Part shown: one piece after another, positions 1 to 64,000 of the stretch
Position numbering within the stretch: the first letter of the stretch is position 1
Layout: the number at the start of each line of letters is the position of its first letter
Source: a virus
Strand: one strand, 5' to 3'
Virus record (IMG/VR): IMGVR_UViG_3300037189_027540
Span: 1 to 64,000 of that record
DNA: 64,000 nt
Made by a program: the position numbers and the translations under genes
Notes under the pieces: model-generated
Told to the model about the DNA's origin: nothing
The model's input: the letters and a program-made list of their open reading frames with translations, nothing else
Database searches by the model: none

Positions 1-96
1 ACTCTTACAGCGTGCAATGGTCAATGCAGGGTGTAGTGATTGACCAAGCTGACGTAATATTGCATCTTCAGCATCAACGTCTCTTAAGGAATTCAT
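1..96 (-). CDS. Partial hypothetical protein (N-terminus only)
   Basis: An open frame on the minus strand starts with ATG at 96 and runs off the left edge, so only the first 32 residues (MNSLRDVDAEDAILRQLGQS...) are visible. A GGAG Shine-Dalgarno lies about 9 nt upstream of the ATG, which is why I accept it. It overlaps the last 23 nt of the gene at 74-583, the usual compact phage arrangement of co-directional genes. The acidic start gives no family clue and the function is unknown. Confidence 0.45.
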   Translation of the reverse strand, partial: MNSLRDVDAEDAILRQLGQSLHPALTIARCKS

Positions 97-583
97 TTAC
101 CAACTCCACGTTTTCATTATCCTTTAACCTTCGCTCTTGCGAGTTGAGTTGACCGGTTATGACATAATCTAAATCCCAGAATGCATTAGACATCTGTCGC
201 TCGCCCTCAGCGATAGCTAACTGCTGTTCGAGGCTTACAGTGGTGTAATACGGCCAACGCTCAGAATTATGAGTCAAAGAATATTCAACTGCAGCGAGGA
301 AGGCTTTCTCATGAGCATCCATATCAACTGGTTCACGTGCTATAGCTGTATAACGTCTGATTTTATCTGTAACACCTTGATCGCGTCCACCGCTACCATG
401 CAAGACCCGCTCGACCCAATTGTGAGTCTCCACACTGTCTATCTCGACATTGAGTCTTGGGTGTAGATATGGCATGAAGCTTCTAGAGTCTGGCCAGTAC
501 CAGCATTCATCTTTATACCAGTTCCATTCTGATTGAAATGGAAAGAAGATCTGGCTCATAAATCGCCTGATGGATTTAAACAT
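74..583 (-). CDS. Hypothetical protein, 169 aa
   Basis: I do not recognise this family. The protein is rich in aromatic residues near the N-terminus (several Trp and Tyr within residues 14-40) and has a charged helical C-terminal third (residues about 115-169). No signal peptide or membrane segment is visible. The ATG at 583 faces the plus-strand gene at 626 across a 42-nt divergent gap. The downstream partial gene overlaps its 3' end, suggesting co-transcription leftwards. Confidence 0.7.
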   Translation of the reverse strand: MFKSIRRFMSQIFFPFQSEWNWYKDECWYWPDSRSFMPYLHPRLNVEIDSVETHNWVERVLHGSGGRDQGVTDKIRRYTAIAREPVDMDAHEKAFLAAVEYSLTHNSERWPYYTTVSLEQQLAIAEGERQMSNAFWDLDYVITGQLNSQERRLKDNENVELVNEFLKRR

Positions 584-625
584 TAATTCTCCCCCAAAGA
601 TACACTACTGTGACGGAGTAAGACG

Positions 626-994
626 ATGCAAGAAATGATAATTATGCTACCTGATTTTTCACCAGACCAACTGTGCCAAATGGTCCCTGACGATGTGCAA
701 GACACTTCGGCAGTCCACTCACACTGCTCCGATGGAGAACCGTGTCATCAAGCGAAAAACGATATTTATTCGTTGATGCAGGATGCGAAATATCTCTATG
801 ACCTAATGCCAGACGACGCTAAGTTATCAAGTACCATGGCAACTCAGCTGACGCAATGCGTTCAAACACTGAAAGATATCCGGCGCAGTTGCGAAGAACA
901 AGGGTGCGAAGAAGAAGAATCTGATTTTGGTCACGACTTCATCGAAGACGATTGTAACATGGAAACACCCTTTAGCCGCCAATTCGACATCTAA
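626..994 (+). CDS. Acidic Cys-containing hypothetical protein, 122 aa
   Basis: This is a small, strongly acidic protein with about eight cysteines scattered through it, including CEEQGCEEEE near residues 92-101. No family is recognised. The start is supported by GGAG about 8 nt upstream of the ATG. The paired cysteines could bind metal, but their spacing does not match a zinc ribbon I know. Its stop codon interlocks with that of the convergent methyltransferase gene (shared CTAA at 991-994), so the two genes are packed tail to tail with no spacer. Confidence 0.7.
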   Translation: MQEMIIMLPDFSPDQLCQMVPDDVQDTSAVHSHCSDGEPCHQAKNDIYSLMQDAKYLYDLMPDDAKLSSTMATQLTQCVQTLKDIRRSCEEQGCEEEESDFGHDFIEDDCNMETPFSRQFDI

Positions 995-1530
995 CGTTTA
1001 ATAAAATACCATGATGGTGAACCGCCATCCTGATCACCATCATGGTAACCCAGACTATTAATTACAAAAATCTTGTAATTTAGCTTAGCTGCGAACTCAT
1101 CGACAGCCTGAACCACACCCCATGGCTGGCAATAATCATGGCCGATCACTAAACCGCCGGAGCGAACTTTAGGATACCACGCCTGCAAGTCCTCAGCGAC
1201 GGCATCGCAGCTATGATCAGCGTCGATATAGATGAAATCGAAATAATCATCAGCAAACAGCTTAGCAGCATTAACTGACGTTGATTTTATAAGAGAATAT
1301 CGGCATTGGTCAAAACCAGATAATTTTGCCATAGTATGGTTATATGCACTAATAGGGTCAGGCAACTGATCATTTAGCTCCCACGTATCAACCAGATGCA
1401 GCTTGACTGCAGGCATCACCGTTAGGATATTGTAGGAGAAGTCACCATGGCACACACCGATCTCAGCACCTATTCTCATATGAGACGGCATTGAGGCGAA
1501 AAAGGCCTTACGACTTGTGTGATTTAACAT
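991..1530 (-). CDS. Class I SAM-dependent methyltransferase (Methyltransf_24-like)
   Basis: Transfers a methyl group from S-adenosylmethionine to an unknown small-molecule or glycan acceptor. The SAM-binding loop is visible as GAEIGVCHGDFS (residues about 22-33), followed by an acidic strand end (HLVDTWE). The motif FIYIDADHSCDAVAEDL (about 98-114) and GGLVIGHDY (about 125-133) are typical of the Methyltransf_24 group often found in sugar and surface-polysaccharide clusters. It overlaps the upstream glycosyltransferase by 7 nt, so the pair is probably translated together. Family confidence is good; the substrate is unknown. Confidence 0.8.
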   Translation of the reverse strand: MLNHTSRKAFFASMPSHMRIGAEIGVCHGDFSYNILTVMPAVKLHLVDTWELNDQLPDPISAYNHTMAKLSGFDQCRYSLIKSTSVNAAKLFADDYFDFIYIDADHSCDAVAEDLQAWYPKVRSGGLVIGHDYCQPWGVVQAVDEFAAKLNYKIFVINSLGYHDGDQDGGSPSWYFIKR

Positions 1531-2480
1531 GATTTTCCATCCCTTATGAATTCAAAAGTAGCCTTGCCAGCGAATCGCATTGAATAATCTTGATTAAACG
1601 CAAGAGATTTAGCGAAGCCGCCATAATTGTCCAATACGAAACGGATTTTGAATTCTAGATCTGCTTCGTCACTAAAATAGATGAATGATTCGCGCGGCAA
1701 GAATTTTTCGACGATATTCCATCTATCGCGCTTAATTAACAAGACATTCTTGCAATATAAGGCCTCAAATAATCTACATTTTAACTGACAGATAATAGGA
1801 TTATCTAAGCTTAACCCGTCGAAAGCTTGATTCGCCTGCCAATCCCTCATCTGGCAAATATTCGAAATATGCTCAGGCTTTAACGCACATTGATTATAAA
1901 CGACCGTTATTTTGCTGCTAGCCGCCAATTGCAATTTGTCATGATGACTGAGGCCGACGTCAGTCACGAACGGCATGCGATACAAATATGAAATCCGATG
2001 GTTAAACATGCGCATAACTGTAGCCATCTTTTGATGGCAATCACCATGGATCCCGCCAAAATAACAGACATCGATCGATTTCCTGAAATCCAACGGCGCA
2101 CCATTATAATCCTCAGGTGGCGCAAAAGGATGCCAAATTAGCTTATACTTCTGTTCACCCGTAAATCTCTGCTGATAATTGATTGTATATGGGCATATGC
2201 TGTAAATCTCATCAAAATATTCATATAGCCCTCCATCAGGAACATAGGGTGTTGCCTGCTCAATAAATTGACTAGGTGCGCAATATTCTGTCGGCTGCCA
2301 CAAATTCAAGAGCACTTTGCGCTGATAATCTTTATACTCGTCACGCAGTTTACCATTAAATAACGATTGATAACCGTAGAACAATACCTCTTTGCTGCTA
2401 CCTGTACTGAACCTTGTAAGATTTATCTTAACCGTTGGTCCATCTGCGTAGTCGCCACTACTATCAGTTACTACCCGCAT
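1524..2480 (-). CDS. Glycosyltransferase family 1-like protein
   Basis: The C-terminal half reads like a GT-B fold glycosyltransferase of the Glyco_trans_1_2 type: KCRLFEALYCKNVLLIKRD (about 233-251) is the usual sugar-nucleotide-proximal helix and strand, followed by EKFLPRESFIYFSDEADLE. The N-terminal half has no obvious motif. It lies between an SDR epimerase (10-nt overlap) and a methyltransferase (7-nt overlap), all on the minus strand, which fits a small glycan-building operon. Donor and acceptor cannot be inferred. Confidence 0.65.
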   Translation of the reverse strand: MRVVTDSSGDYADGPTVKINLTRFSTGSSKEVLFYGYQSLFNGKLRDEYKDYQRKVLLNLWQPTEYCAPSQFIEQATPYVPDGGLYEYFDEIYSICPYTINYQQRFTGEQKYKLIWHPFAPPEDYNGAPLDFRKSIDVCYFGGIHGDCHQKMATVMRMFNHRISYLYRMPFVTDVGLSHHDKLQLAASSKITVVYNQCALKPEHISNICQMRDWQANQAFDGLSLDNPIICQLKCRLFEALYCKNVLLIKRDRWNIVEKFLPRESFIYFSDEADLEFKIRFVLDNYGGFAKSLAFNQDYSMRFAGKATFEFIRDGKSC

Positions 2481-3280
2481 AGTTTTTCCTTGATAGCTAG
2501 TATGCCTTCCTCTAAAGCGATAGTTGGTCGCCAGATCTTCAAGATGTCGTCACAAGGCATAATGGGCTCACCTGGTAGCTGGTCAGCTGCTTTATCAGCG
2601 AAATACACTGGTACCTTTCCGAACAAATCCGAAACTATCATGGCGACTTCAAAAACGCTGGTCCAAACGAAACTCGTAATATCGACAGTGCTATTACTGT
2701 AGTTTTTCGACAAAAGATGAAAGGCCCGTGCACAGTCCGTAGCATGTAGGAACTGTCTTGTCTCCAGCCCATTAGTCCTCACTCGTATGGCCTTATTGTC
2801 CCGGGCTTGCGTGATGAAATCAGTTATAACGTGGGCCTTTTCATCAGCTTCCTCGACGCCATAAACGTTATAAAGTTTAGCCACCATCCCACCCAGAGCT
2901 CTCGTGTAGTGAGCACCCGCATTCTTTAAGGCCCCGTATGCCGAAGATGTATACTGAGATAGCTGGGATGAGACGAAGATGAACTGCTTATCGTGCAGCA
3001 GCGGGAACACTGTGTTCATAATCTTCATATTATTCTGCATGAACTGTGCGCTGTTCTGATGCATTTGAAGATATTTAGAACCGCCGACATCATAGGCCAG
3101 AAATATCACGAAATCTGATTTAGCTATCGCCGAGTCCAGTAAATCTGACCTAGTGCGTAAATCGAATTCTGGGCCGTCTTTGATGTCGAATTTGAGGACA
3201 TCTTCGCCCTTTGAATTTAAATATTGGACGAGCGGAGCGCCGATTTGCCCAGCCGATCCAAGTACGAGGTAAGTCGCCAA
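2471..3280 (-). CDS. NAD-dependent epimerase/dehydratase (SDR family)
   Basis: An extended-SDR nucleotide-sugar enzyme, likely an epimerase or dehydratase. The Rossmann motif GSAGQIG (GxxGxxG) is at residues 8-14, an acidic residue after the second strand (FDIKDG) indicates NAD binding, and the catalytic YxxxK is seen as YGALK after FVSSQLSQYTSSA. The family usually runs 300-340 aa, so 269 aa is short, and the C-terminal substrate domain looks reduced. Translation appears to start at TTG 3280 with GGAGG about 8 nt upstream. It is first in a minus-strand operon with a glycosyltransferase and a methyltransferase. Confidence 0.8.
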   Translation of the reverse strand: MATYLVLGSAGQIGAPLVQYLNSKGEDVLKFDIKDGPEFDLRTRSDLLDSAIAKSDFVIFLAYDVGGSKYLQMHQNSAQFMQNNMKIMNTVFPLLHDKQFIFVSSQLSQYTSSAYGALKNAGAHYTRALGGMVAKLYNVYGVEEADEKAHVITDFITQARDNKAIRVRTNGLETRQFLHATDCARAFHLLSKNYSNSTVDITSFVWTSVFEVAMIVSDLFGKVPVYFADKAADQLPGEPIMPCDDILKIWRPTIALEEGILAIKEKLCG

Positions 3281-3343
3281 TTGTTTGCCTCCATTGCTTC
3301 TTCTTATCTATTGGAGGAGTTAAATATTAAAGTTAGGAGGGAA

Positions 3344-4237
3344 GTGGCCATCAAGCGGATACTTTTTTTCTTCGAAGATCGTTATGCATTTGGCACTATT
3401 CACAATGGCTTGTCTAAGGAGCTTTATAAGCATGGCATCTTAGCTGAATTGATCAACTGGAATGTACCTTATACGCAGACAGAGATGACTAGCTTCATAG
3501 AATTATATGATTTTGTGATGACTATTCCATCAGCCTATCAGGCACTTAAACACTATGGTGTTCCTGATGACAAGATAATCTTATGTGGCCATGGTGAAGA
3601 GGATCTCATCAAAGCTGTATCGATGCACGGGACGACTATGTTTAATCGGATCGGTGGATATACAGTCGTATCCCAGCTGCTAGTTCAAAGATCATTAGAG
3701 TTTGGCATCCCACGCATTCCAACATTGACCCAGATAGGGATAATGACTAAAAGTTTCTATACTAGATTAAGCAATCGCTTGTCTAATGTTGGATATGCCG
3801 CAGCGATGTCCGTCAGAAACGTGTTCGGTGTGGAGATAAAACGTGGTGAATTAGTTGCAAAATGCTGCGATGAGATAAATTTACCATTTGTCCGTCCAGG
3901 ATTGAGGCATTTTTTGGGCATGCCTCAATTTTATCGCACCGTTGACTGCGTGGTGATGTCCTCGACCGAAGAGACCGTTGGGCTCCCTATTATGGAGGCG
4001 GCGGCTGCAGGCAGGCTTGTGATAGGGACAAGAGTGGGACACTTTAAAGACCATGATTACGGAATCAAAGTCAGTCTGCAGCCTGAACTATTTGTACAAG
4101 AGGTCGTAAGGGCACTGCATCATTATCATAACCACCCCGACGATTATTTGCAGGCGTGCCGTAAGATACAGGATTATGCTATGGCACACTTTGACTGGTC
4201 ACAGTGCATTGGGCCTTGGGTAAAAATGCTATCGTAA
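3344..4237 (+). CDS. Glycosyltransferase, GT-B type (paralogue of the gene at 38335-39225)
   Basis: A 297-aa protein with the C-terminal signature VVMSSTEETVGLPIMEAAAA, equivalent to the EX7E region of GT4-like enzymes that contacts the nucleotide sugar. It is clearly related along its whole length to the minus-strand protein at 38335-39225: both open with a strand ending in AFG and share LSKELYKHG/LIKELYKHG and CSSTEETVGLP-type blocks. I place the start at GTG 3344 after AGGAGG (3335-3340), because the paralogue begins at the equivalent residue; the in-frame ATG at 3224 would overlap the divergent epimerase gene. The SD spacing is short (3 nt). Confidence 0.75.
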   Translation: MAIKRILFFFEDRYAFGTIHNGLSKELYKHGILAELINWNVPYTQTEMTSFIELYDFVMTIPSAYQALKHYGVPDDKIILCGHGEEDLIKAVSMHGTTMFNRIGGYTVVSQLLVQRSLEFGIPRIPTLTQIGIMTKSFYTRLSNRLSNVGYAAAMSVRNVFGVEIKRGELVAKCCDEINLPFVRPGLRHFLGMPQFYRTVDCVVMSSTEETVGLPIMEAAAAGRLVIGTRVGHFKDHDYGIKVSLQPELFVQEVVRALHHYHNHPDDYLQACRKIQDYAMAHFDWSQCIGPWVKMLS

Positions 4238-4262
4238 TGAGGATCTGGACTTATTTGAAGTC

Positions 4263-4272
4263 GAATATATAA
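4263..4272 (+). promoter_or_regulatory. Candidate late-type promoter box GAATATATAA
   Basis: The ten bases GAATATATAA lie about 70 nt upstream of the virion protein gene at 4345. The same ten bases occur at 47451 upstream of the sigma operon, and close variants occur at 24116 and 27022. T4-type late promoters are a single AT-rich -10 box recognised by a gp55-like sigma, and a gp55-like gene is present at 59625. The assignment is an inference from recurrence and position. Confidence 0.35.
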
Positions 4273-4344
4273 AAGACTATGGTTTTTAAAAGATAGATAC
4301 GCAAAAGAAATAACGTTTTCTTTATCGATCAGAAGGAAATGGCA

Positions 4345-6156
4345 ATGCCTAATATCAACACGTCAAACATCCCGCCAGCTCCGGCTCCTGGCACATTGTT
4401 TAACACGTTAGCTAATGATTCAGATTTGAGTATCAGATGGTTGACTGCGGTTGATCCTGCTTTCTATGAGATCATTAATAGACCAATGGCTGACATTGCT
4501 GTACGCCAGCTGGTTGTAGCCAAGGCTGTCGATAACCTTACAGCTCGGACCGGCGCTCAGTATTTCTTCCCATTTCGGATAAACCCGATCGTCACTCACG
4601 GCACCAGTGTTTTCAATGTCCCTCTAGGCTGGCTATATGACTTCAGTGCGTCTTTGCCATCCAAGTGGAAAGATTTACGATTAAAAGCCATCGAACGCAT
4701 TGGAGAGACGACCAGCACTGCCACATTGCGGTTATACTTAAGTGCAGCGGACATCTCTGACGCCACCAGCAATAATGACATAATAATATTTTACTGCGAC
4801 TACGATATCTATTGCGGTCTTACCTACCAAAGATTAGAACTGACAGCTGCGTCTAACGATATTGCTGCTATTGAAGCACGCTTCGGTGCAGGCAGTGCGT
4901 TACCAGCTGACGAAGCTGCGACCGTTTCTGGTTACGTGACATTTGCCACATTAGACTTGTCTGAACTGGCAAATCAGCAATTTATCGATTTTTTAGCCGA
5001 ACCAACGGGCACGTCACCGGCTGTCTACGAAATCGCTGCAACCGCATCGGGCAACACCGTCATTGGACGCGGCGCATGTGTATCAGGTAGCATCGACAAC
5101 GGCACTGGTCTTTTAACAGATAGTGCTTGGAATTCAGTCGGCAACGTTAGTAGCACTATTCAGACTTGGCTTGAAACATTTAATTACCCTTACTATAGCG
5201 ACTCCACATTGCAGACCGAAGCTGGTCTAACGATGCCCAAGGGGATGTTCAGCCAATTCAGCGTCGCAGTCCCAGCTGGAGATTTGCCATCTGGTGCTGC
5301 AACCTCAAGCAGATTCTATCCGGTTTGGATCAGGTCAGTGACCCGAACTGGTGACACGACTTTGCTATTCACTCTTGCGACTTATAGCATAGTGGATGCT
5401 AACGTCAATGGCATACCTTCTACGACGCCGGTCGACTTCGCTACGTTCACACTAATAACGCCAGCAGCTCCTACTACAGGCGTCACGTCTCCTGGGTCAT
5501 TGATACCAATCACACCGATTAACAATCTCTTGCAAAAGCCGAGTGCTGCATCACCTAATGACCCGAGCTTTAGCCAGGAGTTCGGCCGCGGGCAGATAGA
5601 ATTAAGCAATATGTGGGCTGACGGCTATAACGGTGACATCATCCAATTCTTCACCTTGGCCTTTAATCAGCTAGCTACTAACCAGTCTGACGTGTTTCCT
5701 ATCACAGCTGCACGCCTTAGCACTTATGGCACCGTCAGAAGCCCAAAGTACTCGCCCACGCAAGGTCAATTCTATGCTTTGGCTGGTTCAACCGCTCGCC
5801 GTACAACGCAATTGACTAATGATCCGCTTAATCCAAGTAATGACAATCGTTTCATCACCGAAAACGATCAAGGATTAGGTGACAGGATTGACTTCTCGAC
5901 CACAAGTGGGATCCTGCAACACAATGCGATCGATCGTTACGGTTACCGTGGAGGTCTAGCTCACCGTGTCGTACAGCTAGTAGTCGATAGCACCAGCACT
6001 CCAAATGCTGATGCCACTTTCTACAACAACTACATTCTACCTCGCTTGCGCATCTTACTAGGTAACGGTGGAGCTCCGAGAGATCCACGCTTTGCCGATT
6101 ATTGGTACAATGGCACTCGATTATTCTTTTTCAATGGTAACTCTTGGCAAGGGTAA
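4345..6156 (+). CDS. Putative virion structural protein, about 603 aa
   Basis: A large Ser/Thr/Ala/Asn-rich protein without membrane segments or catalytic motifs, of the composition usual for tailed-phage virion proteins. The N-terminus is Pro-rich (SNIPPAPAPG). The C-terminus ends in an aromatic-rich stretch (FADYWYNGTRLFFFNGNSW). I prefer the second ATG (4345) because AAGGA at 4333-4337 gives normal 7-nt spacing; an in-frame ATG at 4339 is too close to it. No specific T4 counterpart could be assigned. It is preceded by a promoter-like A/T box, consistent with late expression. Confidence 0.6.
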   Translation: MPNINTSNIPPAPAPGTLFNTLANDSDLSIRWLTAVDPAFYEIINRPMADIAVRQLVVAKAVDNLTARTGAQYFFPFRINPIVTHGTSVFNVPLGWLYDFSASLPSKWKDLRLKAIERIGETTSTATLRLYLSAADISDATSNNDIIIFYCDYDIYCGLTYQRLELTAASNDIAAIEARFGAGSALPADEAATVSGYVTFATLDLSELANQQFIDFLAEPTGTSPAVYEIAATASGNTVIGRGACVSGSIDNGTGLLTDSAWNSVGNVSSTIQTWLETFNYPYYSDSTLQTEAGLTMPKGMFSQFSVAVPAGDLPSGAATSSRFYPVWIRSVTRTGDTTLLFTLATYSIVDANVNGIPSTTPVDFATFTLITPAAPTTGVTSPGSLIPITPINNLLQKPSAASPNDPSFSQEFGRGQIELSNMWADGYNGDIIQFFTLAFNQLATNQSDVFPITAARLSTYGTVRSPKYSPTQGQFYALAGSTARRTTQLTNDPLNPSNDNRFITENDQGLGDRIDFSTTSGILQHNAIDRYGYRGGLAHRVVQLVVDSTSTPNADATFYNNYILPRLRILLGNGGAPRDPRFADYWYNGTRLFFFNGNSWQG

Positions 6157-6178
6157 ACCGAATCAGACCAGTAAAACG

Positions 6179-6460
6179 ATGCTGCCTAATTTTCAATCGC
6201 TATGGTTCCTGCTGACGACCACCTTGGCCGTATTCTGTCTCCTTTTGGTGATACGATCAGGAATCACAACGCTGGACCCGGATCAGATTATAGAAACAGA
6301 GCGCAAACGGGTTAAGGACTTGATAAAAGAAGAAATAGCCATTATCTCTTCTTATCCACATGAGGAGCCACTTCCGCTCAGTGATAAGCAATTCTATCAG
6401 ATTCAAGCATTACTAAACCTGGAACTTAAAATTGCGAAGTCTAACCGAAGCATTCAATGA
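6179..6460 (+). CDS. Small single-pass membrane protein
   Basis: A 93-aa protein with one hydrophobic segment (FLLTTTLAVFCLLLVI, about residues 9-24) followed by a charged, probably helical domain. This N-in/C-out layout resembles i-spanins or other small phage membrane proteins, but no lysis gene lies nearby, so function stays open. The start is uncertain: ATG 6179 is used here, while the frame is open further upstream and overlaps the preceding gene. Its 3' end overlaps the next gene by 29 nt. Confidence 0.5.
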   Translation: MLPNFQSLWFLLTTTLAVFCLLLVIRSGITTLDPDQIIETERKRVKDLIKEEIAIISSYPHEEPLPLSDKQFYQIQALLNLELKIAKSNRSIQ

Positions 6461-7046
6461 TGTTTATCGCAATCGATCTTGGGGTGACGAAGAGTCCCTT
6501 TCAGGTCTGGGATCAACGCAACTATTCGCCAACAGCTTCTTAACTAATCTAGAAGGAATAATACGACAATATGACGTAACCTCTATCGCTGATTTATCGT
6601 GTGGCGACTGTAACTGGATTAGGCAGATTTTTGGTAAAGTCGATTATTGTGGTTACGATGTTTCTGACCTCATCATTAAGATTAACAGGACTAAATACGA
6701 AGATTGCCGCACGAGCTTCCGTCATCTTGAGATCTTGGAAGCACTAAAACGACCTAAGCTACATGAACTATGCATCATCCGACATACATTCGAACACTTA
6801 CCTACCTCTTATGTCACGGAATGTCTGTCGCTACTCAAGTTTAAGACAAAGTTTGCCTTGATTACCTCAGCTAATTATCACGACGGCAAGCCTGAAGAAA
6901 TAGACTTCGGCGCCAATTCGAGAGAGATCAATTTATTAAAATCGCCTTTCTTTGACATCCTTGGCCTGCCTGCACAGACGTTCTGGGACACGATCGGCAC
7001 AAGGTCTGACCGAGGTTGCTTCGGACACCTTTATCAATTCTGTTAA
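6432..7046 (+). CDS. Class I SAM-dependent methyltransferase, 204 aa
   Basis: The segment IADLSCGDCNWIRQIF (about residues 52-67) is a SAM-binding motif I in the style of small phage and polysaccharide-locus methyltransferases, followed by the strand YCGYDVSD (acidic motif II) and IIRHTFEHLPTSYV, which resembles motif IV/post-IV. The acceptor is unknown. Translation seems to begin at TTG 6434 or nearby (frame from 6432). Its stop interlocks with the convergent gene through TTAA at 7043-7046. The Cys-rich motif I (CGDC) is unusual but occurs in this subgroup. Confidence 0.65.
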   Translation: MRSLTEAFNDVYRNRSWGDEESLSGLGSTQLFANSFLTNLEGIIRQYDVTSIADLSCGDCNWIRQIFGKVDYCGYDVSDLIIKINRTKYEDCRTSFRHLEILEALKRPKLHELCIIRHTFEHLPTSYVTECLSLLKFKTKFALITSANYHDGKPEEIDFGANSREINLLKSPFFDILGLPAQTFWDTIGTRSDRGCFGHLYQFC

Positions 7047-7417
7047 ATGTCGACAGCCACAGGTCGTGGATTCTTAGGCGTAGCAAATAATACGTGATTA
7101 TTCCATTCGACCTCTAGGAAAGTGGCTGATCCTCTGACTTCTATGAAGTGAGCTAGCAACTGTTCAGCCTGACCAAGCCTATTGCATAAGTCCGCCTTGC
7201 CTACGTAAATTGGTTCTTCGCTGGTCAATTCTAGGTATTCATCGATGGTGCGTAGATCTTCGATCATCTTTAGTGTCTTTTGAACAGCATCGCCACTTGT
7301 CACGAAGTAGCCTTTGGCATGAAAAGCGATTCTATTATTACCCCACTCTAACTCATAATTATCGACCCACTGGTCAATGTCTATTGAGATCGCTTGACCC
7401 TTCGGAGCATCCGCCAT
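7043..7417 (-). CDS. Hypothetical protein, 124 aa
   Basis: No family recognised. The sequence alternates short strands and helices with several Trp and acidic residues, suggesting a small soluble globular domain. The frame is open upstream to a TTG at 7453, but the ATG at 7417 has GGAA seven nt upstream, so I place the start there. It faces the thymidylate kinase-dUTPase gene head to head and shares its stop region with the methyltransferase to its right-hand 3' side. Confidence 0.6.
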   Translation of the reverse strand: MADAPKGQAISIDIDQWVDNYELEWGNNRIAFHAKGYFVTSGDAVQKTLKMIEDLRTIDEYLELTSEEPIYVGKADLCNRLGQAEQLLAHFIEVRGSATFLEVEWNNHVLFATPKNPRPVAVDI

Positions 7418-7490
7418 AGCACAATTCCAATAACTAAAATTATCTACCGTCAATGTATTGTTTAATTGTCATTATCTTTGGAGGCTATGA

Positions 7491-8594
7491 ATGTCTAAGT
7501 ACATCGTGTTTGAAGGGGCGGATGGCGCTGGTAAGTCGACCTTGATCGAAGCCGTTAAGGCCGTCATCGGATCGGATGCGGTTACGATTGCTCAACCCGG
7601 GGGCACTCGGCTTGGCGATCTAATCAGAGACTTAGTGAAGTATCCAAGCAAATACAATGTCACCATAGATGATCACACGAGGCAAGCCTTTTATCAGCTC
7701 GACAACGACATTACAATGCGTCAAATCGTGATCCCTGCTCTGGAGGCAGGCAAGACGGTTCTATCAGATCGGTGTACCCATATTAGCAGCTGGATTTATG
7801 GTGCCTCTGACGGAGTCACGCAAGAACGCCTAGGAGTGCTTCGGAGATTAGCTCCAATCGTGCCTGTAACCATCTGTTTCATCTTGGATCTCCCAGCTGC
7901 CGTTGGTCAAGAGCGGGCCAAATCCGCCAGAGCCAATCTAGATCATTACGACAGCAAGCCACTAGTCTTCTACGAATCGCTACGAGAAAGATACCGCAGT
8001 TTGCAAATGGGAGCGGCAGATGAGGCCTTGCATGGTACTATATCAGGATCTGACGTAATCATGCTAGACGCCACCAAGCCAACAGACGAATTGTGCGCTG
8101 AGGTGATAGATCACATCGCCGCTCATAAGCGTCATCTTAACGTAAATCGAGCAACATCCAACGATGTCGTCACCTTATGCGCCAAGCGGACCGTAGGCGA
8201 CGCCATTTTACCATCACGCAAGCGCAAGACAGACGCTGGATGGGACATCTATGCTTGCGAAGATGTCCGATTGATGCCAGGTGTATCAACAATTGTACAG
8301 ACTGGCTGCGTGGTAGCTGCGCCAGCTGGCTGGTACATTACTATCGAAGGGCGTTCTTCTATGTGGTCCAAAGGCATTTTTCCAAATCGAGGTGTCATAG
8401 ACAGTGGATTCACTGGGGACCTCATCGTCAGCCTTGTAAATACCACAGCTGACGTTTATCAGATCAAGAGGGGCGACAGGATCGCCCAATTACTGGTGCA
8501 CCGTCACCACCCTACGATTATCGCTGAAGTGGACGAGTTCCCGGAAGAGTACATCATACGTGGTAATCGCGGTTTCGGCTCAACAGGGAGATAA
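7491..8594 (+). CDS. Bifunctional thymidylate kinase-dUTPase fusion
   Basis: Residues 1-210 are a thymidylate kinase (dTMP + ATP to dTDP): the P-loop EGADGAGKST is at 8-17, the DR motif at 93-94 and a basic lid-like stretch (QERAKSARANLDHYD) at 140-154. Residues about 225-367 are a trimeric-type dUTPase (dUTP to dUMP + PPi) with all five motifs: DAGWDIYA (248-255), EGRSSM (286-291), GVIDSGFTGDL (301-311), GDRIAQL (328-334) and RGNRGFGSTG (357-366). Both halves look intact. dUTPase makes dUMP, ThyX (50643-51422) turns it into dTMP, and the kinase acts next, so the fusion joins two non-consecutive steps of one pathway. Confidence 0.92.
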   Translation: MSKYIVFEGADGAGKSTLIEAVKAVIGSDAVTIAQPGGTRLGDLIRDLVKYPSKYNVTIDDHTRQAFYQLDNDITMRQIVIPALEAGKTVLSDRCTHISSWIYGASDGVTQERLGVLRRLAPIVPVTICFILDLPAAVGQERAKSARANLDHYDSKPLVFYESLRERYRSLQMGAADEALHGTISGSDVIMLDATKPTDELCAEVIDHIAAHKRHLNVNRATSNDVVTLCAKRTVGDAILPSRKRKTDAGWDIYACEDVRLMPGVSTIVQTGCVVAAPAGWYITIEGRSSMWSKGIFPNRGVIDSGFTGDLIVSLVNTTADVYQIKRGDRIAQLLVHRHHPTIIAEVDEFPEEYIIRGNRGFGSTGR

Positions 8595-8596
8595 TT

Positions 8597-8896
8597 ATGA
8601 CAGAATTTCTTTTGGTCTACGCTAAGCTGATCCTAGACAAGAAAGAGGAAGTGCAATTAATCAACGTCTACCTATGGGGAGTATATCATTCCCAAGAAGA
8701 AGCAGACAAAGCGGCTGCGGAATGCATTAACCAGATAAAAGGTGGCGCAATTGTGCCGCGCGTTTTCCTACATAAACCAGAAAGCCATCTATGTGATACT
8801 TTCTATGAAGCGATGGAATGGTATGACAAGATGTGTAAGAAAATGTCAGAGACCAACAAGATATTGCAAAAAGCGAGTCAGAAGACTAAACTTTAA
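8597..8896 (+). CDS. Hypothetical protein, 99 aa
   Basis: A small, mostly helical protein with a Lys-rich C-terminus (CKKMSETNKILQKASQKTKL). It follows the kinase-dUTPase stop by two nt with GGGAG as Shine-Dalgarno, so it is probably in the same transcript. The N-terminal part (LVYAKLILDKKEEVQLINVYLWGVY) resembles small phage proteins with a ferredoxin-like fold, but I cannot name it. It overlaps the convergent gene by 11 nt. Confidence 0.65.
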   Translation: MTEFLLVYAKLILDKKEEVQLINVYLWGVYHSQEEADKAAAECINQIKGGAIVPRVFLHKPESHLCDTFYEAMEWYDKMCKKMSETNKILQKASQKTKL

Positions 8897-9611
8897 ACAT
8901 CCCTAGGATCCTTTGCATGTCCTGATTCAGGTTAGTTAACCCTTGTCCAATGTCAGTATTTGACTTTAAAGCATCATTGACCTTGGCTGTATTATCCATC
9001 AATTTATCGAATTCGCTTTTCATCTTGTTTCTGATAGGGTCTACTTGCTGCTTCTGTTTTTTCTCTTCGGCGGCTTTTCTATCGGCTTCTTGTTTAGCTA
9101 ATTTAGATTGCATTTCCTGCTGCTTGGCCGCATCGTCAGCTTTATCAGCGATTGGTTGTTGCTGTAACGCCGTGCCCAGATCAGCGCCTACTGGCAGGGC
9201 GTCTTCATTTATTACTGGCGCTAAGTCATCCCAGCTAATCACAGCATCAGATTCTATTGATTCTACATAAGACGCTGTCTCATCATTTTTATAGCTGTTA
9301 ACTAGCTGTAGGGCCTGTCCGTCCCAAACCACAGGCAAGTTATCTTGAACATCAGCTGCATAATCGTTACACATATCGTCATAGCCGTTGTATATCAGAT
9401 AGACTTCGTAGTACAGGCCGCCACTGTGCGATAGAGTTTTAATCTTATAGCGTGAATCAACTGGCGGTGGCCCGAAGGTCCTTTCCAGTTGATCTTTCCA
9501 GATCGAAGCTTGCTGCCTCTGTAGGTCGGAACCTACAGTAGCTAGCCGTTCCTCGTCGGGACAGGGTCCTAGTTCTATATAATGATCGACTCCGTCCCAT
9601 TTCTCACTCAT
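8886..9611 (-). CDS. Hypothetical protein with C-terminal coiled coil, 241 aa
   Basis: The N-terminal about 120 residues look globular, with many Tyr and Asp. From residue about 150 the sequence becomes Ala/Gln/Lys/Glu-rich (KQQEMQSKLAKQEADRKAAE, then EKKQKQQ), a clear coiled-coil candidate, ending in an Asn-rich amphipathic tail. The gene follows the 754-aa gene by two nt on the same strand, so the two are probably co-translated and may work together, for example in the virion or a scaffold (inference). Confidence 0.65.
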   Translation of the reverse strand: MSEKWDGVDHYIELGPCPDEERLATVGSDLQRQQASIWKDQLERTFGPPPVDSRYKIKTLSHSGGLYYEVYLIYNGYDDMCNDYAADVQDNLPVVWDGQALQLVNSYKNDETASYVESIESDAVISWDDLAPVINEDALPVGADLGTALQQQPIADKADDAAKQQEMQSKLAKQEADRKAAEEKKQKQQVDPIRNKMKSEFDKLMDNTAKVNDALKSNTDIGQGLTNLNQDMQRILGMFKV

Positions 9612-9613
9612 CG

Positions 9614-11878
9614 TTAGATCTCCCTAACTGCAAATCCGTATGGGTGACGATCGATGCAGCTAGAAGACTTGCTTTCTTTAAGTGCACTCATATAGCGTGC
9701 TGCATTAGATTGGCTGCGAAACAAGGCTTTCCCTTCGGCCATCACCGGCGTACGATTGGTTATCGTGAGTAATGGTATGGATTGTTGGAACAACACTGCA
9801 CCATTTGGACGACGATATTGGGCGACTAGAAAGTTATCTTGTGCTGAGCCATATTGGATGTTTTCTTCAGCATCAACTAGAGCTTCAGCTAGGTTCTTGC
9901 GAACTTTACCTTTTTTATTCTTTTTGGACTCAAGGACACAATAGGAGGCAGTGAAAGGGCCAGAGATGCGCCTCTCTGCTCTAAGTAGATGTGGTGCTAC
10001 GTGGTTCCTTAGCCTTTGCACGTTTTCTTCTAACGATTTGATGGCCACGGCGCCGTTGCCACGTGAGGATTTCACAGCCATACCAACACCAGTGCCAGAC
10101 ATCATTGGTGTTTGTTCATTGTTATTTTCAGGCTTACCACGGAGCAGAGTATCAACCTGCCCGTGGTTTTGCATTTCCTCGTCAGCGTCGAACTCACCTA
10201 AATCGGTAGCACCGTTACCCTCATCGGTGAGGTACTTTTTTTTTGCAACCTTGAATTTGGCGTCTTCGCTTACGGGCTCATACAAACCTTCCTCTGATTT
10301 ATAATCGCCATGTTCGTCGCAATATTCATTAAACTCAGCAAAACTGCATGGTGATTGCAACATAAATTCACCATGATCACCTGAAAAATGGTGCAAGCCG
10401 GGCTTAGGTTCGTAGTGTTGAGACTTCATGTTAAAGGTGCCGCGGTCAAAATCTTTAAGATATTGCTTATACGCAACCCGTCTTTTCTGCTCGTGTCCCA
10501 TCATGTCTTCATCTTCGCAATGCACGCCATCTTCGCAATCTTCGTCTTCACCCTCGACGTGCTTGCCTTTCTTAGCGTTCATCTTTTTCTTGATGAACTC
10601 AGGCATTTCGGCATTTTCGCCGATCCAATACTTACCGTTGGTGTCTTCGCCTTCATGGAACACAATGCGGTTATGGGAGGCCAACAAGTTCTCGAAAGCT
10701 GACTCATTCATCGCAAAGTCGATGCCGTTGGCATGCAACAGATTTTCAAAGTCTGAGAGACGAACTTGGCGGATGCCACGCACCCAATTGTTGAAAAGGT
10801 GACGTACAACGCCTTCGTCTACACCTTCTAACAACACACCAATGTTTCTGCGGTCCCAGCCTTCTGAAGCTAACATCCGACCGTTCTTCAACACACCGCC
10901 GTCTGACCACCTAGTGCCTGGGAATTCCTCAGTCGAACCACCTTTATTTTTCGGCGGTGCAGGCCAATTGTGGCCAACTTCGTCCAAGGCGACATCGGGC
11001 CAGTCTTGATTGGCATCGAGTGCGTCGCCGTGCTTGCTGTCATAATGTGGTGCTTCGGTCTCAGAACCGTCAGTCGCTTGACCCATGGCGAGATTGCGTT
11101 TCCGCTTCATACCAAAAGGCTCGCCGACTTCGTGCATTTCAGTGTCAAATTCATAATGTCCAAGAGGCGTAGGCTTCTTGTCGGCCAACCCATCGCCCTT
11201 TGCCTTATGCATTTCAGAATGACCAGGCTTGTAGTTACCTGGTTCAAAATCCGGGGTGAATTCCCTTACAAGACGACGGCGGCTCTTCATGTTCCCTCTC
11301 CCTGTCGGTTTAAAAAAGCTGTTCATCACTCCAGAGGCAATGCCAGCCGTACTACTAACACATTCTGACGTGGCATAATCTGGGTCTAAGTCTCTGTCTG
11401 TTAAGACAGGGTTATTAGTATTTTTGTCTACGAATTTAGCGGTATAGTAATTGCTGGCAGGGATTTTTTCTTTCTGCATCTCCAATGACATTCCCTCCAA
11501 AGGATTAACTTCGGTCTCACCACTGCTGCCAGGCGCCCAATTGCTTAATTCATCATGGGCAGACCTAGTCTTATCGTTATGCTCAGCCCGAGCATAAGTA
11601 GACGCCAAGTTGTTCCCTGTCAACACAGGATCCATCTCAAATGTATCCAAATCGTTTAATGGTGGTCGATTTGCATCACGATATTCCTGAGGCATCTCGC
11701 TAGAGATCGCATATCCGGAAGAATCACTAGGCAGTGGAGTAAGGATCTCCTCTACCAAGTCATCAAGCATGTCATCCAATTCATTTAGTGTGTGTTCAAC
11801 TGGTTTACCCTTCCGCTTTACCACTAGTTCTTGATGGCCTTTTTTATTAAGGGTTAACTTGGCATTGTAAGGTAACAT
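9614..11878 (-). CDS. Large hydrophilic hypothetical protein, 754 aa
   Basis: A very polar protein with no hydrophobic segment, rich in Glu, Asp, Lys, Gly, Asn and His and with long disordered-looking stretches. A more structured central part (about residues 340-430) contains two similar segments, SDFENLLHANGIDF and SAFENLLASHNRIVF, which may be an internal repeat. A second compact region lies near the C-terminus (about 620-754). The composition suggests a scaffold, inner-virion or injected protein, but no family is recognised. It starts with ATG and leads a two-gene minus-strand unit. Confidence 0.65.
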   Translation of the reverse strand: MLPYNAKLTLNKKGHQELVVKRKGKPVEHTLNELDDMLDDLVEEILTPLPSDSSGYAISSEMPQEYRDANRPPLNDLDTFEMDPVLTGNNLASTYARAEHNDKTRSAHDELSNWAPGSSGETEVNPLEGMSLEMQKEKIPASNYYTAKFVDKNTNNPVLTDRDLDPDYATSECVSSTAGIASGVMNSFFKPTGRGNMKSRRRLVREFTPDFEPGNYKPGHSEMHKAKGDGLADKKPTPLGHYEFDTEMHEVGEPFGMKRKRNLAMGQATDGSETEAPHYDSKHGDALDANQDWPDVALDEVGHNWPAPPKNKGGSTEEFPGTRWSDGGVLKNGRMLASEGWDRRNIGVLLEGVDEGVVRHLFNNWVRGIRQVRLSDFENLLHANGIDFAMNESAFENLLASHNRIVFHEGEDTNGKYWIGENAEMPEFIKKKMNAKKGKHVEGEDEDCEDGVHCEDEDMMGHEQKRRVAYKQYLKDFDRGTFNMKSQHYEPKPGLHHFSGDHGEFMLQSPCSFAEFNEYCDEHGDYKSEEGLYEPVSEDAKFKVAKKKYLTDEGNGATDLGEFDADEEMQNHGQVDTLLRGKPENNNEQTPMMSGTGVGMAVKSSRGNGAVAIKSLEENVQRLRNHVAPHLLRAERRISGPFTASYCVLESKKNKKGKVRKNLAEALVDAEENIQYGSAQDNFLVAQYRRPNGAVLFQQSIPLLTITNRTPVMAEGKALFRSQSNAARYMSALKESKSSSCIDRHPYGFAVREI

Positions 11879-11916
11879 GTTAGTTCTCTATGACTAACTT
11901 AAATTCACTTAACATC

Positions 11917-13155
11917 CTAATTAAATAAACGAGGCCATAATTGATCGAGTCTATTAGCGATATGATAAGCTAACAATGGCGGTACTGCATTGCCCACCAT
12001 CTTATAAGCGGACGCACCACTCACAATAGGCATAGAATCCGTTATGAACCGGAAAGAATCCGGAAATGTCTGCAATCTAGCGCATTCCCTAATTGTCAGG
12101 CGCCTTTGTAACAACCCGGCATTTAACTCTGTGTGATTCTTACCGCCATTAGCTGCAGCTAACCTCCGAAATTCAATGTTACCGTGATGTTCAGATCGAA
12201 TAGTGGGCCCTGGGCCATCGAGATTTATTTCCCTATTGCCCTGGCAATGCTTGCCGTACCATTTGGCTCTAGAATAGTGACGATGGTCGAGATCAGCCGC
12301 ATCGTCAGGTTCAAGTAAATCCATTAAGGCCATCTTGCTAGTGACAGGTGGCATCAGGCGAATGCAGTCCGACTGAACTCTGTTATGAGTCGGCATCGGA
12401 TAAGGGTCATATTCAACTGGAATCACTGCTTGCTCTAATGCTACTTTAGCTTCGGCTCTAAGATACCTCTTGTTAAAACCATAGAATATCACTCTATCTC
12501 TTGTTTGCGGTACACCATAGTTAGGCGCGTGTAACATCTTCGCTGGCACCACCACATAACCGCCACCGATACTCCTAAAGTCTGATTCTATGGTCTCCTT
12601 AACTGCATCTAGAGATAAGATTCCTTTGACATTCTCAGCCACGAAGCACTTGGGGTCAGTTAAACCTATGACTCTGCGCATCCACATGTAAAGCATGCCA
12701 CGGTTGTCAACAGTCGGATCTTCAGACACGTTGAGCTTAGACCCATTATGGCTTTTTCTAGACTTGAAGCCGAGCCTATGCCCAGCATAACTGAAATCCT
12801 GACATGGAAAACCGCCGGTGACTATATCAGCCTTAAGCTGGTGCAGCGGGCCAAAGCCACCCTCTGCCTGCTTTACCAGATCAACCACACTAGCTAACCT
12901 ATAAACATCAGGTAGGTTATAAGGGCTTATTGTAAAATTGTTACGCCAGGTGATTTGAGCGTATGGTCTGATATCATTGGCAAATACGATTTTAAAATCA
13001 TTTCTTTTTAGCCTGCACCTACCGAGCTGATCGCAACTTTCTACGTAATTTGGATTTAAGGTGGTATTAACAAATTCAGATTTTACATCGAATCCACCTT
13101 CAAAACCGAGATCCAGTCCGCCGCAACCAGTAAACAGTGATACCAGATTTTTCAT
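11917..13155 (-). CDS. dcm: DNA (cytosine-5)-methyltransferase
   Basis: Methylates cytosine at C5 in DNA. All core motifs are visible: motif I LFTGCGGLDLGFEGG (residues 7-21), motif IV GGFPCQDFS with catalytic Cys at about 118, motif VI AENVKG, motif VIII QTRDRVIF, and the C-terminal pair ECARLQTFPDSF and MVGNAVPP. The target recognition domain lies between motifs VIII and IX. I use ATG 13155, one base after the upstream gene's TAA; the frame is open to a TTG at 13167. No restriction enzyme gene is adjacent, so this is an orphan enzyme, probably for protection or regulation of phage DNA. Confidence 0.93.
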   Translation of the reverse strand: MKNLVSLFTGCGGLDLGFEGGFDVKSEFVNTTLNPNYVESCDQLGRCRLKRNDFKIVFANDIRPYAQITWRNNFTISPYNLPDVYRLASVVDLVKQAEGGFGPLHQLKADIVTGGFPCQDFSYAGHRLGFKSRKSHNGSKLNVSEDPTVDNRGMLYMWMRRVIGLTDPKCFVAENVKGILSLDAVKETIESDFRSIGGGYVVVPAKMLHAPNYGVPQTRDRVIFYGFNKRYLRAEAKVALEQAVIPVEYDPYPMPTHNRVQSDCIRLMPPVTSKMALMDLLEPDDAADLDHRHYSRAKWYGKHCQGNREINLDGPGPTIRSEHHGNIEFRRLAAANGGKNHTELNAGLLQRRLTIRECARLQTFPDSFRFITDSMPIVSGASAYKMVGNAVPPLLAYHIANRLDQLWPRLFN

Positions 13156-13156
13156 A

Positions 13157-13639
13157 TTACTTATCAATACTATTCAGCAGCCATCTGTCTTCCGCTACTA
13201 GCTCAGCGAAACCATGGTCTGCGTTTGAAAGATATTCGACGTACGCGATGTTCCCTAATTTGTATACTTCATGCTTGATGGTCGTAGCTAAGAATGTGTC
13301 TAGCTGGTCGAGTGGTATTTTTTTCCTACGTGGAATAGTATGTACATCACCTGAAAAAGCCGCTTCTAGTCTATGCGATATGTCATTTGCTGGTTGCCCA
13401 CCATCAATCACATGCGGGACATTTAGTAGCATCCAGTCTGTGGCTGTTTTTAACTTGGTTGGCATCGTTCCAAGTTCTTCCAGTAGCCATTGTACAGATT
13501 TAACATTACCTCCGCAGCCGGTATGCTTCTTGATCTCTTGCAAAAACCTGCCATAAAAGGCCGCATCCAAATTAAATAGCATTTGATGGAATTCGTGAAC
13601 TGATACTAGTGAGCAAAAATGCTGTTGATTAAATTTCAT
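13157..13639 (-). CDS. Hypothetical protein, 160 aa
   Basis: No family recognised. The protein is a soluble alpha/beta-looking sequence with GCGGNVKSVQWLLEEL (about residues 41-56) as the most distinctive stretch. Its TAA stop sits one base before the methyltransferase ATG and its start overlaps the upstream gene by 11 nt, so the three minus-strand genes form a tight unit. A link to DNA modification is possible from position only. Confidence 0.6.
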   Translation of the reverse strand: MKFNQQHFCSLVSVHEFHQMLFNLDAAFYGRFLQEIKKHTGCGGNVKSVQWLLEELGTMPTKLKTATDWMLLNVPHVIDGGQPANDISHRLEAAFSGDVHTIPRRKKIPLDQLDTFLATTIKHEVYKLGNIAYVEYLSNADHGFAELVAEDRWLLNSIDK

Positions 13640-14342
13640 ATATCTTTACCAACCTTTTGACATGTAAATGGCCTATCATTGCATCTTGATTTAAATCTCT
13701 AAATGAATTCATGTCATCTAACACTAAAATATCATTAACTCTAGGCACTCTTAGATAGAGGGTTTGGCCTTTCTTCATAACATGATTCCAGAGACTACAT
13801 AATAGCCATGCGGCCTGTTGTCCGTCATTGTCATCAACGTGATCTGCGCTAATGACATTTCCTAGTATCTCTCTCTTGCTAAATTGCCATGTGATAGGTT
13901 CTAAATCAAGAGCCGCTTGTTTAACCAGCTGTAACTTTACCTGGGCATTTAAATCGTATGTGGCAAATATGTTGATTTCGCCACCATAGTGTGGTATCCT
14001 TATCGCTACATCGCTTAATTCTCTTTTTGCGCTATCAATATCACCATAGCAATCGAACTTTAGCGATCTAGATATATTCAGACGATGGTGAAGGGCATGT
14101 CGCACATTGAATCTAATGCTACCTGGGCTGGTAATGCTTATCACGTCTTGTACAATCACGTAATAAATTCCACTAGGCGCCATGACTGACAAGGCATTTT
14201 CTAAACTTGGATGTAGTCCACTTTGAAACATTATGCTAACATTAAAGACGCCTAGTTGTATACGCGTATCGGGGTCGTTGTGCGCCTTATCGCAAGCTTC
14301 ACATTTGCATTCGAACGGATAATTTAAGCAACCATTTAACAT
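13629..14342 (-). CDS. Hypothetical protein, 237 aa
   Basis: The N-terminus carries CLNYPFECKCEACDKAH with five closely spaced cysteines (residues about 5-18), possibly a small metal site. The rest is a soluble mixed alpha/beta sequence with no motif I recognise. It starts with ATG seven bases after the stop of the 920-aa fibre gene and overlaps the next gene by 11 nt, so it is co-transcribed with the fibre genes upstream and the DNA methyltransferase downstream. Confidence 0.6.
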   Translation of the reverse strand: MLNGCLNYPFECKCEACDKAHNDPDTRIQLGVFNVSIMFQSGLHPSLENALSVMAPSGIYYVIVQDVISITSPGSIRFNVRHALHHRLNISRSLKFDCYGDIDSAKRELSDVAIRIPHYGGEINIFATYDLNAQVKLQLVKQAALDLEPITWQFSKREILGNVISADHVDDNDGQQAAWLLCSLWNHVMKKGQTLYLRVPRVNDILVLDDMNSFRDLNQDAMIGHLHVKRLVKIYEI

Positions 14343-14349
14343 ACTTTAA

Positions 14350-17112
14350 TTACATATCGCCTGGTGCAAATATTAAGTCTTGCATGCTACCTGTAAATCC
14401 CGGAAACATATCCAGGCCTTTGCAATACTCATCGACGCTGTCATCACATGGTATGGCAATAGTGCTATTCGGTGGAAACACCGCGAAGTAAAAAAGATTA
14501 GATTGGCTAAACACAGTATTATTGGTAGTAAATGTCTTAGGCATGATAGTTATAATGTAATCTTGGCTAGTCCGAAGAGGTACACTAAATGAATCCTCAG
14601 TGTAATCTCCATTGTTAGCGTAAGTGGCGGTTTCGTCATTTCCGTAAGAAGCGATAATACCGCCTAGACCAGTAAATTCCCCGTTAGTGTTATAGGCATA
14701 GGAGTAAATGCTCACTTTATATCCGTTTCGGAATATAGTGCTGAGCTTAATGGTGTAGTCACCGTTACTCACACTTGCTCCCAATAGCCTTGCCTTTTTA
14801 AGCCTCAATGCTAAGAAATATGTTCTTGATCCAGCATTACGACCGCCAATGCCAAGTGCTCCAGACCTCGCATCCAATGGTTTAAGCGGCAAGCACGAGT
14901 TTAGTTCCCTGTATACTAAAGGTGTGAGAGCAGTTAAGCCGTCTAAACCGCCAGGGTTAGTGGTCCCACTGCACCCTACAGCCGTTATATATGAGGGTAT
15001 TCTAGGTGCGGGGCTTCTGGTGTTTACTGTTGACACACCAGTTGTGACGTCGATGCTAACCCTATATTCAGATAGAGTTTTTACGTCATACTTGGCTTTT
15101 AACTGCGCTGATGGCTCCCAGACCAAGGGCACAAACGGTAGATTTAGGCTAATTCCCGTACTACCTGCTGCGTCCCCGGGATACTTTGCCGTTCCCCACC
15201 CTCCTGTTATATAGTTGACTGGATTATTCTCTATGTCTCTTAATGATATAGCCCATTCAGCGTAACTACCCAAGCCATTACGATCGGCGACCTTAAATAC
15301 CAAATATAATTCTGTGTTTCCTTGGATAGTGAGGCAAAAAACACCAGCGTGTATGTATAGATTAAATCGCTTTCCTACAGTATAATACTTTGGTTCGTCC
15401 CATGGTACGCCGTAAGTAAAGTCCCGATCGTACCTTTTCATTACGATCCCTTGCGTACCGCCGTCAATGCCAAAGCCAAACGGGTTTTGTCCCACTGGAT
15501 AAATCTTTTGTCCATTCCAGCATTCCGCACCTTCCCACGATTCGATCCCTTTATAACAGTATAGGTTATCAGCGCCGATCCCTACGCTATTACCGCTTGG
15601 TCCGAAGGTGGCACCTGGGTAAAAAGCACCACCTGTAGCCTTGCTAATACGATTAACACGGTCTAACAAAGTATCAGGACACGGCACTCGATCAAATTGG
15701 ACGTTACCTGTAGGCACTTTATGTAGCACCATGCTGATCTGAAGAGTATCAAACGCTGACACATTGCATTTCGAAACATCGCAAAGATTTCGAACAACTG
15801 GAAGATTGCCGCCGCCACCGCCGCCGCCACCGCCTACCGGAGCCCCAGGAGCGCCAGGCGTTACAGTGGTAGGCAAGAAAGGATTGGGGCCGGGGCCAGG
15901 TCCGGGAACTACGCCACCGGGAGGTTGAGTAGAGGTGGTAGGTGCAGGCGTAGTGATGGTAGTGCTCGTCGCAATAGGGTTAGACGTCACTCCACCACCG
16001 ATAAAACCGTCGCCTGGGTCGCATTTGACCGTTTCACCAACATAGCCTTTTAATGCATCTCCGCCAACAGTAATCGTATCACTAGTGCCACGCGGATTTA
16101 ACCGGATCTTAGCAACACCTGCAGCATTGGCCGCAACTGACTCCATATGTTGCCTTGCGCCGTCATTCTTTGTCATGCTGATACAGCGTTCTAAAGCGCA
16201 GCATAGAGCTTTTCTCTGCTCATCGTACAAAACGCTCATCGTCTTAAGCCAGTATTCTACCACGTTCTCGTAACCGTTTTTTAACAACGTTAACTCGGAC
16301 TTGAATTTTTCCTCTACAGTTGACACAATAGGTCCTGCATCTACATAATAGAGATTACTGACGCCCGGATTAGGGTTATTTGTTACCACTAACCAATCAG
16401 ACGCTGCATTAGATGCAGAAACATACTGTGCTGCATTACCCGACCCAGACAGCAACTCTCTTGTTACCAAGAGGTCGTAGGTAACGTTGTCTATATTCTG
16501 CCTAACGTTCACGTCTGTTATGATTCGTTGCGTGGCGCCAGTGGCTTGTAGATACTCATTAGCACTCGTAATGGTGCACGCTGGTGCTGAGCCGCTCAAT
16601 CCCTGCTGGCCAGCCGGTCCACATGGCACATTATCATAGCCACGTGGACCCCTAACACCTTGGTCACCACGAGTCCCAGATGGCCCCGTAAAAATATATT
16701 GCCCTCGTGACTGTAATTCCTTAGCTAGCTCAGGCAAATTAAGTGAGAAATCAATAGCATAGGTGTTATTGCTGACTTTCAGTGGCACTTCTGGGTACAA
16801 AGGCTGCTGCGGAAATTGAGCGGTGCTAGCTATCTCCAAGAAAGAGTCACCTGGAGTTAATGAAACATTGCCGGATGCATACTCGATTTGACAGTCTTGC
16901 CCTTGAATAGAGGTTTGCTTGATGTCGAGCGGGTAGTTTAATAATTTTACGTAATCACTAGCTTGCATTAAGCCATTCGAAATTTCAGTTGAAGTAGGCT
17001 CTGGCATAGTGCCTGATGTCAGGATCCAAGATTTCAATGCTTCATCATAAGTGTAAAATATGCCTGGTCTTGCATGGTAAACTTCACCTGGAGACGGATT
17101 CGGCGGGAACAT
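14350..17112 (-). CDS. Collagen-like fibre protein, 920 aa
   Basis: A long virion-fibre-type protein. After an N-terminal domain (1-150) comes a short Gly-X-Y collagen-like run (about residues 160-180). A helical region follows, then low-complexity linkers: Thr/Pro-rich TTITTPAPTTSTQPP, GPGPGPNP and a run of nine Gly (about residues 385-440). The C-terminal half is beta-rich and probably the receptor-contacting head. The N-terminal domain resembles that of the next protein (17115-18524), so the two are paralogues. The gene lies two bases downstream of that paralogue. Confidence 0.75.
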   Translation of the reverse strand: MFPPNPSPGEVYHARPGIFYTYDEALKSWILTSGTMPEPTSTEISNGLMQASDYVKLLNYPLDIKQTSIQGQDCQIEYASGNVSLTPGDSFLEIASTAQFPQQPLYPEVPLKVSNNTYAIDFSLNLPELAKELQSRGQYIFTGPSGTRGDQGVRGPRGYDNVPCGPAGQQGLSGSAPACTITSANEYLQATGATQRIITDVNVRQNIDNVTYDLLVTRELLSGSGNAAQYVSASNAASDWLVVTNNPNPGVSNLYYVDAGPIVSTVEEKFKSELTLLKNGYENVVEYWLKTMSVLYDEQRKALCCALERCISMTKNDGARQHMESVAANAAGVAKIRLNPRGTSDTITVGGDALKGYVGETVKCDPGDGFIGGGVTSNPIATSTTITTPAPTTSTQPPGGVVPGPGPGPNPFLPTTVTPGAPGAPVGGGGGGGGGNLPVVRNLCDVSKCNVSAFDTLQISMVLHKVPTGNVQFDRVPCPDTLLDRVNRISKATGGAFYPGATFGPSGNSVGIGADNLYCYKGIESWEGAECWNGQKIYPVGQNPFGFGIDGGTQGIVMKRYDRDFTYGVPWDEPKYYTVGKRFNLYIHAGVFCLTIQGNTELYLVFKVADRNGLGSYAEWAISLRDIENNPVNYITGGWGTAKYPGDAAGSTGISLNLPFVPLVWEPSAQLKAKYDVKTLSEYRVSIDVTTGVSTVNTRSPAPRIPSYITAVGCSGTTNPGGLDGLTALTPLVYRELNSCLPLKPLDARSGALGIGGRNAGSRTYFLALRLKKARLLGASVSNGDYTIKLSTIFRNGYKVSIYSYAYNTNGEFTGLGGIIASYGNDETATYANNGDYTEDSFSVPLRTSQDYIITIMPKTFTTNNTVFSQSNLFYFAVFPPNSTIAIPCDDSVDEYCKGLDMFPGFTGSMQDLIFAPGDM

Positions 17113-17114
17113 AT

Positions 17115-18524
17115 TTAGAACCTGATATTGAAAGTGTTGTTATTAGATTGGAAAGAGCCAACATTGCCACCATAGTTTAGTTGGTTTTCCAGCAAAAAAC
17201 CGTAGGCCGGACTAGAAGTGGTGACTATCCCAATTCCAGGCTCGCCACCTGGGCCACCCGGATCGTTAGGGTTACTGCCTGGTCCGGGTCCGGTGCCTGG
17301 CTTAGGCCCCGGACCAGTTGGCATATACGTCGTAGTAGTGTTAGCGGGAGATGGTGTAAGTCTAAGCTGCTCTGGAGGGGCGTTACAGTTTACGAAACTG
17401 ATAGCGTATTCTATACTTGGCAGATTGAATTGGCATTGCGTCAATTGCTCAGAAAGAGTCGCTAAGTTACTGCGAGCCTTGGAATCAACGGCTCCAATAT
17501 AGGCTTTTACTGTTTTACCATAGTCAGCATCTACCTTTTTCAATTCTGTGATGTAATACTGCACCAAATCTTGGACGAAAGTCCTCAAGCTGTAGGTGTT
17601 ATTTAATTCGACCTTGTTAAGTTTAGCACCGGTTTCTGGTACTCTAGTTAAGTATACCTCACCGACAGTGTCGCCGGGGGGCGCTAAAAATGCGTAATCT
17701 TTTAGTCTTGATGCCTTACACAAATCGCCAGTGATTTCAGGGTACGCTATCGAACGTCCAATGGTGGCTGGACGTAATTGCTCGGCTATGACCGAAGGCG
17801 CTGTGATTGGCGCATCCGTTAGTACCATTTTGCATCCATAGCCGCCAGTGTCAAGGATAGCTAAGTCAACCACTCCCCTCTCTGTAATCGAATCTAAGTC
17901 ATTATATTCGATCTTGTTTAGCGTGCAGCTAGTTAACGTGTTTTGCCCAGCCACGCCAATGATACCGGCAGGACCTTCACTAAATCCAGGTGCGCCTCTA
18001 GGGCCAATCAGACCAGTTGCCCCTTTAGCTCCTGTGGCGATCGGTGGTTTAATTATTAATGTTCTTAGAAACTGCTCAGTTAGCTTGACGCTAATGGCTT
18101 GAAAATTTTGGATGTTTTCGCATTGCAAGATCTGTAAAGTTCCAGGTTTGCAATAAGCTGGAGATTGATTCTCACCTATAAGACATGAAATATTTAGACT
18201 GTCTGAGACTAACATTATTCGACCATTAATCGTACCTTCGGGGTTAGTGGGTGTTACCAAGACAGCTTGCGGTTGCACCACGATTGAAAAACCGCCAGGT
18301 TTCTCGGGAATGCTATCTAGGAACTGCTTATCTTCAGCCGATATTATACCACTAATTTTATCCGACACCAACTGCGTGACAGCAATTGGCCCTGATAATT
18401 CCCACACTTGTTCTAAGCCATTGAAGACCCACTTATCTCCATTTTGATCTACGTAGATCTGCCCCGTGAACGCTTTGCTAGGCAAAAACGTTGCAACACC
18501 ATTATTCGACGAAAATGAAGCCAT
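17115..18524 (-). CDS. Collagen-like fibre protein, 469 aa
   Basis: Starts with a small domain (GQIYVDQNGDKWVFNGLEQV at about 21-40) of the kind seen in T4-like phage fibres, followed by DKISGIISAEDKQFL. Gly-X-Y collagen-like repeats occupy about residues 170-197, a helical segment follows (about 300-370), then a Pro/Gly-rich linker, and a Gly/Asn/Phe-rich tail. It is the first gene of the minus-strand fibre unit, divergent from the protease gene at 18588. Collagen-like stretches in phage proteins form trimeric stalks. Confidence 0.75.
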   Translation of the reverse strand: MASFSSNNGVATFLPSKAFTGQIYVDQNGDKWVFNGLEQVWELSGPIAVTQLVSDKISGIISAEDKQFLDSIPEKPGGFSIVVQPQAVLVTPTNPEGTINGRIMLVSDSLNISCLIGENQSPAYCKPGTLQILQCENIQNFQAISVKLTEQFLRTLIIKPPIATGAKGATGLIGPRGAPGFSEGPAGIIGVAGQNTLTSCTLNKIEYNDLDSITERGVVDLAILDTGGYGCKMVLTDAPITAPSVIAEQLRPATIGRSIAYPEITGDLCKASRLKDYAFLAPPGDTVGEVYLTRVPETGAKLNKVELNNTYSLRTFVQDLVQYYITELKKVDADYGKTVKAYIGAVDSKARSNLATLSEQLTQCQFNLPSIEYAISFVNCNAPPEQLRLTPSPANTTTTYMPTGPGPKPGTGPGPGSNPNDPGGPGGEPGIGIVTTSSPAYGFLLENQLNYGGNVGSFQSNNNTFNIRF

Positions 18525-18587
18525 TTTCTACCCAAACATAAACAAATGGGCTCTCTTTAAGTATATTTAATATCAAGGGTAGTAAAA

Positions 18588-20096
18588 ATGGATCAGCTAG
18601 TAGAGAAGTTACCAGAGTTGCAAGCCAAAATTGAGTCCTACAGGAATGTACTTGGGAGCGGACTTGGTATGAAGTGGGTGAACGGATTACCCACAGACCA
18701 ACCTGCCATCATCGTATTTGTTCAAGAAAAATATGACCTAGAAAATGAATTCTTTGCCCATGCCGCAGATACGCTCGTGCCAAGTGAGATCGATGGCATC
18801 AAGACTGACATAATATCAGTCGGACACTTAATTCCACACATCAGGGCGCAACTCGAAACTGATAATAAAGAATACTGCGCAAAGAAAAGACCTTTGACTC
18901 CCGGCTACAGCATAGCACACGGATCAGTGTCAGCTGGGACCCTAGGTGGATTTTTCGTAGATAAGGATTATGAGCTAGTCATATTAAGCAACAGTCACGT
19001 CCTAGCCCATGAAGGAAAAGCCAAAGCTGGAGATCTGATTTACCAGCCCGGACCAGCTGACGGCAATCAAGTTATACAATTTGCTGGCTGGAATCAGCCA
19101 ACGGCCGATATCCCATATGTGGCAAGCTTAAAAGATTTTGTACCGTTCGCTGACACTAATACTCAAGACAGCGCTATCGCCAAAATACCACATGAATTAT
19201 TTGCAGCAGGTATCGTTAATCCGATCTACCCGAAAATGAATAAACCCATTGGGGGTGTCACAGACGCAGCTGTCGGCTTAAGCCTGCAGAAAGTGGGTCG
19301 GACCACAGGTTACACTGTTGGCAAAATATTAGCTACGGGTGCGTCTTTCACCATCCAATATGAATGTGGCGCAGTTAAATTCGAAAATGTGATAGTCACC
19401 AGCGCTATGAGTGCCCCAGGTGACAGCGGATCGTTAGTATTCGACACAGATATGAATATGGTAGGATTGCTTTTCGCTGGTAGTGCAAGAGTCACCCTAT
19501 TAAATCCTATCAGACCAGTACTAGAACGCTACGGTTTGCAGCCTTATAGAGGCGGCCCCATATTGCAAAGCTTCTCGGCAAACGCTGGCTGGATAGCTTC
19601 TTCGAACAGACCCAACGCTATCCAGCGTAATGGAGACTTAGTCTTAATAGATTCTTGCGCCAATGAGTACGCCTTCATTGAACATATCGTCGAAGGTGTG
19701 ACGAAGGTATCAGTGAGTATCAACACAGGAACTGACACAGGAAGCCTATTAGGGCCTGGCATCACCATTCGTTACCAAGAGGGATACATCACATTGAACC
19801 TCCGACACAATTGCTGCTACGGTTTTACCATGAATGATCAAGAATATCTTAACATGGGTAGAGTAAAGCCTGACACATCTTATCACCTCTCTGTAGAGGA
19901 AATCGGCGAAAAGATCATTGGTAAGATTACTGCAGATGAACGTGATGTTGAGGTCTTTAATATTCCAAAAGCTCTATTCCCTTCAAAAGCAAATAAAGTG
20001 CGCATAGGCAAAGTGGGGGCAACAGGCGGTGCGTTCAATGGCTCAGACCTTGGTGAACCTGGTCAATGCAGTTTATCGAACATTTGTACGATATAA
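18588..20096 (+). CDS. Trypsin-like serine protease with C-terminal beta domain
   Basis: Residues about 105-315 form a chymotrypsin-fold protease. A candidate triad is visible: His137 in VILSNSHVLA, Asp194 in TQDSAIAKI and Ser280 in APGDSGSLVF, with GDSG intact. No signal peptide is seen. The C-terminal about 170 residues are beta-rich (YAFIEHIVEGVTKVSVSINT, GYITLNLRHNCCYGF) and resemble a LamG/jelly-roll carbohydrate-binding domain. Preceded by GGG about 9 nt upstream of the ATG. The role may be virion maturation, host surface digestion or processing of the neighbouring fibres. The family call is firm; the role is not known. Confidence 0.85.
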   Translation: MDQLVEKLPELQAKIESYRNVLGSGLGMKWVNGLPTDQPAIIVFVQEKYDLENEFFAHAADTLVPSEIDGIKTDIISVGHLIPHIRAQLETDNKEYCAKKRPLTPGYSIAHGSVSAGTLGGFFVDKDYELVILSNSHVLAHEGKAKAGDLIYQPGPADGNQVIQFAGWNQPTADIPYVASLKDFVPFADTNTQDSAIAKIPHELFAAGIVNPIYPKMNKPIGGVTDAAVGLSLQKVGRTTGYTVGKILATGASFTIQYECGAVKFENVIVTSAMSAPGDSGSLVFDTDMNMVGLLFAGSARVTLLNPIRPVLERYGLQPYRGGPILQSFSANAGWIASSNRPNAIQRNGDLVLIDSCANEYAFIEHIVEGVTKVSVSINTGTDTGSLLGPGITIRYQEGYITLNLRHNCCYGFTMNDQEYLNMGRVKPDTSYHLSVEEIGEKIIGKITADERDVEVFNIPKALFPSKANKVRIGKVGATGGAFNGSDLGEPGQCSLSNICTI

Positions 20097-20447
20097 CGCT
20101 CTGCAATAAATAGTGCCAGATGGTGCTGCTGTTATCATTTTAGCTCTGACATATTGTGCTAGCGCACCAGTATATGCTGCTGGCTCATTAGCTTCATTAA
20201 CCTCTCTCCAGGCCGCAGTTACATCTAGGCCGAACGGTTTATAGTATCCGTCTGGCAACAAGTACTTTTGGTCTGCACTAGATATAGTTATTGCTACAGG
20301 TGAAATATTTGGATCATCGAATTCCCCAGTACAAAATACACATAAGATTGGGCTACGACTCTTTATAAACGTTGGCATGGTGTCATATGGGATAATCGGC
20401 AAAATCTTTCTGATTTCGAAGTACGACCACTCTTCAGGATTATTCAC
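20073..20447 (-). CDS. Hypothetical protein, 124 aa
   Basis: A small protein with no recognised family. It has a Tyr/Pro-rich middle (LLPDGYYKPFGLDV) and a helical C-terminal part. The likely start is GTG 20447. Its 3' end overlaps the protease gene by 24 nt in the convergent orientation. Size and composition would suit a small virion protein, but nothing in the sequence proves it. Confidence 0.55.
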   Translation of the reverse strand: MNNPEEWSYFEIRKILPIIPYDTMPTFIKSRSPILCVFCTGEFDDPNISPVAITISSADQKYLLPDGYYKPFGLDVTAAWREVNEANEPAAYTGALAQYVRAKMITAAPSGTIYCRALYRTNVR

Positions 20448-20513
20448 CGTTATGATCCCATGTTTTAAGGTATGACAATGATTACTCCGTAACTATATTC
20501 GCCGCTGTATTGG

Positions 20514-20521
20514 AATAAATA
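20514..20521 (+). promoter_or_regulatory. Late-promoter-like octamer AATAAATA
   Basis: AATAAATA lies about 50 nt upstream of the nuclease gene at 20572 in a 124-nt gap between divergent genes. It matches the T4-like late promoter core (NATAAATA). A chance match in an AT-rich gap is possible, so confidence is low. Confidence 0.3.
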
Positions 20522-20571
20522 GCATGTATCACCTCAATTTGAACATAAGTAAGTGACTATCTAGGGTGTAT

Positions 20572-21477
20572 ATGTTGAAACAGTTCGATCATATTCAGTA
20601 TAACGATGACCTCCATGCTTACCGCTCAAATGGAAAACTGTTAAGGTCGGTGACGCAAATAATTGCTGCCAAGATCAAGCAGCCATTCGACACTGAAGCA
20701 ATCAGCGCTAAAGTCGCTAAAAAACAAGGTAGGACTATAGCTGAAGTGCAGGCTGAATGGGAGCGAAAAGGCTTAATAGGACGTAACAAAGGCACCCAAA
20801 CGCATAACTACATCGAGTTAAAGCTTAATAAGTCTTCAGAAACGCTAATTGAAGCAGATGAGCATGTACCCATAGAATGTAAAGCGTTCGATAAATTTTG
20901 GACTAGATTCTCTAAAGACAAAAAGGCACGCTGCTTGATTCAAGAATGGCCCATCGGTGACGCAGAATGGGGAATTGCTGGCAAATTGGACACAGTGCTA
21001 GAATTAACTGAAGATAATATTTCAAACAATTATATTTTCGACTGGAAAACGGGTAAATTCGAAACATTCAGCGGATTTAATACTTTAAAGGCACCATTCG
21101 ATGATTTAGATGAGAACCAACTGAACATATATTCGATACAAGTCAGTTTATATCGCTTGTTGCTCGATAAACATACTGATCTTAACATAAAAGATAGTTA
21201 CTTGGTGCACTTGTCGGCAGATGGCGCATACAAAGTGCACAAGGCCCTAGACTTTAGAACAAGATTAGCTGAATGGCTTAAATGTAATGGCCATAGCTTC
21301 GTCGACGAGACTCAATGTGCTCGTTATGATCAAATGGCCACCTACATACGCAATAATATTATGAAGGATAAACAACGACTAACATACGACACAGTTGATA
21401 ACCTGCTAAATATGTGCGGCGTTATAGTAGATATGCTTCATTCAGAGCAGGCCGCTTTTAAATGGTCTAAACGTTAA
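20572..21477 (+). CDS. PD-(D/E)XK nuclease (RecB/Cas4-like exonuclease)
   Basis: A DNA exonuclease candidate of the PD-(D/E)XK superfamily. Visible elements in order: GTQTH (residues 74-78, the GxxxH motif of RecB/Cas4-type enzymes), GIAGKLDTVLE with catalytic Asp140, FDWKTGK with Asp157 and Lys159, and a Q-rich helix QLNIYSIQVSLY (183-194) equivalent to motif QxxxY. No Cys cluster for an Fe-S site is seen, so it is not a typical Cas4. I start at ATG 20572 with AGGG five nt upstream. A strong hairpin follows the stop. The likely role is phage DNA recombination or host DNA degradation. Confidence 0.8.
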   Translation: MLKQFDHIQYNDDLHAYRSNGKLLRSVTQIIAAKIKQPFDTEAISAKVAKKQGRTIAEVQAEWERKGLIGRNKGTQTHNYIELKLNKSSETLIEADEHVPIECKAFDKFWTRFSKDKKARCLIQEWPIGDAEWGIAGKLDTVLELTEDNISNNYIFDWKTGKFETFSGFNTLKAPFDDLDENQLNIYSIQVSLYRLLLDKHTDLNIKDSYLVHLSADGAYKVHKALDFRTRLAEWLKCNGHSFVDETQCARYDQMATYIRNNIMKDKQRLTYDTVDNLLNMCGVIVDMLHSEQAAFKWSKR

Positions 21478-21492
21478 TTCAGTGCGTTAACA

Positions 21493-21529
21493 CACCGTAG
21501 GCCGCATTAATCTAATGCGGCCTACGGTG
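21493..21529. terminator. Bidirectional hairpin terminator
   Basis: A perfect 17-bp inverted repeat with a three-base loop: the left arm begins CACCGTAGGCCGC and the right arm ends GCGGCCTACGGTG. It lies between the stop codons of the convergent nuclease gene (ends 21477) and the Ig-like gene (ends 21535), where a two-way terminator is expected. The outer flanks are only weakly T-rich. Confidence 0.8.
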
Positions 21530-21534
21530 AGTGA

Positions 21535-21855
21535 TTACTTGCTTTCAGGAACGCCAGCATTGACTGTTAGCGACACAGCCTCGCCAGCGATCACAGTGAT
21601 GTCTTGGACTGCGGTAAGGAATACTTCGCCTTCTCCGATGCGAGCATCGGCAGTGAAGGTAACTTGCGCATTGCCGAGTTTGCCAGTAGTTAACGCTACC
21701 ACGGCTAATTCATTACCATCCACCACTGCAAGAGTAAGAACAGATTCGTCAGAAGAAATCCACTTGGGATTTTCGACTGCTGCTGCATTATGCGCTGCAG
21801 ATTCAGGAGTAACGGATAATAGGACTTTCTGGTTATCAGTCAAAATCAAAGCCAT
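21535..21855 (-). CDS. Ig-like (BIG_2-type) domain protein, 106 aa
   Basis: Almost the whole protein looks like one bacterial Ig-like domain: ENPKWISSDESVLTLAVVDG is the usual W-x-S-SD...V segment and ITVIAGEAVSLTVNAG the final strand. Single Ig-like proteins of this size often decorate phage capsids or tails and bind weakly to carbohydrate. It begins with ATG after a GGAG-type site and ends next to the hairpin at 21493-21529. It heads the 3' end of a minus-strand block of small genes. Confidence 0.7.
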   Translation of the reverse strand: MALILTDNQKVLLSVTPESAAHNAAAVENPKWISSDESVLTLAVVDGNELAVVALTTGKLGNAQVTFTADARIGEGEVFLTAVQDITVIAGEAVSLTVNAGVPESK

Positions 21856-21856
21856 T

Positions 21857-22093
21857 TTAACTCCTTAAGGTCACTGGACCCACGTTGATAGAAAGAGAAG
21901 ATGCATCTGACTTGATGATCTCTGGTTGCACATCGCGGACAAGTAGTGCCACCCATTTATCTTTACCCAGCCACCATCTCGCAGGGTGGCATTCAACGAA
22001 TTTCACTACCCAACCCTTATTTACCATTAAATTAGCGCGATGGCTAAGACCATCTGGAGTTGCATCTTCCATAACATAAATGCATCGCTTCAT
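21857..22093 (-). CDS. Hypothetical protein, 78 aa
   Basis: A small protein with three Trp in the middle (ARWWLGKDKW) and a basic N-terminus. No family recognised. It is packed between the duplicated-domain gene (3-nt gap) and the Ig-like gene (1-nt gap) on the same strand, so it is almost certainly co-expressed with them. Confidence 0.6.
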   Translation of the reverse strand: MKRCIYVMEDATPDGLSHRANLMVNKGWVVKFVECHPARWWLGKDKWVALLVRDVQPEIIKSDASSLSINVGPVTLRS

Positions 22094-22096
22094 TTA

Positions 22097-23224
22097 TTAG
22101 CAGTCTCCAGCGCACTTAGAACAGTGGTCTTCACAGACTTCTTCGATATTTATCTTACCGCTGCCAATAGCTTCTTCGACTTTTTGCATTGCCAGGTTAC
22201 ACCGCATGCTTTCACGTGGCAGTGAGCAATCGCTAATTTCCCAATCTATTACTGTCACGCCTTTACGACTGTCGATGAACCATATACAGACTTCGACGGT
22301 TGCATCACCAACCTTAAATGTCTTATAGCAGCGGTGTTTTTTGTCCTCATAAATCGAGTCAGGGTCATTATAGGCCATTTCGGTGACCACACTGCGACGC
22401 TTGCTCTCTAAGAGATAAGGGGCAGATGGCTTGTGCTGCATGCCAGCTTCCGATTCGATGCATTGTTCGCAGATGTCTTCGAGGTCGACCTTTCCGCTGT
22501 TGATGGCGTCTTCAACTTTTTGCATCGCCATGTCACATTCTGGTCCGCGTGGCAGTGAGCAATCCTCGCATTCCCAATCTTTAACTGTTACGCCACGGCC
22601 TGTATCTGTGTACCAGATGTGTACGGTAACGATCGCATTACCGACTTTGAAGTCTTTCCTGCAGTCGCCTTTTTCACTAAGATACGATGCGTTGGGGTCA
22701 TTCAACCTTGATCCGTGATAAGGTAAATGATCTGGTTCATTAAAGGCCATTTCGGTGAACACACTTGGATCTTCAGTCAGCATGCTAGCGATCGCGCATG
22801 GATCGACCGCATTTTCTGCCACTTGATCACCATCTGGCTTAGCGGCTTGACTATTTGATGGTGCTGAGGCAGCACGACCACGAGCACCCCTGTATGCAGA
22901 AGTATCCTTCAGATCAGAAAGATTTACATTATTCTTAGTAGCCAGGTTCTCTAACAATTTCACAAACTCAGCTGGATTATCGAGATTGTCAGTCTGATAG
23001 GATGTTACATACCTGATAGCTTTGGCCATATCGCCTGGAAATCTCTTCACTGCATCCGCTAATGCTTCCTTAAATACTGCAGATGCGTTCTGTTGTTCGA
23101 TACCCCTAACCATTGCAGGGGGTGAAGGAGGAGGCATATCAGCCTCACTTAAGATTCCTGGGGTCCGAATCTCGCTAGGATCACTGGTTAACATGCTAGC
23201 GATAAAACGTGGATCTACTGACAT
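22097..23224 (-). CDS. Cys-rich protein with internal tandem duplication, 375 aa
   Basis: Two related copies of a roughly 100-residue domain occupy residues about 156-258 and 280-373. Shared blocks include TEMA[FY]N[ED]PD, DFKVG/TFKVGDA, GVTV.DWE..DCSLPR and AMQKVE[DE]AI.SGK. Each copy carries conserved cysteines, including paired ones at the end (CEQC, CEDHCSKC), suggesting a metal site or disulfides. A shorter repeat, IASMLT[SE]DPS, occurs at about 8-17 and 145-154. The N-terminal third is Pro/Ala-rich. No known family is recognised; a virion component is plausible from the neighbours. Confidence 0.65.
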   Translation of the reverse strand: MSVDPRFIASMLTSDPSEIRTPGILSEADMPPPSPPAMVRGIEQQNASAVFKEALADAVKRFPGDMAKAIRYVTSYQTDNLDNPAEFVKLLENLATKNNVNLSDLKDTSAYRGARGRAASAPSNSQAAKPDGDQVAENAVDPCAIASMLTEDPSVFTEMAFNEPDHLPYHGSRLNDPNASYLSEKGDCRKDFKVGNAIVTVHIWYTDTGRGVTVKDWECEDCSLPRGPECDMAMQKVEDAINSGKVDLEDICEQCIESEAGMQHKPSAPYLLESKRRSVVTEMAYNDPDSIYEDKKHRCYKTFKVGDATVEVCIWFIDSRKGVTVIDWEISDCSLPRESMRCNLAMQKVEEAIGSGKINIEEVCEDHCSKCAGDC

Positions 23225-23266
23225 AACAGGAATCCTCTCAATACGTATAATAATTTTGCCTTGCGC

Positions 23267-24085
23267 TTAGCTGGTAGAATATCCGAAATAATCATAATAC
23301 CATTTATATTCCGCTTTTACAGCATTAACGACTCGATCACCTAAAACCTCCCGCTGATTATCTGGCACCAACTCTAATTTAGGAGCGATAACGTGGCTGC
23401 CAAATATGCCATAGACGGCATCGTCTTCCTTGGTGAATTGCTCAATGTTACTAAAATCATGCTGATAGCGGTGGATGCCTAGATAGTCATAAATTCGATT
23501 TATTTGATCTACTGGATGAGCGCATAGATCTTCGTATCTGATGAAGCATATTCTCTTGTCTATACCTTGTAATATTAACTGCGATAGCCTCTCGACCGCT
23601 ATTCCAATTGGTGGTTGTTTTAGCCAATAGATGACGCGCTTCTCGGTGGTCGTATTGGTTAAATCTTGATGATTAATCGGGATATTGTGCGTGATTGGGT
23701 TCTCTCTAAATTTCTTTTCCATGGAGGTAAGAATGCAACCTAGATCTCTCACCATACAGATTATCTTCGGGTCTGGTCTAATTAGATTCAACAGATCATA
23801 ATGTATCGCCCATCCTCTGCTCTTGTCGATAACATAGGGTTTATTAGTAATAGCTTGATAATATCCATGCATTCCTTGGCGGCAAAAATTCACGAACCCC
23901 TTCGACATAGCATCAGCATCTTGTGCTTTAAATTCCAGCGAATTGCTGAAGCTTAGCCTTGCTGAATATATCAATTCTAGCACGCCGCTAGTCGGAGTGC
24001 TGTAAACTAATGGATTTTGCGCTAGTATATTCTGAAGTAACGTGCTACCACTGCGCGGCAACGAGCTTTGGTAAAAGATCTGCAT
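23267..24085 (-). CDS. Sulfotransferase family protein
   Basis: Transfers sulfate from PAPS to an acceptor. The 5'-phosphosulfate loop is visible at the N-terminus as SLPRSGSTLLQNIL (residues 8-21), and the 3'-phosphate-binding segment as MVRDLGCILTSMEKKFR (about 111-127), followed by FIRYEDLCAHP typical of the family. At 272 aa it has the usual length. It is divergent from the 99-aa gene at 24139. Together with the surrounding glycosyltransferases it suggests modification of a glycan or virion surface; the acceptor is unknown. Confidence 0.85.
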   Translation of the reverse strand: MQIFYQSSLPRSGSTLLQNILAQNPLVYSTPTSGVLELIYSARLSFSNSLEFKAQDADAMSKGFVNFCRQGMHGYYQAITNKPYVIDKSRGWAIHYDLLNLIRPDPKIICMVRDLGCILTSMEKKFRENPITHNIPINHQDLTNTTTEKRVIYWLKQPPIGIAVERLSQLILQGIDKRICFIRYEDLCAHPVDQINRIYDYLGIHRYQHDFSNIEQFTKEDDAVYGIFGSHVIAPKLELVPDNQREVLGDRVVNAVKAEYKWYYDYFGYSTS

Positions 24086-24115
24086 AGCAAGCCCTTATTT
24101 TCGCTATCTACAGAT

Positions 24116-24125
24116 GAATATATTA
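24116..24125 (+). promoter_or_regulatory. Candidate promoter box GAATATATTA
   Basis: This A/T box is followed one base later by AGGAGG (24127-24132) and ATG at 24139. The layout is nearly the same as upstream of the precursor-like gene at 27045. The core AATATATT is palindromic, so it could also serve the divergent sulfotransferase gene. A promoter role is inferred. Confidence 0.35.
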
Positions 24126-24138
24126 CAGGAGGTGCAAA

Positions 24139-24438
24139 ATGTCATATGAAACAATAACGATCTATAGGTCTATGCCGATCAAGAACACGTATGTGCAGGT
24201 GCCAGATTCAGGCCCCACGCCCAATAATATCCTTGACTCCACTGCCGCTGCAGCGGCTGGATTGATAACATCACCGCCATCACCACAGTTATATGGATCT
24301 GAGATAGTTAATTTTGGCATAAGCGGATCGGACAATTACTTATATGGCGCCCAGAGATTTTACAGATTTGGCGGGATCAATGCAAGGGCATGGTACAGCA
24401 ATGGAGATCCAACAGCTGAATTAAACTCACTCGGATAA
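24139..24438 (+). CDS. Small Gly/Ser/Tyr-rich protein, 99 aa
   Basis: An isolated plus-strand gene between minus-strand genes, with a very strong AGGAGG site six nt before ATG. The protein is rich in Ser, Gly, Pro, Tyr and Asn and has an Ala run (DSTAAAAAGL, about 34-43); the C-terminal half is Tyr/Phe/Arg-rich. No Cys is present. It has no recognised family and could be a small virion protein. Its leader closely resembles that of the peptide gene at 27045, so the two may be co-regulated. It overlaps the convergent Nudix gene by 12 nt. Confidence 0.6.
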   Translation: MSYETITIYRSMPIKNTYVQVPDSGPTPNNILDSTAAAAAGLITSPPSPQLYGSEIVNFGISGSDNYLYGAQRFYRFGGINARAWYSNGDPTAELNSLG

Positions 24439-24819
24439 TCGAACGAACTTCAGGACGTTGTGGAAAAGTTTATAGTCATCTAGGTTTTCGGTGGCTATAA
24501 ACTTCATAGACGAAAATTCATCATTAGGCCTGACCAAGCCACTCTTCGCAATACATTTAAAGAATTTAACTTTCCCATCTTTTTCCTGACCTAGATACTT
24601 AATACAGTCGCAATCTAATCCGGTTTCTTCCTTAGCTTCCCTTACTGCAGCCACTATAGCTTCTTCGTCAGTTTTAATGTGGCCGCCTGGAAAACACCAC
24701 GTCCCGTTCCTAGAATCAGCAGCTGTGGACAAACCCAATAAAACTCGACCGTTACGGAAAATCACCGCAACCGCTGAGTTATCGGATTCAGACTCTTCGA
24801 CAATCATACTAAGTCGCAT
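24427..24819 (-). CDS. Nudix hydrolase
   Basis: Hydrolyses a nucleoside diphosphate linked to another group. The Nudix box is perfect: GHIKTDEEAIVAAVREAKEE followed by TGL (residues 46-68) matches Gx5Ex7REUxEExGU. The preceding strand NGTWCFPGGH is typical of MutT-like members, so sanitation of oxidised nucleotides or a role in nucleotide-sugar turnover are both possible. The length of 130 aa suits a minimal Nudix enzyme. It follows the 66-aa gene by seven nt on the same strand. Confidence 0.9.
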   Translation of the reverse strand: MRLSMIVEESESDNSAVAVIFRNGRVLLGLSTAADSRNGTWCFPGGHIKTDEEAIVAAVREAKEETGLDCDCIKYLGQEKDGKVKFFKCIAKSGLVRPNDEFSSMKFIATENLDDYKLFHNVLKFVRLSE

Positions 24820-24826
24820 TTTGTCC

Positions 24827-25027
24827 TTAGTCCAACATTGCTAAAACAGCATCCAAAGCATAATTAAACTTGCTTTCGGTATGAGCTTCAGCACTAGAGT
24901 TAGCGTAAATCGCACGCATCTGAGCTTGCGCTCTGTCTTTTGGCAGTGGTTTTTTGCTATAAGACTTACCTGACTCTTTATTGAATACTTTATACCCTGA
25001 GCCAGATTTTCTTACTGCATATGGCAT
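24827..25027 (-). CDS. Small conserved viral-type basic protein, 66 aa
   Basis: The first 40 residues (AVRKSGSGYKVFNKESGKSY, then SKKPLPKDRAQAQMRAIYA) match a short basic module that I recall from many large phages and giant viruses, where strand-strand-helix proteins of this kind are common and functionally unknown. The C-terminal part is helical. It sits directly upstream of the Nudix gene in one minus-strand run. Confidence 0.65.
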   Translation of the reverse strand: MPYAVRKSGSGYKVFNKESGKSYSKKPLPKDRAQAQMRAIYANSSAEAHTESKFNYALDAVLAMLD

Positions 25028-25048
25028 GATAGCGTTCCTGAGAAGCGG

Positions 25049-25549
25049 TTAATCTAACTTTAATTCAAGATACTTTCCTGCATAATCCGTACAAATACCA
25101 GCGCACTTATTCAGCGTGTGTAAATTATTGGTCATCTTGACTTCTGGCATCACGGCAATCGTTTTACCTAACACGTCACCGTGCCAGTTATTCAAGTCAG
25201 TGTTAACATGGGCCCAGATAAATCCTCTATTAGTCATCGTTAACGCATCCGAATCATGAAAGAACGTATGTAACCCGTGCAGGAAAAGCTCATTAAACGC
25301 CTCAATATTTTTAGCATGTAAAATAAATCTCGGATGCTTTAAATAGCTGAAGTCCACTTTATATGTCGGCCCATCATGGCCAAGATACCAGTTAAAGCCA
25401 TCTTTATAAACATCTAACTCGATCAATAACGCAAACGCCATCTTATCACTGATAAGATCAAGGAGCTTGAGTATGCGATCGATATGAATGGGATTGTTTT
25501 CGTGAGCAGGATTCTGACCAATCAAATTACCACGATGTGAAATAATCAT
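25049..25549 (-). CDS. Glycerophosphodiester phosphodiesterase-like protein
   Basis: Resembles the GDPD/PI-PLC-like TIM-barrel phosphodiesterases in abbreviated form. The start MIISHRGN gives the catalytic HRG, LIELDVYKDG (about 41-50) gives the ExD metal ligands, and YLGHDGPTYKV (about 55-65) contains the second catalytic His. At 166 aa it is much shorter than full GDPD enzymes (about 240 aa or more), so it may act on a specific phosphodiester or be a reduced form. The stop of the upstream cupin gene directly abuts its ATG, so the two are probably co-translated. Confidence 0.65.
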   Translation of the reverse strand: MIISHRGNLIGQNPAHENNPIHIDRILKLLDLISDKMAFALLIELDVYKDGFNWYLGHDGPTYKVDFSYLKHPRFILHAKNIEAFNELFLHGLHTFFHDSDALTMTNRGFIWAHVNTDLNNWHGDVLGKTIAVMPEVKMTNNLHTLNKCAGICTDYAGKYLELKLD

Positions 25550-25870
25550 CTATACCTCGAATTTATCGCCAATTATACTTGGAACCTTGATCACGGTCAA
25601 TATGCAATCCTCTAAAAAAACTGGAACGGCAACTTCCTTAGGATAAATGGTAAATATATCCCCAGCGTTTAATTCAATATTATTAATCAGCATCTTACCA
25701 GAGATGAGCAAGTTAATCTCTGTAGCCACTGCATGATAATGTGCAGGCCACACTTCATCCTTTTTATGCGTTTTGTGACACACTTCAAATGTATTTGTGC
25801 GAAAGACCGCTGGTGCAAAATCACCCACATACCAGCCATTGACCATATGTTCTAGTTTAGCGATCTGCAT
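25550..25870 (-). CDS. Cupin-fold protein, 106 aa
   Basis: A single small beta-barrel cupin. Motif 1 is seen as PAHYHAVATEINLLISGKM (about residues 42-60), with two His and one Glu as candidate metal ligands, and motif 2 around NAGDIFTIYPKEV, where the usual His is not evident. Such cupins occur in sugar-nucleotide pathways as isomerase-like enzymes or in virus glycan clusters. It is flanked on the same strand by a GDPD-like gene and a glycosyltransferase, supporting a carbohydrate-related role by context only. Confidence 0.65.
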   Translation of the reverse strand: MQIAKLEHMVNGWYVGDFAPAVFRTNTFEVCHKTHKKDEVWPAHYHAVATEINLLISGKMLINNIELNAGDIFTIYPKEVAVPVFLEDCILTVIKVPSIIGDKFEV

Positions 25871-25905
25871 CTATCAACACCTTACTTCTGGCAGTAAAGA
25901 AGTCA

Positions 25906-27021
25906 TCAAAGATATCTACCTGGAGTATAGATGTAGTTGACGCTAGACCGTAATTCGCATACTGTTTTAAGAAATTTTGGCTTGCATGTGGACCTAAATG
26001 GGATATCAACATGTTGTTTAATAATAGGAATAATAGAATCAGAGGTCAATGCTGGAGAAATAGTGATGACATCCTTTAAAGAGGTTACATCTTTGTCGCT
26101 GAAGTTAACATAAACGTCTGCCTCATATTTAGTAATATCAGTGTTAGTAGTAATCAAAATGTCGGCGTGAGTGTCGAGGCGCTTAACGTCACCTCGATAA
26201 TAGTTATTGTACCACGCGCTGCATTTCTTTAAAGCGACTCTAACGTGTCCTGGGTCGTCCGCCACTATGACCAACTGTAGACTTCGCACCATCCCCTTAC
26301 ATGCTTTAAAACCTTCTATGCTTCTCGGATGGTTCACAGACCTTAAATGAGAGATTTTAGGGCTGCCAGCGAAATGACTGGCTAACGCTAAGTCTTGATA
26401 TTCTCTAATCTGTGCAATCGGATCGATAGATCCATCTAATAAGTCCCTCACTGGATTATGATCTACCTCATGGCCGATAACAGCTGGAATCTGCATAGTT
26501 TCAAGCACATGCTGGAGCACTCCTTGGTCGTAACTATGCGGCAAAGTCAGTTTACCAGAGCTGTTTAACTCCAACGTTTTCTTGCACCATGTTTCTATGA
26601 TTCCATTATCAGTCGGCTTCTTAAAATAAATGTACCCACTATTAACATTGAATAAATCGACATCCTCACTACGCACTCGCAATTCAATAGGGTTACGACA
26701 CGGTGCCCATTCCTTAAAAGCCATGAAAGATCTTGGTTCGAAACGGAATCTGTCTGAGAAGATAATGTCAGTGTCGACATACAGGTAATCTCCACTAGGC
26801 AAATCTGATAATATGAAAGGTTTAACGAACTTACGCCATTCTTTATGTGACATACTTGGCAATACACATTTTTTAACGTAAATACCACGTGCGATCAGCC
26901 AGTTGAGATTAACTTGCCCTAGCCCAAGATCATAAACTATGATCTTATCTCGCTCGACTAAAGATTCGATACAATGTACCATTTCCGAAAATGCTACATC
27001 GTCGGAGGCCATTATAATCAT
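25906..27021 (-). CDS. GT-A type glycosyltransferase, 371 aa
   Basis: The N-terminal 220 residues look like a GT8-like GT-A domain: LPSGDYLYVDTDIIFSDRF (about 74-92) holds the DxD-type metal and donor site, and SGYIYFKKPTDNGIIE followed by SYDQGVLQHVLE is the usual acceptor-side region. The C-terminal 150 residues form a second domain without a recognised motif. Start codons of this gene and of the divergent gene at 27045 are only 23 nt apart, so the promoters overlap. It belongs to a glycan-type cluster with cupin and GDPD genes. Confidence 0.7.
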   Translation of the reverse strand: MIIMASDDVAFSEMVHCIESLVERDKIIVYDLGLGQVNLNWLIARGIYVKKCVLPSMSHKEWRKFVKPFILSDLPSGDYLYVDTDIIFSDRFRFEPRSFMAFKEWAPCRNPIELRVRSEDVDLFNVNSGYIYFKKPTDNGIIETWCKKTLELNSSGKLTLPHSYDQGVLQHVLETMQIPAVIGHEVDHNPVRDLLDGSIDPIAQIREYQDLALASHFAGSPKISHLRSVNHPRSIEGFKACKGMVRSLQLVIVADDPGHVRVALKKCSAWYNNYYRGDVKRLDTHADILITTNTDITKYEADVYVNFSDKDVTSLKDVITISPALTSDSIIPIIKQHVDIPFRSTCKPKFLKTVCELRSSVNYIYTPGRYL

Positions 27022-27039
27022 GAAATATATACTAGGAGG
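27022..27039 (+). promoter_or_regulatory. A/T box plus AGGAGG leader of the peptide gene
   Basis: GAAATATATA (27022-27031) is followed by AGGAGG (27034-27039) and ATG at 27045. The same arrangement precedes the 24139 gene. The near-perfect ribosome binding site predicts strong translation of the small peptide gene, as is common for RiPP precursors. The promoter role of the A/T box is inferred. Confidence 0.4.
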
Positions 27040-27044
27040 TGAAC

Positions 27045-27308
27045 ATGAATAGTTTATTAGAAAAATACGGATTTAGCAGTGAGGAAATGGCTGAGCTAGG
27101 GCTAAGAGTTTATACGATAGAAGAGATAAGAGCAAAAACCAGCGCACCCCATGCTTACAAAATGGGGAGCTTAGTGGGTCCTGGTCCTGCAGCTACTCCA
27201 GGCTTTTGCGACAATACGAAATTAGAGGTTGATGACGATGCTCATATGGATGTATCATGTGTTTGTAGCCTGAATTTAGGCGAAGTGCTCTGCAGTCAAG
27301 TGTCTTAA
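27045..27308 (+). CDS. Candidate RiPP precursor peptide, 87 aa
   Basis: Probably a ribosomally made peptide that is modified by the radical SAM protein encoded next to it. The N-terminal half (residues 1-32) is a charged amphipathic leader-like helix (SSEEMAELGLRVYTIEEIRA). After a Gly/Pro-rich hinge (GSLVGPGPAATPG, 41-53) comes a Cys-bearing acidic C-terminus with Cys55, Cys72, Cys74 and Cys83, which would be the core. I use ATG 27045, five nt after AGGAGG; an in-frame GTG at 27039 lies inside that site. The radical SAM gene starts three bases after its stop. No known precursor family is recognised, so the call rests on layout and composition. Confidence 0.6.
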   Translation: MNSLLEKYGFSSEEMAELGLRVYTIEEIRAKTSAPHAYKMGSLVGPGPAATPGFCDNTKLEVDDDAHMDVSCVCSLNLGEVLCSQVS

Positions 27309-27310
27309 GT

Positions 27311-28492
27311 GTGCTTAATGTTGAACTGCAAGGGCTTGCTAATCAAATGACCAAGTATAGTCGATATGTTAAAATCAATCACGGAAATCAAGACACATTG
27401 GCATGCACCGTCCAAGGGATCCATTTACCAATGGATGCTTCGGAGGACACGCTCTCTCGTAATTCGATGCTAGCAGGTCAAGAAGCTACGGCACTACGAA
27501 ATAAATTGTTTAAATCTGATGTCGCTAAAATAACGATTATCCCGACATGGGGGTGCAACCTGCGTTGCAGGCATTGCGTTGTGATCGATAAATTAGAACG
27601 AGGAAGCGATAGTGATCTAAACTGTGAACAATTAGTCACGTTTTTGGAAAAGTTTAGTGTCAACGCCAAGTTGAAACGAGCTTGCTTTGTAGGTGGTGAG
27701 CCGCTGCTGAGGCCTGATATTCTATTAAAACTAACAAAAGCGTTGCCCGGCTGGATGTTTTCGATGACCACTAATTTATCAATTCCGTTCACTGAAACAC
27801 ATTATGAATTATTCGACCATATTAGTTCCATCACCGTCAGTGTTGACGGCTTACCGAAAAACCATAACAGGCAAAGGATACCTCTTAATAAAGATCCAGA
27901 CATATTCGGCAAGACAGTCGATAACATCAAACAGTTAGTGCGGCGTGGCCTAAAGGATAAATTGTCAGTGCAAGGGGCAGTCGATCAAGTCAATAAAGAT
28001 GATGAGATAGCTTATAAGCATTTTTTCTGTAACTTGGGGCTAAACCCACTAGCTATATTTTACGGTCTAATCCATCCACACCCGCGTGGCGAATCTCCCA
28101 CAGGTTTTATAGAAGCTCTAAAGCAAATGCCAATAAATTATAGGCCCTGCTGTAAGTATCAGCCTGGCACGCAATGCACGATCCTTCCTGACAATAGCAT
28201 AGTTAGTGACTTCTATACTCAAACGCCAATCGGCACCATTTTCGACGAACCAGCGGCCGTTATAGAGAATCACAGACGACTAGTACTTAATACGATGCCA
28301 GTTTTAAATGACCCAACGTGTCGTGAATGTGACGTAATCGGATTGTGCTGGGGGCATTGCAGCAACGGTGAACCGGTAACTGGCATGCTACCTAGTAAAT
28401 ATTGTGATCAAGCCGGTTTGCGAACTAGAGTTCATAACCTAGCGCTCGCTGGCTCACTAGTAGTTCAAGGATCGCCAGCATGCTCGCCTTGA
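27311..28492 (+). CDS. Radical SAM/SPASM peptide maturase
   Basis: The SAM-cleaving cluster motif CNLRCRHC (Cys82, Cys86, Cys89) is canonical CxxxCxxC, followed by GGEP (128-131) and SVDG (177-180). The C-terminus has a SPASM region: Cys280/281 and Cys289, then CRECDVIGLCWGHC, an exact CX2CX5CX3C (337-350), and a final Cys365. This organisation is typical of enzymes that cross-link RiPP precursors. The region before the cluster (about 16-70) may bind the precursor leader. It starts at GTG 27311 right behind the peptide gene, so it is probably translationally coupled. The exact chemistry (thioether, C-C bond or epimerisation) cannot be read from the sequence. Confidence 0.85.
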   Translation: MLNVELQGLANQMTKYSRYVKINHGNQDTLACTVQGIHLPMDASEDTLSRNSMLAGQEATALRNKLFKSDVAKITIIPTWGCNLRCRHCVVIDKLERGSDSDLNCEQLVTFLEKFSVNAKLKRACFVGGEPLLRPDILLKLTKALPGWMFSMTTNLSIPFTETHYELFDHISSITVSVDGLPKNHNRQRIPLNKDPDIFGKTVDNIKQLVRRGLKDKLSVQGAVDQVNKDDEIAYKHFFCNLGLNPLAIFYGLIHPHPRGESPTGFIEALKQMPINYRPCCKYQPGTQCTILPDNSIVSDFYTQTPIGTIFDEPAAVIENHRRLVLNTMPVLNDPTCRECDVIGLCWGHCSNGEPVTGMLPSKYCDQAGLRTRVHNLALAGSLVVQGSPACSP

Positions 28493-28830
28493 TTTTTAAT
28501 GATGGATCGCTAAGTAATAAAGCCATTAAAGAAGAATTCAATGCAGCTAATGAAGTGTCGCTTGCGCAGCTAGAAATAGGATCCTTGACTCTTATCCCCA
28601 TCTTTTGGGATGTGGCCACAGCCGATCGGTTCGTACGCCGCAATGGCCTGTTTATGGTCATTAGCGGGATGGTCAATTTAGCGCAAGAAGATGTAGATAA
28701 GCTCAGCAAGGAGTCAGCTTGCAGTATACTTGAATATCCTAATAAAGTTAATAAGATAGCGAAGAAGGTGTCTGGTTATAAGTTTCAATTAGCTACTAAA
28801 ATTCAACCTGTAGACAAATTGCTAGTATGA
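28480..28830 (+). CDS. Hypothetical protein in the radical SAM cluster, 116 aa
   Basis: A small soluble protein with a helical N-terminus (SNKAIKEEFNAANEVSLAQL) and a strand-rich middle containing LFMVISGMVNL. No family is recognised. It overlaps the radical SAM gene by 13 nt and the nuclease gene by 4 nt, which places it firmly in the same transcript. It could be a recognition, immunity or unrelated protein; nothing in the sequence decides. Confidence 0.6.
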   Translation: MLALIFNDGSLSNKAIKEEFNAANEVSLAQLEIGSLTLIPIFWDVATADRFVRRNGLFMVISGMVNLAQEDVDKLSKESACSILEYPNKVNKIAKKVSGYKFQLATKIQPVDKLLV

Positions 28831-29450
28831 TCGAACCCTTCAGCGCCATCGTGCAAGGCACAGTCGAATACGATGGTCGTGCTATTAGCAAAACTAGACT
28901 TGGGATATACTTGGTCATAGTAAAGCCAGATTTATCGATTCAAATCCATAGTAACACTAAGAACAAACCTATAAATTATATCAATGCTAAAAGCGTTGAA
29001 CTAAATGCTGATCAGTGGATCTTTAAAAGCAAAGATGAACAGATCAAGGTTAACATTAGTAACGTAATAGAAAAAATGTCGCTTGCCCTTCTAACTGGGG
29101 TAGAGAAAAAGGTCTCAAAAACTGAGCAAGATCTGGTCGATAAATTAATCAGCTCTATGGCAATTCATATCCAAGGGCATTTGTATATCGAACCGCAATA
29201 CCCTACGGTGGTAGGCCCGATCGACATTGTGTGCATCGATAACGAGTCCAAGTTGATACATGTGATCGAGGCAAAACGCCGTAAGCCCAGTGTGAATGCA
29301 ATTTACCAGCTTAAACGATACATTGACCATATTCACATAGAAGGTTATGAGAAGAAAGGCTATTTGGCAGCACCTGAATTTAGCGAAAAGCACGATGTAT
29401 TGATGGAGAAGTTCGGTTTCAATAAGCTGCTAGTCACTTTTGAGGATTAA
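28827..29450 (+). CDS. NucS/EndoMS-like endonuclease
   Basis: Resembles the archaeal and actinobacterial mismatch-specific endonuclease NucS (EndoMS). The N-terminal domain has the family pattern VEYDGRAISKTRLGIYLVIV then IHSNTKNKPINYINA (about residues 13-54), matching the Y-x-GR...RL...VHS...P-N-W region. The C-terminal RecB-like nuclease domain shows GPIDIV (Asp133), VIEAKR (Glu148, Lys150) and QLKRYID (Gln161). At 207 aa it is somewhat shorter than cellular NucS (about 250 aa). It may cut mismatched or branched phage DNA or host DNA. It overlaps its upstream neighbour by 4 nt and ends two bases before the metallopeptidase gene. Confidence 0.8.
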   Translation: MIEPFSAIVQGTVEYDGRAISKTRLGIYLVIVKPDLSIQIHSNTKNKPINYINAKSVELNADQWIFKSKDEQIKVNISNVIEKMSLALLTGVEKKVSKTEQDLVDKLISSMAIHIQGHLYIEPQYPTVVGPIDIVCIDNESKLIHVIEAKRRKPSVNAIYQLKRYIDHIHIEGYEKKGYLAAPEFSEKHDVLMEKFGFNKLLVTFED

Positions 29451-29452
29451 TC

Positions 29453-29974
29453 ATGGGTACCGTGTACTGGAAGGCCGACCAACAAGTCAATGATTTAATC
29501 GCTACAGTCATTCACAAGTATCATTCAGAACTTGGTAAAGCCAATGTTCGCATCGGTACATTAATGGCATTTAATGAGAAAGCACCCCCTGTTAAGCATG
29601 GCGGTTATCAAGCATATGCTACGGTTAGAATCATTAGCTTAAAAGATCGAGTAACGAAAGACCACGATGTCGAAATGTGTATAGATGCAGAGGCATGGAA
29701 GCAATTCACTAGCATGCAAAAAGAAGCTTTAATCGATCACGAATTAAGCCATATTAAATGCAAAAAGAAAAAGGCAAGAGGTCCAGACGGCAAGCCCATC
29801 GAGACAGATGAACTTATGTTTGATGATTTAAGTCGCCCATTGCTCAAATTGATCAAAGCGGACTGGAACGTAGGCGACGGCTTCGCCGATGTGGTATCTA
29901 GGCATAAAGAATCTAGTGTCGAATACGTTAGCATTAACAAGGCTAAAGAATTGGCCGATGCCGCAAGCGCCTAA
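29453..29974 (+). CDS. Putative phage metallopeptidase (HExxH)
   Basis: Contains LIDHELSHIKCKKKK, a zincin HExxH motif (His96, Glu97, His100), in a 173-aa protein of the putative phage metallopeptidase type (PhageMetallopep-like), a family common in large phages and without a defined substrate. A downstream acidic ligand could be in FDDLSRP. It is last in the co-directional cluster that begins with the peptide gene. Cleaving a peptide leader is an attractive role by position, but phage metallopeptidases of this family occur without such neighbours. Its stop interlocks with the convergent gene (CTAA, 29971-29974). Confidence 0.75.
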   Translation: MGTVYWKADQQVNDLIATVIHKYHSELGKANVRIGTLMAFNEKAPPVKHGGYQAYATVRIISLKDRVTKDHDVEMCIDAEAWKQFTSMQKEALIDHELSHIKCKKKKARGPDGKPIETDELMFDDLSRPLLKLIKADWNVGDGFADVVSRHKESSVEYVSINKAKELADAASA

Positions 29975-30318
29975 CTACTGCCGTTCCGTGGATCGAATTT
30001 TAGGAAATAGGCGTAATCCTCAGGGCACATCGTCTTGGCTAGGCATGCCTTGGCTCGGTCAAAGAACTCTTCCCGCTTGGTTAGCTTTGTAAATTGCTTC
30101 ACATTCATGGCAATGCAAAAGGCAACAAAATTGCGGGGATGGCCTTCTGCCACCTCCATAAGGTCAACAAGCCCCAAAAAGGCATCGATCTGGCCGTAGT
30201 TGCCGTAGTAGTACGCCTCATCCAAGAAATCGAAAAGCGCGTCTCCAGACCTCCTTTGCTTCTCACTGTTCGCAAGTTTGCAAGCCTGCCCCCACGCTTC
30301 CACATAATTTACGCTCAT
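29971..30318 (-). CDS. Hypothetical protein of higher G+C, 115 aa
   Basis: No family recognised. The sequence is helical with many aromatic residues (FDFLDEAYYYGNYGQIDAFL). By hand count the coding region is about 55-58 percent G+C in sampled stretches, well above neighbours, and it uses C- and G-ending codons freely, so it looks acquired from another background. Start at ATG 30318, with GAGGA six nt upstream; a TTG at 30330 is also in frame. The following gap keeps the same composition. Confidence 0.6.
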   Translation of the reverse strand: MSVNYVEAWGQACKLANSEKQRRSGDALFDFLDEAYYYGNYGQIDAFLGLVDLMEVAEGHPRNFVAFCIAMNVKQFTKLTKREEFFDRAKACLAKTMCPEDYAYFLKFDPRNGSS

Positions 30319-30509
30319 TTGAGTCCTCAATCCGTGGGAACTGGTTGCAAACTCAGTTCAAGCCTGCCGTCTGTTCGCCCAGAGGCGAGATGCCCGGATT
30401 AAACCAGCGCTAGCGGCGACCGCAAGCCAACTCCAGTAAACTATCCACTAAGTTCAAGGACTGGTAGCAAGCCGCTGCATCTTCCTTGAAGGTCAGCCGT
30501 TCACTAAGA
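30319..30509. other. G+C-rich gap with a possible coding remnant
   Basis: No confident gene. A minus-strand open frame from TTG 30541 to TAG 30410 gives 43 residues with protein-like content (ERLTFKEDAAACYQSLNLVD, then SLLELACGRR) but overlaps the 3' end of the 30510 gene and has no good ribosome site, so it may be a decayed remnant or a very small gene. Shorter inverted repeats are present (GAACTG...CAGTTC at 30338-30359; TCGCC...GGCGA near 30376-30389). I looked for a tRNA and found no acceptable cloverleaf. Confidence 0.3.
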
Positions 30510-30842
30510 CTAGTAGTTGAATTCGTCTGCGTATAGGACAAAGCCGTCGATTTTCTCATCCCTAGTGGTAACTAGAAAAATATCTTCATCTAACCTGCCA
30601 TGAAACAGACCAGTTATTTCGATTACGCCGGATGTTTTCGAATCACTAAGAGTAGCGAAATTACCGCCTTCAAATTTTAGCTTGCTAGTTAAATCACCAG
30701 AAGCAGACTTAAAACGGATTTCCTGCCCACCGACGCTATTGAGATTGTAAGACAGAACCGTAACTTTCTTACCGGCAATCATGTCTATTAGTTTGTGCTG
30801 ACCGGCTGTGGCTTCGATATTCACAGATTTATTATATAGCAT
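30510..30842 (-). CDS. Small phage surface-type beta protein, 110 aa
   Basis: The pattern of short strands, TAGQHKLIDMIAGKKVTVLS at residues 12-31 then RFKSASGDLTSKLKF and a final GFVLYADEF, matches a small all-beta domain often seen in phage proteins next to tail-fibre or surface genes (the type with V-L-S-Y...F-x-S-G-S...L-x-G). Function is unknown; decoration or receptor contact is likely. It starts with ATG 30842 and lies 18 nt downstream of the AT-rich surface protein gene on the same strand. Confidence 0.6.
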   Translation of the reverse strand: MLYNKSVNIEATAGQHKLIDMIAGKKVTVLSYNLNSVGGQEIRFKSASGDLTSKLKFEGGNFATLSDSKTSGVIEITGLFHGRLDEDIFLVTTRDEKIDGFVLYADEFNY

Positions 30843-30860
30843 CGCTTCCCTTTTCTTTGG

Positions 30861-31862
30861 TTAGTTAGCTTGATTAATTGCCATATCGCTTACGTATAAG
30901 TAATCATTTTGATTTCCGTATGCGTAAGCGAAAATTTCAATTACTTTATCTGAAGTTGGCGTGAAAGTAATTGTTAGTTGTTGCCAATCGGTTGATGTTG
31001 AAGTGGTTGCAACCACATCGGTTCCTGTTAGTTGATATCCCGGACATACTAATTTTCCTGTTATTGTAGATGCCGAATTCTTAAACCATAAACTGACTGT
31101 TACTAATTTATTAGCGTTTACAGCAAACTTGGTAGCAGAGAATTGAATTGGAAAATATTGACTAATATTTGTGCTTAATTGTTCAATCTTCCAACTTGTT
31201 CCTGTCGTTCCATGATAAACAGAAGTGTTTTTTGATGATTTATAGTCATTAACATTTGTGGAATAATTCAAAATATTCGAGCTTGTGTCAGTACAGTTTG
31301 TAAATGTTAACGAATAAGGATAATTATTATATGTTGGAGATGCAGGTATTCCTGTAACATTAGAAAAATTAACAATTCCATTGTCCGTAACGAGAAAATT
31401 AATAAACTGATTTGAATTTGGTGAAATATTTCCAAGTGTTCCGCTATTAATGTTTACAATAGAATTATTTGAAATGGAAATTAAATAAGTTGTATTATTT
31501 CCATTAGCAATAAATTTGTCAATCGAAATGTTTGAACTGTTTGCGTAAATAAGACCTAAAGGATAAGCAATACCTAAAGAATAATTAGCAGTTAAATATT
31601 TTATCTTAGCAGAAGAAAAATTATTATTAATTACATATGAAGCACAATATTCTGCTAAAATTGTGTTGGCATATAAAGTTGATAAAATATCATAAACACG
31701 TTGATTATATAATCCAATATTGCAATTTTTAATTATTGCGTTTTCAATATAAATATTTATATTACTTGTAATACAAATTCCATATAAAGAACTAGCAATA
31801 AAAGCATCTTGAATTACATTATTATTTGAAGATTGTAAATAAAATGGTAAATCGTTAAACAA
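30861..31862 (-). CDS. 3' part of a frameshifted AT-rich surface protein
   Basis: The frame continues the product of 31952-33328 after a one-base disruption. The N-terminal two thirds is Asn/Ser/Ile-rich with repeated short strands (SNINIYIENAIIKNCNIGLY, ANSSNISIDKFIANGNN), typical of a right-handed beta-helix adhesin. The C-terminal about 120 residues look like a carbohydrate-binding jelly roll (WKIEQLSTN, KLVTVSLWFKNSAS, DWQQLTITFTPTSD). The apparent start is a TTG at 31862, but the open frame extends upstream towards 32000, so it is probably not an independent start. Sampled G+C is about 30 percent, far below neighbours. Confidence 0.6.
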   Translation of the reverse strand: MFNDLPFYLQSSNNNVIQDAFIASSLYGICITSNINIYIENAIIKNCNIGLYNQRVYDILSTLYANTILAEYCASYVINNNFSSAKIKYLTANYSLGIAYPLGLIYANSSNISIDKFIANGNNTTYLISISNNSIVNINSGTLGNISPNSNQFINFLVTDNGIVNFSNVTGIPASPTYNNYPYSLTFTNCTDTSSNILNYSTNVNDYKSSKNTSVYHGTTGTSWKIEQLSTNISQYFPIQFSATKFAVNANKLVTVSLWFKNSASTITGKLVCPGYQLTGTDVVATTSTSTDWQQLTITFTPTSDKVIEIFAYAYGNQNDYLYVSDMAINQAN

Positions 31863-31951
31863 TCCGGTAACTTCATTTGTTATTCCGTTTTTGTTTTTAC
31901 CTAATGTATTGTTATTGCTGAAATATAGATTAATTCCACTACTACTTCCAC

Positions 31952-33328
31952 TTATACATAAGTCAGAAAAGTTGCAATAAGTGCAAGTTGTAAAAAATAT
32001 CCATTATAATATTTTGATAGATTAATTTTGCTGATGTCGATATAATTTTTTGATGTTGCTCCTATACCGGTAACATTACCTCCTTGCCCTGAAAAATAGG
32101 TAGAAGAAGTTTGTGTGGACATATCTGTTCGATTCCAACCACCAGAAAATGTGATATAATTTCCAGCAGTTCCACTATCATTAATTGTTGCAGCATTTCC
32201 TGACGCTACCAAAACATAAAATGGTTCTATCTTATAAGTATTGAGCGTTTCTGTTGTTCCATAATAACCAGCATAGGCATTTGTTAAACTTGTCCAATTA
32301 CTTCCAGTAAATAAAATTACAAGATTATTTTTAATACCTAGGATTGGTAAGAAATATTCATCATTATTTTTTCCTATCATTGAAGTTAAAGAAATGTTAT
32401 CAGCAGAAGAAGTAGATTTTACAGCAATAACATTTGAAAATGATACAGTTATAGCACCTGTATCATTAACTACATAAAGAGCAATGCTTTGTATTGCAGA
32501 TCCTAATGCTGAACCTTTATTAATTGTAATAGGGATGTTAATTATATTAAGATAAGGTTGTGCGGGAACCAAAAACTCATCAACAATAACAGCGCCAAGA
32601 GTATCAGAACACAAACAAATTTTGATATCTCCTGCCGCCAATAAAGTTCCAGCAGTTTGACTAAATTGTAATGATATTTGTTGATAAGCACTAAAATCTG
32701 TAGATGGAATAGTTTTATAAGCAGCTTTTCCTGTAGTAAATCCAGAAGCGATTGCTAAAGATACTTTTGTTGGCATCCATGCGGTTGTATCAATTGAAGA
32801 AGTCACATTAGCAGAAGCAGTCCAGTTCGCTCCATTTGATGAAACTGTTCCTACGTTATCTGTTAGTACAATATCTTTTGTTGCTGCGGAAGTTGATTTG
32901 ATTATATTTGAATTAATATTTCTTAAAGTTCCGCCGGATGTGTAAGAAGCATTACCTGTACTTCCTACAAGATCAAATGTATTTGTTGAAACATTTGTAA
33001 TTTGCCAAATGCCATTTGTATTTGTATTACCACCGACTCCTGTAATTATTACATAATCGTTATTTGCATAACCATGATTTGAGCAAGTAATTTGGATAGG
33101 AGTTGCATTTGTTGCTCCTGTGATTGATTTAGAAGGAGTATTAAATCCATTTGTCCAAAGTCCTGCTCCTACTAAAGTAGGAGCAGGACTTTCCATAATT
33201 CTTATTTCGTCGCCTGGAGCAATTCTAGGTGCAGTTGCTCCGCTTGTGATTGTTTTCCATGCGTTTGCAAATGATAATCCGTCGTTTGCGTCATTACCAG
33301 CTGCTGGATTTATATAGAATGTAGCCAT
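31952..33328 (-). CDS. 5' part of a frameshifted AT-rich surface protein, 458 aa
   Basis: Begins MATFYINPAAGNDANDG, the usual opening of beta-helix surface proteins (YxxPxxGnDanDGLS...W.Ti..G...pGDeIri). It continues with strand-rich Asn/Ser/Thr/Gly sequence and ends abruptly with FLQLALIATFLTYV, where a frameshift leaves the beta-helix pattern. Restoring one T in the homopolymer at 31993-31998 (minus strand) joins it to 30861-31862 as one protein of about 820 aa. It is either a pseudogene, a sequencing error or a real recoding site. The AT-rich composition suggests transfer from a low-G+C source. Confidence 0.65.
   Translation of the reverse strand: MATFYINPAAGNDANDGLSFANAWKTITSGATAPRIAPGDEIRIMESPAPTLVGAGLWTNGFNTPSKSITGATNATPIQITCSNHGYANNDYVIITGVGGNTNTNGIWQITNVSTNTFDLVGSTGNASYTSGGTLRNINSNIIKSTSAATKDIVLTDNVGTVSSNGANWTASANVTSSIDTTAWMPTKVSLAIASGFTTGKAAYKTIPSTDFSAYQQISLQFSQTAGTLLAAGDIKICLCSDTLGAVIVDEFLVPAQPYLNIINIPITINKGSALGSAIQSIALYVVNDTGAITVSFSNVIAVKSTSSADNISLTSMIGKNNDEYFLPILGIKNNLVILFTGSNWTSLTNAYAGYYGTTETLNTYKIEPFYVLVASGNAATINDSGTAGNYITFSGGWNRTDMSTQTSSTYFSGQGGNVTGIGATSKNYIDISKINLSKYYNGYFLQLALIATFLTYV
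31993..31998 (-). other. Frameshift site in homopolymer (T6 on coding strand)
   Basis: The coding strand reads GGATATTTTTTACAAC. With six T the upstream frame ends 13 codons later in TAA. With one extra T the reading becomes GYFFTTCTYCNFSDLCISGS and runs straight into the downstream frame through NLYFSNNNT and GLFNDLPFYLQ. The join preserves beta-helix character on both sides. Confidence 0.7.
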
Positions 33329-33392
33329 GTACTTCTCTCAGTTAACCAACTTCATCTAAAATTTCGATGAAATATGGATTTGTGTAATAGAT

Positions 33393-33464
33393 CTACCGTT
33401 CCTTGTTTGTTTTAACTAGTGATTCTTCAAATTCTCCTAATACTGGACAAATGCGTGGAGCCAA
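33393..33464 (-). pseudogene. Fragment of a C39-peptidase-like gene tail
   Basis: The minus-strand reading LAPRICPVLGEFEESLVK followed by TNKER and TAG closely matches part of the protein at the right window edge (63700-64000), which has NCPVLGELKESLVKFNK. From the shared Cys to the final Lys, 13 of 16 residues are identical. No start or upstream domain is present, so this is most simply a truncated remnant between the AT-rich surface gene and the 33467 gene. A tiny gene or a shared short linear motif is the alternative. Confidence 0.5.
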
Positions 33465-33466
33465 TA

Positions 33467-33937
33467 CTAATTGATCATTGGCGTCGTCACTGCGAGTATA
33501 TCAAGTCCGATTAAATTACCCTTGAAAACCTGTGGAAAATCGAAAATCAAATCGCCATCAATTAGACCTCTTGATGGCCCAGAAGAACAGCTCGGCAAGG
33601 TTCTACCGGCTGGACCAGTGATATCTCCATCTAGAATTGCCTCTTCATTTCTATTAAAAATCCTAAACCAGGTAGCAACACCACCTGTAGGAATATCTGA
33701 CTGCGGCGTTGATTCATTAGCTACAGCGATGCCATTGACTGGTTCAGCAAATGGCACTTCGTTTAGCATAATAGTTGCTAACAGTATGTTATCGCTGTTA
33801 ATACTGCTAGTGTCGCATGGTCTTGTTCCACTGTAAATCCCAACATATGGTCTAATTTGACTATCACCGTAGTTTATAGCATCAGTCAACACTGTTACTA
33901 ACGCATTCGATGATTCATCTGTGAAAAGCAAGGACAT
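33467..33937 (-). CDS. Phage tail-associated protein, 156 aa (paralogue of 33953-34384)
   Basis: A small beta-rich protein of a type common in tail regions: the pattern YVGIYSGTRP...LLATIMLNEVPF...GGVATWFRIFNRN...DGDI...F is shared with the next gene (YMEIFTAPRP...LATLQLG.PSF...GPAAWFRIYNLN...DGLV). Such proteins usually accompany fibre or baseplate-wedge components. It lies 15 nt downstream of its paralogue. No enzymatic motif is present. Confidence 0.65.
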   Translation of the reverse strand: MSLLFTDESSNALVTVLTDAINYGDSQIRPYVGIYSGTRPCDTSSINSDNILLATIMLNEVPFAEPVNGIAVANESTPQSDIPTGGVATWFRIFNRNEEAILDGDITGPAGRTLPSCSSGPSRGLIDGDLIFDFPQVFKGNLIGLDILAVTTPMIN

Positions 33938-33952
33938 GTTATCGTCACTCTC

Positions 33953-34384
33953 TTACACGATAGTACGTGGTGCATTTAGCGTTAGGTTCGTTATACCGAC
34001 CGTGCCACCAGACACGACGTCAACACTGTCAAAGACGATGTTGCCGGTGCCCGTGCTGGTGTCTGTGACAAGGCCATCGCAGACAGCTACACCATTTAAA
34101 TTATAAATTCTAAACCATGCAGCCGGTCCGGATGCAGCTGCAGCAGTGTCCGCTGCGATCGCTTTGGCTATCGCCACGCCGTTTTGTGGGCTGTTAAAGC
34201 TAGGATTACCTAATTGCAAAGTGGCTAATTTTGTCTGTGTGGTTACTGGATCATCTGCAGTATTGGGCCTAGGTGCAGTGAATATTTCCATATAAGCGTT
34301 CGGACGTACAGAACCAGCGTCAATAAGCTCAATAATTCTGGTAAGGATCGCATTGCATGTGATAAAGCTGTAAGTTATGGACAT
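33953..34384 (-). CDS. Phage tail-associated protein, 143 aa (paralogue of 33467-33937)
   Basis: Shares the strand pattern and the WFRI[FY]N motif with the adjacent 156-aa protein, indicating a tandem gene duplication. The N-terminal helix (SFITCNAILTRIIELIDAG) is comparable in both. The ATG at 34384 overlaps the end of the 919-aa adhesin gene by 10 nt, so it is translated with the adhesin. A structural role in tail or fibre assembly is inferred from family style and context. Confidence 0.65.
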   Translation of the reverse strand: MSITYSFITCNAILTRIIELIDAGSVRPNAYMEIFTAPRPNTADDPVTTQTKLATLQLGNPSFNSPQNGVAIAKAIAADTAAAASGPAAWFRIYNLNGVAVCDGLVTDTSTGTGNIVFDSVDVVSGGTVGITNLTLNAPRTIV

Positions 34385-37134
34385 GTCGGTTCCTCTTTGC
34401 AGGGTGGCGAAATTGACTGCAATCCATCGTTAGTGTTAAGAGGCTCATTAATTTCGCCATTAGCTGTATCCGCTATATACTTAGCGGTATTAGGTAAAGT
34501 CATAGACCTGCAATTAATGTACTCGTATATACCACTTGCCTTATTGGTGATCTTGGTACCTCTACATTGCATCGCATACAGATTAGTGTTGATGCGGAGG
34601 CGTTTATTAAATCCACTGTCACCGGAGTCACTTAGTGTAAGGTCTCCAATTGGATCAACCATCATCTGGATGACACCGCGGCCATAATGGTTAGGGTCAA
34701 GAGTAGTGGTAGTCGGCCGTGGAGGGCAAAATTGATCTTCTGTGCCATTCCCAGCATTATAAAGGGCAGCGACGTCCCAGCCTGTCAAGTTATAATCGTA
34801 AATCCTAAAATCATCGAATGCTGCAACAGGCATAGTGCCGTCGTTCGCACCTAACGCAAAGTAAAGTTTATCTTCGTTCTTAAACCTGACACCATTAAAA
34901 GTAAATGCCACTTTTGCGTTCTGATAAATTGTAAAATTCTTCGTAGTGCTGTTGTAACAAAGTGCAAAGTGTACCCAACCTGGTGGAGTGGTAAGGTATA
35001 CACCTAGAGAGGTTTGGATTCCAGTGTCAAGCAGGATATCGAATGAGTCTATTATATAGGAGGAATTTGCTTCCTTTCTGCTGAAGGAAAATAGCTGTCG
35101 GCTGTGGTCGCTATCGAGAGAGACGCTCCATAGCACTCCAAGAGCTGTAGCTGCGTTTTGGTTAACCCAAAATGTGAACGAGACGTAAGAGTCGCCAATG
35201 GCGCCTAGTATCGTCTTTTGGTCTGCGGAAACGAAAGCGTTAGCGTTTAGCGCATATGAGCCATTGTTGCCGACTTCCAATGCGTCATTGATTTTGCCTG
35301 CGACAAATGATGTTTCAGGTCCCCGTTCCAAATCCAGTAGCTTTACGATATCGCTGGTATTACCATTGAACGTATACTGGTGTAATGGGCATCGATAGAA
35401 TGAAGGATTGGGCGGACATGGATCAGGCCCAGGTGTAGTAGTGGTTGTGGTGGTCGTCGTAGTAGTGGTAGTGGTAGTTGTCGTAGTGGAAGTCGTAGTT
35501 GTGGTACTGGTAGTCGGTGCGACCGTGGTGGTAGGTGCTGCAGTGGTCGTCGTGGTGGTGCCAGTAAGAGTCCAATCGGCCTGTGTGCCAATGCCACCAT
35601 TATAAATTGCAAGAACGTCAAGGCCTGTTAGAACATTGTTTACAGTCGATGGAGTGCCAGGCGGGGTATAAGTCGAGAACATGCCACCGTTAGCAGGATA
35701 AGTATAAAACCTTAGATCATCTATAGCGGCGTCGCCTGTCGGCCCTGGCCCCACTGTCATCACCAACGCTGGACTTGTGGCAGCATATCTGGCGTTCACA
35801 TACATCATGTCATATTTTGAGCCCTGATAATATACTGAGAGCAGACCTATCGACTTATCATACACCAAAGCAAGATGATGCCATATGCCGACTTGCGGTG
35901 AATTGATATACACCGGCAACGGCCACCTCTGCCCGAGCGAATCTACCATTCGAATCAGATAAGCTGGAGTCGGCGATCCTCCCAAGTTATAAGTAGTATA
36001 TTCAACATTAATGATACTTTGACCAAGCGCATCCGTGACGTTGATAATGGCATCAGGACTCAACAATAATGCAGATGGCCTATGCCAGAATGCAAACGCA
36101 AAGCTATCATTATTGCTTGATAATATATTGGCTTCTGTGTAGTAGGGTCCGACATTGGAAGACGTTACTGTGGCATTAGCGCCACCACCATATTGCAAAG
36201 CCTGATTAACGACGCCTGCTTCGAACGTACACCCCACGCTTACCGCAAGGTTTAGAGGATTACTCAAGCTACTAGATGCTACCGTGATATTATCATTGCC
36301 AGTGTTATCAAAGAGATAATGGTGATAGGTATTGAGGTACATCTGGGCGGTTAAACCCCCAGAGACTGCATTCTGATTAAGATAATTGTTAGATAATTCT
36401 AAATCTGTTAGTTTAGCATACCATAGCTTGGTCTCGGCAAGGTAACCATTAACATCCGGAAAGATCGATATAGATTCTAGCAACGCGTTTCGTGAGGCAG
36501 GTGTTAAATCTGTAAAAAGCTCATATGTCGACTCATCGCCCCAGGAGATCTCGTGATAAAATGTATTTGGTAAGACTGGATTTGCAGCGTAAAACCGGAC
36601 TCTAAGTTGATACCATTTGTCCTTAACTAACTCAGGCGACACGACTCGGTTTGTGTAATAATCCTTGACCTCGAATACCTCGGCTGTGTTATTTATGACG
36701 GTGTCAGCCACCAAATAAATACCAGCTCCCGCAGACTGATTCAACACCAACACGGGTACTTCGTTCGTGCTGCTATCGGCTGCAAATCGTATCCATGTGG
36801 TAAATGTATATTCGAATGCATGATTTAGTGGGGCAACACCTGCATAACTAGCTAAGTCGATATACTCATCGTTGCTCAGTACAGCTATATAATTTGATAT
36901 AAACCCAAACCCGATATTCCTGCTTAGCTGTACAGCGGTTAATGGGATACTGGTATTTGGAAGCGTCAATGACGAATATGACACCGTGCCAGTGGTAAAG
37001 AAGTCCAAAGGTTGGACTTGTGCAGAATATGCCGTATTATCGCCAACACAAAAAGAGTCAATGAGGTTATTGTCATATTTCCAATAATGATCTGGTGTCC
37101 TAACTGGCGCAGCTGTGGTAGTGGTTGTCGGCAT
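34375..37134 (-). CDS. LamG-module adhesin with poly-Thr linkers, 919 aa
   Basis: Three concanavalin/LamG-like modules begin at DHYWKYDNN (about residue 16), HHYLFDNTGND (about 275) and LHQYTFNGNTSD (about 582). Each ends in a block like AIYNGGIGT or ALYNAGNGTE and contains W-H-[FL]-A-L-x-Y, the core strand of LamG folds. Thr-rich linkers separate modules 2 and 3, one with a run of about 18 Thr. The N-terminus MPTTTTTAAPVR begins inside such a linker and matches the C-terminus of the giant adhesin at 39269-47173. The C-terminal 90 residues form a separate domain. A receptor-binding role is likely. Confidence 0.8.
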   Translation of the reverse strand: MPTTTTTAAPVRTPDHYWKYDNNLIDSFCVGDNTAYSAQVQPLDFFTTGTVSYSSLTLPNTSIPLTAVQLSRNIGFGFISNYIAVLSNDEYIDLASYAGVAPLNHAFEYTFTTWIRFAADSSTNEVPVLVLNQSAGAGIYLVADTVINNTAEVFEVKDYYTNRVVSPELVKDKWYQLRVRFYAANPVLPNTFYHEISWGDESTYELFTDLTPASRNALLESISIFPDVNGYLAETKLWYAKLTDLELSNNYLNQNAVSGGLTAQMYLNTYHHYLFDNTGNDNITVASSSLSNPLNLAVSVGCTFEAGVVNQALQYGGGANATVTSSNVGPYYTEANILSSNNDSFAFAFWHRPSALLLSPDAIINVTDALGQSIINVEYTTYNLGGSPTPAYLIRMVDSLGQRWPLPVYINSPQVGIWHHLALVYDKSIGLLSVYYQGSKYDMMYVNARYAATSPALVMTVGPGPTGDAAIDDLRFYTYPANGGMFSTYTPPGTPSTVNNVLTGLDVLAIYNGGIGTQADWTLTGTTTTTTAAPTTTVAPTTSTTTTTSTTTTTTTTTTTTTTTTTTPGPDPCPPNPSFYRCPLHQYTFNGNTSDIVKLLDLERGPETSFVAGKINDALEVGNNGSYALNANAFVSADQKTILGAIGDSYVSFTFWVNQNAATALGVLWSVSLDSDHSRQLFSFSRKEANSSYIIDSFDILLDTGIQTSLGVYLTTPPGWVHFALCYNSTTKNFTIYQNAKVAFTFNGVRFKNEDKLYFALGANDGTMPVAAFDDFRIYDYNLTGWDVAALYNAGNGTEDQFCPPRPTTTTLDPNHYGRGVIQMMVDPIGDLTLSDSGDSGFNKRLRINTNLYAMQCRGTKITNKASGIYEYINCRSMTLPNTAKYIADTANGEINEPLNTNDGLQSISPPCKEEPTCP
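35435..35515 (-). repeat. Trinucleotide repeat encoding a poly-Thr linker
   Basis: Imperfect ACN codon repeats (seen as gtagtggt-type triplets on the plus strand) encode a nearly pure Thr run inside the 919-aa adhesin. Mixed third positions suggest selection for the amino acid rather than recent slippage. Similar shorter runs occur at about 46073-46180, 44475-44525 and 42785-42825 in the giant adhesin. Confidence 0.8.
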
Positions 37135-37195
37135 AGAGCGCTCTCATTTCATTTAAATTTGAATGATAGATAACCAGTACTTCACAGAGATTAAT

Positions 37196-38338
37196 ATGAG
37201 ATTCCACGTCCTTGGTCTCCCGCACACCGTCTCTAATAAAGAATATATTGCCTGTGCGTACACCCAAAAAGTAGTAAAATTTTGCGACATGATGAAAAAG
37301 CGCGGCCATACCATATACCATTATGGCCACGAGGACTCTGAAGTTAAATGTGATGAACATGTGACCGTGGTGACCAATAAAGATCTGGAAATCGCATATG
37401 GTAATTACGACTGGCGATCGAATTTCTTTAAATTCGATATGAACGACTACGCCTACCAGACGTTCTTCAAAAACGCCATCGAAGCAGTCGGCAAGCTCAA
37501 AAAAGACAAAGATTTTATCTTGCCGTTCTGGGGATACGGCGTAAAGCCAGTTTGCGATGCCCACCAAGACCTGATCGTAGTAGAACCTGGAATCGGCTAC
37601 GCTGGCGGACATTTCGCCAGATTTAAAGTGTTCGAATCATACGCCATCATGCATGCATACTATGGACTAACAGCGGTAGGAGAATGCCGTCAAGATTGGT
37701 ATGATGTGGTGATCCCAAATTATTTCGATCCAGACGATTTCACTTACGACGATCAAAAAGAAGACTATTTTTTATTCCTAGGAAGAGTCTACCAAGGTAA
37801 AGGCGTAGACGTCGCCGTACAAGTAACTGAGAAAATAGGAGCTAAGCTGTTAATTGCTGGCCAAAATAGCTTAGCCAACATGGGATACAAAGAAGGATTT
37901 GCGCACGTTACCGAATTAGGCTACGCAGATGTCGATAAACGGAAGAAGCTAATGGCAAAAGCAAAAGCTGCCTTCGTGCCATCAATGTACTGCGAACCAT
38001 TCGGTGGTGTTCAAGTGGAATGTCTGCTGTCTGGCACACCAACCATAACCACCGACTGGGGGGCTTTCACAGAAAATAACATCCACGGGTTAACAGGCTA
38101 CAGATGCCGAACATTTAATGATTTCGTCGAAGCAGCAAATAACATTCATAAAGTCAAGCCATCCAACTGTCGTAAATTCGGAGAAAACTTCCTTTTGGAT
38201 GCAATTGCACCTAAATACGAAAAGTATTTTCAAGACGTGTGGAACGTAGCATTTAGCAGCGGCTGGTATACGATGTCAAAGACACCGACTTTGGATTATC
38301 TAAACCGCACTATCCCAAATGACCGCAGTTACGATTAA
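37196..38338 (+). CDS. GT4-like glycosyltransferase, 380 aa
   Basis: A GT-B retaining-type enzyme. The donor-binding half shows YFLFLGRVYQGKGVDVAVQV (the LGR...KG phosphate-contact loop), LLIAGQ, and the EX7E-like FVPSMYCEPFGGVQVECLLS, followed by GTPTITTDWGAFTEN. I place the start at ATG 37196 (MRFHVLGLPHT), since the upstream in-frame ATG 37163 would add an unlike tail. The coding region uses more C-ending codons than the adhesins around it. It is inserted, with the opposing glycosyltransferase at 38335, between two adhesin genes. The acceptor is unknown. Confidence 0.85.
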   Translation: MRFHVLGLPHTVSNKEYIACAYTQKVVKFCDMMKKRGHTIYHYGHEDSEVKCDEHVTVVTNKDLEIAYGNYDWRSNFFKFDMNDYAYQTFFKNAIEAVGKLKKDKDFILPFWGYGVKPVCDAHQDLIVVEPGIGYAGGHFARFKVFESYAIMHAYYGLTAVGECRQDWYDVVIPNYFDPDDFTYDDQKEDYFLFLGRVYQGKGVDVAVQVTEKIGAKLLIAGQNSLANMGYKEGFAHVTELGYADVDKRKKLMAKAKAAFVPSMYCEPFGGVQVECLLSGTPTITTDWGAFTENNIHGLTGYRCRTFNDFVEAANNIHKVKPSNCRKFGENFLLDAIAPKYEKYFQDVWNVAFSSGWYTMSKTPTLDYLNRTIPNDRSYD

Positions 38339-39225
38339 TGAAATATGCCTAACCAGTGATGAATAACATGTTTCCAATCATAATGGTTTAAAGCATAAGA
38401 TTGGAAGTCGTTACATTTAACCTGGTACTCGATTGGGTGGTTCCTATAATAATCGAGTTTTTGAACTGCCATCTCTACAAATGCGTTCTCTTCTGAAGGT
38501 AACAAGATAGCGTTCTTGTTACGACTAACATAGCCTATTGGTGTGCTCATTAGTAGTTTACCTGCCGTGGCGCCTTCTAGCATTGGCAGCCCCACGGTCT
38601 CCTCGGTACTACTGCATATCACGCAATCGACGTTTTTATAGAACTTATACATGCTAAGATAGTGAACTGGCTTATCGTTACAAACCAAATGCAATTTAGC
38701 CCTCTTGCATATCTCTTTTACAAGATGGCCGCGCTTGATATCAGCACCGTTTACGTTCGGTGCAGCAATAGCGGAGGCATACCCGACCGTCTTTAGCTCT
38801 TTTGAGATCGGAGCATTAAAGAACCCTGTGCTCACACCGACAGGCGTTAATCTCGGAGTCCTTCTGACTCCCACCTCTTTGCACACATCTACCAGTTCCG
38901 GACTCACGACACATAATTCATGTACTCTGTCGAAGCACTCGACTCCGCATCTTTTAAAGCCATTGTAGATATCGATTTGGCCGTGAGCTATTAAGATGAT
39001 TTTTTCGTATGGAAATCCATATGACCTAAGCTCTAATAAAGCTGTAGGGCCTGTGATCACATAATCAAACATATCAACGATACCGGCAACAGCACTAGGG
39101 TCATACGATTGCGACCAATCCAATAAATCACCGAACACGCCATGCTTATAAAGCTCTTTAATTAACCCTGAATTGAGTGACCCAAAGGCCCATTTAGTCT
39201 CAGTAAAAATCGCTATTCTGATCAT
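38335..39225 (-). CDS. Glycosyltransferase, GT-B type (paralogue of 3344-4237)
   Basis: A 296-aa protein related throughout to the product of 3344-4237. The signature CSSTEETVGLPMLEGATAGK (about 197-216) is the nucleotide-sugar contact region. The start MIRIAIFTETKWAFG fixes the N-terminal boundary for both paralogues. It is convergent with the GT4-like gene through a shared TTAA (38335-38338) and is followed, upstream on the same strand, by the giant adhesin. Glycosylation of the Thr-rich linkers is a testable idea. Confidence 0.75.
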   Translation of the reverse strand: MIRIAIFTETKWAFGSLNSGLIKELYKHGVFGDLLDWSQSYDPSAVAGIVDMFDYVITGPTALLELRSYGFPYEKIILIAHGQIDIYNGFKRCGVECFDRVHELCVVSPELVDVCKEVGVRRTPRLTPVGVSTGFFNAPISKELKTVGYASAIAAPNVNGADIKRGHLVKEICKRAKLHLVCNDKPVHYLSMYKFYKNVDCVICSSTEETVGLPMLEGATAGKLLMSTPIGYVSRNKNAILLPSEENAFVEMAVQKLDYYRNHPIEYQVKCNDFQSYALNHYDWKHVIHHWLGIFH

Positions 39226-39268
39226 ACTTTTCAGACACCATGAAGGCTCAATGTTAGCTTTAGATTAT

Positions 39269-42200
39269 CTACGGAGCCGCAGTTGTAGTGGTCGTTGGTG
39301 AAACCGTGGTAATGGTGGTCGGGTCGTTACAAGGAATACTGTAACCATTGCCAAAACTATAAAAGCTAAAAGCGTCACTAGTGGTAAGATACGTCTCGTA
39401 AAACCGTAATTCACAGACACTAATAGAGCTGAAGCTTTGGAGATCTAATGACCTCCCCAAGAAGACCGTAGCAAGAGTATGCGATGTACTAAATACTGCG
39501 TAAGAAACAGGCGGGTTGTCATTAACATAGCAGCTAGTGTTGATGGTAGTACCATTATAAATGGTACTGATTACTAAAGAATACCAAACGCCATATGATA
39601 ACCCTGCCTTAAACGTCTCTGTGCCAAATCTTAAATCGTAACCGACGCCATTTTGAACATAATTAATATTAAGATCTAAAGTGCCTTCGTTAGCCAATAT
39701 TGTACCATTAGAATCGGCGTTAACCCTTAACCACATCGCCCACGAATATGAAGCCCGCGGTAGGAGACTGAAGAAGTTGCAATCATAGATCAATGAGCTT
39801 AAGTAGGTGGAACTGGTCGAAATAGCGTAGTTAATCTTACCAACTTCAAAAGCTGTGAGGCCGCTAGATAGCCAATCTTGCCCACCAGTGCTGTTAATAA
39901 CAGCATAGTAATCATAAGTATTTCGGTCGAATTTCCAATAATGAGTTAAATAGGTTAATGGAATTGGAGGTGGTGCTGTAGTTGGCGCCGGAGTTGTGGT
40001 TGTGGTAGTGCCGTTACACGAATCTTCTGTACCAGCACCTGCATTATAAAGCTCGGCCACATCCCATCCAGTCAGCGTATTGCTGAATGTCCTCACGTCA
40101 TCAAATGCCACACTAGGCATACTGCCGGATGCTGCACCAAGCACTAAAGTATTAGGATTGATATTAGCCCGATTTACACCGTAACTGCCTACCACCTTGC
40201 TGTCTAAGTAAGCCGTGAAATTGCCATTGTTGTAAGTTAGTGCATAGTGAGTCCAAGTATCCGAAAACTGCGATTCCGCCAAATCTAATGCTATGGTAAC
40301 CACGTCCTCTGTGCCACCAGAGTCCATTATGGTTACTTCCCAAGCTGGAACATTTGGGCCAGTGCCAGTGCCAGTGCCAGTGCCAGTGCCAGTGCCAGTG
40401 CCAGTGCCAGTGCCAGTGCCAGTGCCAGTAGCATTCTGTGGCGCTGTAGCTAAACTGATCGTAGGTTTAGCTGACCCGATGCTGCTATCGAACGTGGTTA
40501 GAAGTGTTCCACCTAGAATAAACGTATCCTGCCACTTAGCCCAGAACGCAATACTGAAATTATTACCTAAAGTGTTAAATGGTGCACCAGCAGCACCTGC
40601 AGCAACGGCATTCTTGGTGGCATCGTAATATTCAGAGCCATTAACAGTCAAAGCATTGTTTATCTTTCCTGCATTAAAGCTCGTACCCACACCGATGGTC
40701 AGAGGCAAATAGCCGTTTGAATCTTCACCGCTACTATTCAACTTATATTGATGTGGACCACAGTACCACAGAGCGGCATCTTCACCCCAGCTATCACTAA
40801 ATGTGCCGAGTCCAAGGTTATAATAGGAGGACAGGTCTACGATTGCCTTGTAAACCACCACGTCGCTAATTGACACGTTGCCGAATTGATAGGTAGCCTC
40901 AGTCGCCACATTTACGGGAGCGCCACCTAGTATGAAATCGCCAAATGACATCGCTCGATCTTCTGCTGTTAATGGTATCGATGTCGATGTCCCTTGATTA
41001 ATTGCAATTGATATGGCGTTGCCTACCCGTTGGATCGAAATGAATGTCCAAGTATTTTGTGGCCAACCAAAAATGATCGTAGCACTGTTACAATAAACGT
41101 TTTGTTGATCATAGAACACATGTATATCGTCAACTTCGGCTACTTGACTCCGGATAAAAAGAATAGTGCCGGTCGCTTGATTTAGCGGTGGATTGCTATC
41201 TATCCTGAACCAGCCTGCGACCGTAAAAGAACTAAGCCCTGCACTGAGCCAATTCCCACTAGAACTTACGTTATACCAAGCATACTCTGTATTGATCGCT
41301 CGGAATCTAGCGCCGCATGGTTGCGATACACCAGCGAAAGTCCTATTGACGTAGGTGATGCCATAGCCACCATTGGAGATCGGGACCAAGTCCTGATTGC
41401 CCCAGGAATCATAAGTTGTATTATTAAACCTGTAATGATGCACTTGGTCGGTTGTAGGTGGAAATGTCGGAGCATAAGATTCGTAAGTGCCTTCAAATAG
41501 TTTAGCGACATCCTGCCCACGTAAGAACATGTAGATTCTATAATCATTGAAGTTTACTTGTGGCATTGCGCCGACGGTCGCCGATGATCCTAAATACAAA
41601 GTTTGCTGAATTGCCTGTAAGTTAGCAATCGGTCTGATCAGAACTGCGGTCGTAGCGACGCAAACGGCGTCGATATAGGCAAATAGAACCTCGTTTAGAG
41701 AATTGTACCTGAATGCTACGTGAGTCCATTTTGGCAAGGTGCTCAGAGGCGTCACGTAGATGCTGGTGGTTACCGTGGTGCCAAAGAAATTCACTACACT
41801 GAGCGACAAGGTGGCATCTGTCGCTGTGCGTAGAACTTGCAGCGAAAACCATATCGTTGTGGTGCTTTCTTGGCTAGTTATTTTGCCAGAGTAGGTGTCT
41901 TGGCCCCAGTCTAGCCAGAAAGCGTAACCGTAGTCCCCCTGCCCACCCGCGTTGCTGATAACGCCACCCGGCACCGGACCAGTGTTAGCATTGAATGCTA
42001 CGTCGTAAGATACTGACCCACCAACTCTTAAGCTTTGCCCGCCCAGTTTGGGTGCACCAGCTGAATAAGAAGTGCTTGCTCCCGCAGCTAAATCTAGACC
42101 ATAAATCTTGTCAATAGCTGTGCCGTCGCATTTATAATGGTGGATTGGATTTTTATATTGATAGCGCCAATTAAAGACAGTTAAAGGCTTAGGTTTACCT

Positions 42201-45200
42201 TGATTAAAGATAGCGGAAAAGTTTACATCTTTGTCAGAGTAAAATCTTAAATCTGCGAAAGTAGCTGCATTAATCAGGATTCTTGAAATATTAATATTAG
42301 CATTGGCATTAATGATTGGGCCGTTATACCACGACCCATTATTTAGTGAAATAGCAGTAAAGCCTGATTTTAGTCGCTTGAACGCAAGGAACGACCAAGC
42401 GTTGATGGGCAACGATATGTTAATAAGGGTAGATTCCACTCCATTCCATGCTACCCTCAACGTTCCTGGTGCCTGTAATCTTAGCTCGAATGTCTGAGTA
42501 GTTTCGACGTTTAAGTTAGTGATATTGTTGATATCTAATGAAATGATTGCCAGTTCTGTCGAACTAGCCACTGGCCTTATGAATACCGTGAAAACCAGTT
42601 CTTCGTCTGAGAACGTAAACCCACCAAACGTGGCGGAGTGTTGGGCTCCAGTTGACGGTGGCGTGAAGCCTGTCACACCATCGAAAGTCTCAAACACACC
42701 TCCCACAGCTGCTATATCAGAGTCGTAAAAGTAATCATAAGTGTCTTGCGAGAAAGGGTAGTAGTGGTAAGGGGTATTAACATAAGGTGGCGTAGTAGTG
42801 GTTGTAGTTGATGTCGTAGTCGGACCAGGATCTCGACATGTCTCTGCATTGCCGCTACCACCACCGTATAACGTGAGTGCGTCAATAGAGCTAAGCTGAC
42901 GATCATATATCCTTAACTCGTCGAACGACCACTGCGTGGATCCACCTAGATCTAATACCATCCCGATCTTCTTCGGAGCGCCGATAGGTGTTAGTGGTCG
43001 GTAATCCCTTTGGTCGTCGACACACGCCTGTCCATTCAAGTAGAGTACGTAACGGTTGTAATGTCCATCATAGCTGATTACCAGGTGATTCCAAACACCC
43101 ACCTTCGGGCTGCTACCAAAATCACAGATAGTATATCTTGACGGCGGAAAATCATTTTTAAAATAATTTAGTAGGGGTCTACGATCTAAACCTGGTAAAA
43201 TTTGAGACACGCTAGTGACGGGGACTTTCGAACCATCTTCATTAAGGTAAGAAAGCTGCAATACAGCGTCGCTACCTGTTGTGTCAAGTTTAGCTGTCTT
43301 GAAATCAGTGTCTTTGAACCATATGCTGATGCCATAACTGTTGCCTGACCCTATCATATTACAATATGCGCAGTTTTGCCAAATCGGAATTGATTCGGAA
43401 GCTAGCGACACTATACTCAAATACCCAGCTGGATCGACAGCAGAGTTATACACTACAGCATCACCCATCAAAGATGGCGTGAAATTTATATCACCGTATG
43501 CATTGCACTGTAGCGGTGCATAAAGATTTATTCGACTAACATCCAATGCGTCATTGTCAAACGGGAATCGGTGAACCGGACACTGCACATCTCCTCCCGC
43601 AAGATATGGCCACGAATAATTTATACCGTTGCCGTAGTTGAACAGCTCTTTGGCCTTGGCTGCGAATATTAAAACATCCCAAATTACTAAACCACTTACC
43701 ATCAAAGTTTGAGCACCGGCAATATCTCTATCGTAATAAGGCGCCCATGTGCTGCCGTCGCCACCAATGTGTATGTAATTGAGATAGCCTAAAGCTCGCC
43801 TGTGGTACAAAAATTGCCAAGTTTTTTCAAACAGTATATTGTTTATACGATCAAGCATGGCGAAGGCGCTGATAGAAATTGTAGTCTGCAGATTGACAGG
43901 CCTTGCTTCGTCAATATACATGCAGATATTAAAGAAGTACCAAGTGTCTACTAGGAAATCAACATCTACTTTACCTAACCACGAACCATTATTCCCTTCA
44001 TAGAAATAAAGATAGCCATCTCCTTCTAGAATAAGTCTAAACGTCCCGGAACGAGAGCTTTCGTTACTGGGGTTACTGGCGAATGTTATGATATTTTTTA
44101 GATGCCAATCTCCTTTTACGCAATTGAACTTAACCCAGAACTGAATTGTGCCGCGTGGCGATGGCGAAAGGTTTCCGCCGCCATTAAACATAAAAGACTG
44201 CAAGCTATATGCGCGCAAGGCATGGCCGGATTCATATTTATCAAGTCTTAAAGCCACAGCTTTCAAAGAGCCATTGATGAGTGCAGCACTACCAGCAGCA
44301 CTACCAGCCACATCTAAATAATTCAAGTTTCCGTTTACGTTTGTGATGAGATCCAAATTATGGTCGAACGAGGTAATGAACGGATTGAGAGCTGAGATAC
44401 CTATGTTTGCAGCAACTCGATCGCCGATATCTCCGGCAAGAGGGAAATAATGCAAAGGTCTGGGTTCAGGTGGCTTTGTGGTGGAGGTGCCTGTGGTAGT
44501 GGTGGTAGTAGTAGTAGTGGTTGGGCAACCCAGCCCATTGACTACCCCTGCATTGTACATGGGCTCAACGTTTAAGCTATTGATCTTTAGGGAATCTGGA
44601 TTGCCGGATCCTAAACAGATTAACCTTAAATCGGAGAAAGTCAACGCAGAATCGATAGCTGTATTGCTGCCCAATTGCCATGTAGCACCAATATTGACCC
44701 ATTCTGCAGAAACTATTAAGTCAGCTGCGATTGAAATCCGTGGTATACCATTACCGTATACAGTTAACGATTTAGAGCGTTGGGAATAACGAATAGCATA
44801 ATGGCAAAGCGATGTCATTGGTAAGCCGACGCCAGCTCCAGTACTTGTAACCACTGTAGCAGAAGCGGTCCTGACAGCAAAGTCACTATATAAATCTAAT
44901 GATAATGTAAAGGTATTTCGATATAGCTTGAGCAATAGCAAGTCGCTTGTTCCCGATCTCAAAACCAATCGAGCGATAGTCTGATTTGTTAAAGAAGTAG
45001 CTCCGAAAGAGCACCAGAAGCCAACCATCCAGTCGTAGAATACGGTAGATCCTGAACTATTTCCCCATGAGGTGACTCCATCTCTATTGGTCTCTAGTAA
45101 ATTGATCGAGTTAACTGCACCGTTTGTGATGCGTGCGTCGGTCCTGTTAGTTGACGGCACGTAACTAAGGTTAGTTGGTGCAGTTATCAGAACGTTTGCA

Positions 45201-47173
45201 CCCTTAGATGCACCAGTGTCATCGAGATTGCTTTTAAAGGCCAATAAATGCATAGGACAGCGCCAATCGTCAGGCGTATATGCTGGCACATCGGTGCCGT
45301 AACCTGCATTGTATATGGCTGATATCTGAGCGTCGCTAATGAACGTTGCAAAGATCCTCAAATCAGCTAGGTCTTGTCCAATAGCGTTAGGATTTACACG
45401 TTTGCCGTCCGCAATTGGCACTCCTACGATATAACTTAAGTCAAAGTAACCACCTATTTGTAACCGTCTAGAGCCGGATTGGACACCACCTACTGCAGTT
45501 TCAAATATCTTCGTGCCGTTCTGTTTCCACACTTGAATATAGCAGTTACCGAGTTGAATTCTCAACGTTATGAAATACCACTCTGAAAACATCATCCCGG
45601 TTTGACCAGGAACTGCCTGATAGTAAAAGTCCGCTATCTTAACACTAGCTGTATTACTTGATGCATATAATTGTCCTGATATAATGCTCAAAAGAAATAT
45701 TGAATTATCATCGTAAAGCAACTGTAGAATGTGGCGATCAGGAAGAGTTTCATTTGCAACGCCGCGCAACGGGAATTTCAGCCAGAATGTAATACTACTT
45801 GCATTAAGATTAACGCCTTCGGCAACGTATTTGTAACCCTGGGTCGGATTGCTGAATGAAGAGGTAGGAGCTTTAAATCTAATTGCCCCAGTGGTGCTAT
45901 TAGTACGACTGCCAACGTATATTGCGTTCGGGTCGTAAGCAGTGTCATTTGCTATATTATTATCAGCGAAGTCTATCGAACCATTAGGGTAACCAACAGG
46001 ATAGATCGAATTTACGTCTAAAAGACGCCTTTTAAAGTCATACGCATGGACTGGTGTTGCAGATGGTGCACCGGTGGTGGTAGTCGTCGTAACCGTCGTA
46101 GTTGGAGTGATAGTGGTGGTGGGCGTAACGGTCGTAGTAGTTGTAGTGGTTGTAGTGGTTGAAGTGGTTGTAGTGGCAGCAGTGCCAAACAATCTAAACC
46201 TAGAAAGCCCTAGCACAGCGTTAGTGGCAACTGCACTCCTTATCCTCACGTACCGTGCCACGAAAGCGAATGGATAACAAGCCCAAATCCCGTAAACAGT
46301 ATTCGCAAACACAAATGTAGCGCCAGTAGACGGCACTGTCGCTAGTTTATATGTGACGCCATCAGTACTATAAAGTATATTGGCGTCATTTAGATAATTC
46401 ATGCCACCAATGCGACCCTGATCGCCAATGCCACCAACAATCGGCGCTACACATGTCTGTCCGCTAGGTGCGACTTCTAAACTTGTAATATTGAAATTAG
46501 AGCCCAAATCGAAATTTATCCAAGCGGATTCATTAGCATTAGCTAGCCCGAAAGCCGCCCAACCGGTGCTGGCATCTCCGTCAGTCAGCTTTGCCAATGA
46601 AATAGTCGGTTGCGACTTATCAATATTAAAGCAAGCTCGTAACTTCGCATCGGTACCTGTGTAGGTGGTTCGGTAGAAGTCGAAAGCTGAGATCGCTAAA
46701 GCAGTCCCAGTGCAACTCACGTTCGATATCGATTCGAATACTAGTTCTACTGATTCTAAAGAAAGAGGATATTGATTGGTCGCTATGCTGAACTGCCAAG
46801 TGACGTTGGGGTTCAAATCACCACTGTTTATAAGTTGAGCGTAATAAGTCGGGACTATAGCCGGTTGGTAAGTGCCACTGATCCAATTAGTGCCCGGTCC
46901 TGGCTGCGAAGCGCCAATCCCAGGGCCGGTAAACTCAAAAACTAGATCGGAGTTATTAAAATTCGAACCACTCAGCCCGTTTAGTATAGTACTGAGTCCC
47001 GAAGACAGGTCCGTGATAGTGGAAGAGACCCCGCCCTTGCCAGACATCTTTGTATACTTAACATATACTCTACTGATACCTGAGGTAGGTACACCCGTCG
47101 GGGTGACGAAGCTATTCCGAGCATTTTCGGTGCCTAACTGACTTGCACCAAGAAGTGTAAATTTATATATCAT
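39269..47173 (-). CDS. Giant LamG-module adhesin with discoidin-like domain, about 2634 aa
   Basis: After a 150-residue N-terminal region comes an F5/8 type C (discoidin-like) domain (KLTDGDASTGWAAF, AWINFDLGSNFNITSLEV, YVRIRSAV). Nine LamG-like modules follow, starting near 46040, 45250, 44455, 43575, 42765, 42140, 41435, 40750 and 39945 with openings such as VHHYRFNNTTYDSWG or THYWKFDRNTYDYY and endings like YNAGAGTE. Thr-rich linkers join several modules, and a (Gly-Thr)n run sits inside module 8. The protein ends in TTVSPTTTTTAAP. I start at ATG 47173, overlapping the upstream stop (TAATG). It is a likely tail-fibre or surface adhesin of modular origin. Confidence 0.8.
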   Translation of the reverse strand: MIYKFTLLGASQLGTENARNSFVTPTGVPTSGISRVYVKYTKMSGKGGVSSTITDLSSGLSTILNGLSGSNFNNSDLVFEFTGPGIGASQPGPGTNWISGTYQPAIVPTYYAQLINSGDLNPNVTWQFSIATNQYPLSLESVELVFESISNVSCTGTALAISAFDFYRTTYTGTDAKLRACFNIDKSQPTISLAKLTDGDASTGWAAFGLANANESAWINFDLGSNFNITSLEVAPSGQTCVAPIVGGIGDQGRIGGMNYLNDANILYSTDGVTYKLATVPSTGATFVFANTVYGIWACYPFAFVARYVRIRSAVATNAVLGLSRFRLFGTAATTTTSTTTTTTTTTTVTPTTTITPTTTVTTTTTTGAPSATPVHAYDFKRRLLDVNSIYPVGYPNGSIDFADNNIANDTAYDPNAIYVGSRTNSTTGAIRFKAPTSSFSNPTQGYKYVAEGVNLNASSITFWLKFPLRGVANETLPDRHILQLLYDDNSIFLLSIISGQLYASSNTASVKIADFYYQAVPGQTGMMFSEWYFITLRIQLGNCYIQVWKQNGTKIFETAVGGVQSGSRRLQIGGYFDLSYIVGVPIADGKRVNPNAIGQDLADLRIFATFISDAQISAIYNAGYGTDVPAYTPDDWRCPMHLLAFKSNLDDTGASKGANVLITAPTNLSYVPSTNRTDARITNGAVNSINLLETNRDGVTSWGNSSGSTVFYDWMVGFWCSFGATSLTNQTIARLVLRSGTSDLLLLKLYRNTFTLSLDLYSDFAVRTASATVVTSTGAGVGLPMTSLCHYAIRYSQRSKSLTVYGNGIPRISIAADLIVSAEWVNIGATWQLGSNTAIDSALTFSDLRLICLGSGNPDSLKINSLNVEPMYNAGVVNGLGCPTTTTTTTTTTGTSTTKPPEPRPLHYFPLAGDIGDRVAANIGISALNPFITSFDHNLDLITNVNGNLNYLDVAGSAAGSAALINGSLKAVALRLDKYESGHALRAYSLQSFMFNGGGNLSPSPRGTIQFWVKFNCVKGDWHLKNIITFASNPSNESSRSGTFRLILEGDGYLYFYEGNNGSWLGKVDVDFLVDTWYFFNICMYIDEARPVNLQTTISISAFAMLDRINNILFEKTWQFLYHRRALGYLNYIHIGGDGSTWAPYYDRDIAGAQTLMVSGLVIWDVLIFAAKAKELFNYGNGINYSWPYLAGGDVQCPVHRFPFDNDALDVSRINLYAPLQCNAYGDINFTPSLMGDAVVYNSAVDPAGYLSIVSLASESIPIWQNCAYCNMIGSGNSYGISIWFKDTDFKTAKLDTTGSDAVLQLSYLNEDGSKVPVTSVSQILPGLDRRPLLNYFKNDFPPSRYTICDFGSSPKVGVWNHLVISYDGHYNRYVLYLNGQACVDDQRDYRPLTPIGAPKKIGMVLDLGGSTQWSFDELRIYDRQLSSIDALTLYGGGSGNAETCRDPGPTTTSTTTTTTPPYVNTPYHYYPFSQDTYDYFYDSDIAAVGGVFETFDGVTGFTPPSTGAQHSATFGGFTFSDEELVFTVFIRPVASSTELAIISLDINNITNLNVETTQTFELRLQAPGTLRVAWNGVESTLINISLPINAWSFLAFKRLKSGFTAISLNNGSWYNGPIINANANINISRILINAATFADLRFYSDKDVNFSAIFNQGKPKPLTVFNWRYQYKNPIHHYKCDGTAIDKIYGLDLAAGASTSYSAGAPKLGGQSLRVGGSVSYDVAFNANTGPVPGGVISNAGGQGDYGYAFWLDWGQDTYSGKITSQESTTTIWFSLQVLRTATDATLSLSVVNFFGTTVTTSIYVTPLSTLPKWTHVAFRYNSLNEVLFAYIDAVCVATTAVLIRPIANLQAIQQTLYLGSSATVGAMPQVNFNDYRIYMFLRGQDVAKLFEGTYESYAPTFPPTTDQVHHYRFNNTTYDSWGNQDLVPISNGGYGITYVNRTFAGVSQPCGARFRAINTEYAWYNVSSSGNWLSAGLSSFTVAGWFRIDSNPPLNQATGTILFIRSQVAEVDDIHVFYDQQNVYCNSATIIFGWPQNTWTFISIQRVGNAISIAINQGTSTSIPLTAEDRAMSFGDFILGGAPVNVATEATYQFGNVSISDVVVYKAIVDLSSYYNLGLGTFSDSWGEDAALWYCGPHQYKLNSSGEDSNGYLPLTIGVGTSFNAGKINNALTVNGSEYYDATKNAVAAGAAGAPFNTLGNNFSIAFWAKWQDTFILGGTLLTTFDSSIGSAKPTISLATAPQNATGTGTGTGTGTGTGTGTGTGTGTGPNVPAWEVTIMDSGGTEDVVTIALDLAESQFSDTWTHYALTYNNGNFTAYLDSKVVGSYGVNRANINPNTLVLGAASGSMPSVAFDDVRTFSNTLTGWDVAELYNAGAGTEDSCNGTTTTTTPAPTTAPPPIPLTYLTHYWKFDRNTYDYYAVINSTGGQDWLSSGLTAFEVGKINYAISTSSTYLSSLIYDCNFFSLLPRASYSWAMWLRVNADSNGTILANEGTLDLNINYVQNGVGYDLRFGTETFKAGLSYGVWYSLVISTIYNGTTINTSCYVNDNPPVSYAVFSTSHTLATVFLGRSLDLQSFSSISVCELRFYETYLTTSDAFSFYSFGNGYSIPCNDPTTITTVSPTTTTTAAP
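40359..40424 (-). repeat. Hexanucleotide tandem repeat (CCAGTG)11
   Basis: Eleven perfect copies of CCAGTG (plus strand) followed by one imperfect copy encode a (Gly-Thr)n stretch on the minus strand within LamG module 8 of the giant adhesin. The perfect copies indicate recent expansion. Copy change would alter loop length without breaking the frame. Confidence 0.9.
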
Positions 47174-47403
47174 TAGTTTGCAGTCTTCCAAACCTTTAGG
47201 CCAGGTTTATTGCCCGGTACTTTCACATATAACGTGTTAAGCACCGCATGATAGTAATAATCATCGCGATATGTATTAGGGTCTGGTTCGAAAGCCGTAA
47301 TATTCACCATTTTTACACCGAATGGCTGCTGTAACCATACAGTATGGCCAATTGATGATTGTTGGTTACGTATGCTAAGAATAGTCTCAATTTGAGTAGA
47401 CAC
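47173..47403 (-). CDS. Hypothetical small virion-type protein, 76 aa
   Basis: A small protein ahead of the giant adhesin gene on the same strand, sharing TAATG with its start, so the two are translationally coupled. Sequence features are limited: a Tyr-rich middle (DPNTYRDDYYYHAVL) and a basic C-terminus (KPGLKVWKTAN). The start is GTG 47403. It may be an adaptor or chaperone for the adhesin by position only. Confidence 0.55.
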   Translation of the reverse strand: MSTQIETILSIRNQQSSIGHTVWLQQPFGVKMVNITAFEPDPNTYRDDYYYHAVLNTLYVKVPGNKPGLKVWKTAN

Positions 47404-47450
47404 TGATAATCTCGCAACCGGTAATCTATTATATGTAAATTTGGCGGAGC

Positions 47451-47460
47451 GAATATATAA
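47451..47460 (+). promoter_or_regulatory. Candidate promoter box GAATATATAA
   Basis: Same ten bases as at 4263, here 32 nt upstream of ATG 47493 in the divergent gap between adhesin and sigma-factor operons. Inferred promoter for the sigma operon. Confidence 0.35.
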
Positions 47461-47492
47461 TTAATAAGTTAATATTGTACAAGTTAGCCAAT

Positions 47493-47741
47493 ATGGATAG
47501 AAGCTTTATGCAGCGTCCAATGTTTAATGTCTGCGAACCGTTTTTGGACGTTTACGTCGTACAGTTGAACGTAGAAATGAAGGATATGCTACTAGACGTA
47601 TTAGACCAATGTGGTGTATTAGAGAAAGAACTATATGCTTTTAAAAGGTCGTTGCAAAACCCAACTGCCAGTCGTGAACTCCGCACTCAAAAAAAACGCA
47701 GAGAATCTAACGAAGAACGTAACGACGATTGGTCTACGTGA
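47493..47741 (+). CDS. Small protein upstream of and overlapping the sigma factor gene
   Basis: The frame gives about 82 residues: a hydrophobic-aromatic start (FNVCEPFLDVYVVQLNVEMK), a helix, and a basic tail (RELRTQKKRRESNEERNDDW). Its last 107 nt overlap the sigma factor frame and contain a run of eight A (47689-47696). Either it is a separate small protein, or it is the true N-terminus of the sigma factor joined through a frameshift at the A run. The start is uncertain (ATG 47493 or TTG 47475), without a clear ribosome site. Confidence 0.5.
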   Translation: MDRSFMQRPMFNVCEPFLDVYVVQLNVEMKDMLLDVLDQCGVLEKELYAFKRSLQNPTASRELRTQKKRRESNEERNDDWST

Positions 47742-48576
47742 GCACTTCGAAAGAATAAGCTTGATCCGTGGCGTCCTACGTATGGATTTGAACTTCTACA
47801 CCAATCAGTCTCCGATCTCGGACGAAACACTCCTTAATCATCGGTTTTGTGATACTGACTTTAAAATAGACAGAAACGCTACAGAGCATGCTATATTCAC
47901 AGCGCAAGGCGAAAAGATCGCCTTCCTGAAATATAACATCTACCGAAAGCAATTGAGAGAAGCATTATTTAGGGAGGACATAGATTTCGTAGAATTATCC
48001 ACGCTCAAGCACACATACGACGATCTTAGGCATATGATAGCTTCCTGCTATGCGAGTCTTGCACATTTCGCCACTACCAAATACGAAAGCCAACGTACCA
48101 GGAACGCCACATATGAAGATGAATACGAGATGTGCTGCTTAACATTGATGCGATCGATCGATCTTTATAACCCCGCCCTCGGATTTAGATTTTCCACCTA
48201 CGTAATGAAAGGGATGTTGCAGAACCTTTATAGCAAAGTCCATAGCAATAGATCTAACATCATGAAAGTCTGGAATAAGACCTCTTCCTGGGATTGCGAA
48301 TATGGTCAAGAGACTAACATTTCAGATTATGACTGGCGGAAAATAGATCTCAAAGCAGATTGCAAAGACCTCGTAAATTATGGATTCAAGAATCTAACGC
48401 CAAATCAGCAGCATGTTGTAATATACCGCTTCGGCTTAGGGGTGACGCCTAGGACGTTGGAAGAGATCTCACAGCAATTAGGCGTTACTAGGGAACGAGT
48501 TAGGCAAATCGAAAGCAAGGCAATCAGAACGTTGCAATTGACATGTGAAAAATTCAGGGAGGCGATCCATGATTGA
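47635..48576 (+). CDS. RNA polymerase sigma-70 family factor
   Basis: Directs host RNA polymerase to phage promoters. Region 2 is visible around ATYEDEYEMCCLTLMRSIDL and GFRFSTYVMKGMLQNLYSKV (about residues 150-195). Region 4 is classical: LTPNQQHVVIYRFGL, then TLEEISQQLGVTRERVRQIE and SKAIRTLQL (about 253-300), a helix-turn-helix close to that of primary sigma factors. Region 3 is shortened. The start is uncertain because the frame begins at ATG 47635 inside the upstream gene. It ends overlapping the methyltransferase ATG, so it leads an operon of four genes. Confidence 0.85.
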   Translation: MLLKGRCKTQLPVVNSALKKNAENLTKNVTTIGLREHFERISLIRGVLRMDLNFYTNQSPISDETLLNHRFCDTDFKIDRNATEHAIFTAQGEKIAFLKYNIYRKQLREALFREDIDFVELSTLKHTYDDLRHMIASCYASLAHFATTKYESQRTRNATYEDEYEMCCLTLMRSIDLYNPALGFRFSTYVMKGMLQNLYSKVHSNRSNIMKVWNKTSSWDCEYGQETNISDYDWRKIDLKADCKDLVNYGFKNLTPNQQHVVIYRFGLGVTPRTLEEISQQLGVTRERVRQIESKAIRTLQLTCEKFREAIHD

Positions 48577-49459
48577 TGAACTGCAAGCGCTACGCCAATC
48601 CATACATCACAATTTAGTCACATTGGACGAATTAATTCGACGGTTAGAAGCACCCATCAAGCCGACTATTATTGAATCAGCATGGCCTGATCTTCTAGAT
48701 CCCGAGTGGCCAGCTGCTTGGCCCCAACATCTTATTTCTGATTGTCATACTCTACAAGAGAAGACTTATCGAGCCATACAGATTGCGTCTAGCTACGATA
48801 TAGCTCTGCTAAAAGATTATAGGATCTTAGACTTTGGCTGCGGAGATGGTCTAGTAGCAAATGAATTAGTTAAGCGCGGAGCGTCTGCCGTATGTGCCTA
48901 TGACATTGCACCTGATAAAGCTTGGGACGGCATCGATAATTCCAAGATCACATTTATCACCGATCTAGAATCAGTGCTAGTTAACGCTCCGTATAACACG
49001 ATTATCTTGCACGACGTTATCGATCATGTGCCGTCAAGCACTTTGGAGCCAGCATTAAAACAAATTTTGGACGTATGCGCTAACGACGTTCGATTAATAA
49101 TCACAGCTCATCCATTTACTAGTCGCCATGGCGGCCATTTATACGATGCAAAAAATTTGGCTTACCTACAACTGTTGTATAGTGAAGACGAGCTTGCATC
49201 TAAACAAATCAGATGCCCATACAACAACCGCTGGTCTAGGCCGCAAGCAGCTTACGAGAACGTGTTTAAGCGCCTAGGCTTAAACATCATGCGCAAAGAG
49301 GTAGATGTAGACCAGTTAGAGCCTTGGATTGTGAATAGGTTACTACCAATTATTGTTAAGCGAATCTACGATAACCAGATCTCTACGGATCAAGCAGAGA
49401 AAATCTTATCAGTATCATGGGTCCAATATCTATTGGGCACTGGAGCTAAAAATGAATAA
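48569..49459 (+). CDS. Class I SAM-dependent methyltransferase, 296 aa
   Basis: ILDFGCGDGLVANELVKRGA (about residues 82-101) is a canonical SAM-binding motif I, followed by CAYDIAPDK (motif II) and NTIILHDVIDHVPSSTLEPA (motif IV and post-motif helix), the layout of Methyltransf_11-like enzymes. A C-terminal region of about 80 residues follows. ATG 48569 has GGGAGG seven nt upstream and overlaps the sigma stop. The acceptor is unknown; the fold suggests a small molecule or glycan rather than DNA. Confidence 0.8.
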   Translation: MIDELQALRQSIHHNLVTLDELIRRLEAPIKPTIIESAWPDLLDPEWPAAWPQHLISDCHTLQEKTYRAIQIASSYDIALLKDYRILDFGCGDGLVANELVKRGASAVCAYDIAPDKAWDGIDNSKITFITDLESVLVNAPYNTIILHDVIDHVPSSTLEPALKQILDVCANDVRLIITAHPFTSRHGGHLYDAKNLAYLQLLYSEDELASKQIRCPYNNRWSRPQAAYENVFKRLGLNIMRKEVDVDQLEPWIVNRLLPIIVKRIYDNQISTDQAEKILSVSWVQYLLGTGAKNE

Positions 49460-49817
49460 TTCTTTCAACGTGCTAATCTTAAAATTATTCGAAGCAAGGC
49501 AAATAGCGCACCTTGCACACTTTGCTACCAAGTCATTTTCTAAACACGAGGCTCTAGATGTCTTTTACACACAATTGCTACCGCTGATTGATGAATTAGT
49601 AGAAGTGTATCAAGGCGAATTTGGCTTGATCGAACTTGCTAGTATCTCACCAGCGCAATTGTCGCAAGAGATGGCTCCGTACTTGCGACAATTGGCTAAG
49701 CAATTGAAATCAGCCAATCAAAACTTATCTGGCTCTTATTCTTACTACGCTAATATTATCGATGAAATAACGGCTTTAGTCTACCGGACGGTTTATAAAT
49801 TAGAAAACCTTGGCTAA
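49452..49817 (+). CDS. DUF5856-like helical protein, 121 aa
   Basis: The segment ARQIAHLAHFATKSFSKHEA followed by LDVFYTQLLPLIDELVEVYQGEFG resembles a small helical family found in T4-like marine phages (DUF5856-like), whose pattern of His and acidic residues across helices recalls ferritin-like bundles. Function is unknown. ATG 49452 has GGAG six nt upstream and overlaps the methyltransferase stop. The next gene starts within its own stop (TAATG), so translation is coupled. Confidence 0.6.
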   Translation: MNNSFNVLILKLFEARQIAHLAHFATKSFSKHEALDVFYTQLLPLIDELVEVYQGEFGLIELASISPAQLSQEMAPYLRQLAKQLKSANQNLSGSYSYYANIIDEITALVYRTVYKLENLG

Positions 49818-50104
49818 TGTTACAGCTAACCAACTCGATTTACAGCTTAGCGATAAAGAAGCGCCTAGACGCATTGTATACCAGTGATGTTACCACTCAG
49901 GCCGCATTTGACTTTATTAAAAGACATATTCCAGATGGCTTTGCAATATTTCCACTATCTTGCGAGGACTTTGTAATATACGATAGTGGAAATGGCAAGG
50001 CGTCAAGCGTATTAATCACGGCATCTGATCTTGATAGGCCAGATTTCGATAGTTGGATAATAGCTTATGTGCTTGATGCTGCCTCCTCGTCATCATCTAG
50101 ATAG
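49817..50104 (+). CDS. Hypothetical protein with Ser-rich tail, 95 aa
   Basis: A small soluble alpha/beta protein (DFIKRHIPDGFAIFPLSCED, SSVLITASDLDRPDFDSWII) with a C-terminus AASSSSSR that is created by reading the TCATCA repeat of the convergent acidic gene from the other side. The two genes overlap by 40 nt. It starts inside the preceding stop (TAATG). No family is recognised. Confidence 0.6.
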   Translation: MLQLTNSIYSLAIKKRLDALYTSDVTTQAAFDFIKRHIPDGFAIFPLSCEDFVIYDSGNGKASSVLITASDLDRPDFDSWIIAYVLDAASSSSSR

Positions 50105-50391
50105 TCAAAATACTCGTCCTCATCATCTTCGTCGTCGTCATCATCATCTTCGTCATCATCTTCGTCGTCATCGTCATAATCCTCGTCATCGTCATAATCT
50201 TCGTCATCGTCCTCATCTTCATCATCTTCTTCTTCATCGTCGTAGTCGTCCTCATCATCAAGATCGTCGCTGTCACCGAATCCATCTAGATCGTCGTCAT
50301 CGATGTCAATATTACAAACAGCGATGTCTGACCATTTGGTGCAGCACGGGTCAATTATAGAGTAGCTAATTTGGAACGCATCATAAACCAT
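50065..50391 (-). CDS. Extremely acidic Asp/Glu-tail protein, 108 aa
   Basis: After about 30 ordinary residues (MVYDAFQISYSIIDPCCTKW) the protein becomes almost pure Asp/Glu with regular Tyr (DEDYDDDEDYDDDDEDDDED) for some 65 residues. Such acidic tails are known in nucleic-acid mimics and chaperones for basic proteins; which applies here is open. ATG 50391 has GGAG six nt upstream. The coding DNA is a degenerate GAT/GAC/GAA repeat that could expand or contract without loss of frame. Confidence 0.65.
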   Translation of the reverse strand: MVYDAFQISYSIIDPCCTKWSDIAVCNIDIDDDDLDGFGDSDDLDDEDDYDDEEEDDEDEDDDEDYDDDEDYDDDDEDDDEDDDDDDEDDEDEYFDYLDDDEEAASST

Positions 50392-50415
50392 ATTAGTCTC
50401 CACTTAGGGGTCACT

Positions 50416-50646
50416 ATGTTATCTTTACTGCTAGTCGAAGATACTGGAGAGAAGCTAGGTAAAATTAATCTCTATAAAACAGAGCCTTTCGATTTTACCT
50501 CTACGCAAATCCAAAATATTAGAGCCGCATCCGCAAGGCTTTTTGCGCAATCAAATGGCGTGTACGAATGGATTCTAACTGACCAGCCCGGTACGGTAAA
50601 TCCAAGTGTAACCACTACCACCACGACAGTTAAGCCTAAGCTTTAG
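50416..50646 (+). CDS. Small protein with Thr-run C-terminus, 76 aa
   Basis: A compact domain (MLSLLLVEDTGEKLGKINLY...ARLFAQSNGVYEWILT) is followed by the tail VNPSVTTTTTTVKPKL. The six-Thr run echoes the Thr linkers of the LamG adhesins and collagen-like proteins. ATG 50416 follows AGGGG. The stop interlocks with that of thyX (TTAG, 50643-50646). Function unknown; a virion-associated protein is possible. Confidence 0.6.
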   Translation: MLSLLLVEDTGEKLGKINLYKTEPFDFTSTQIQNIRAASARLFAQSNGVYEWILTDQPGTVNPSVTTTTTTVKPKL

Positions 50647-51422
50647 ACTTTGCGGTATTGAGTGAGGACTTCGAACTTTCCAATCTCGTATTCGACCAGC
50701 TCGTAGTCGCCGAAAATATTCGGAGCCTCTTCCTTCATTACTAATAAGATAGCAATAGCTAAAGTCCGTATCTCATCATCAGCATGACGAGTTCCACGTA
50801 GCTCTATGAAATGCCTTAAAGCTCGCGCATTAGCAGTAACAAAAATCTTCGTCTCAGTAGCATTTGGCAATACACTGCGTGCAGCCTGCCTTGCTTGCTT
50901 CCTCCTTGATGTCCTATCGGTTACGTGCGCAAGCTTAGCATTTAACTTTTCAGCTAATTCGCAATAACCATCATGAGCAGCTTGCACAGTTTTTAACCAA
51001 ATCTCGTGTAGCTCTGGGTCCGCTGCTATAATCTCAGGCTCCACGTATTCAGCTACCGATTCGTCAACGTACCTCTGGCTTAATTGGCTGTATCCGAATC
51101 CAGCTCGGTGACGTACCAGTTCATGGGTAAGGCTTCTGCTTATGTCTGTGATTACAAGATTCCACATGCCGTGCTCAAGCACGCTACCGTGGCCCACCTC
51201 TAATATGTGACTAAGATATGCTTTGTTGCCACCTGGCCTAGGTTTTGCGAAGCTCATATAGCAGATGCGTCCGGCCATCTCGGTTAGCAATTCTGCGGGC
51301 TCATTGGTATCAGACTCCCACTGTACTTCATGATCGTCTAGGAATTGCTTGATCTCATCCTGGTCGCACATTTGTCGACCAACCACATACACAGAAGGTT
51401 GGCTAGCCACCTTAATCATCAT
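50643..51422 (-). CDS. thyX: FAD-dependent thymidylate synthase ThyX
   Basis: Converts dUMP to dTMP using methylene-tetrahydrofolate and a reduced flavin. The ThyX signature is clear: HELVRHRAGFGYSQLSQRYV (residues 100-119), with RHR and the downstream Ser, and SVLEHGMWNLVITDISR (80-96) before it. The length of 259 aa is normal. It supplies the substrate of the thymidylate kinase half of the fusion at 7491-8594. It is transcribed leftwards, divergent from the glycosyltransferase at 51479 across 56 nt that include an AT-rich stretch (TTTAAATTAAATAC). Confidence 0.93.
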   Translation of the reverse strand: MMIKVASQPSVYVVGRQMCDQDEIKQFLDDHEVQWESDTNEPAELLTEMAGRICYMSFAKPRPGGNKAYLSHILEVGHGSVLEHGMWNLVITDISRSLTHELVRHRAGFGYSQLSQRYVDESVAEYVEPEIIAADPELHEIWLKTVQAAHDGYCELAEKLNAKLAHVTDRTSRRKQARQAARSVLPNATETKIFVTANARALRHFIELRGTRHADDEIRTLAIAILLVMKEEAPNIFGDYELVEYEIGKFEVLTQYRKV

Positions 51423-51478
51423 ATCCCCCCAATTCTGTAGATAACTGAACCATTTAAATTAAATACAGTCAGAAACAA

Positions 51479-52234
51479 ATGTCAGATAAGCAGTTATTTT
51501 TCACAGCTTCAACTGGCACGAAATTAAGATTTCCAAATTATTGGCGAATGTTTCTAAAGAGCCTCAAAGTAGCCCTTGATAACACGTCCTTCAAAGTACA
51601 TCTTGTATTCGATGGAAACACGCTGCTAGACGATATCCCGAAAGATGTGAACGTCATCCGATACCAACACAGGATGCTACATCGATTCGAACGCAGTCTG
51701 AGAAATAACCATTTAAAATGGCTCGACACCTGTCGTAGCACCTACCTTAAAACTGAAATTCCGTTTATAGCTCATAACCTTGGGTTTAGCAATAATGTGC
51801 TGTACGCCGACATCGATTGCTTTTTGTTACAAGACTTTGTTATAGGATATACAGGAAAACCGTTTTGGGCTGGGTCGGCCAAAAACACCGACAAGACACA
51901 TTTCTGTCCAGGGTTAATGATATATCATGTGGGCAAGATGCTAGAGTTTGACATTGAAATCTTAGACCATATAGACAAGCACCTTGAAGGCAATAATTCG
52001 TTTGACTTCGATGATCTGAATGCGATATTTCCGTTAGGATCGTACGGATTGTTGCCGCTAGAATATAACTGGAAGCCCGTGTGGGGAATCGATGCTAATA
52101 TTAAAGTGTTGCATTTCGCAGGCGCTAAGCCTAATTCGATCGAAGATAAGACAAGATTGCCGTTTGTTAGGCACTTGATAGACCCTAACCCAACCGCATT
52201 CAATTACTATAGCGATTGGTTCGAAACACTTTAA
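51479..52234 (+). CDS. GT8-like glycosyltransferase, 251 aa
   Basis: A GT-A enzyme: GFSNNVLYADIDCFLLQDF holds the DxD motif (about residues 101-119), and VLHFAGAKPNSIED (about 212-225) corresponds to the family's H-x-x-G-x-K-P segment that closes the donor site. The N-terminal part with MFLKSLKVALDNTSFKVHLV is the usual first nucleotide-binding strand-helix. It stands alone between thyX and a convergent hypothetical gene. The substrate is unknown. Confidence 0.75.
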   Translation: MSDKQLFFTASTGTKLRFPNYWRMFLKSLKVALDNTSFKVHLVFDGNTLLDDIPKDVNVIRYQHRMLHRFERSLRNNHLKWLDTCRSTYLKTEIPFIAHNLGFSNNVLYADIDCFLLQDFVIGYTGKPFWAGSAKNTDKTHFCPGLMIYHVGKMLEFDIEILDHIDKHLEGNNSFDFDDLNAIFPLGSYGLLPLEYNWKPVWGIDANIKVLHFAGAKPNSIEDKTRLPFVRHLIDPNPTAFNYYSDWFETL

Positions 52235-52244
52235 AATTGCGACG

Positions 52245-52568
52245 TTATACTGGCAGTGCGCTTACTGGTCCTGTGGGTGCTGACCGTGCTTCTGGTGGTG
52301 CTTGTTCTGCTGGTGGTAATGGCACTGGTTTTGAGTAGAATTGTGATAATATCTCATACTTGAAGTCGTCAGCTACTTTGCTCAATAATACAGAGCAATC
52401 AAATGCCTGGCCTCGGAAAAAGATATTAGGTCTTGGGCTAGCGAAGTTTTTAGAAATTAGGACGGTTAGATCGAAACCGTATTTTTCTAGAAGCGGACCT
52501 GCTTCTTTGAGGAATTCCTGGAATTTCTCATTCTGTTTTTGGATTTCAATTTCGGGGCTTTCTGCCAT
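52245..52568 (-). CDS. Hypothetical protein, 107 aa
   Basis: A helical N-terminus (QKQNEKFQEFLKEAGPLLEK) leads to a short globular part and a Pro/Ala-rich tail (PPAEQAPPEARSAPTGPVSA). No family recognised. ATG 52568 has GGAG nine nt upstream. Its start codon and that of the divergent gene at 52567 interlock in the palindrome CATG, leaving no space for promoters between them. Confidence 0.6.
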   Translation of the reverse strand: MAESPEIEIQKQNEKFQEFLKEAGPLLEKYGFDLTVLISKNFASPRPNIFFRGQAFDCSVLLSKVADDFKYEILSQFYSKPVPLPPAEQAPPEARSAPTGPVSALPV

Positions 52569-53166
52569 GAGAACTTCTCCGTTATCTGAAAGTCAAGAGA
52601 TCCACGAATTATTTACATTGATGCAGGCTGTTTATGCATCTGAAAGAATAATCATCAGACAGCAACCTGACACACCTTTCGAAAAATCATATGCATATCG
52701 GTACGTTAAGTCTCTTAATGATAGACTTAAATCTTGGGAATTTAATAAAGCGCAAACCGAATACTTCATTAAATTCGTAATAAGGTATGTGAAAAACAAA
52801 AAAATCGGCATTAAGGGTTTCAGTGTGTTCCATCAGAAGAATCTCCTAGAATCATGTCTTAAACAAGTGTTGACTGATTTAGAATCATTTAAGCGGTTTA
52901 GGAAGAATTATGCTTTACTGATGAAATGGCTTCGGGAGCAAGCTAGAGATACTGACTTAAAAACTATATTACTTAAGCGCGTTAATGGTCTTTCAAATCT
53001 GCTCTTGTGGTACAAATCGAGTAGAATAACTGACGATATGCTAGCCGTATCGAAAGAGTTAATGGAATCACTTGATGGTTTGCCGCCAGCTGAACGTCAG
53101 TTACTGCCAAGCAATGTTCAGTTATTTCTTCTTCGTGGTAGATTAAAAGAACTCTCAAACGTATAG
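52567..53166 (+). CDS. Hypothetical protein upstream of ribonucleotide reductase, 199 aa
   Basis: An all-helical, basic protein (IKFVIRYVKNKKIGIKGFSV, FKRFRKNYALLMKWLREQAR) without a recognised family. The frame stays open upstream to 52360 but overlaps the divergent gene there, so I use ATG 52567, although its ribosome site is weak. The reductase gene begins eight nt after its stop, so the two are probably one transcript. Confidence 0.6.
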   Translation: MRTSPLSESQEIHELFTLMQAVYASERIIIRQQPDTPFEKSYAYRYVKSLNDRLKSWEFNKAQTEYFIKFVIRYVKNKKIGIKGFSVFHQKNLLESCLKQVLTDLESFKRFRKNYALLMKWLREQARDTDLKTILLKRVNGLSNLLLWYKSSRITDDMLAVSKELMESLDGLPPAERQLLPSNVQLFLLRGRLKELSNV

Positions 53167-53174
53167 GAGTGGCT

Positions 53175-56100
53175 ATGTTAGGTGTGTCAAAAGCGATCAA
53201 CCCACGCGATTATTTTAGCCTTGATGTAAAATTCCTTAAGCAATACGAGGCTAAAAAGCCTAACTTCGGATTCAATGGATTGGGTGAACTTGTATTTTTC
53301 AGGACTTATTCTCGCCTTAAACCAGATGGGTCGAAAGAATCATTCTTTGATTGCATCAAGCGTGTTGTAGAAGGATGCTACGAAATACAACGGCGCCATT
53401 GCGTTTCTTTGCACATCCCATGGAACTTTAAAAAAGCGCAAGAAAGCGCCCAAGAGATGTTTCAGAGGATGTGGGACTTCAAATTCTTACCTCCTGGCCG
53501 CGGACTTTGGATGATGGGCACGGACTTCATGTGGTCTAGACTTGGCGCCGCATTGAATAATTGCTTCGATGGTAAGACAGAGATCATTACTAGAGATGGT
53601 GTTAAACAAATCGGATTGCTGGTAGGCACCGAACAGGAGTTGTTGACTACTGGTGGTAAATGGGTGAAAGCACCAATTAAATCATTTGGTGTACAGGAAT
53701 TATATAAACTGACGCTAGAGCGGGCTGGCGTCCAGAAGATTATCTATACTACTGCGGGCCATCGTTGGTTCGCTAAAGATTTACGTAAAACGCAAACTGT
53801 CGCTATTGAAGATACGTCTGGTGTAATTGTTAAAAAGCGACAGCATATTGGCTATAAAGAAGTAACAACAGTCAACCTGACTGAACATCATATAATGCAA
53901 TCTGTGTATGGCAGTGGTGTCAATGGCAACGTCAGACCTAGTGCTTTTGGTGTTGCGCATGGCATTGCCTATGGTGATGGCACAACTGGTCAAGATTCTG
54001 AATCGTGTGGCACTTATCTCTATCTGTGTGGACATAAAAATGAGGAATTATTAGAATATTTCCCCAATTGCCCTACTTCGTTCGATAAGGAAAAGGGCGT
54101 TGAAGGGGCAGTTAGAGTAGCTGACTTGCCTAGATTTTTCAGGCGGAAACCGTCTCTACGTGAATCTAAGAGCTATTTATATGGATGGTTGGCTGGATAT
54201 TTTGCAGCTGACGGCACCATCAACACTAAGGGCAATCAGATATGCATAGCTAGTAGCGAATACGATAACATGTTATTAGTGCGTGATGTTTGTGCTGTTC
54301 TTGGCATAGGCACATATTCAATAGTCCAGACTACGCAAACAGTTACCCATGATGGCATCAAGAAAAAATTCATAGGATATAAAATTGGTATTATGCCGAT
54401 CCATCTTAATGAAGACTTCTTTTTGCTTTCTGAGCATAAGAAGCGGTTTTTAGATCATCGTAGCCATCGCGATAGGCCATTATACAAGTGGCATGTTAAG
54501 TCTGTTGAACAGACTGGTGAATTTGCCGAAGTTTATTGTCCGCAAGTCCCAGATACACAGGCTTTTGCACTTGCAGATAACATATTAACTGGCAATTGTG
54601 CATTTATCAGCACTGATGATACCATAGAAGCCGATCCAGCAGAGCCATTCTGTTTTTTGATGGATATGGCGATGCTAGGTGTTGGAGTGGGTTTCGATAC
54701 TAAAGGTAAAGACAGGATCGCTATAAAGAATCCATCTGCTAAAACCGTGGGATATCAAATAGAAGACTCACGTGAAGGTTGGGTAGAGTCATTAAGGATG
54801 CTATTGCATTCTTACACGCTTAAGTATAAAGATGGTAAAGTAAAATTCGATTATTCGCTGATTAGACCAAAAGGTAGCCCCATCAATGGATTCGGTGGCA
54901 CTGCAGCTGGTTCTGGGATCTTGGTGGAGCTGCACAACGCAGTTATCGCATTATTAGATAGCCGAGTCGGTAAAAAACTATCTAGCGTCGATATTACCGA
55001 CATCATGAACATCATTGGTAAATGTGTTGTTGCTGGCAATGTTAGGCGTTGTTTGCCTAAAGGCACATTGGTCCACTTAAAAAGAGGTTTAACACCAATC
55101 GAACAGGTGAGGGTTGGCGATTTAGTGTTAACAGCTGATGGATATTATCCAGTCATTGAGAATGTTAAACAGGGCGTTCAGCGGGTTGTTACTATTAAAA
55201 ATCAGATGGGTAAGTTCAGATGTACTGATCGACACCGCATTGCTATTATGTCTGGTGTTGGAAAATATGAGTGGAAGCGCGCCAAAGAACTAGTTAAAGA
55301 TGATAGGATGGTGTTTGTAGATGCGATAATTCCAGGCGTCACAACTGCACTGCCTAGCGACACCGATGCGTCAACACGCGGTAACCAAATGATCGTGCCT
55401 AATCTAACAACCGATGTGGCGTGGTTTATTGGCGCTATCCATGGTGATGGTTATGTGTATGATGGACGAGCATACAAAGGTCGTAAACACCACGGTTCGT
55501 CTGTCTCCATCTCTGTGAATAGAGATGAATACCATGATGGGATGATCGAAAAAATAAGTACTGGCTTCGCAATGTTTGGATTTACTGCTAGAGAGCAGTC
55601 AAGCCATGATAATAGCCACAAATTACGAGTGACGTCACGAAAATTAGCGTCGTATTTTCACAAAAATTTAAAGACTGCTAAGACACCTCTAGACGTGCCA
55701 GAATTCATTTTGTGTGGTATGCCAGAGATCAGAGCTGCATATTTGGCTGGACTGCTAGATACGGATGGATCTACCAAAAATAGACCTACTGTATTACTGG
55801 CCAGCGTTTATGCCAAATTCATTAAGCAAGTGCAAGCGGTGTATTCAAGCCTTGGAATACCTACAAAGTGTGTGCTTAGAGCTGAAGAAGATGGCACTAA
55901 CCAAGCTAAATGGGAATTACATTTGGTTGGTGAAATGGCGATTTCAAAGTTCAATGAACTTGTTCAACAATATGCTGTTAAGCAATTGCGTGTAATGACT
56001 GGATATAGTGGCCATGACTATGGATTTCCTTCAGCATGGGTTTACAAGAGCACCATCGATTATGGTCGTTCATGGAGTCCGCAGCAAGCACAAATGTCAT

Positions 56101-57560
56101 ATAACAGAGCATGTCTATGTGATGCAGAGACAAATGATTTAGTGCCTATAGCTGTAGAAGCTGTAATTGATGAAAGCATCGAAGTCGAGACTTATGATCT
56201 ATCGGTCCCAGGCAGGAATGAATTCGTTGCTGAGGGCATGCTTGTGCATAACACAGCGGAAATCGCCTTCGGTAGCCCTGATGATACTGAATATAGTAAC
56301 ATGAAAAATGTCACCGCTGGCTTAACTGAAACTGAAAGAAATGAATTCTTCAATGTCACAAATGGTCTGTATAGCAAATCTCGTAGCCATGCTACTATCG
56401 ATGATTTCACGGGAACTACTATCTCAGCCGATAAATTAAACAGAGCTATAGAAACCTGGAACGCGCTTAACAGCTACAGATGGGCATCCAACAATAGCGT
56501 GTCCGCTGAAGTTGGTATGGATTATTCGAAATTCGGTGAGCAGATTGCTGCCAATGGCGAACCAGGGTTTATCTGGCTCCAAAATATGCGAGATTATGGC
56601 CGCATGAAAGATGGGCATACTCCTGGTATTGATGGGCGAGTTGCCGGAAGCAACCCTTGCGTCGAGCAATCGCTAGAATCTTCTGAGTTATGTTGCTTGG
56701 TTGAGACATTCCCAGCCAGACATGATGATGCAGCGGATTTCATGCGCACATTGAAATTCGCATACCTGTATGCTAAAACCGTTACCTTGCTGCCTACCCA
56801 TAATGTCCGCACCAATCAAGTGATGTTACGTAATCGTCGCATAGGCCTATCACAATCAGGTATAGTGCAAGCTTTTGCTAAATTCGGTAGACGTGCTGTT
56901 TTGAGTGATTTTTGTGACGCAGGCTATAGTGAGATCGATAGTTGGGACATGATCTATTCAGAATGGTTATGTGTGCCTAAGAGCATCAAGAAGACCAGCA
57001 TCAAGCCTAGTGGTTCGGTGTCGCTCTTAGCTGGAGCCACACCTGGCATCCACTACCCAGAAGCTACAACTTATTGGAGAACTGTACGTGTAGCCAAGGA
57101 TAACATACTTGTTAAGATCCTCCAAAAGGCAGGATATAGGGTAGAACCTAGTGTGACTGATAGTCGTACTATGGTAGTATATTTCGCTATCAGCGATAGA
57201 TCTGTTAAAGCGGTAAATGAGGTGAGTATGCTGGAGCAACTGGAAAATTGTGCTGCTTACCAACATTATTGGGCAGATAATCAAGTTAGTTGCACAGTTA
57301 AGTTTAAGAAGCATGAAGCTAAAGACATCGCTTCAGCTCTAGAATTATATGAAGACCAACTGAAGGGCATTAGCTTCTTGCCTTATTTCGAACACAACTA
57401 TCCACAAGCACCATATATCCCTTGTGCGCCACAGGAGGTCGATGAATATAATAGTAGCATTAAAGAAGTGGACTATACTGATTACATAATGGAAGCTGCT
57501 GGTAGCAACTATTGCGAAAATGACACGTGTGAATTGAAGACTGAAACAGCGGCCCAATAA
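53175..57560 (+). CDS. nrdJ: Class II (B12-dependent) ribonucleotide reductase with two inteins
   Basis: Reduces ribonucleotides to deoxyribonucleotides using an adenosylcobalamin radical. Without the two inteins (346 and 401 aa) the protein is about 715 aa, close to monomeric RTPR enzymes such as that of Lactobacillus leichmannii. NPCVEQSLESSELCC has the radical Cys, the Glu two residues on and the redox Cys at the expected 11-residue spacing (Cys408, Glu410, Cys419 in that enzyme). The first redox Cys is in NN|CAFIS, and the C-terminal shuttle pair is NYCENDTCELK. I use ATG 53175 (AGGAG six nt upstream); GTG 53169 is in frame. A strong hairpin follows the stop. Confidence 0.93.
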   Translation: MLGVSKAINPRDYFSLDVKFLKQYEAKKPNFGFNGLGELVFFRTYSRLKPDGSKESFFDCIKRVVEGCYEIQRRHCVSLHIPWNFKKAQESAQEMFQRMWDFKFLPPGRGLWMMGTDFMWSRLGAALNNCFDGKTEIITRDGVKQIGLLVGTEQELLTTGGKWVKAPIKSFGVQELYKLTLERAGVQKIIYTTAGHRWFAKDLRKTQTVAIEDTSGVIVKKRQHIGYKEVTTVNLTEHHIMQSVYGSGVNGNVRPSAFGVAHGIAYGDGTTGQDSESCGTYLYLCGHKNEELLEYFPNCPTSFDKEKGVEGAVRVADLPRFFRRKPSLRESKSYLYGWLAGYFAADGTINTKGNQICIASSEYDNMLLVRDVCAVLGIGTYSIVQTTQTVTHDGIKKKFIGYKIGIMPIHLNEDFFLLSEHKKRFLDHRSHRDRPLYKWHVKSVEQTGEFAEVYCPQVPDTQAFALADNILTGNCAFISTDDTIEADPAEPFCFLMDMAMLGVGVGFDTKGKDRIAIKNPSAKTVGYQIEDSREGWVESLRMLLHSYTLKYKDGKVKFDYSLIRPKGSPINGFGGTAAGSGILVELHNAVIALLDSRVGKKLSSVDITDIMNIIGKCVVAGNVRRCLPKGTLVHLKRGLTPIEQVRVGDLVLTADGYYPVIENVKQGVQRVVTIKNQMGKFRCTDRHRIAIMSGVGKYEWKRAKELVKDDRMVFVDAIIPGVTTALPSDTDASTRGNQMIVPNLTTDVAWFIGAIHGDGYVYDGRAYKGRKHHGSSVSISVNRDEYHDGMIEKISTGFAMFGFTAREQSSHDNSHKLRVTSRKLASYFHKNLKTAKTPLDVPEFILCGMPEIRAAYLAGLLDTDGSTKNRPTVLLASVYAKFIKQVQAVYSSLGIPTKCVLRAEEDGTNQAKWELHLVGEMAISKFNELVQQYAVKQLRVMTGYSGHDYGFPSAWVYKSTIDYGRSWSPQQAQMSYNRACLCDAETNDLVPIAVEAVIDESIEVETYDLSVPGRNEFVAEGMLVHNTAEIAFGSPDDTEYSNMKNVTAGLTETERNEFFNVTNGLYSKSRSHATIDDFTGTTISADKLNRAIETWNALNSYRWASNNSVSAEVGMDYSKFGEQIAANGEPGFIWLQNMRDYGRMKDGHTPGIDGRVAGSNPCVEQSLESSELCCLVETFPARHDDAADFMRTLKFAYLYAKTVTLLPTHNVRTNQVMLRNRRIGLSQSGIVQAFAKFGRRAVLSDFCDAGYSEIDSWDMIYSEWLCVPKSIKKTSIKPSGSVSLLAGATPGIHYPEATTYWRTVRVAKDNILVKILQKAGYRVEPSVTDSRTMVVYFAISDRSVKAVNEVSMLEQLENCAAYQHYWADNQVSCTVKFKKHEAKDIASALELYEDQLKGISFLPYFEHNYPQAPYIPCAPQEVDEYNSSIKEVDYTDYIMEAAGSNYCENDTCELKTETAAQ
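53562..54596 (+). other. Intein 1 in ribonucleotide reductase (345 aa)
   Basis: Begins with Cys in CFDGKTEIITRDG (splicing block A), has block B TTAGHRWFA, and ends QAFALADNILTGN before the +1 Cys of CAFIS. The penultimate residue is Gly rather than the usual His. A LAGLIDADG-type homing endonuclease motif (GWLAGYFAADGT) lies in the middle; the second motif is not obvious, so endonuclease activity is uncertain. It sits immediately before the redox-active Cys of the host enzyme. Confidence 0.9.
55050..56252 (+). other. Intein 2 in ribonucleotide reductase (401 aa)
   Basis: Begins with Cys in CLPKGTLVHLKRG, has block B CTDRHRIA, and ends NEFVAEGMLVHN before the +1 Thr of TAEIAFG. Two LAGLIDADG motifs are visible (AWFIGAIHGDGYV and AYLAGLLDTDGST), so the homing endonuclease may be active. 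The insertion point AGNVRR|TAEI is a conserved stretch of reductases where inteins are known to occur. Confidence 0.93.
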
Positions 57561-57567
57561 TGAAGGT

Positions 57568-57599
57568 ATGGCCCCCCTGCTGCTCTGCAGGGGGGCCAT
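57568..57599 (+). terminator. Rho-independent-type hairpin after nrdJ
   Basis: A 13-bp perfect stem (ATGGCCCCCCTGC paired with GCAGGGGGGCCAT) with a six-base loop begins 7 nt after the reductase stop, followed by TTGTATTGATG. The very G+C-rich stem in an AT-rich setting supports a terminator, though the T tract is short. Confidence 0.8.
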
Positions 57600-57613
57600 T
57601 GTATTGATGTAAT

Positions 57614-57844
57614 ATGAGATTTACGGAAGCTGAAACATACGACTTATATGTAGCATATCTAGAACCTATGTTACGTGAACAATACGGCCATCAATGCTTT
57701 AGTTACCAATACGACTTCAGTGGCGCCTATGTTTTGTTTCCTTATTTCGACATATCATTCGACGCAATCGACTTCGCAAGCCCGGAGGCAAGCTTAGCTT
57801 CCATCAGGCATAAAGAAGAAATAGCGTCAATCCTCTACATCTAA
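57614..57844 (+). CDS. Hypothetical protein, 76 aa
   Basis: A small Tyr/Phe/Asp-rich protein (FSYQYDFSGAYVLFPYFDIS) of unknown family. It is the first gene after the hairpin at 57568-57599 and the first of a rightward block leading to helicase, sigma factor and terminase. No motif or membrane segment is seen. Confidence 0.55.
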   Translation: MRFTEAETYDLYVAYLEPMLREQYGHQCFSYQYDFSGAYVLFPYFDISFDAIDFASPEASLASIRHKEEIASILYI

Positions 57845-57862
57845 ACATTAAGCGAAAGAACA

Positions 57863-58090
57863 ATGGAAACAATCCAGTCTAAACTCGACATCCAATCTAT
57901 CTTGCAAAAGTTAGATGAAAAACAGAATGAACCAGTGGACATGGTGATTACTACAAATGAAGGGGAGTCATTTTACTTTTCAGCCAAGCTTGATATAATG
58001 TTCGGCAGAAAGGCCACAGAGGAGCTTGAGTCTAGGTATTTAATAGTGGAGATCATAGGCGACGGAACATATACTCAAAACGTGGAATAG
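57863..58090 (+). CDS. Hypothetical protein, 75 aa
   Basis: A small acidic protein with an N-terminal helix and a short beta sheet (MVITTNEGESFYFSAKLDIM, RYLIVEIIGDGTY). No family recognised. It lies 18 nt after the 76-aa gene and 6 nt before the helicase gene, so it is most likely in one transcript with them. Confidence 0.55.
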   Translation: METIQSKLDIQSILQKLDEKQNEPVDMVITTNEGESFYFSAKLDIMFGRKATEELESRYLIVEIIGDGTYTQNVE

Positions 58091-58096
58091 AGTCAA

Positions 58097-59677
58097 ATGC
58101 GGGCTATCATCGTCGATAACAAATGGGTTTATTTCGACAACGTAACCGTGTCAGAAGAAGAGATCTTGTGGAATGAGTTCAGCGTCTCCAGACCGAATGC
58201 TTACATTGATCCTAACCAGATGTCTCAATGGGATGGGGTATTTCGTAAGTATAATAGGGCTAAGAAAAGGGTCGCATTTCCGTTTCTGGGTAAAGTGAAA
58301 AAGCTTGCGGCGAAGCATGGCTTTCCGTTAGACATTGACGACCAGAGGAATTTAGAACGCAAGCTGTTCAAGATCGGTCATGACCATTTACCTGGGATTA
58401 AGCTAGAGCAGTACCAAATCGAAGCGACGGAAGCCGCGCTGAATGCAGAATGTGGCGTAATCAACGTACCAACCGGTGGTGGCAAAGGTGAATTGGTTTG
58501 CGCTATCGTCAAAGCGCTAGATTGTACTACTGTCATTTTGGCCGACCAAACGATCGTAGTTGATCAATTGAAAGCACGGCTAGAACTACGTGAGGTATCG
58601 GACACCGTTGGTATGTTCTATGCAGGTAAGAGGCCAAACGGAGAGACAGTAGTCGTTGGATCTATCCAATCTCTAACAAAGGTAAGCAAACCTCCTCAGC
58701 CGCCGTCAAAAGCTCATTGCGAGGATGAAGATGAATATAATCGCAAGGTTAAGCAATGGGAAAGATCTTATAAAGGATTTAAGACTCGGCAAAAAACCGC
58801 TAAATCGTTGCTTCAATATGTTGAAAAAGCAGACTGCCTAATAGTAGATGAGGCAGATAGAGCAGTTAGTGACCCATGGAAAGTTTTATTCAGGTCGCAC
58901 TTCAAGGGGAGCAGACGCTATGGATTTAGCGGAACTCCGACCGATCCGGCTAAGCCCGTAGAAGCTATGGTTCTTGAAGAACATCTAGGCCCTATAATCT
59001 ATACAGCGGAACGCAAGAAGTTGACTGAATTGGGACGAATTATACCATGCAAATACTATAGCATGTGTTTTGGCTTAGATGGAAGCATTAAGAACAGTAC
59101 CACTTACGATCAAGCTTATAATGAATTCATGGTGGAAAATAACGCTTTTCATAATGACATCTTGAAGTTAACGACAGCGATCCTAAAACGTAACAGCACA
59201 GATGGAGTGTTAATTTTAGTGGAGCGCGAGGCTTTAGGCAACAACTTATTAGCATTGTTTAAAGCCAATGAAATTGACACAGAGTTTATCTTCGGTAAAA
59301 CTAACCACAAGCAACGGAAGATAGCGCTCAGCAGATTTGAGCAACGTGAGATCAGGGTTATTATAGGCGGTAAAATACTGAATCGTGGCCTAGACTTAAA
59401 AGGCGGTACTGAACACTTGATATTAGCTACTGGAGGTAAGCTAGCCACGGATTTCATTCAAAAGGTCGGCCGTGCGGTTCGACTTAATTCGGTAGGCAGC
59501 AGCAAAATCTACGATTTTTATTTCCGGTGTAATAAATACCTATATCAACATTCAAAAGCTCGATTAAAAGCTATTGTTGACATGGGTTACGAATCAATAG
59601 TTGCATTTCCTGGTGGTACGATCGATGGAAGCGAACTCATCAGAAGAAGATTCAGTTTTAAATTTAAGTCCAAGTGA
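58097..59677 (+). CDS. uvsW: UvsW-like SF2 DNA helicase
   Basis: An ATP-dependent helicase for branched DNA, like T4 UvsW, which resolves R-loops and recombination intermediates. Motifs in order: Q-motif region LEQYQIEATEAAL, Walker A VPTGGGKGE (about 124-132), motif Ib VVGSIQSL, Walker B LIVDEADRA (248-256), motif III GFSGTPTDP, and motif VI FIQKVGRAVRL near the C-terminus. Walker A ends GKG rather than the common GKT/S, a deviation that could affect ATP handling. At 526 aa it is close to T4 UvsW. It overlaps the next gene by 53 nt. Confidence 0.88.
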   Translation: MRAIIVDNKWVYFDNVTVSEEEILWNEFSVSRPNAYIDPNQMSQWDGVFRKYNRAKKRVAFPFLGKVKKLAAKHGFPLDIDDQRNLERKLFKIGHDHLPGIKLEQYQIEATEAALNAECGVINVPTGGGKGELVCAIVKALDCTTVILADQTIVVDQLKARLELREVSDTVGMFYAGKRPNGETVVVGSIQSLTKVSKPPQPPSKAHCEDEDEYNRKVKQWERSYKGFKTRQKTAKSLLQYVEKADCLIVDEADRAVSDPWKVLFRSHFKGSRRYGFSGTPTDPAKPVEAMVLEEHLGPIIYTAERKKLTELGRIIPCKYYSMCFGLDGSIKNSTTYDQAYNEFMVENNAFHNDILKLTTAILKRNSTDGVLILVEREALGNNLLALFKANEIDTEFIFGKTNHKQRKIALSRFEQREIRVIIGGKILNRGLDLKGGTEHLILATGGKLATDFIQKVGRAVRLNSVGSSKIYDFYFRCNKYLYQHSKARLKAIVDMGYESIVAFPGGTIDGSELIRRRFSFKFKSK

Positions 59678-60569
59678 AGTACCGATGCGACGTCACTATT
59701 TCAAAAACGAAATAGTGGAGTGGGAGCTAACTCAATACTTGTGGACAGGTTGTACTAGCGTAGCTCTCAGAGATAGAATCATGGCTAATGCGTCTGAATT
59801 GATCAGACAGGTCATTAGGAAGCAAGGACTACATCAGATATATCCTGGTCAAGACGATAGCAGCTTCGGTGATCTGTTAACCACTGGCTGGATGCAGATA
59901 GAAAAAACACTGTATAAATACAGAGCTAGGCCTCACTGTCGTAAGTGTTTTCATCTTGACCGGCCAAATGATAGTATAATCTATGATCCGGGCACTAAAG
60001 AGTATGGTATAAAGACGCTCTATCAGGTCTTCAAGGAATTCAAGCGTTGTAAGAAGTGTAGCACCAGGCTACATTACGAACCTATTATTGAACCAGTGCA
60101 AGGCTTATTCGGCGGGTCTGACACAATACTATTTCGCGGGATGAGCAAAGTCTTTAATATGTGGAGTCAGATATCAAGGACGGTGATCTTAGCTTACATT
60201 AAGAAAGAAGGGCGTGATCGTAAAAACTCTCACTCTTATATCAATCACCTTAATAATAAATCCAAGCCATTAAATGATGTGTTGTTTCGGTTCGTGCAGG
60301 AAGCCCGTCAGGTTTGCATGTATAACAAGGAATATCTTGCTATTATCGATGCGCTTGAATATCTGGTCTTACATGATTTTAAACCATATGATGGTTTAAT
60401 TGGTAAGTTGATGGAGCGTTCTAAATTAAACCGAGCAACCGTCGCTGGTTTTCTAAGATTTGTGAAGTTAAACAGCTTCGATTTTACTGATTCGCCAATC
60501 AATAGGACTATTAAAGACTTTAAGCTGGATCGGCGTGGGGATGCTAAAGACGCTGAAGATGAATCATAG
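59625..60569 (+). CDS. T4 gp55-like late sigma factor with zinc-ribbon insert
   Basis: A minimal sigma factor for late transcription. Region 2-like segments are SFGDLLTTGWMQIEKTLYKY (about 80-99) and SKVFNMWSQISRTVILAYIK (about 174-193), equivalent to the core-binding and -10 recognition helices. Between them is an insert with two CxxC knuckles, HCRKC and RCKKC (Cys105/108 and Cys142/145), likely binding zinc. A canonical region 4 is absent, as in gp55. Start at ATG 59625; the frame is open to 59601. Its position between uvsW and terminase supports a late-gene role. Confidence 0.75.
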   Translation: MEANSSEEDSVLNLSPSEVPMRRHYFKNEIVEWELTQYLWTGCTSVALRDRIMANASELIRQVIRKQGLHQIYPGQDDSSFGDLLTTGWMQIEKTLYKYRARPHCRKCFHLDRPNDSIIYDPGTKEYGIKTLYQVFKEFKRCKKCSTRLHYEPIIEPVQGLFGGSDTILFRGMSKVFNMWSQISRTVILAYIKKEGRDRKNSHSYINHLNNKSKPLNDVLFRFVQEARQVCMYNKEYLAIIDALEYLVLHDFKPYDGLIGKLMERSKLNRATVAGFLRFVKLNSFDFTDSPINRTIKDFKLDRRGDAKDAEDES

Positions 60570-60597
60570 AAAATATACAGTGGTAAGGAGTGCTCCC

Positions 60598-61119
60598 ATG
60601 TCAGATCACTGGATTGAGTCGAAAATAGACACTGGCAAGTGTACAACTAGCGACATTGACGCTTTAATCTCTGAATCTTTAGAGAAAGCGATCAAGGACC
60701 GCATTAATAGCAGAACGGTTGTTTCAGCGCCAGAGACCAACCATAAAGATAATGCTACTGGCCACAATGCTTTAAGCACTGGCGGAATTGCCGTTGGTCG
60801 ACGGATTTTGCCGTCTCGTAAGCCGATCCACAAAATGTCGCATGGTAGATCGAAGCATGCACACGATAAGAGCACCAAGACTCAACGTGAGAATGCAGCG
60901 AAAGCACGTGGAGAGAGCATGGGTTCTAGGCGTATCAAAATACCTCTTATGTGCGCTATAGAATCGATTAAAGCGATTCGTAAAACTGGTAACATGCGCC
61001 TATTGCACGAAATGGCGCAGGAAGAGCCGATAGCCCAGATATTAAGAGAGCTAGCAGTAAGTGAAAACGATAATTATTATTTGAAGGCCGTTTTTGGCAA
61101 CGAACATTTCGGTGACTGA
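60598..61119 (+). CDS. Basic hypothetical protein ahead of the terminase genes, 173 aa
   Basis: A strongly basic middle part (SRKPIHKMSHGRSKHAHDKS, TKTQRENAAKARGESM) suggests nucleic-acid contact, followed by a helical C-terminal domain (AIESIKAIRKTGNMRLLHEM). No family is recognised. ATG 60598 has AAGGAG about eight nt upstream; the frame is open upstream but overlaps the sigma factor. It overlaps the small terminase start by one base (TGATG), so it may assist packaging. Confidence 0.65.
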   Translation: MSDHWIESKIDTGKCTTSDIDALISESLEKAIKDRINSRTVVSAPETNHKDNATGHNALSTGGIAVGRRILPSRKPIHKMSHGRSKHAHDKSTKTQRENAAKARGESMGSRRIKIPLMCAIESIKAIRKTGNMRLLHEMAQEEPIAQILRELAVSENDNYYLKAVFGNEHFGD

Positions 61120-61628
61120 TGTCTGACCCAGAAAATTTAGATGATCTAATTAATGAGTTAAAATCGCCCGGTTTGGTTAGCAAACCAATCGAAGAACCGC
61201 TTCGTCATTTGGATAACAGACCTACTGTCGAAATAATGGGTTCAGCTCAAGCTGCGCAAGCTCCTGTCGATGTTAAGAAATATTTAGATCAATTAGATCT
61301 CGTAACAGATGAAGTGCTTCAATCATGTAGATCTGACCGACAGGAAGCACAAGATACCATTAACTTGATTCGCGAAGAGATCGCAAAAGACATTGCACGT
61401 GGCCAATCACCCGGCAGATTGCTAGAATCATTGGTCACTGCTGTGGAAGTGAAGTCGGGCATTAATGGTACCGCCGTGAAAATGTTAGAGACTGCTGCTA
61501 AGACGCTAGCTGCCACCAAGGCTACATTAAATGTCAATAATATAAGTGTCAGTGGTAATAACGCAGCCAACATGGTCGATGCAGATCTGACCAAGCTTCT
61601 AGCTGACACGCAGGAGTTTCAGTATTAA
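61119..61628 (+). CDS. Terminase small subunit, T4 gp16-like
   Basis: The small terminase recognises DNA and stimulates the packaging motor. The central segment SPGRLLESLVTAVEVKSGIN followed by GTAVKMLETAAKTLAATKAT is typical of gp16-like proteins in T4-like phages: two helices of the oligomerisation core. The N-terminus is acidic and the C-terminus Asn/Asp-rich (LNVNNISVSGNNAANM). Length of 169 aa matches T4 gp16 (164 aa). The large terminase gene follows with overlapping coding, as expected. Confidence 0.8.
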   Translation: MSDPENLDDLINELKSPGLVSKPIEEPLRHLDNRPTVEIMGSAQAAQAPVDVKKYLDQLDLVTDEVLQSCRSDRQEAQDTINLIREEIAKDIARGQSPGRLLESLVTAVEVKSGINGTAVKMLETAAKTLAATKATLNVNNISVSGNNAANMVDADLTKLLADTQEFQY

Positions 61629-63627
61629 GATTTCATCGACGCAGCGTGAAGTGATCAAACGATGTCGAGATTCATGCTTATGGTTTCTGAATGCATTTGG
61701 TAAGATAAAGCATCCTTCAGCTGGCATGTTACCTTTTACTCCATTTAAATATCAGCAGAGAGCTATACAGTCATTCCGAGAGAATAAATTAAATATCTTT
61801 AGAAAATGTCGTCAGGCTGGAATCAGTAAGATAAGCGGAGCATTTGCGCTCTGGTTTGCAATGTTTAATAATTATAAAACCATATTGATTGTCTCAAGGA
61901 AAAACGACGATGCTATGAGCTTCCTGAGGGAGCATATAGTCTTTCTGTATGAAAACTTGCCAGAATGGATGCAAGAGCTTTGGAAGCCTATAAAATTAAA
62001 TGAACACGAAATCATATTCCCTAATAATAGCAAGATAACGAGCTTAACCAGCCATCCGGAAGTATTGAGATCACACGCATCATCGTTGAACATTATTGAC
62101 GAAGCGGCGTTTATTCAAGGCATGGATGTAATGTGGGCTGCAGGCTGGCCTACGTTGCAACATGGTGGCCGTGTCATATGCATTAGCACCACCGCTGGTG
62201 TAGGCGGGTGGTACTGGTCCACGTGGACGGACGCAGAACAACGCATAAATGGATGGAACCCCATTAGTATTAATTGGTGGGATATGGACTGGGCTATAGA
62301 ATATAAAGACCAATTGTCAAACGATTTTAAGAGGATAGCGCCAACCGATAATCTTGTCAACTGCGATAACCAATTAATCGACGTTTCACAGTTTGGCAGG
62401 TTAAAGTTAGACCCCATGAAATATGGCCCCAAGTGGAGCCCCTGGCTAGAAGACCAATATAGAGCGCTACAAGAGCAAGGTGAGGGGTGGAAGTTCGAGC
62501 AGGAAATATTAGCTCATTTTGTAGGCAGTGGCGGTACCGTCCTGGACAAAAGCGTGCTATCTTATATGGGTGACTGCGTCCAGAAGCCAGATGAGAAGGT
62601 CAAGGGGATACAGGTTTATGTAAATCCAGCGAGTAATGAAGAAGAAGATATGGATTTCGAATTTGACTCAGAAGATGAAGGATTTTGGATTTGGAAAAAG
62701 CCGGTCCTTACTATACCGGAGCGTAGACGCAGTGGGATATTGTTAAATCCGACTATCCCAGCTCACAGTTACGTTATGGGCGTGGATATGGCGACGGGTA
62801 AGGGCCGTGACTACAGTGCGATAGAAATCTTCGATGTCGATACTAGGGAGCAAGTGGCAGAGTTCATGGCTAGAGTGCTTCCCAGAGAATTCGTAAAATA
62901 TATCGATCGTATAGGCAGATACTTCAATTGCGCGTTAGCTGTGGTGGAACGGAATAACGGGGGCGATATAATCATCGATCAGCTCAGATATGACATACAA
63001 TATCCGCGGTTGTGGCGGCGTAAGGATCTAAATGATAAGCCTACACCTGGTGGAGCTAGTCGTAAGCGCCAAAAAGCAATGAAGGTAGCCGCTTACGGTT
63101 TTGCTACTACAGGGAGCAGCAAAGCGTCACTCAATAAATTATTGATGGATCACTTCCGCACCAATGGTGAGGAGGGATATACGATTTATTCCGAGCGATT
63201 ATATAAACAATTTCAAACGTATGTTCGTAAACGTGATAGAATGGGCAGAGATACTATGAGAACAGAGGCTGAAGAAGGTTCAGGTAATCACGACGACTTG
63301 GTTATTGCGACCGCTTTGGCTATGGTAGGTCTTGCTGATGCTGGTTTCTCAGATAGCTCAGGCTTGATGCCTGTGAATGGCGGTTTGGATTTTAAGAGCC
63401 CACTAGGGTCTATTATACAAAAAGATGTGTCTAAGGCGGCTTTGCAGAAAAGCATCCTCGAATCCGGAATGGGTGTAATGATGCCGATAGCTTTGGCTCC
63501 CACTGATTTCCCTGATATAGCAGCGTCTCGCGCTATTGATGCCTTCACGCTGCAGCTAGGTGCTATTCCGATCTCACAAGGTCGACCAGTAATTACTCCA
63601 CCCAAATATTTTAAAAGAGATGAATAA
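61624..63627 (+). CDS. Terminase large subunit, T4 gp17-like
   Basis: The ATPase-nuclease motor that packages DNA into the prohead. Numbered from GTG 61651: Walker A CRQAGISK (53-60), Walker B LNIIDEAAF (146-154) and the coupling motif CISTTAG. The nuclease has Asp379 in MGVDMATGKG, Glu433 in AVVERNNGG and Asp548/549 in GNHDDLV. Homology-like sequence (ISSTQREVIKRCRDS) begins before that GTG, and GGAG (61613-61616) is correctly spaced only for ATT 61624, so I infer a rare ATT start overlapping the gp16-like stop. GTG 61651 is the conservative alternative. Confidence 0.9.
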   Translation: MKISSTQREVIKRCRDSCLWFLNAFGKIKHPSAGMLPFTPFKYQQRAIQSFRENKLNIFRKCRQAGISKISGAFALWFAMFNNYKTILIVSRKNDDAMSFLREHIVFLYENLPEWMQELWKPIKLNEHEIIFPNNSKITSLTSHPEVLRSHASSLNIIDEAAFIQGMDVMWAAGWPTLQHGGRVICISTTAGVGGWYWSTWTDAEQRINGWNPISINWWDMDWAIEYKDQLSNDFKRIAPTDNLVNCDNQLIDVSQFGRLKLDPMKYGPKWSPWLEDQYRALQEQGEGWKFEQEILAHFVGSGGTVLDKSVLSYMGDCVQKPDEKVKGIQVYVNPASNEEEDMDFEFDSEDEGFWIWKKPVLTIPERRRSGILLNPTIPAHSYVMGVDMATGKGRDYSAIEIFDVDTREQVAEFMARVLPREFVKYIDRIGRYFNCALAVVERNNGGDIIIDQLRYDIQYPRLWRRKDLNDKPTPGGASRKRQKAMKVAAYGFATTGSSKASLNKLLMDHFRTNGEEGYTIYSERLYKQFQTYVRKRDRMGRDTMRTEAEEGSGNHDDLVIATALAMVGLADAGFSDSSGLMPVNGGLDFKSPLGSIIQKDVSKAALQKSILESGMGVMMPIALAPTDFPDIAASRAIDAFTLQLGAIPISQGRPVITPPKYFKRDE

Positions 63628-63644
63628 ATGTTGATTCAGCTAAC

Positions 63645-63659
63645 TTAATGCAGCATTAA
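63645..63659 (+). terminator. Weak hairpin after the large terminase
   Basis: TTAATG-CAG-CATTAA, a 6-bp stem with three-base loop, 18 nt after the terminase stop. The stem is AT-rich and lacks a T tract, so termination is only a possibility. A second inverted repeat (CCCATGATG/CATCATGGG, 63717-63746) lies inside the end of the convergent gene and may take part. Confidence 0.3.
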
Positions 63660-63699
63660 ACTATCATAGATCTTTGAAGCTAAATTGAATCGAGTTAGA

Positions 63700-64000
63700 T
63701 CAGAATGCCACTATAGCCCATGATGTTAAGCAATTGCCATCATGGGTATTAAACCATTTCTTATTAAATTTCACGAGCGATTCTTTTAATTCTCCTAAAA
63801 CAGGGCAGTTATAGATGATTTTTCGAGGTTCAAAGCCTTTAACTAGAACGTAATGACCATCTATTAAGCATATAATTGGTAATTTTCGAGCTACGAAATA
63901 TTTTAATAGATGTATAGTCATGTTTCCTGCTACGACTTGTAAACCTTTTTCTCTTAAGAAGCTTTCGATGGTTCGAATTTGGACTCCATCAACGGCATTG
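63700..64000 (-). CDS. C39-like cysteine peptidase, partial (N-terminus outside window)
   Basis: The frame runs from the right edge to TGA at 63700. IICLIDGHYVLVKGFEPRKI contains the catalytic-His segment of C39-like (papain-fold) peptidases, and the end FNKKWF...SWAIVAF matches the usual final W...AIV strand. The catalytic Cys would lie beyond the window. Family members cleave peptide leaders or act on cell-wall peptides. The usual acidic residue after the His strand (D-P) is replaced by NCP. A fragment of a close relative is at 33393-33464. Confidence 0.65.
   Translation of the reverse strand, partial: NAVDGVQIRTIESFLREKGLQVVAGNMTIHLLKYFVARKLPIICLIDGHYVLVKGFEPRKIIYNCPVLGELKESLVKFNKKWFNTHDGNCLTSWAIVAF

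What the first reader, a model, noticed from the sequence alone, without database searches (positions are those of the whole stretch)
27045..29974. Candidate phage-encoded RiPP biosynthesis cluster with nuclease and metallopeptidase
Seen: a strongly translated 87-aa gene (AGGAGG leader) with a leader-like helix, a Gly/Pro hinge and a Cys-bearing acidic C-terminus (Cys55, 72, 74, 83). It is followed after 2 bases by a radical SAM protein with CxxxCxxC and an exact SPASM CX2CX5CX3C, then three co-directional genes: an unknown protein, a NucS-like nuclease and an HExxH metallopeptidase. Flanking genes run the other way, so the five genes form one unit. Known: SPASM radical SAM enzymes next to small Cys peptides commonly make sactipeptides, ranthipeptides or related cross-linked RiPPs. 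Inference: the phage makes a modified peptide, perhaps acting on the host or on rival phages, with the metallopeptidase as possible leader protease. I know of no described phage system of this layout.
Basis: partly seen in the sequence, partly recalled or inferred. Interest (0 to 1): 0.85.

Follow-up and report, generated by a model that had tools for sequence, protein, structure and literature searches.

The report
Phage two-gene modified-peptide module
A large freshwater-type phage carries a small cysteine-bearing peptide gene next to a radical-SAM enzyme gene that probably cross-links it, and an unrelated large phage carries the same pair, so this looks like a real viral peptide-modifying module whose purpose is unknown.

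Summary
In detail: an 87-aa Cys-bearing ORF (27045-27308, AGGAGG 5 nt upstream) lies directly before a radical SAM/SPASM gene (27311-28492), and three more same-strand genes follow. The RiPP reading is supported, but only for the first two genes. A motif scan of viral contigs found one true relative of the enzyme (35% identity, phmmer 2.4e-62) in an unrelated large phage, L219/G051. There it is followed by two tandem 91-92-aa ORFs with the same leader motif (F[ST]x[EQ]ExxELGL) and a C-terminal Cys cluster. The shared unit is therefore precursor plus maturase. Genes 3-5 are not part of it: NucS and the metallopeptidase occur without the pair in relatives (117 kb apart in one 275-kb phage), gene 3 has a paralogue elsewhere, and all three are missing from G051. 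The metallopeptidase is thus a poor candidate leader protease; no exporter or immunity gene was seen. Both enzymes score best against peptide-maturase models but far below every family cut-off. Phage-borne radical-SAM peptide loci have precedents: SPN3US-like jumbo phages carry CXXX-repeat peptides beside two radical SAM genes. Modification chemistry and function are untested.

The parts
27034..27039 (+). AGGAGG Shine-Dalgarno sequence, 5 nt before the precursor ATG
   Evidence: read directly
27045..27308 (+). precursor peptide gene, 87 aa: leader (about 1-44, motif F10-S-S-E-E-M-A-E-L-G-L20), Gly/Pro hinge (45-53), Cys-bearing acidic C-terminal part (Cys55, 72, 74, 83)
   Evidence: ORF and coding score; leader shared with the two ORFs beside the homologous enzyme in L219: alignment 9-55 against 13-67, shuffle p 0.003-0.015 for the whole ORF and 0.001-0.004 for the leader; no database family
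27311..28492 (+). radical SAM/SPASM enzyme, probable peptide maturase; start may be ATG 27347
   Evidence: Pfam Radical_SAM 2.7e-12; CxxxCxxC, GGEP, CX2CX5CX3C-X14-C; homologue in L219 at 35% identity, phmmer 2.4e-62; model closest to CteB 5why/5wgg, Foldseek 5.9e-12
28480..28830 (+). 116-aa ORF of unknown function; co-oriented with the pair but probably not part of the module
   Evidence: no family; homologue in the same phage species, far from this locus (G002 about 111.8 kb, phmmer 7.1e-8); none in G051
28827..29450 (+). NucS/EndoMS-like nuclease, full length, motif D133...E-A-K...Q; lineage gene, not part of the module
   Evidence: 35-37% homologues in related large phages G010, G011, G018, G026 that show no relative of the radical SAM enzyme
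29453..29974 (+). PF18894 phage metallopeptidase (HELSH); lineage gene, not part of the module
   Evidence: 42-47% homologues in G010 and G018, 117 kb from NucS in G010

Best explanation
Genes 1 and 2 form a phage-encoded RiPP-type module: an 87-aa precursor with an N-terminal leader and a Cys-bearing C-terminal part, and its own radical SAM/SPASM maturase. Shown by computation: the small ORF is coding, is adjacent and co-oriented, and ORFs with the same leader motif sit beside the homologous enzyme in an unrelated phage. Inferred: the enzyme binds the leader and uses a SAM-derived 5'-deoxyadenosyl radical, with auxiliary Fe-S clusters, to install cross-links in the C-terminal part, most likely Cys thioethers (sactipeptide/ranthipeptide type) because Cys is the feature shared by all three precursors. 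As no transporter, dedicated protease or immunity gene accompanies either locus, the product most likely acts inside the infected cell or is released at lysis. Genes 3-5 are ordinary lineage genes that happen to follow in the same direction.
For: Codon score and Shine-Dalgarno of the small ORF. True homologue of the enzyme in L219/G051, phmmer 2.4e-62, 35% identity including the N-terminal 60 residues and all Fe-S Cys. Two tandem small ORFs next to it with the same leader motif; in 1.57 million residues of ORFs scanned the motif occurs only in the window precursor and these two (the motif was drawn from them). G051 shares no NucS, metallopeptidase, gene-3 or terminase homologue, so the pair is the shared unit. 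Best NCBIfam scores are peptide maturases: PapB 56.7 bits, TIGR04463 50.2, CcpM 45.1, HxsB 44.3 for the window; PapB 66.8, HxsB 63.0, sulfatase maturase 62.4 for L219, against 34.4-41.8 for MoaA. L219 passes the SPASM model cut-off (35.4 against 27). Best solved structure by fold and by sequence is CteB.
Against: Only two loci. The precursor similarity is short; BLASTP finds nothing. All family scores are far below curated cut-offs, and viperin or MoaA models lie within 13-15 bits for the window enzyme. No complete leader-binding RRE domain is seen: only about 60 residues precede the barrel, and they are low-confidence in the model. The precursor sits before the enzyme in one phage and after it in the other. 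A Vibrio phage radical SAM gene has a similar-sized upstream ORF without any Cys, so layout alone proves little. The alignment behind the model was rich in SPASM proteins, which biases the fold match.
Confidence: 0.68

Rival explanations
1. The enzyme modifies a small molecule (sugar, nucleotide or cofactor) as part of the glycan/auxiliary-metabolism islands common in such phages, and the small ORF is an unrelated phage gene.
For: Both loci lie among glycosyltransferase or related genes. Other radical SAM genes in the window phage's relatives sit in tandem next to other metabolic-type genes without small Cys ORFs. Non-peptide radical SAM structures (BlsE, viperin) are among the fold matches.
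Against: The radical SAM genes of those relatives lack the CX2CX5CX3C SPASM motif. The small ORF with the same leader motif accompanies the homologous enzyme in an unrelated phage.
Confidence: 0.15
2. The enzyme post-translationally modifies the small protein, but the product is a modified phage protein (virion or regulatory) kept whole, not a RiPP with leader removal.
For: No protease or exporter is tied to the pair. In SPN3US-like phages the comparable locus lies beside virion structural and tail-chaperone genes. A single-sequence model of the precursor gives helices at 4-31 and strands at 54-85, but only at pLDDT 59.
Against: Leader plus hinge plus Cys-bearing tail, and tandem precursors in L219, resemble RiPP precursors.
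Confidence: 0.13
3. The five genes are one functional operon, with the metallopeptidase removing the leader and the nuclease acting together with the peptide.
For: Same strand, with gaps of 2 nt or short overlaps.
Against: NucS and the metallopeptidase are found apart, without the pair, in relatives, and none of genes 3-5 is in G051. PF18894 is a general phage family.
Confidence: 0.04

Closest known systems
PapB-type ranthipeptide maturases (NF047865) and CteB/SCIFF maturases (TIGR03974; PDB 5wgg, 5why)
   Same: radical SAM core plus SPASM, adjacent small Cys-bearing precursor; best family score and best fold match
   Different: scores 57-67 bits against cut-offs of 340 and 425; no CX3D (PapA) or SCIFF Cys pattern in the precursor (read by eye); Asp replaces one usual SPASM Cys; no full RRE recognised
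CXXX-repeat radical SAM loci of SPN3US-like jumbo phages (Erwinia phage Asesino, Salmonella phage SPN3US, pSal-SNUABM-04; TIGR04114/TIGR04115-like)
   Same: phage-borne small peptides with a common leader and Cys-rich C-terminus beside radical SAM genes
   Different: two radical SAM genes, an additional 295-aa gene, CXXX repeats; no sequence similarity of precursors to P1 seen
Biosynthetic clusters carried by phages and prophages (Dragos et al. 2021, cited in PMC12360287; sublancin of phage SPbeta, own knowledge)
   Same: phage-encoded modified peptide
   Different: SPbeta sublancin is a glycocin with its own export genes (own knowledge); no exporter or immunity gene here
NucS/EndoMS endonuclease (PDB 2vld, 5gke)
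   Same: gene 4 has both domains and the PD-(D/E)XK residues
   Different: below the NCBIfam cut-offs (100.9 against 216); not tied to the peptide module

Membership tests
Radical SAM/SPASM enzyme | CxxxCxxC and GGE motif in a radical SAM core | tested here: met
   C82/C86/C89, GGEP 128-131; Pfam 47.6 bits against cut-off 29.5
Radical SAM/SPASM enzyme | seven-Cys SPASM motif | tested here: inconclusive
   CX2CX5CX3C...C present, first Cys (280/281) present, but Asp at the G-x4-C position in both members; L219 passes TIGR04085, while this row was not among the 25 shown for the window enzyme
RiPP system | short precursor gene adjacent to the modifying enzyme, conserved with it | tested here: met
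   present beside both members; only two loci known
RiPP system | conserved leader with a more variable core | tested here: met
   leader alignment, shuffle p 0.001-0.004; C-terminal parts differ; support is modest, three sequences
RiPP system | leader-binding RRE domain or partner | tested here: inconclusive
   conserved N-terminal region of about 60 aa, partly like the strand-hairpin start of RRE-bearing maturases, but shorter and low-confidence
RiPP system | enzymatic modification and leader removal of the precursor | not testable with these tools
   needs co-expression and mass spectrometry
Sactipeptide/ranthipeptide | Cys-to-carbon thioether cross-links | not testable with these tools
   Cys present in the C-terminal parts; chemistry unknown
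PapB (NF047865) | score above curated cut-off 340 | tested here: not met
   56.7 and 66.8 bits
Viperin (pVip) | score above curated cut-off 180 (NF038283) | tested here: not met
   43.2 and 37.5 bits
NucS/EndoMS | NucS N- and C-terminal domains with nuclease residues | tested here: met
   Pfam PF01939 and PF21003 above cut-off; residues aligned to 2vld

The most novel reading that the evidence does not exclude
A lytic-type large phage makes its own radical-SAM-modified peptide during infection, using a two-gene cassette that moves between unrelated phages, and the product acts inside the infected cell (on host physiology, host defence or superinfecting phages) rather than being exported as a bacteriocin.
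Probability: 0.3. Interest if true: 0.82.

Novelty: new variant of a known kind. Interest (0 to 1): 0.6.

Why it matters
Modified peptides made by phages are little explored outside prophage-carried bacteriocins. A minimal precursor-plus-maturase pair without exporter, shared by two unrelated large phages, would point to modified peptides as intracellular tools of infection. It also gives a defined, small system (two genes, about 1.4 kb) that can be tested directly in E. coli. The parallel CXXX-repeat loci in well-studied, culturable SPN3US-like phages make the general question, what phages do with radical-SAM-modified peptides, testable now.

Tried and rejected
Exact-peptide scans for the enzyme, precursor, NucS and metallopeptidase in viral contigs, and the first genome-contig scan, found nothing. 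A two-sequence alignment with a Nocardia plasmid enzyme gave only QueE-type viral hits and distant bacterial SPASM proteins (best E 3e-13). The human-gut 'phage' record MT836237 holds a transposase-like ORF and ABC-transporter and radical SAM genes on a short unverified scaffold; I set it aside as probably bacterial. Absence of the pair in the 99%-identical relatives G002 and G003 was rejected as evidence, because those contigs begin at window positions 47356 and 40394 and do not cover the locus. A family of chance pattern matches was discarded: of 40 contigs matching the DNA pattern only L219 encodes a radical SAM protein with the motif. The last viral scan added only QueE proteins. A shared glycosyltransferase-like neighbour was tested and not found. 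No promoter or terminator above shuffle expectation; no tRNA or Rfam match. Viperin-like defence was rejected on score and on the presence of SPASM.

Full report
Setting. The window is 1-64000 of a 67,598-base IMG/VR virus record. It carries a terminase (weak Pfam match), a ribonucleotide reductase fused or interrupted in a 1463-aa ORF, a helicase, ThyX, a thymidylate kinase-dUTPase fusion, a sigma factor and several glycosyltransferases. Its terminase is 99% identical in three other viral contigs and about 60% identical in contigs of up to 275 kb, so this is most likely a fragment of a large phage.

Observation. The 87-aa ORF is coding by codon usage. Two corrections concern the enzyme: its start is ambiguous (GTG 27311 or ATG 27347), and its SPASM motif has Asp300 where a Cys is usual. 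From own knowledge, that position is normally a ligand of the first auxiliary cluster; an Asp ligand is known in PqqE, so loss of activity need not follow.

Is the small ORF tied to the enzyme? Standard searches found no relatives of either protein. The nearest bacterial SPASM proteins are only about 25-31% identical over the core, and the viral hits of the first alignment-based scan were QueE proteins. I therefore scanned viral contigs with a DNA pattern for PxCx2Cx5CWGxC taken from this enzyme's SPASM region. Of 40 matching contigs one, L219 (record G051, 112,804 bases), encodes a true homologue: 435-aa open frame, phmmer 2.4e-62, 197 bits. The two enzymes are 35% identical and share the N-terminal region, all radical SAM and SPASM Cys, the CCKY motif and the Asp (SD[FY]Y). 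Directly after the L219 enzyme lie two tandem ORFs of 92 and 91 aa (5439-5717 and 5726-6001), 74 of 92 aligned positions identical to each other. Each has a leader containing YFTEQERKELGL and a tail YCYCGFCKPESGINGTC. The window precursor has FSSEEMAELGL in the same place and ends its hinge in GFC. Local alignment 9-55 against 13-67 scores above shuffles with p 0.015 and 0.003 (whole ORF) or 0.004 and 0.001 (leader part). BLASTP on the pair gives no hit, so this is modest evidence on its own. It gains weight because the comparison was between ORFs already singled out by adjacency to homologous enzymes. The motif itself, drawn from these sequences, occurs nowhere else in 1.57 million residues of ORFs from all fetched DNA.

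Is the second locus a phage? G051 encodes UvsX, a DnaB-type helicase, two DNA polymerase-like ORFs, an SbcC-like exonuclease subunit, NAD-dependent ligase and a PurZ-like adenylosuccinate synthetase. It has no match to the window's terminase, and apart from the enzyme it shares only a GDPD-like ORF and a small repeated family with the window. The pair is therefore shared by two unrelated large phages.

Genes 3-5. In the 275-kb relative G010, a NucS homologue (36%) lies at 173.0-173.6 kb beside an SbcC-like gene, and the metallopeptidase (42%) at 56.3-56.8 kb; there is no homologue of P1 or P2. NucS is also in G011, G018 and G026, the metallopeptidase in G018. A gene-3 homologue lies far away in G002, the same species by terminase identity. 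None of the three is in G051. They are lineage genes, and the metallopeptidase is not a supported leader protease. The close relatives G002 and G003 cannot tell whether the pair is variable, because their contigs do not reach the locus.

What the enzyme resembles. NCBIfam ranks PapB ranthipeptide maturases first for both members, followed mostly by other peptide or protein modifiers, all far below cut-off. The AlphaFold2 model (pLDDT 70.7, pTM 0.71) is closest to CteB, then anSME, SkfB, SuiB and ChlB, with the non-peptide enzyme BlsE also near. A two-sequence profile again finds CteB first. The N-terminal region looks too short for a full RRE and is modelled with low confidence. I therefore call it a peptide-modifying SPASM enzyme of a new small family, not a member of a named one.

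How it would work (inferred). The leader is recognised, the Cys-bearing tail enters the barrel, and one or more cross-links form, most likely thioethers. Without exporter, protease or immunity gene at either locus, action inside the infected cell or release at lysis is more likely than secretion as a bacteriocin. Both loci lie in regions with glycosyltransferase genes, but no neighbour was shown to be shared next to the pair, so this may only reflect the phages' gene-rich accessory islands.

Precedent. While checking phage radical SAM genes I found that SPN3US-like phages (66 records with the peptide, 63 with a radical SAM gene covering at least 80% of the query) carry small peptides ending in ...SHYNCGGSCSWTCSGGCS... 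and, in some, long CXXX repeats, beside two radical SAM genes. One of those enzymes matches the CXXX-repeat maturase model at 3.9e-35, below its cut-off. A search for SPN3US plus radical SAM in the open library returned one paper, which concerns another phage. Conversely, Vibrio phage nt-1 has an 89-aa ORF without Cys directly before a radical SAM gene, and the window phage's relatives carry several radical SAM genes with neither SPASM motif nor Cys peptide. Layout alone is thus not proof.

Verdict. A probable precursor-maturase pair, confidence 0.68; new variant of a known kind; function unknown, with intracellular action the most likely guess.

Noticed in passing
L092 (NC_031107.2) 1573-5434; L093 2043-5404; L097; L099: SPN3US-like jumbo phages (Asesino, SPN3US, pSal-SNUABM-04, Wellington and others) carry Cys-rich or CXXX-repeat small peptides with a shared leader (phrog_6085) beside two radical SAM genes and a conserved 295-aa gene (phrog_8030), annotated mostly as hypothetical; one Salmonella record calls the enzyme AlbA.
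   Followed up: partly
L094 3932-5323 (Prevotella phage Lak-B2): A radical SAM gene is followed by a 166-aa ORF ending YYDDYSSGGCGNTYGSPYHHWSGGC, another possible peptide-modifying pair.
   Followed up: no
window 28827-29450; G010 173016-173630: Full-length NucS/EndoMS-like nuclease genes occur in this lineage of large aquatic phages, in G010 beside an SbcC-like gene.
   Followed up: partly
L098 1960-2169 and L099 1981-2190: The 69-aa peptide in Cronobacter phage CR5 and Erwinia phage Wellington has lost most C-terminal Cys (ends SWTSSGGAKAVTWPS / SWSSSGGAKSVSFPS) while keeping the leader, next to intact radical SAM genes.
   Followed up: no
G051 96557-97741 (L259 16557-17741): PurZ-like adenylosuccinate synthetase (phrog_1211, 9.3e-43), hinting at modified-base DNA in the phage that carries the second copy of the module.
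   Followed up: no
window 53169-57560: 1463-aa ORF matching ribonucleotide reductase in separate stretches, with a helicase-like profile match in between; possibly inteins.
   Followed up: no
G042 2858-6938 (L199, L204, L206); G026 19755-20827: Tandem radical SAM genes without SPASM CX2CX5CX3C in related large phages.
   Followed up: partly
window 7491-8594: Thymidylate kinase and dUTPase domains in one ORF.
   Followed up: no
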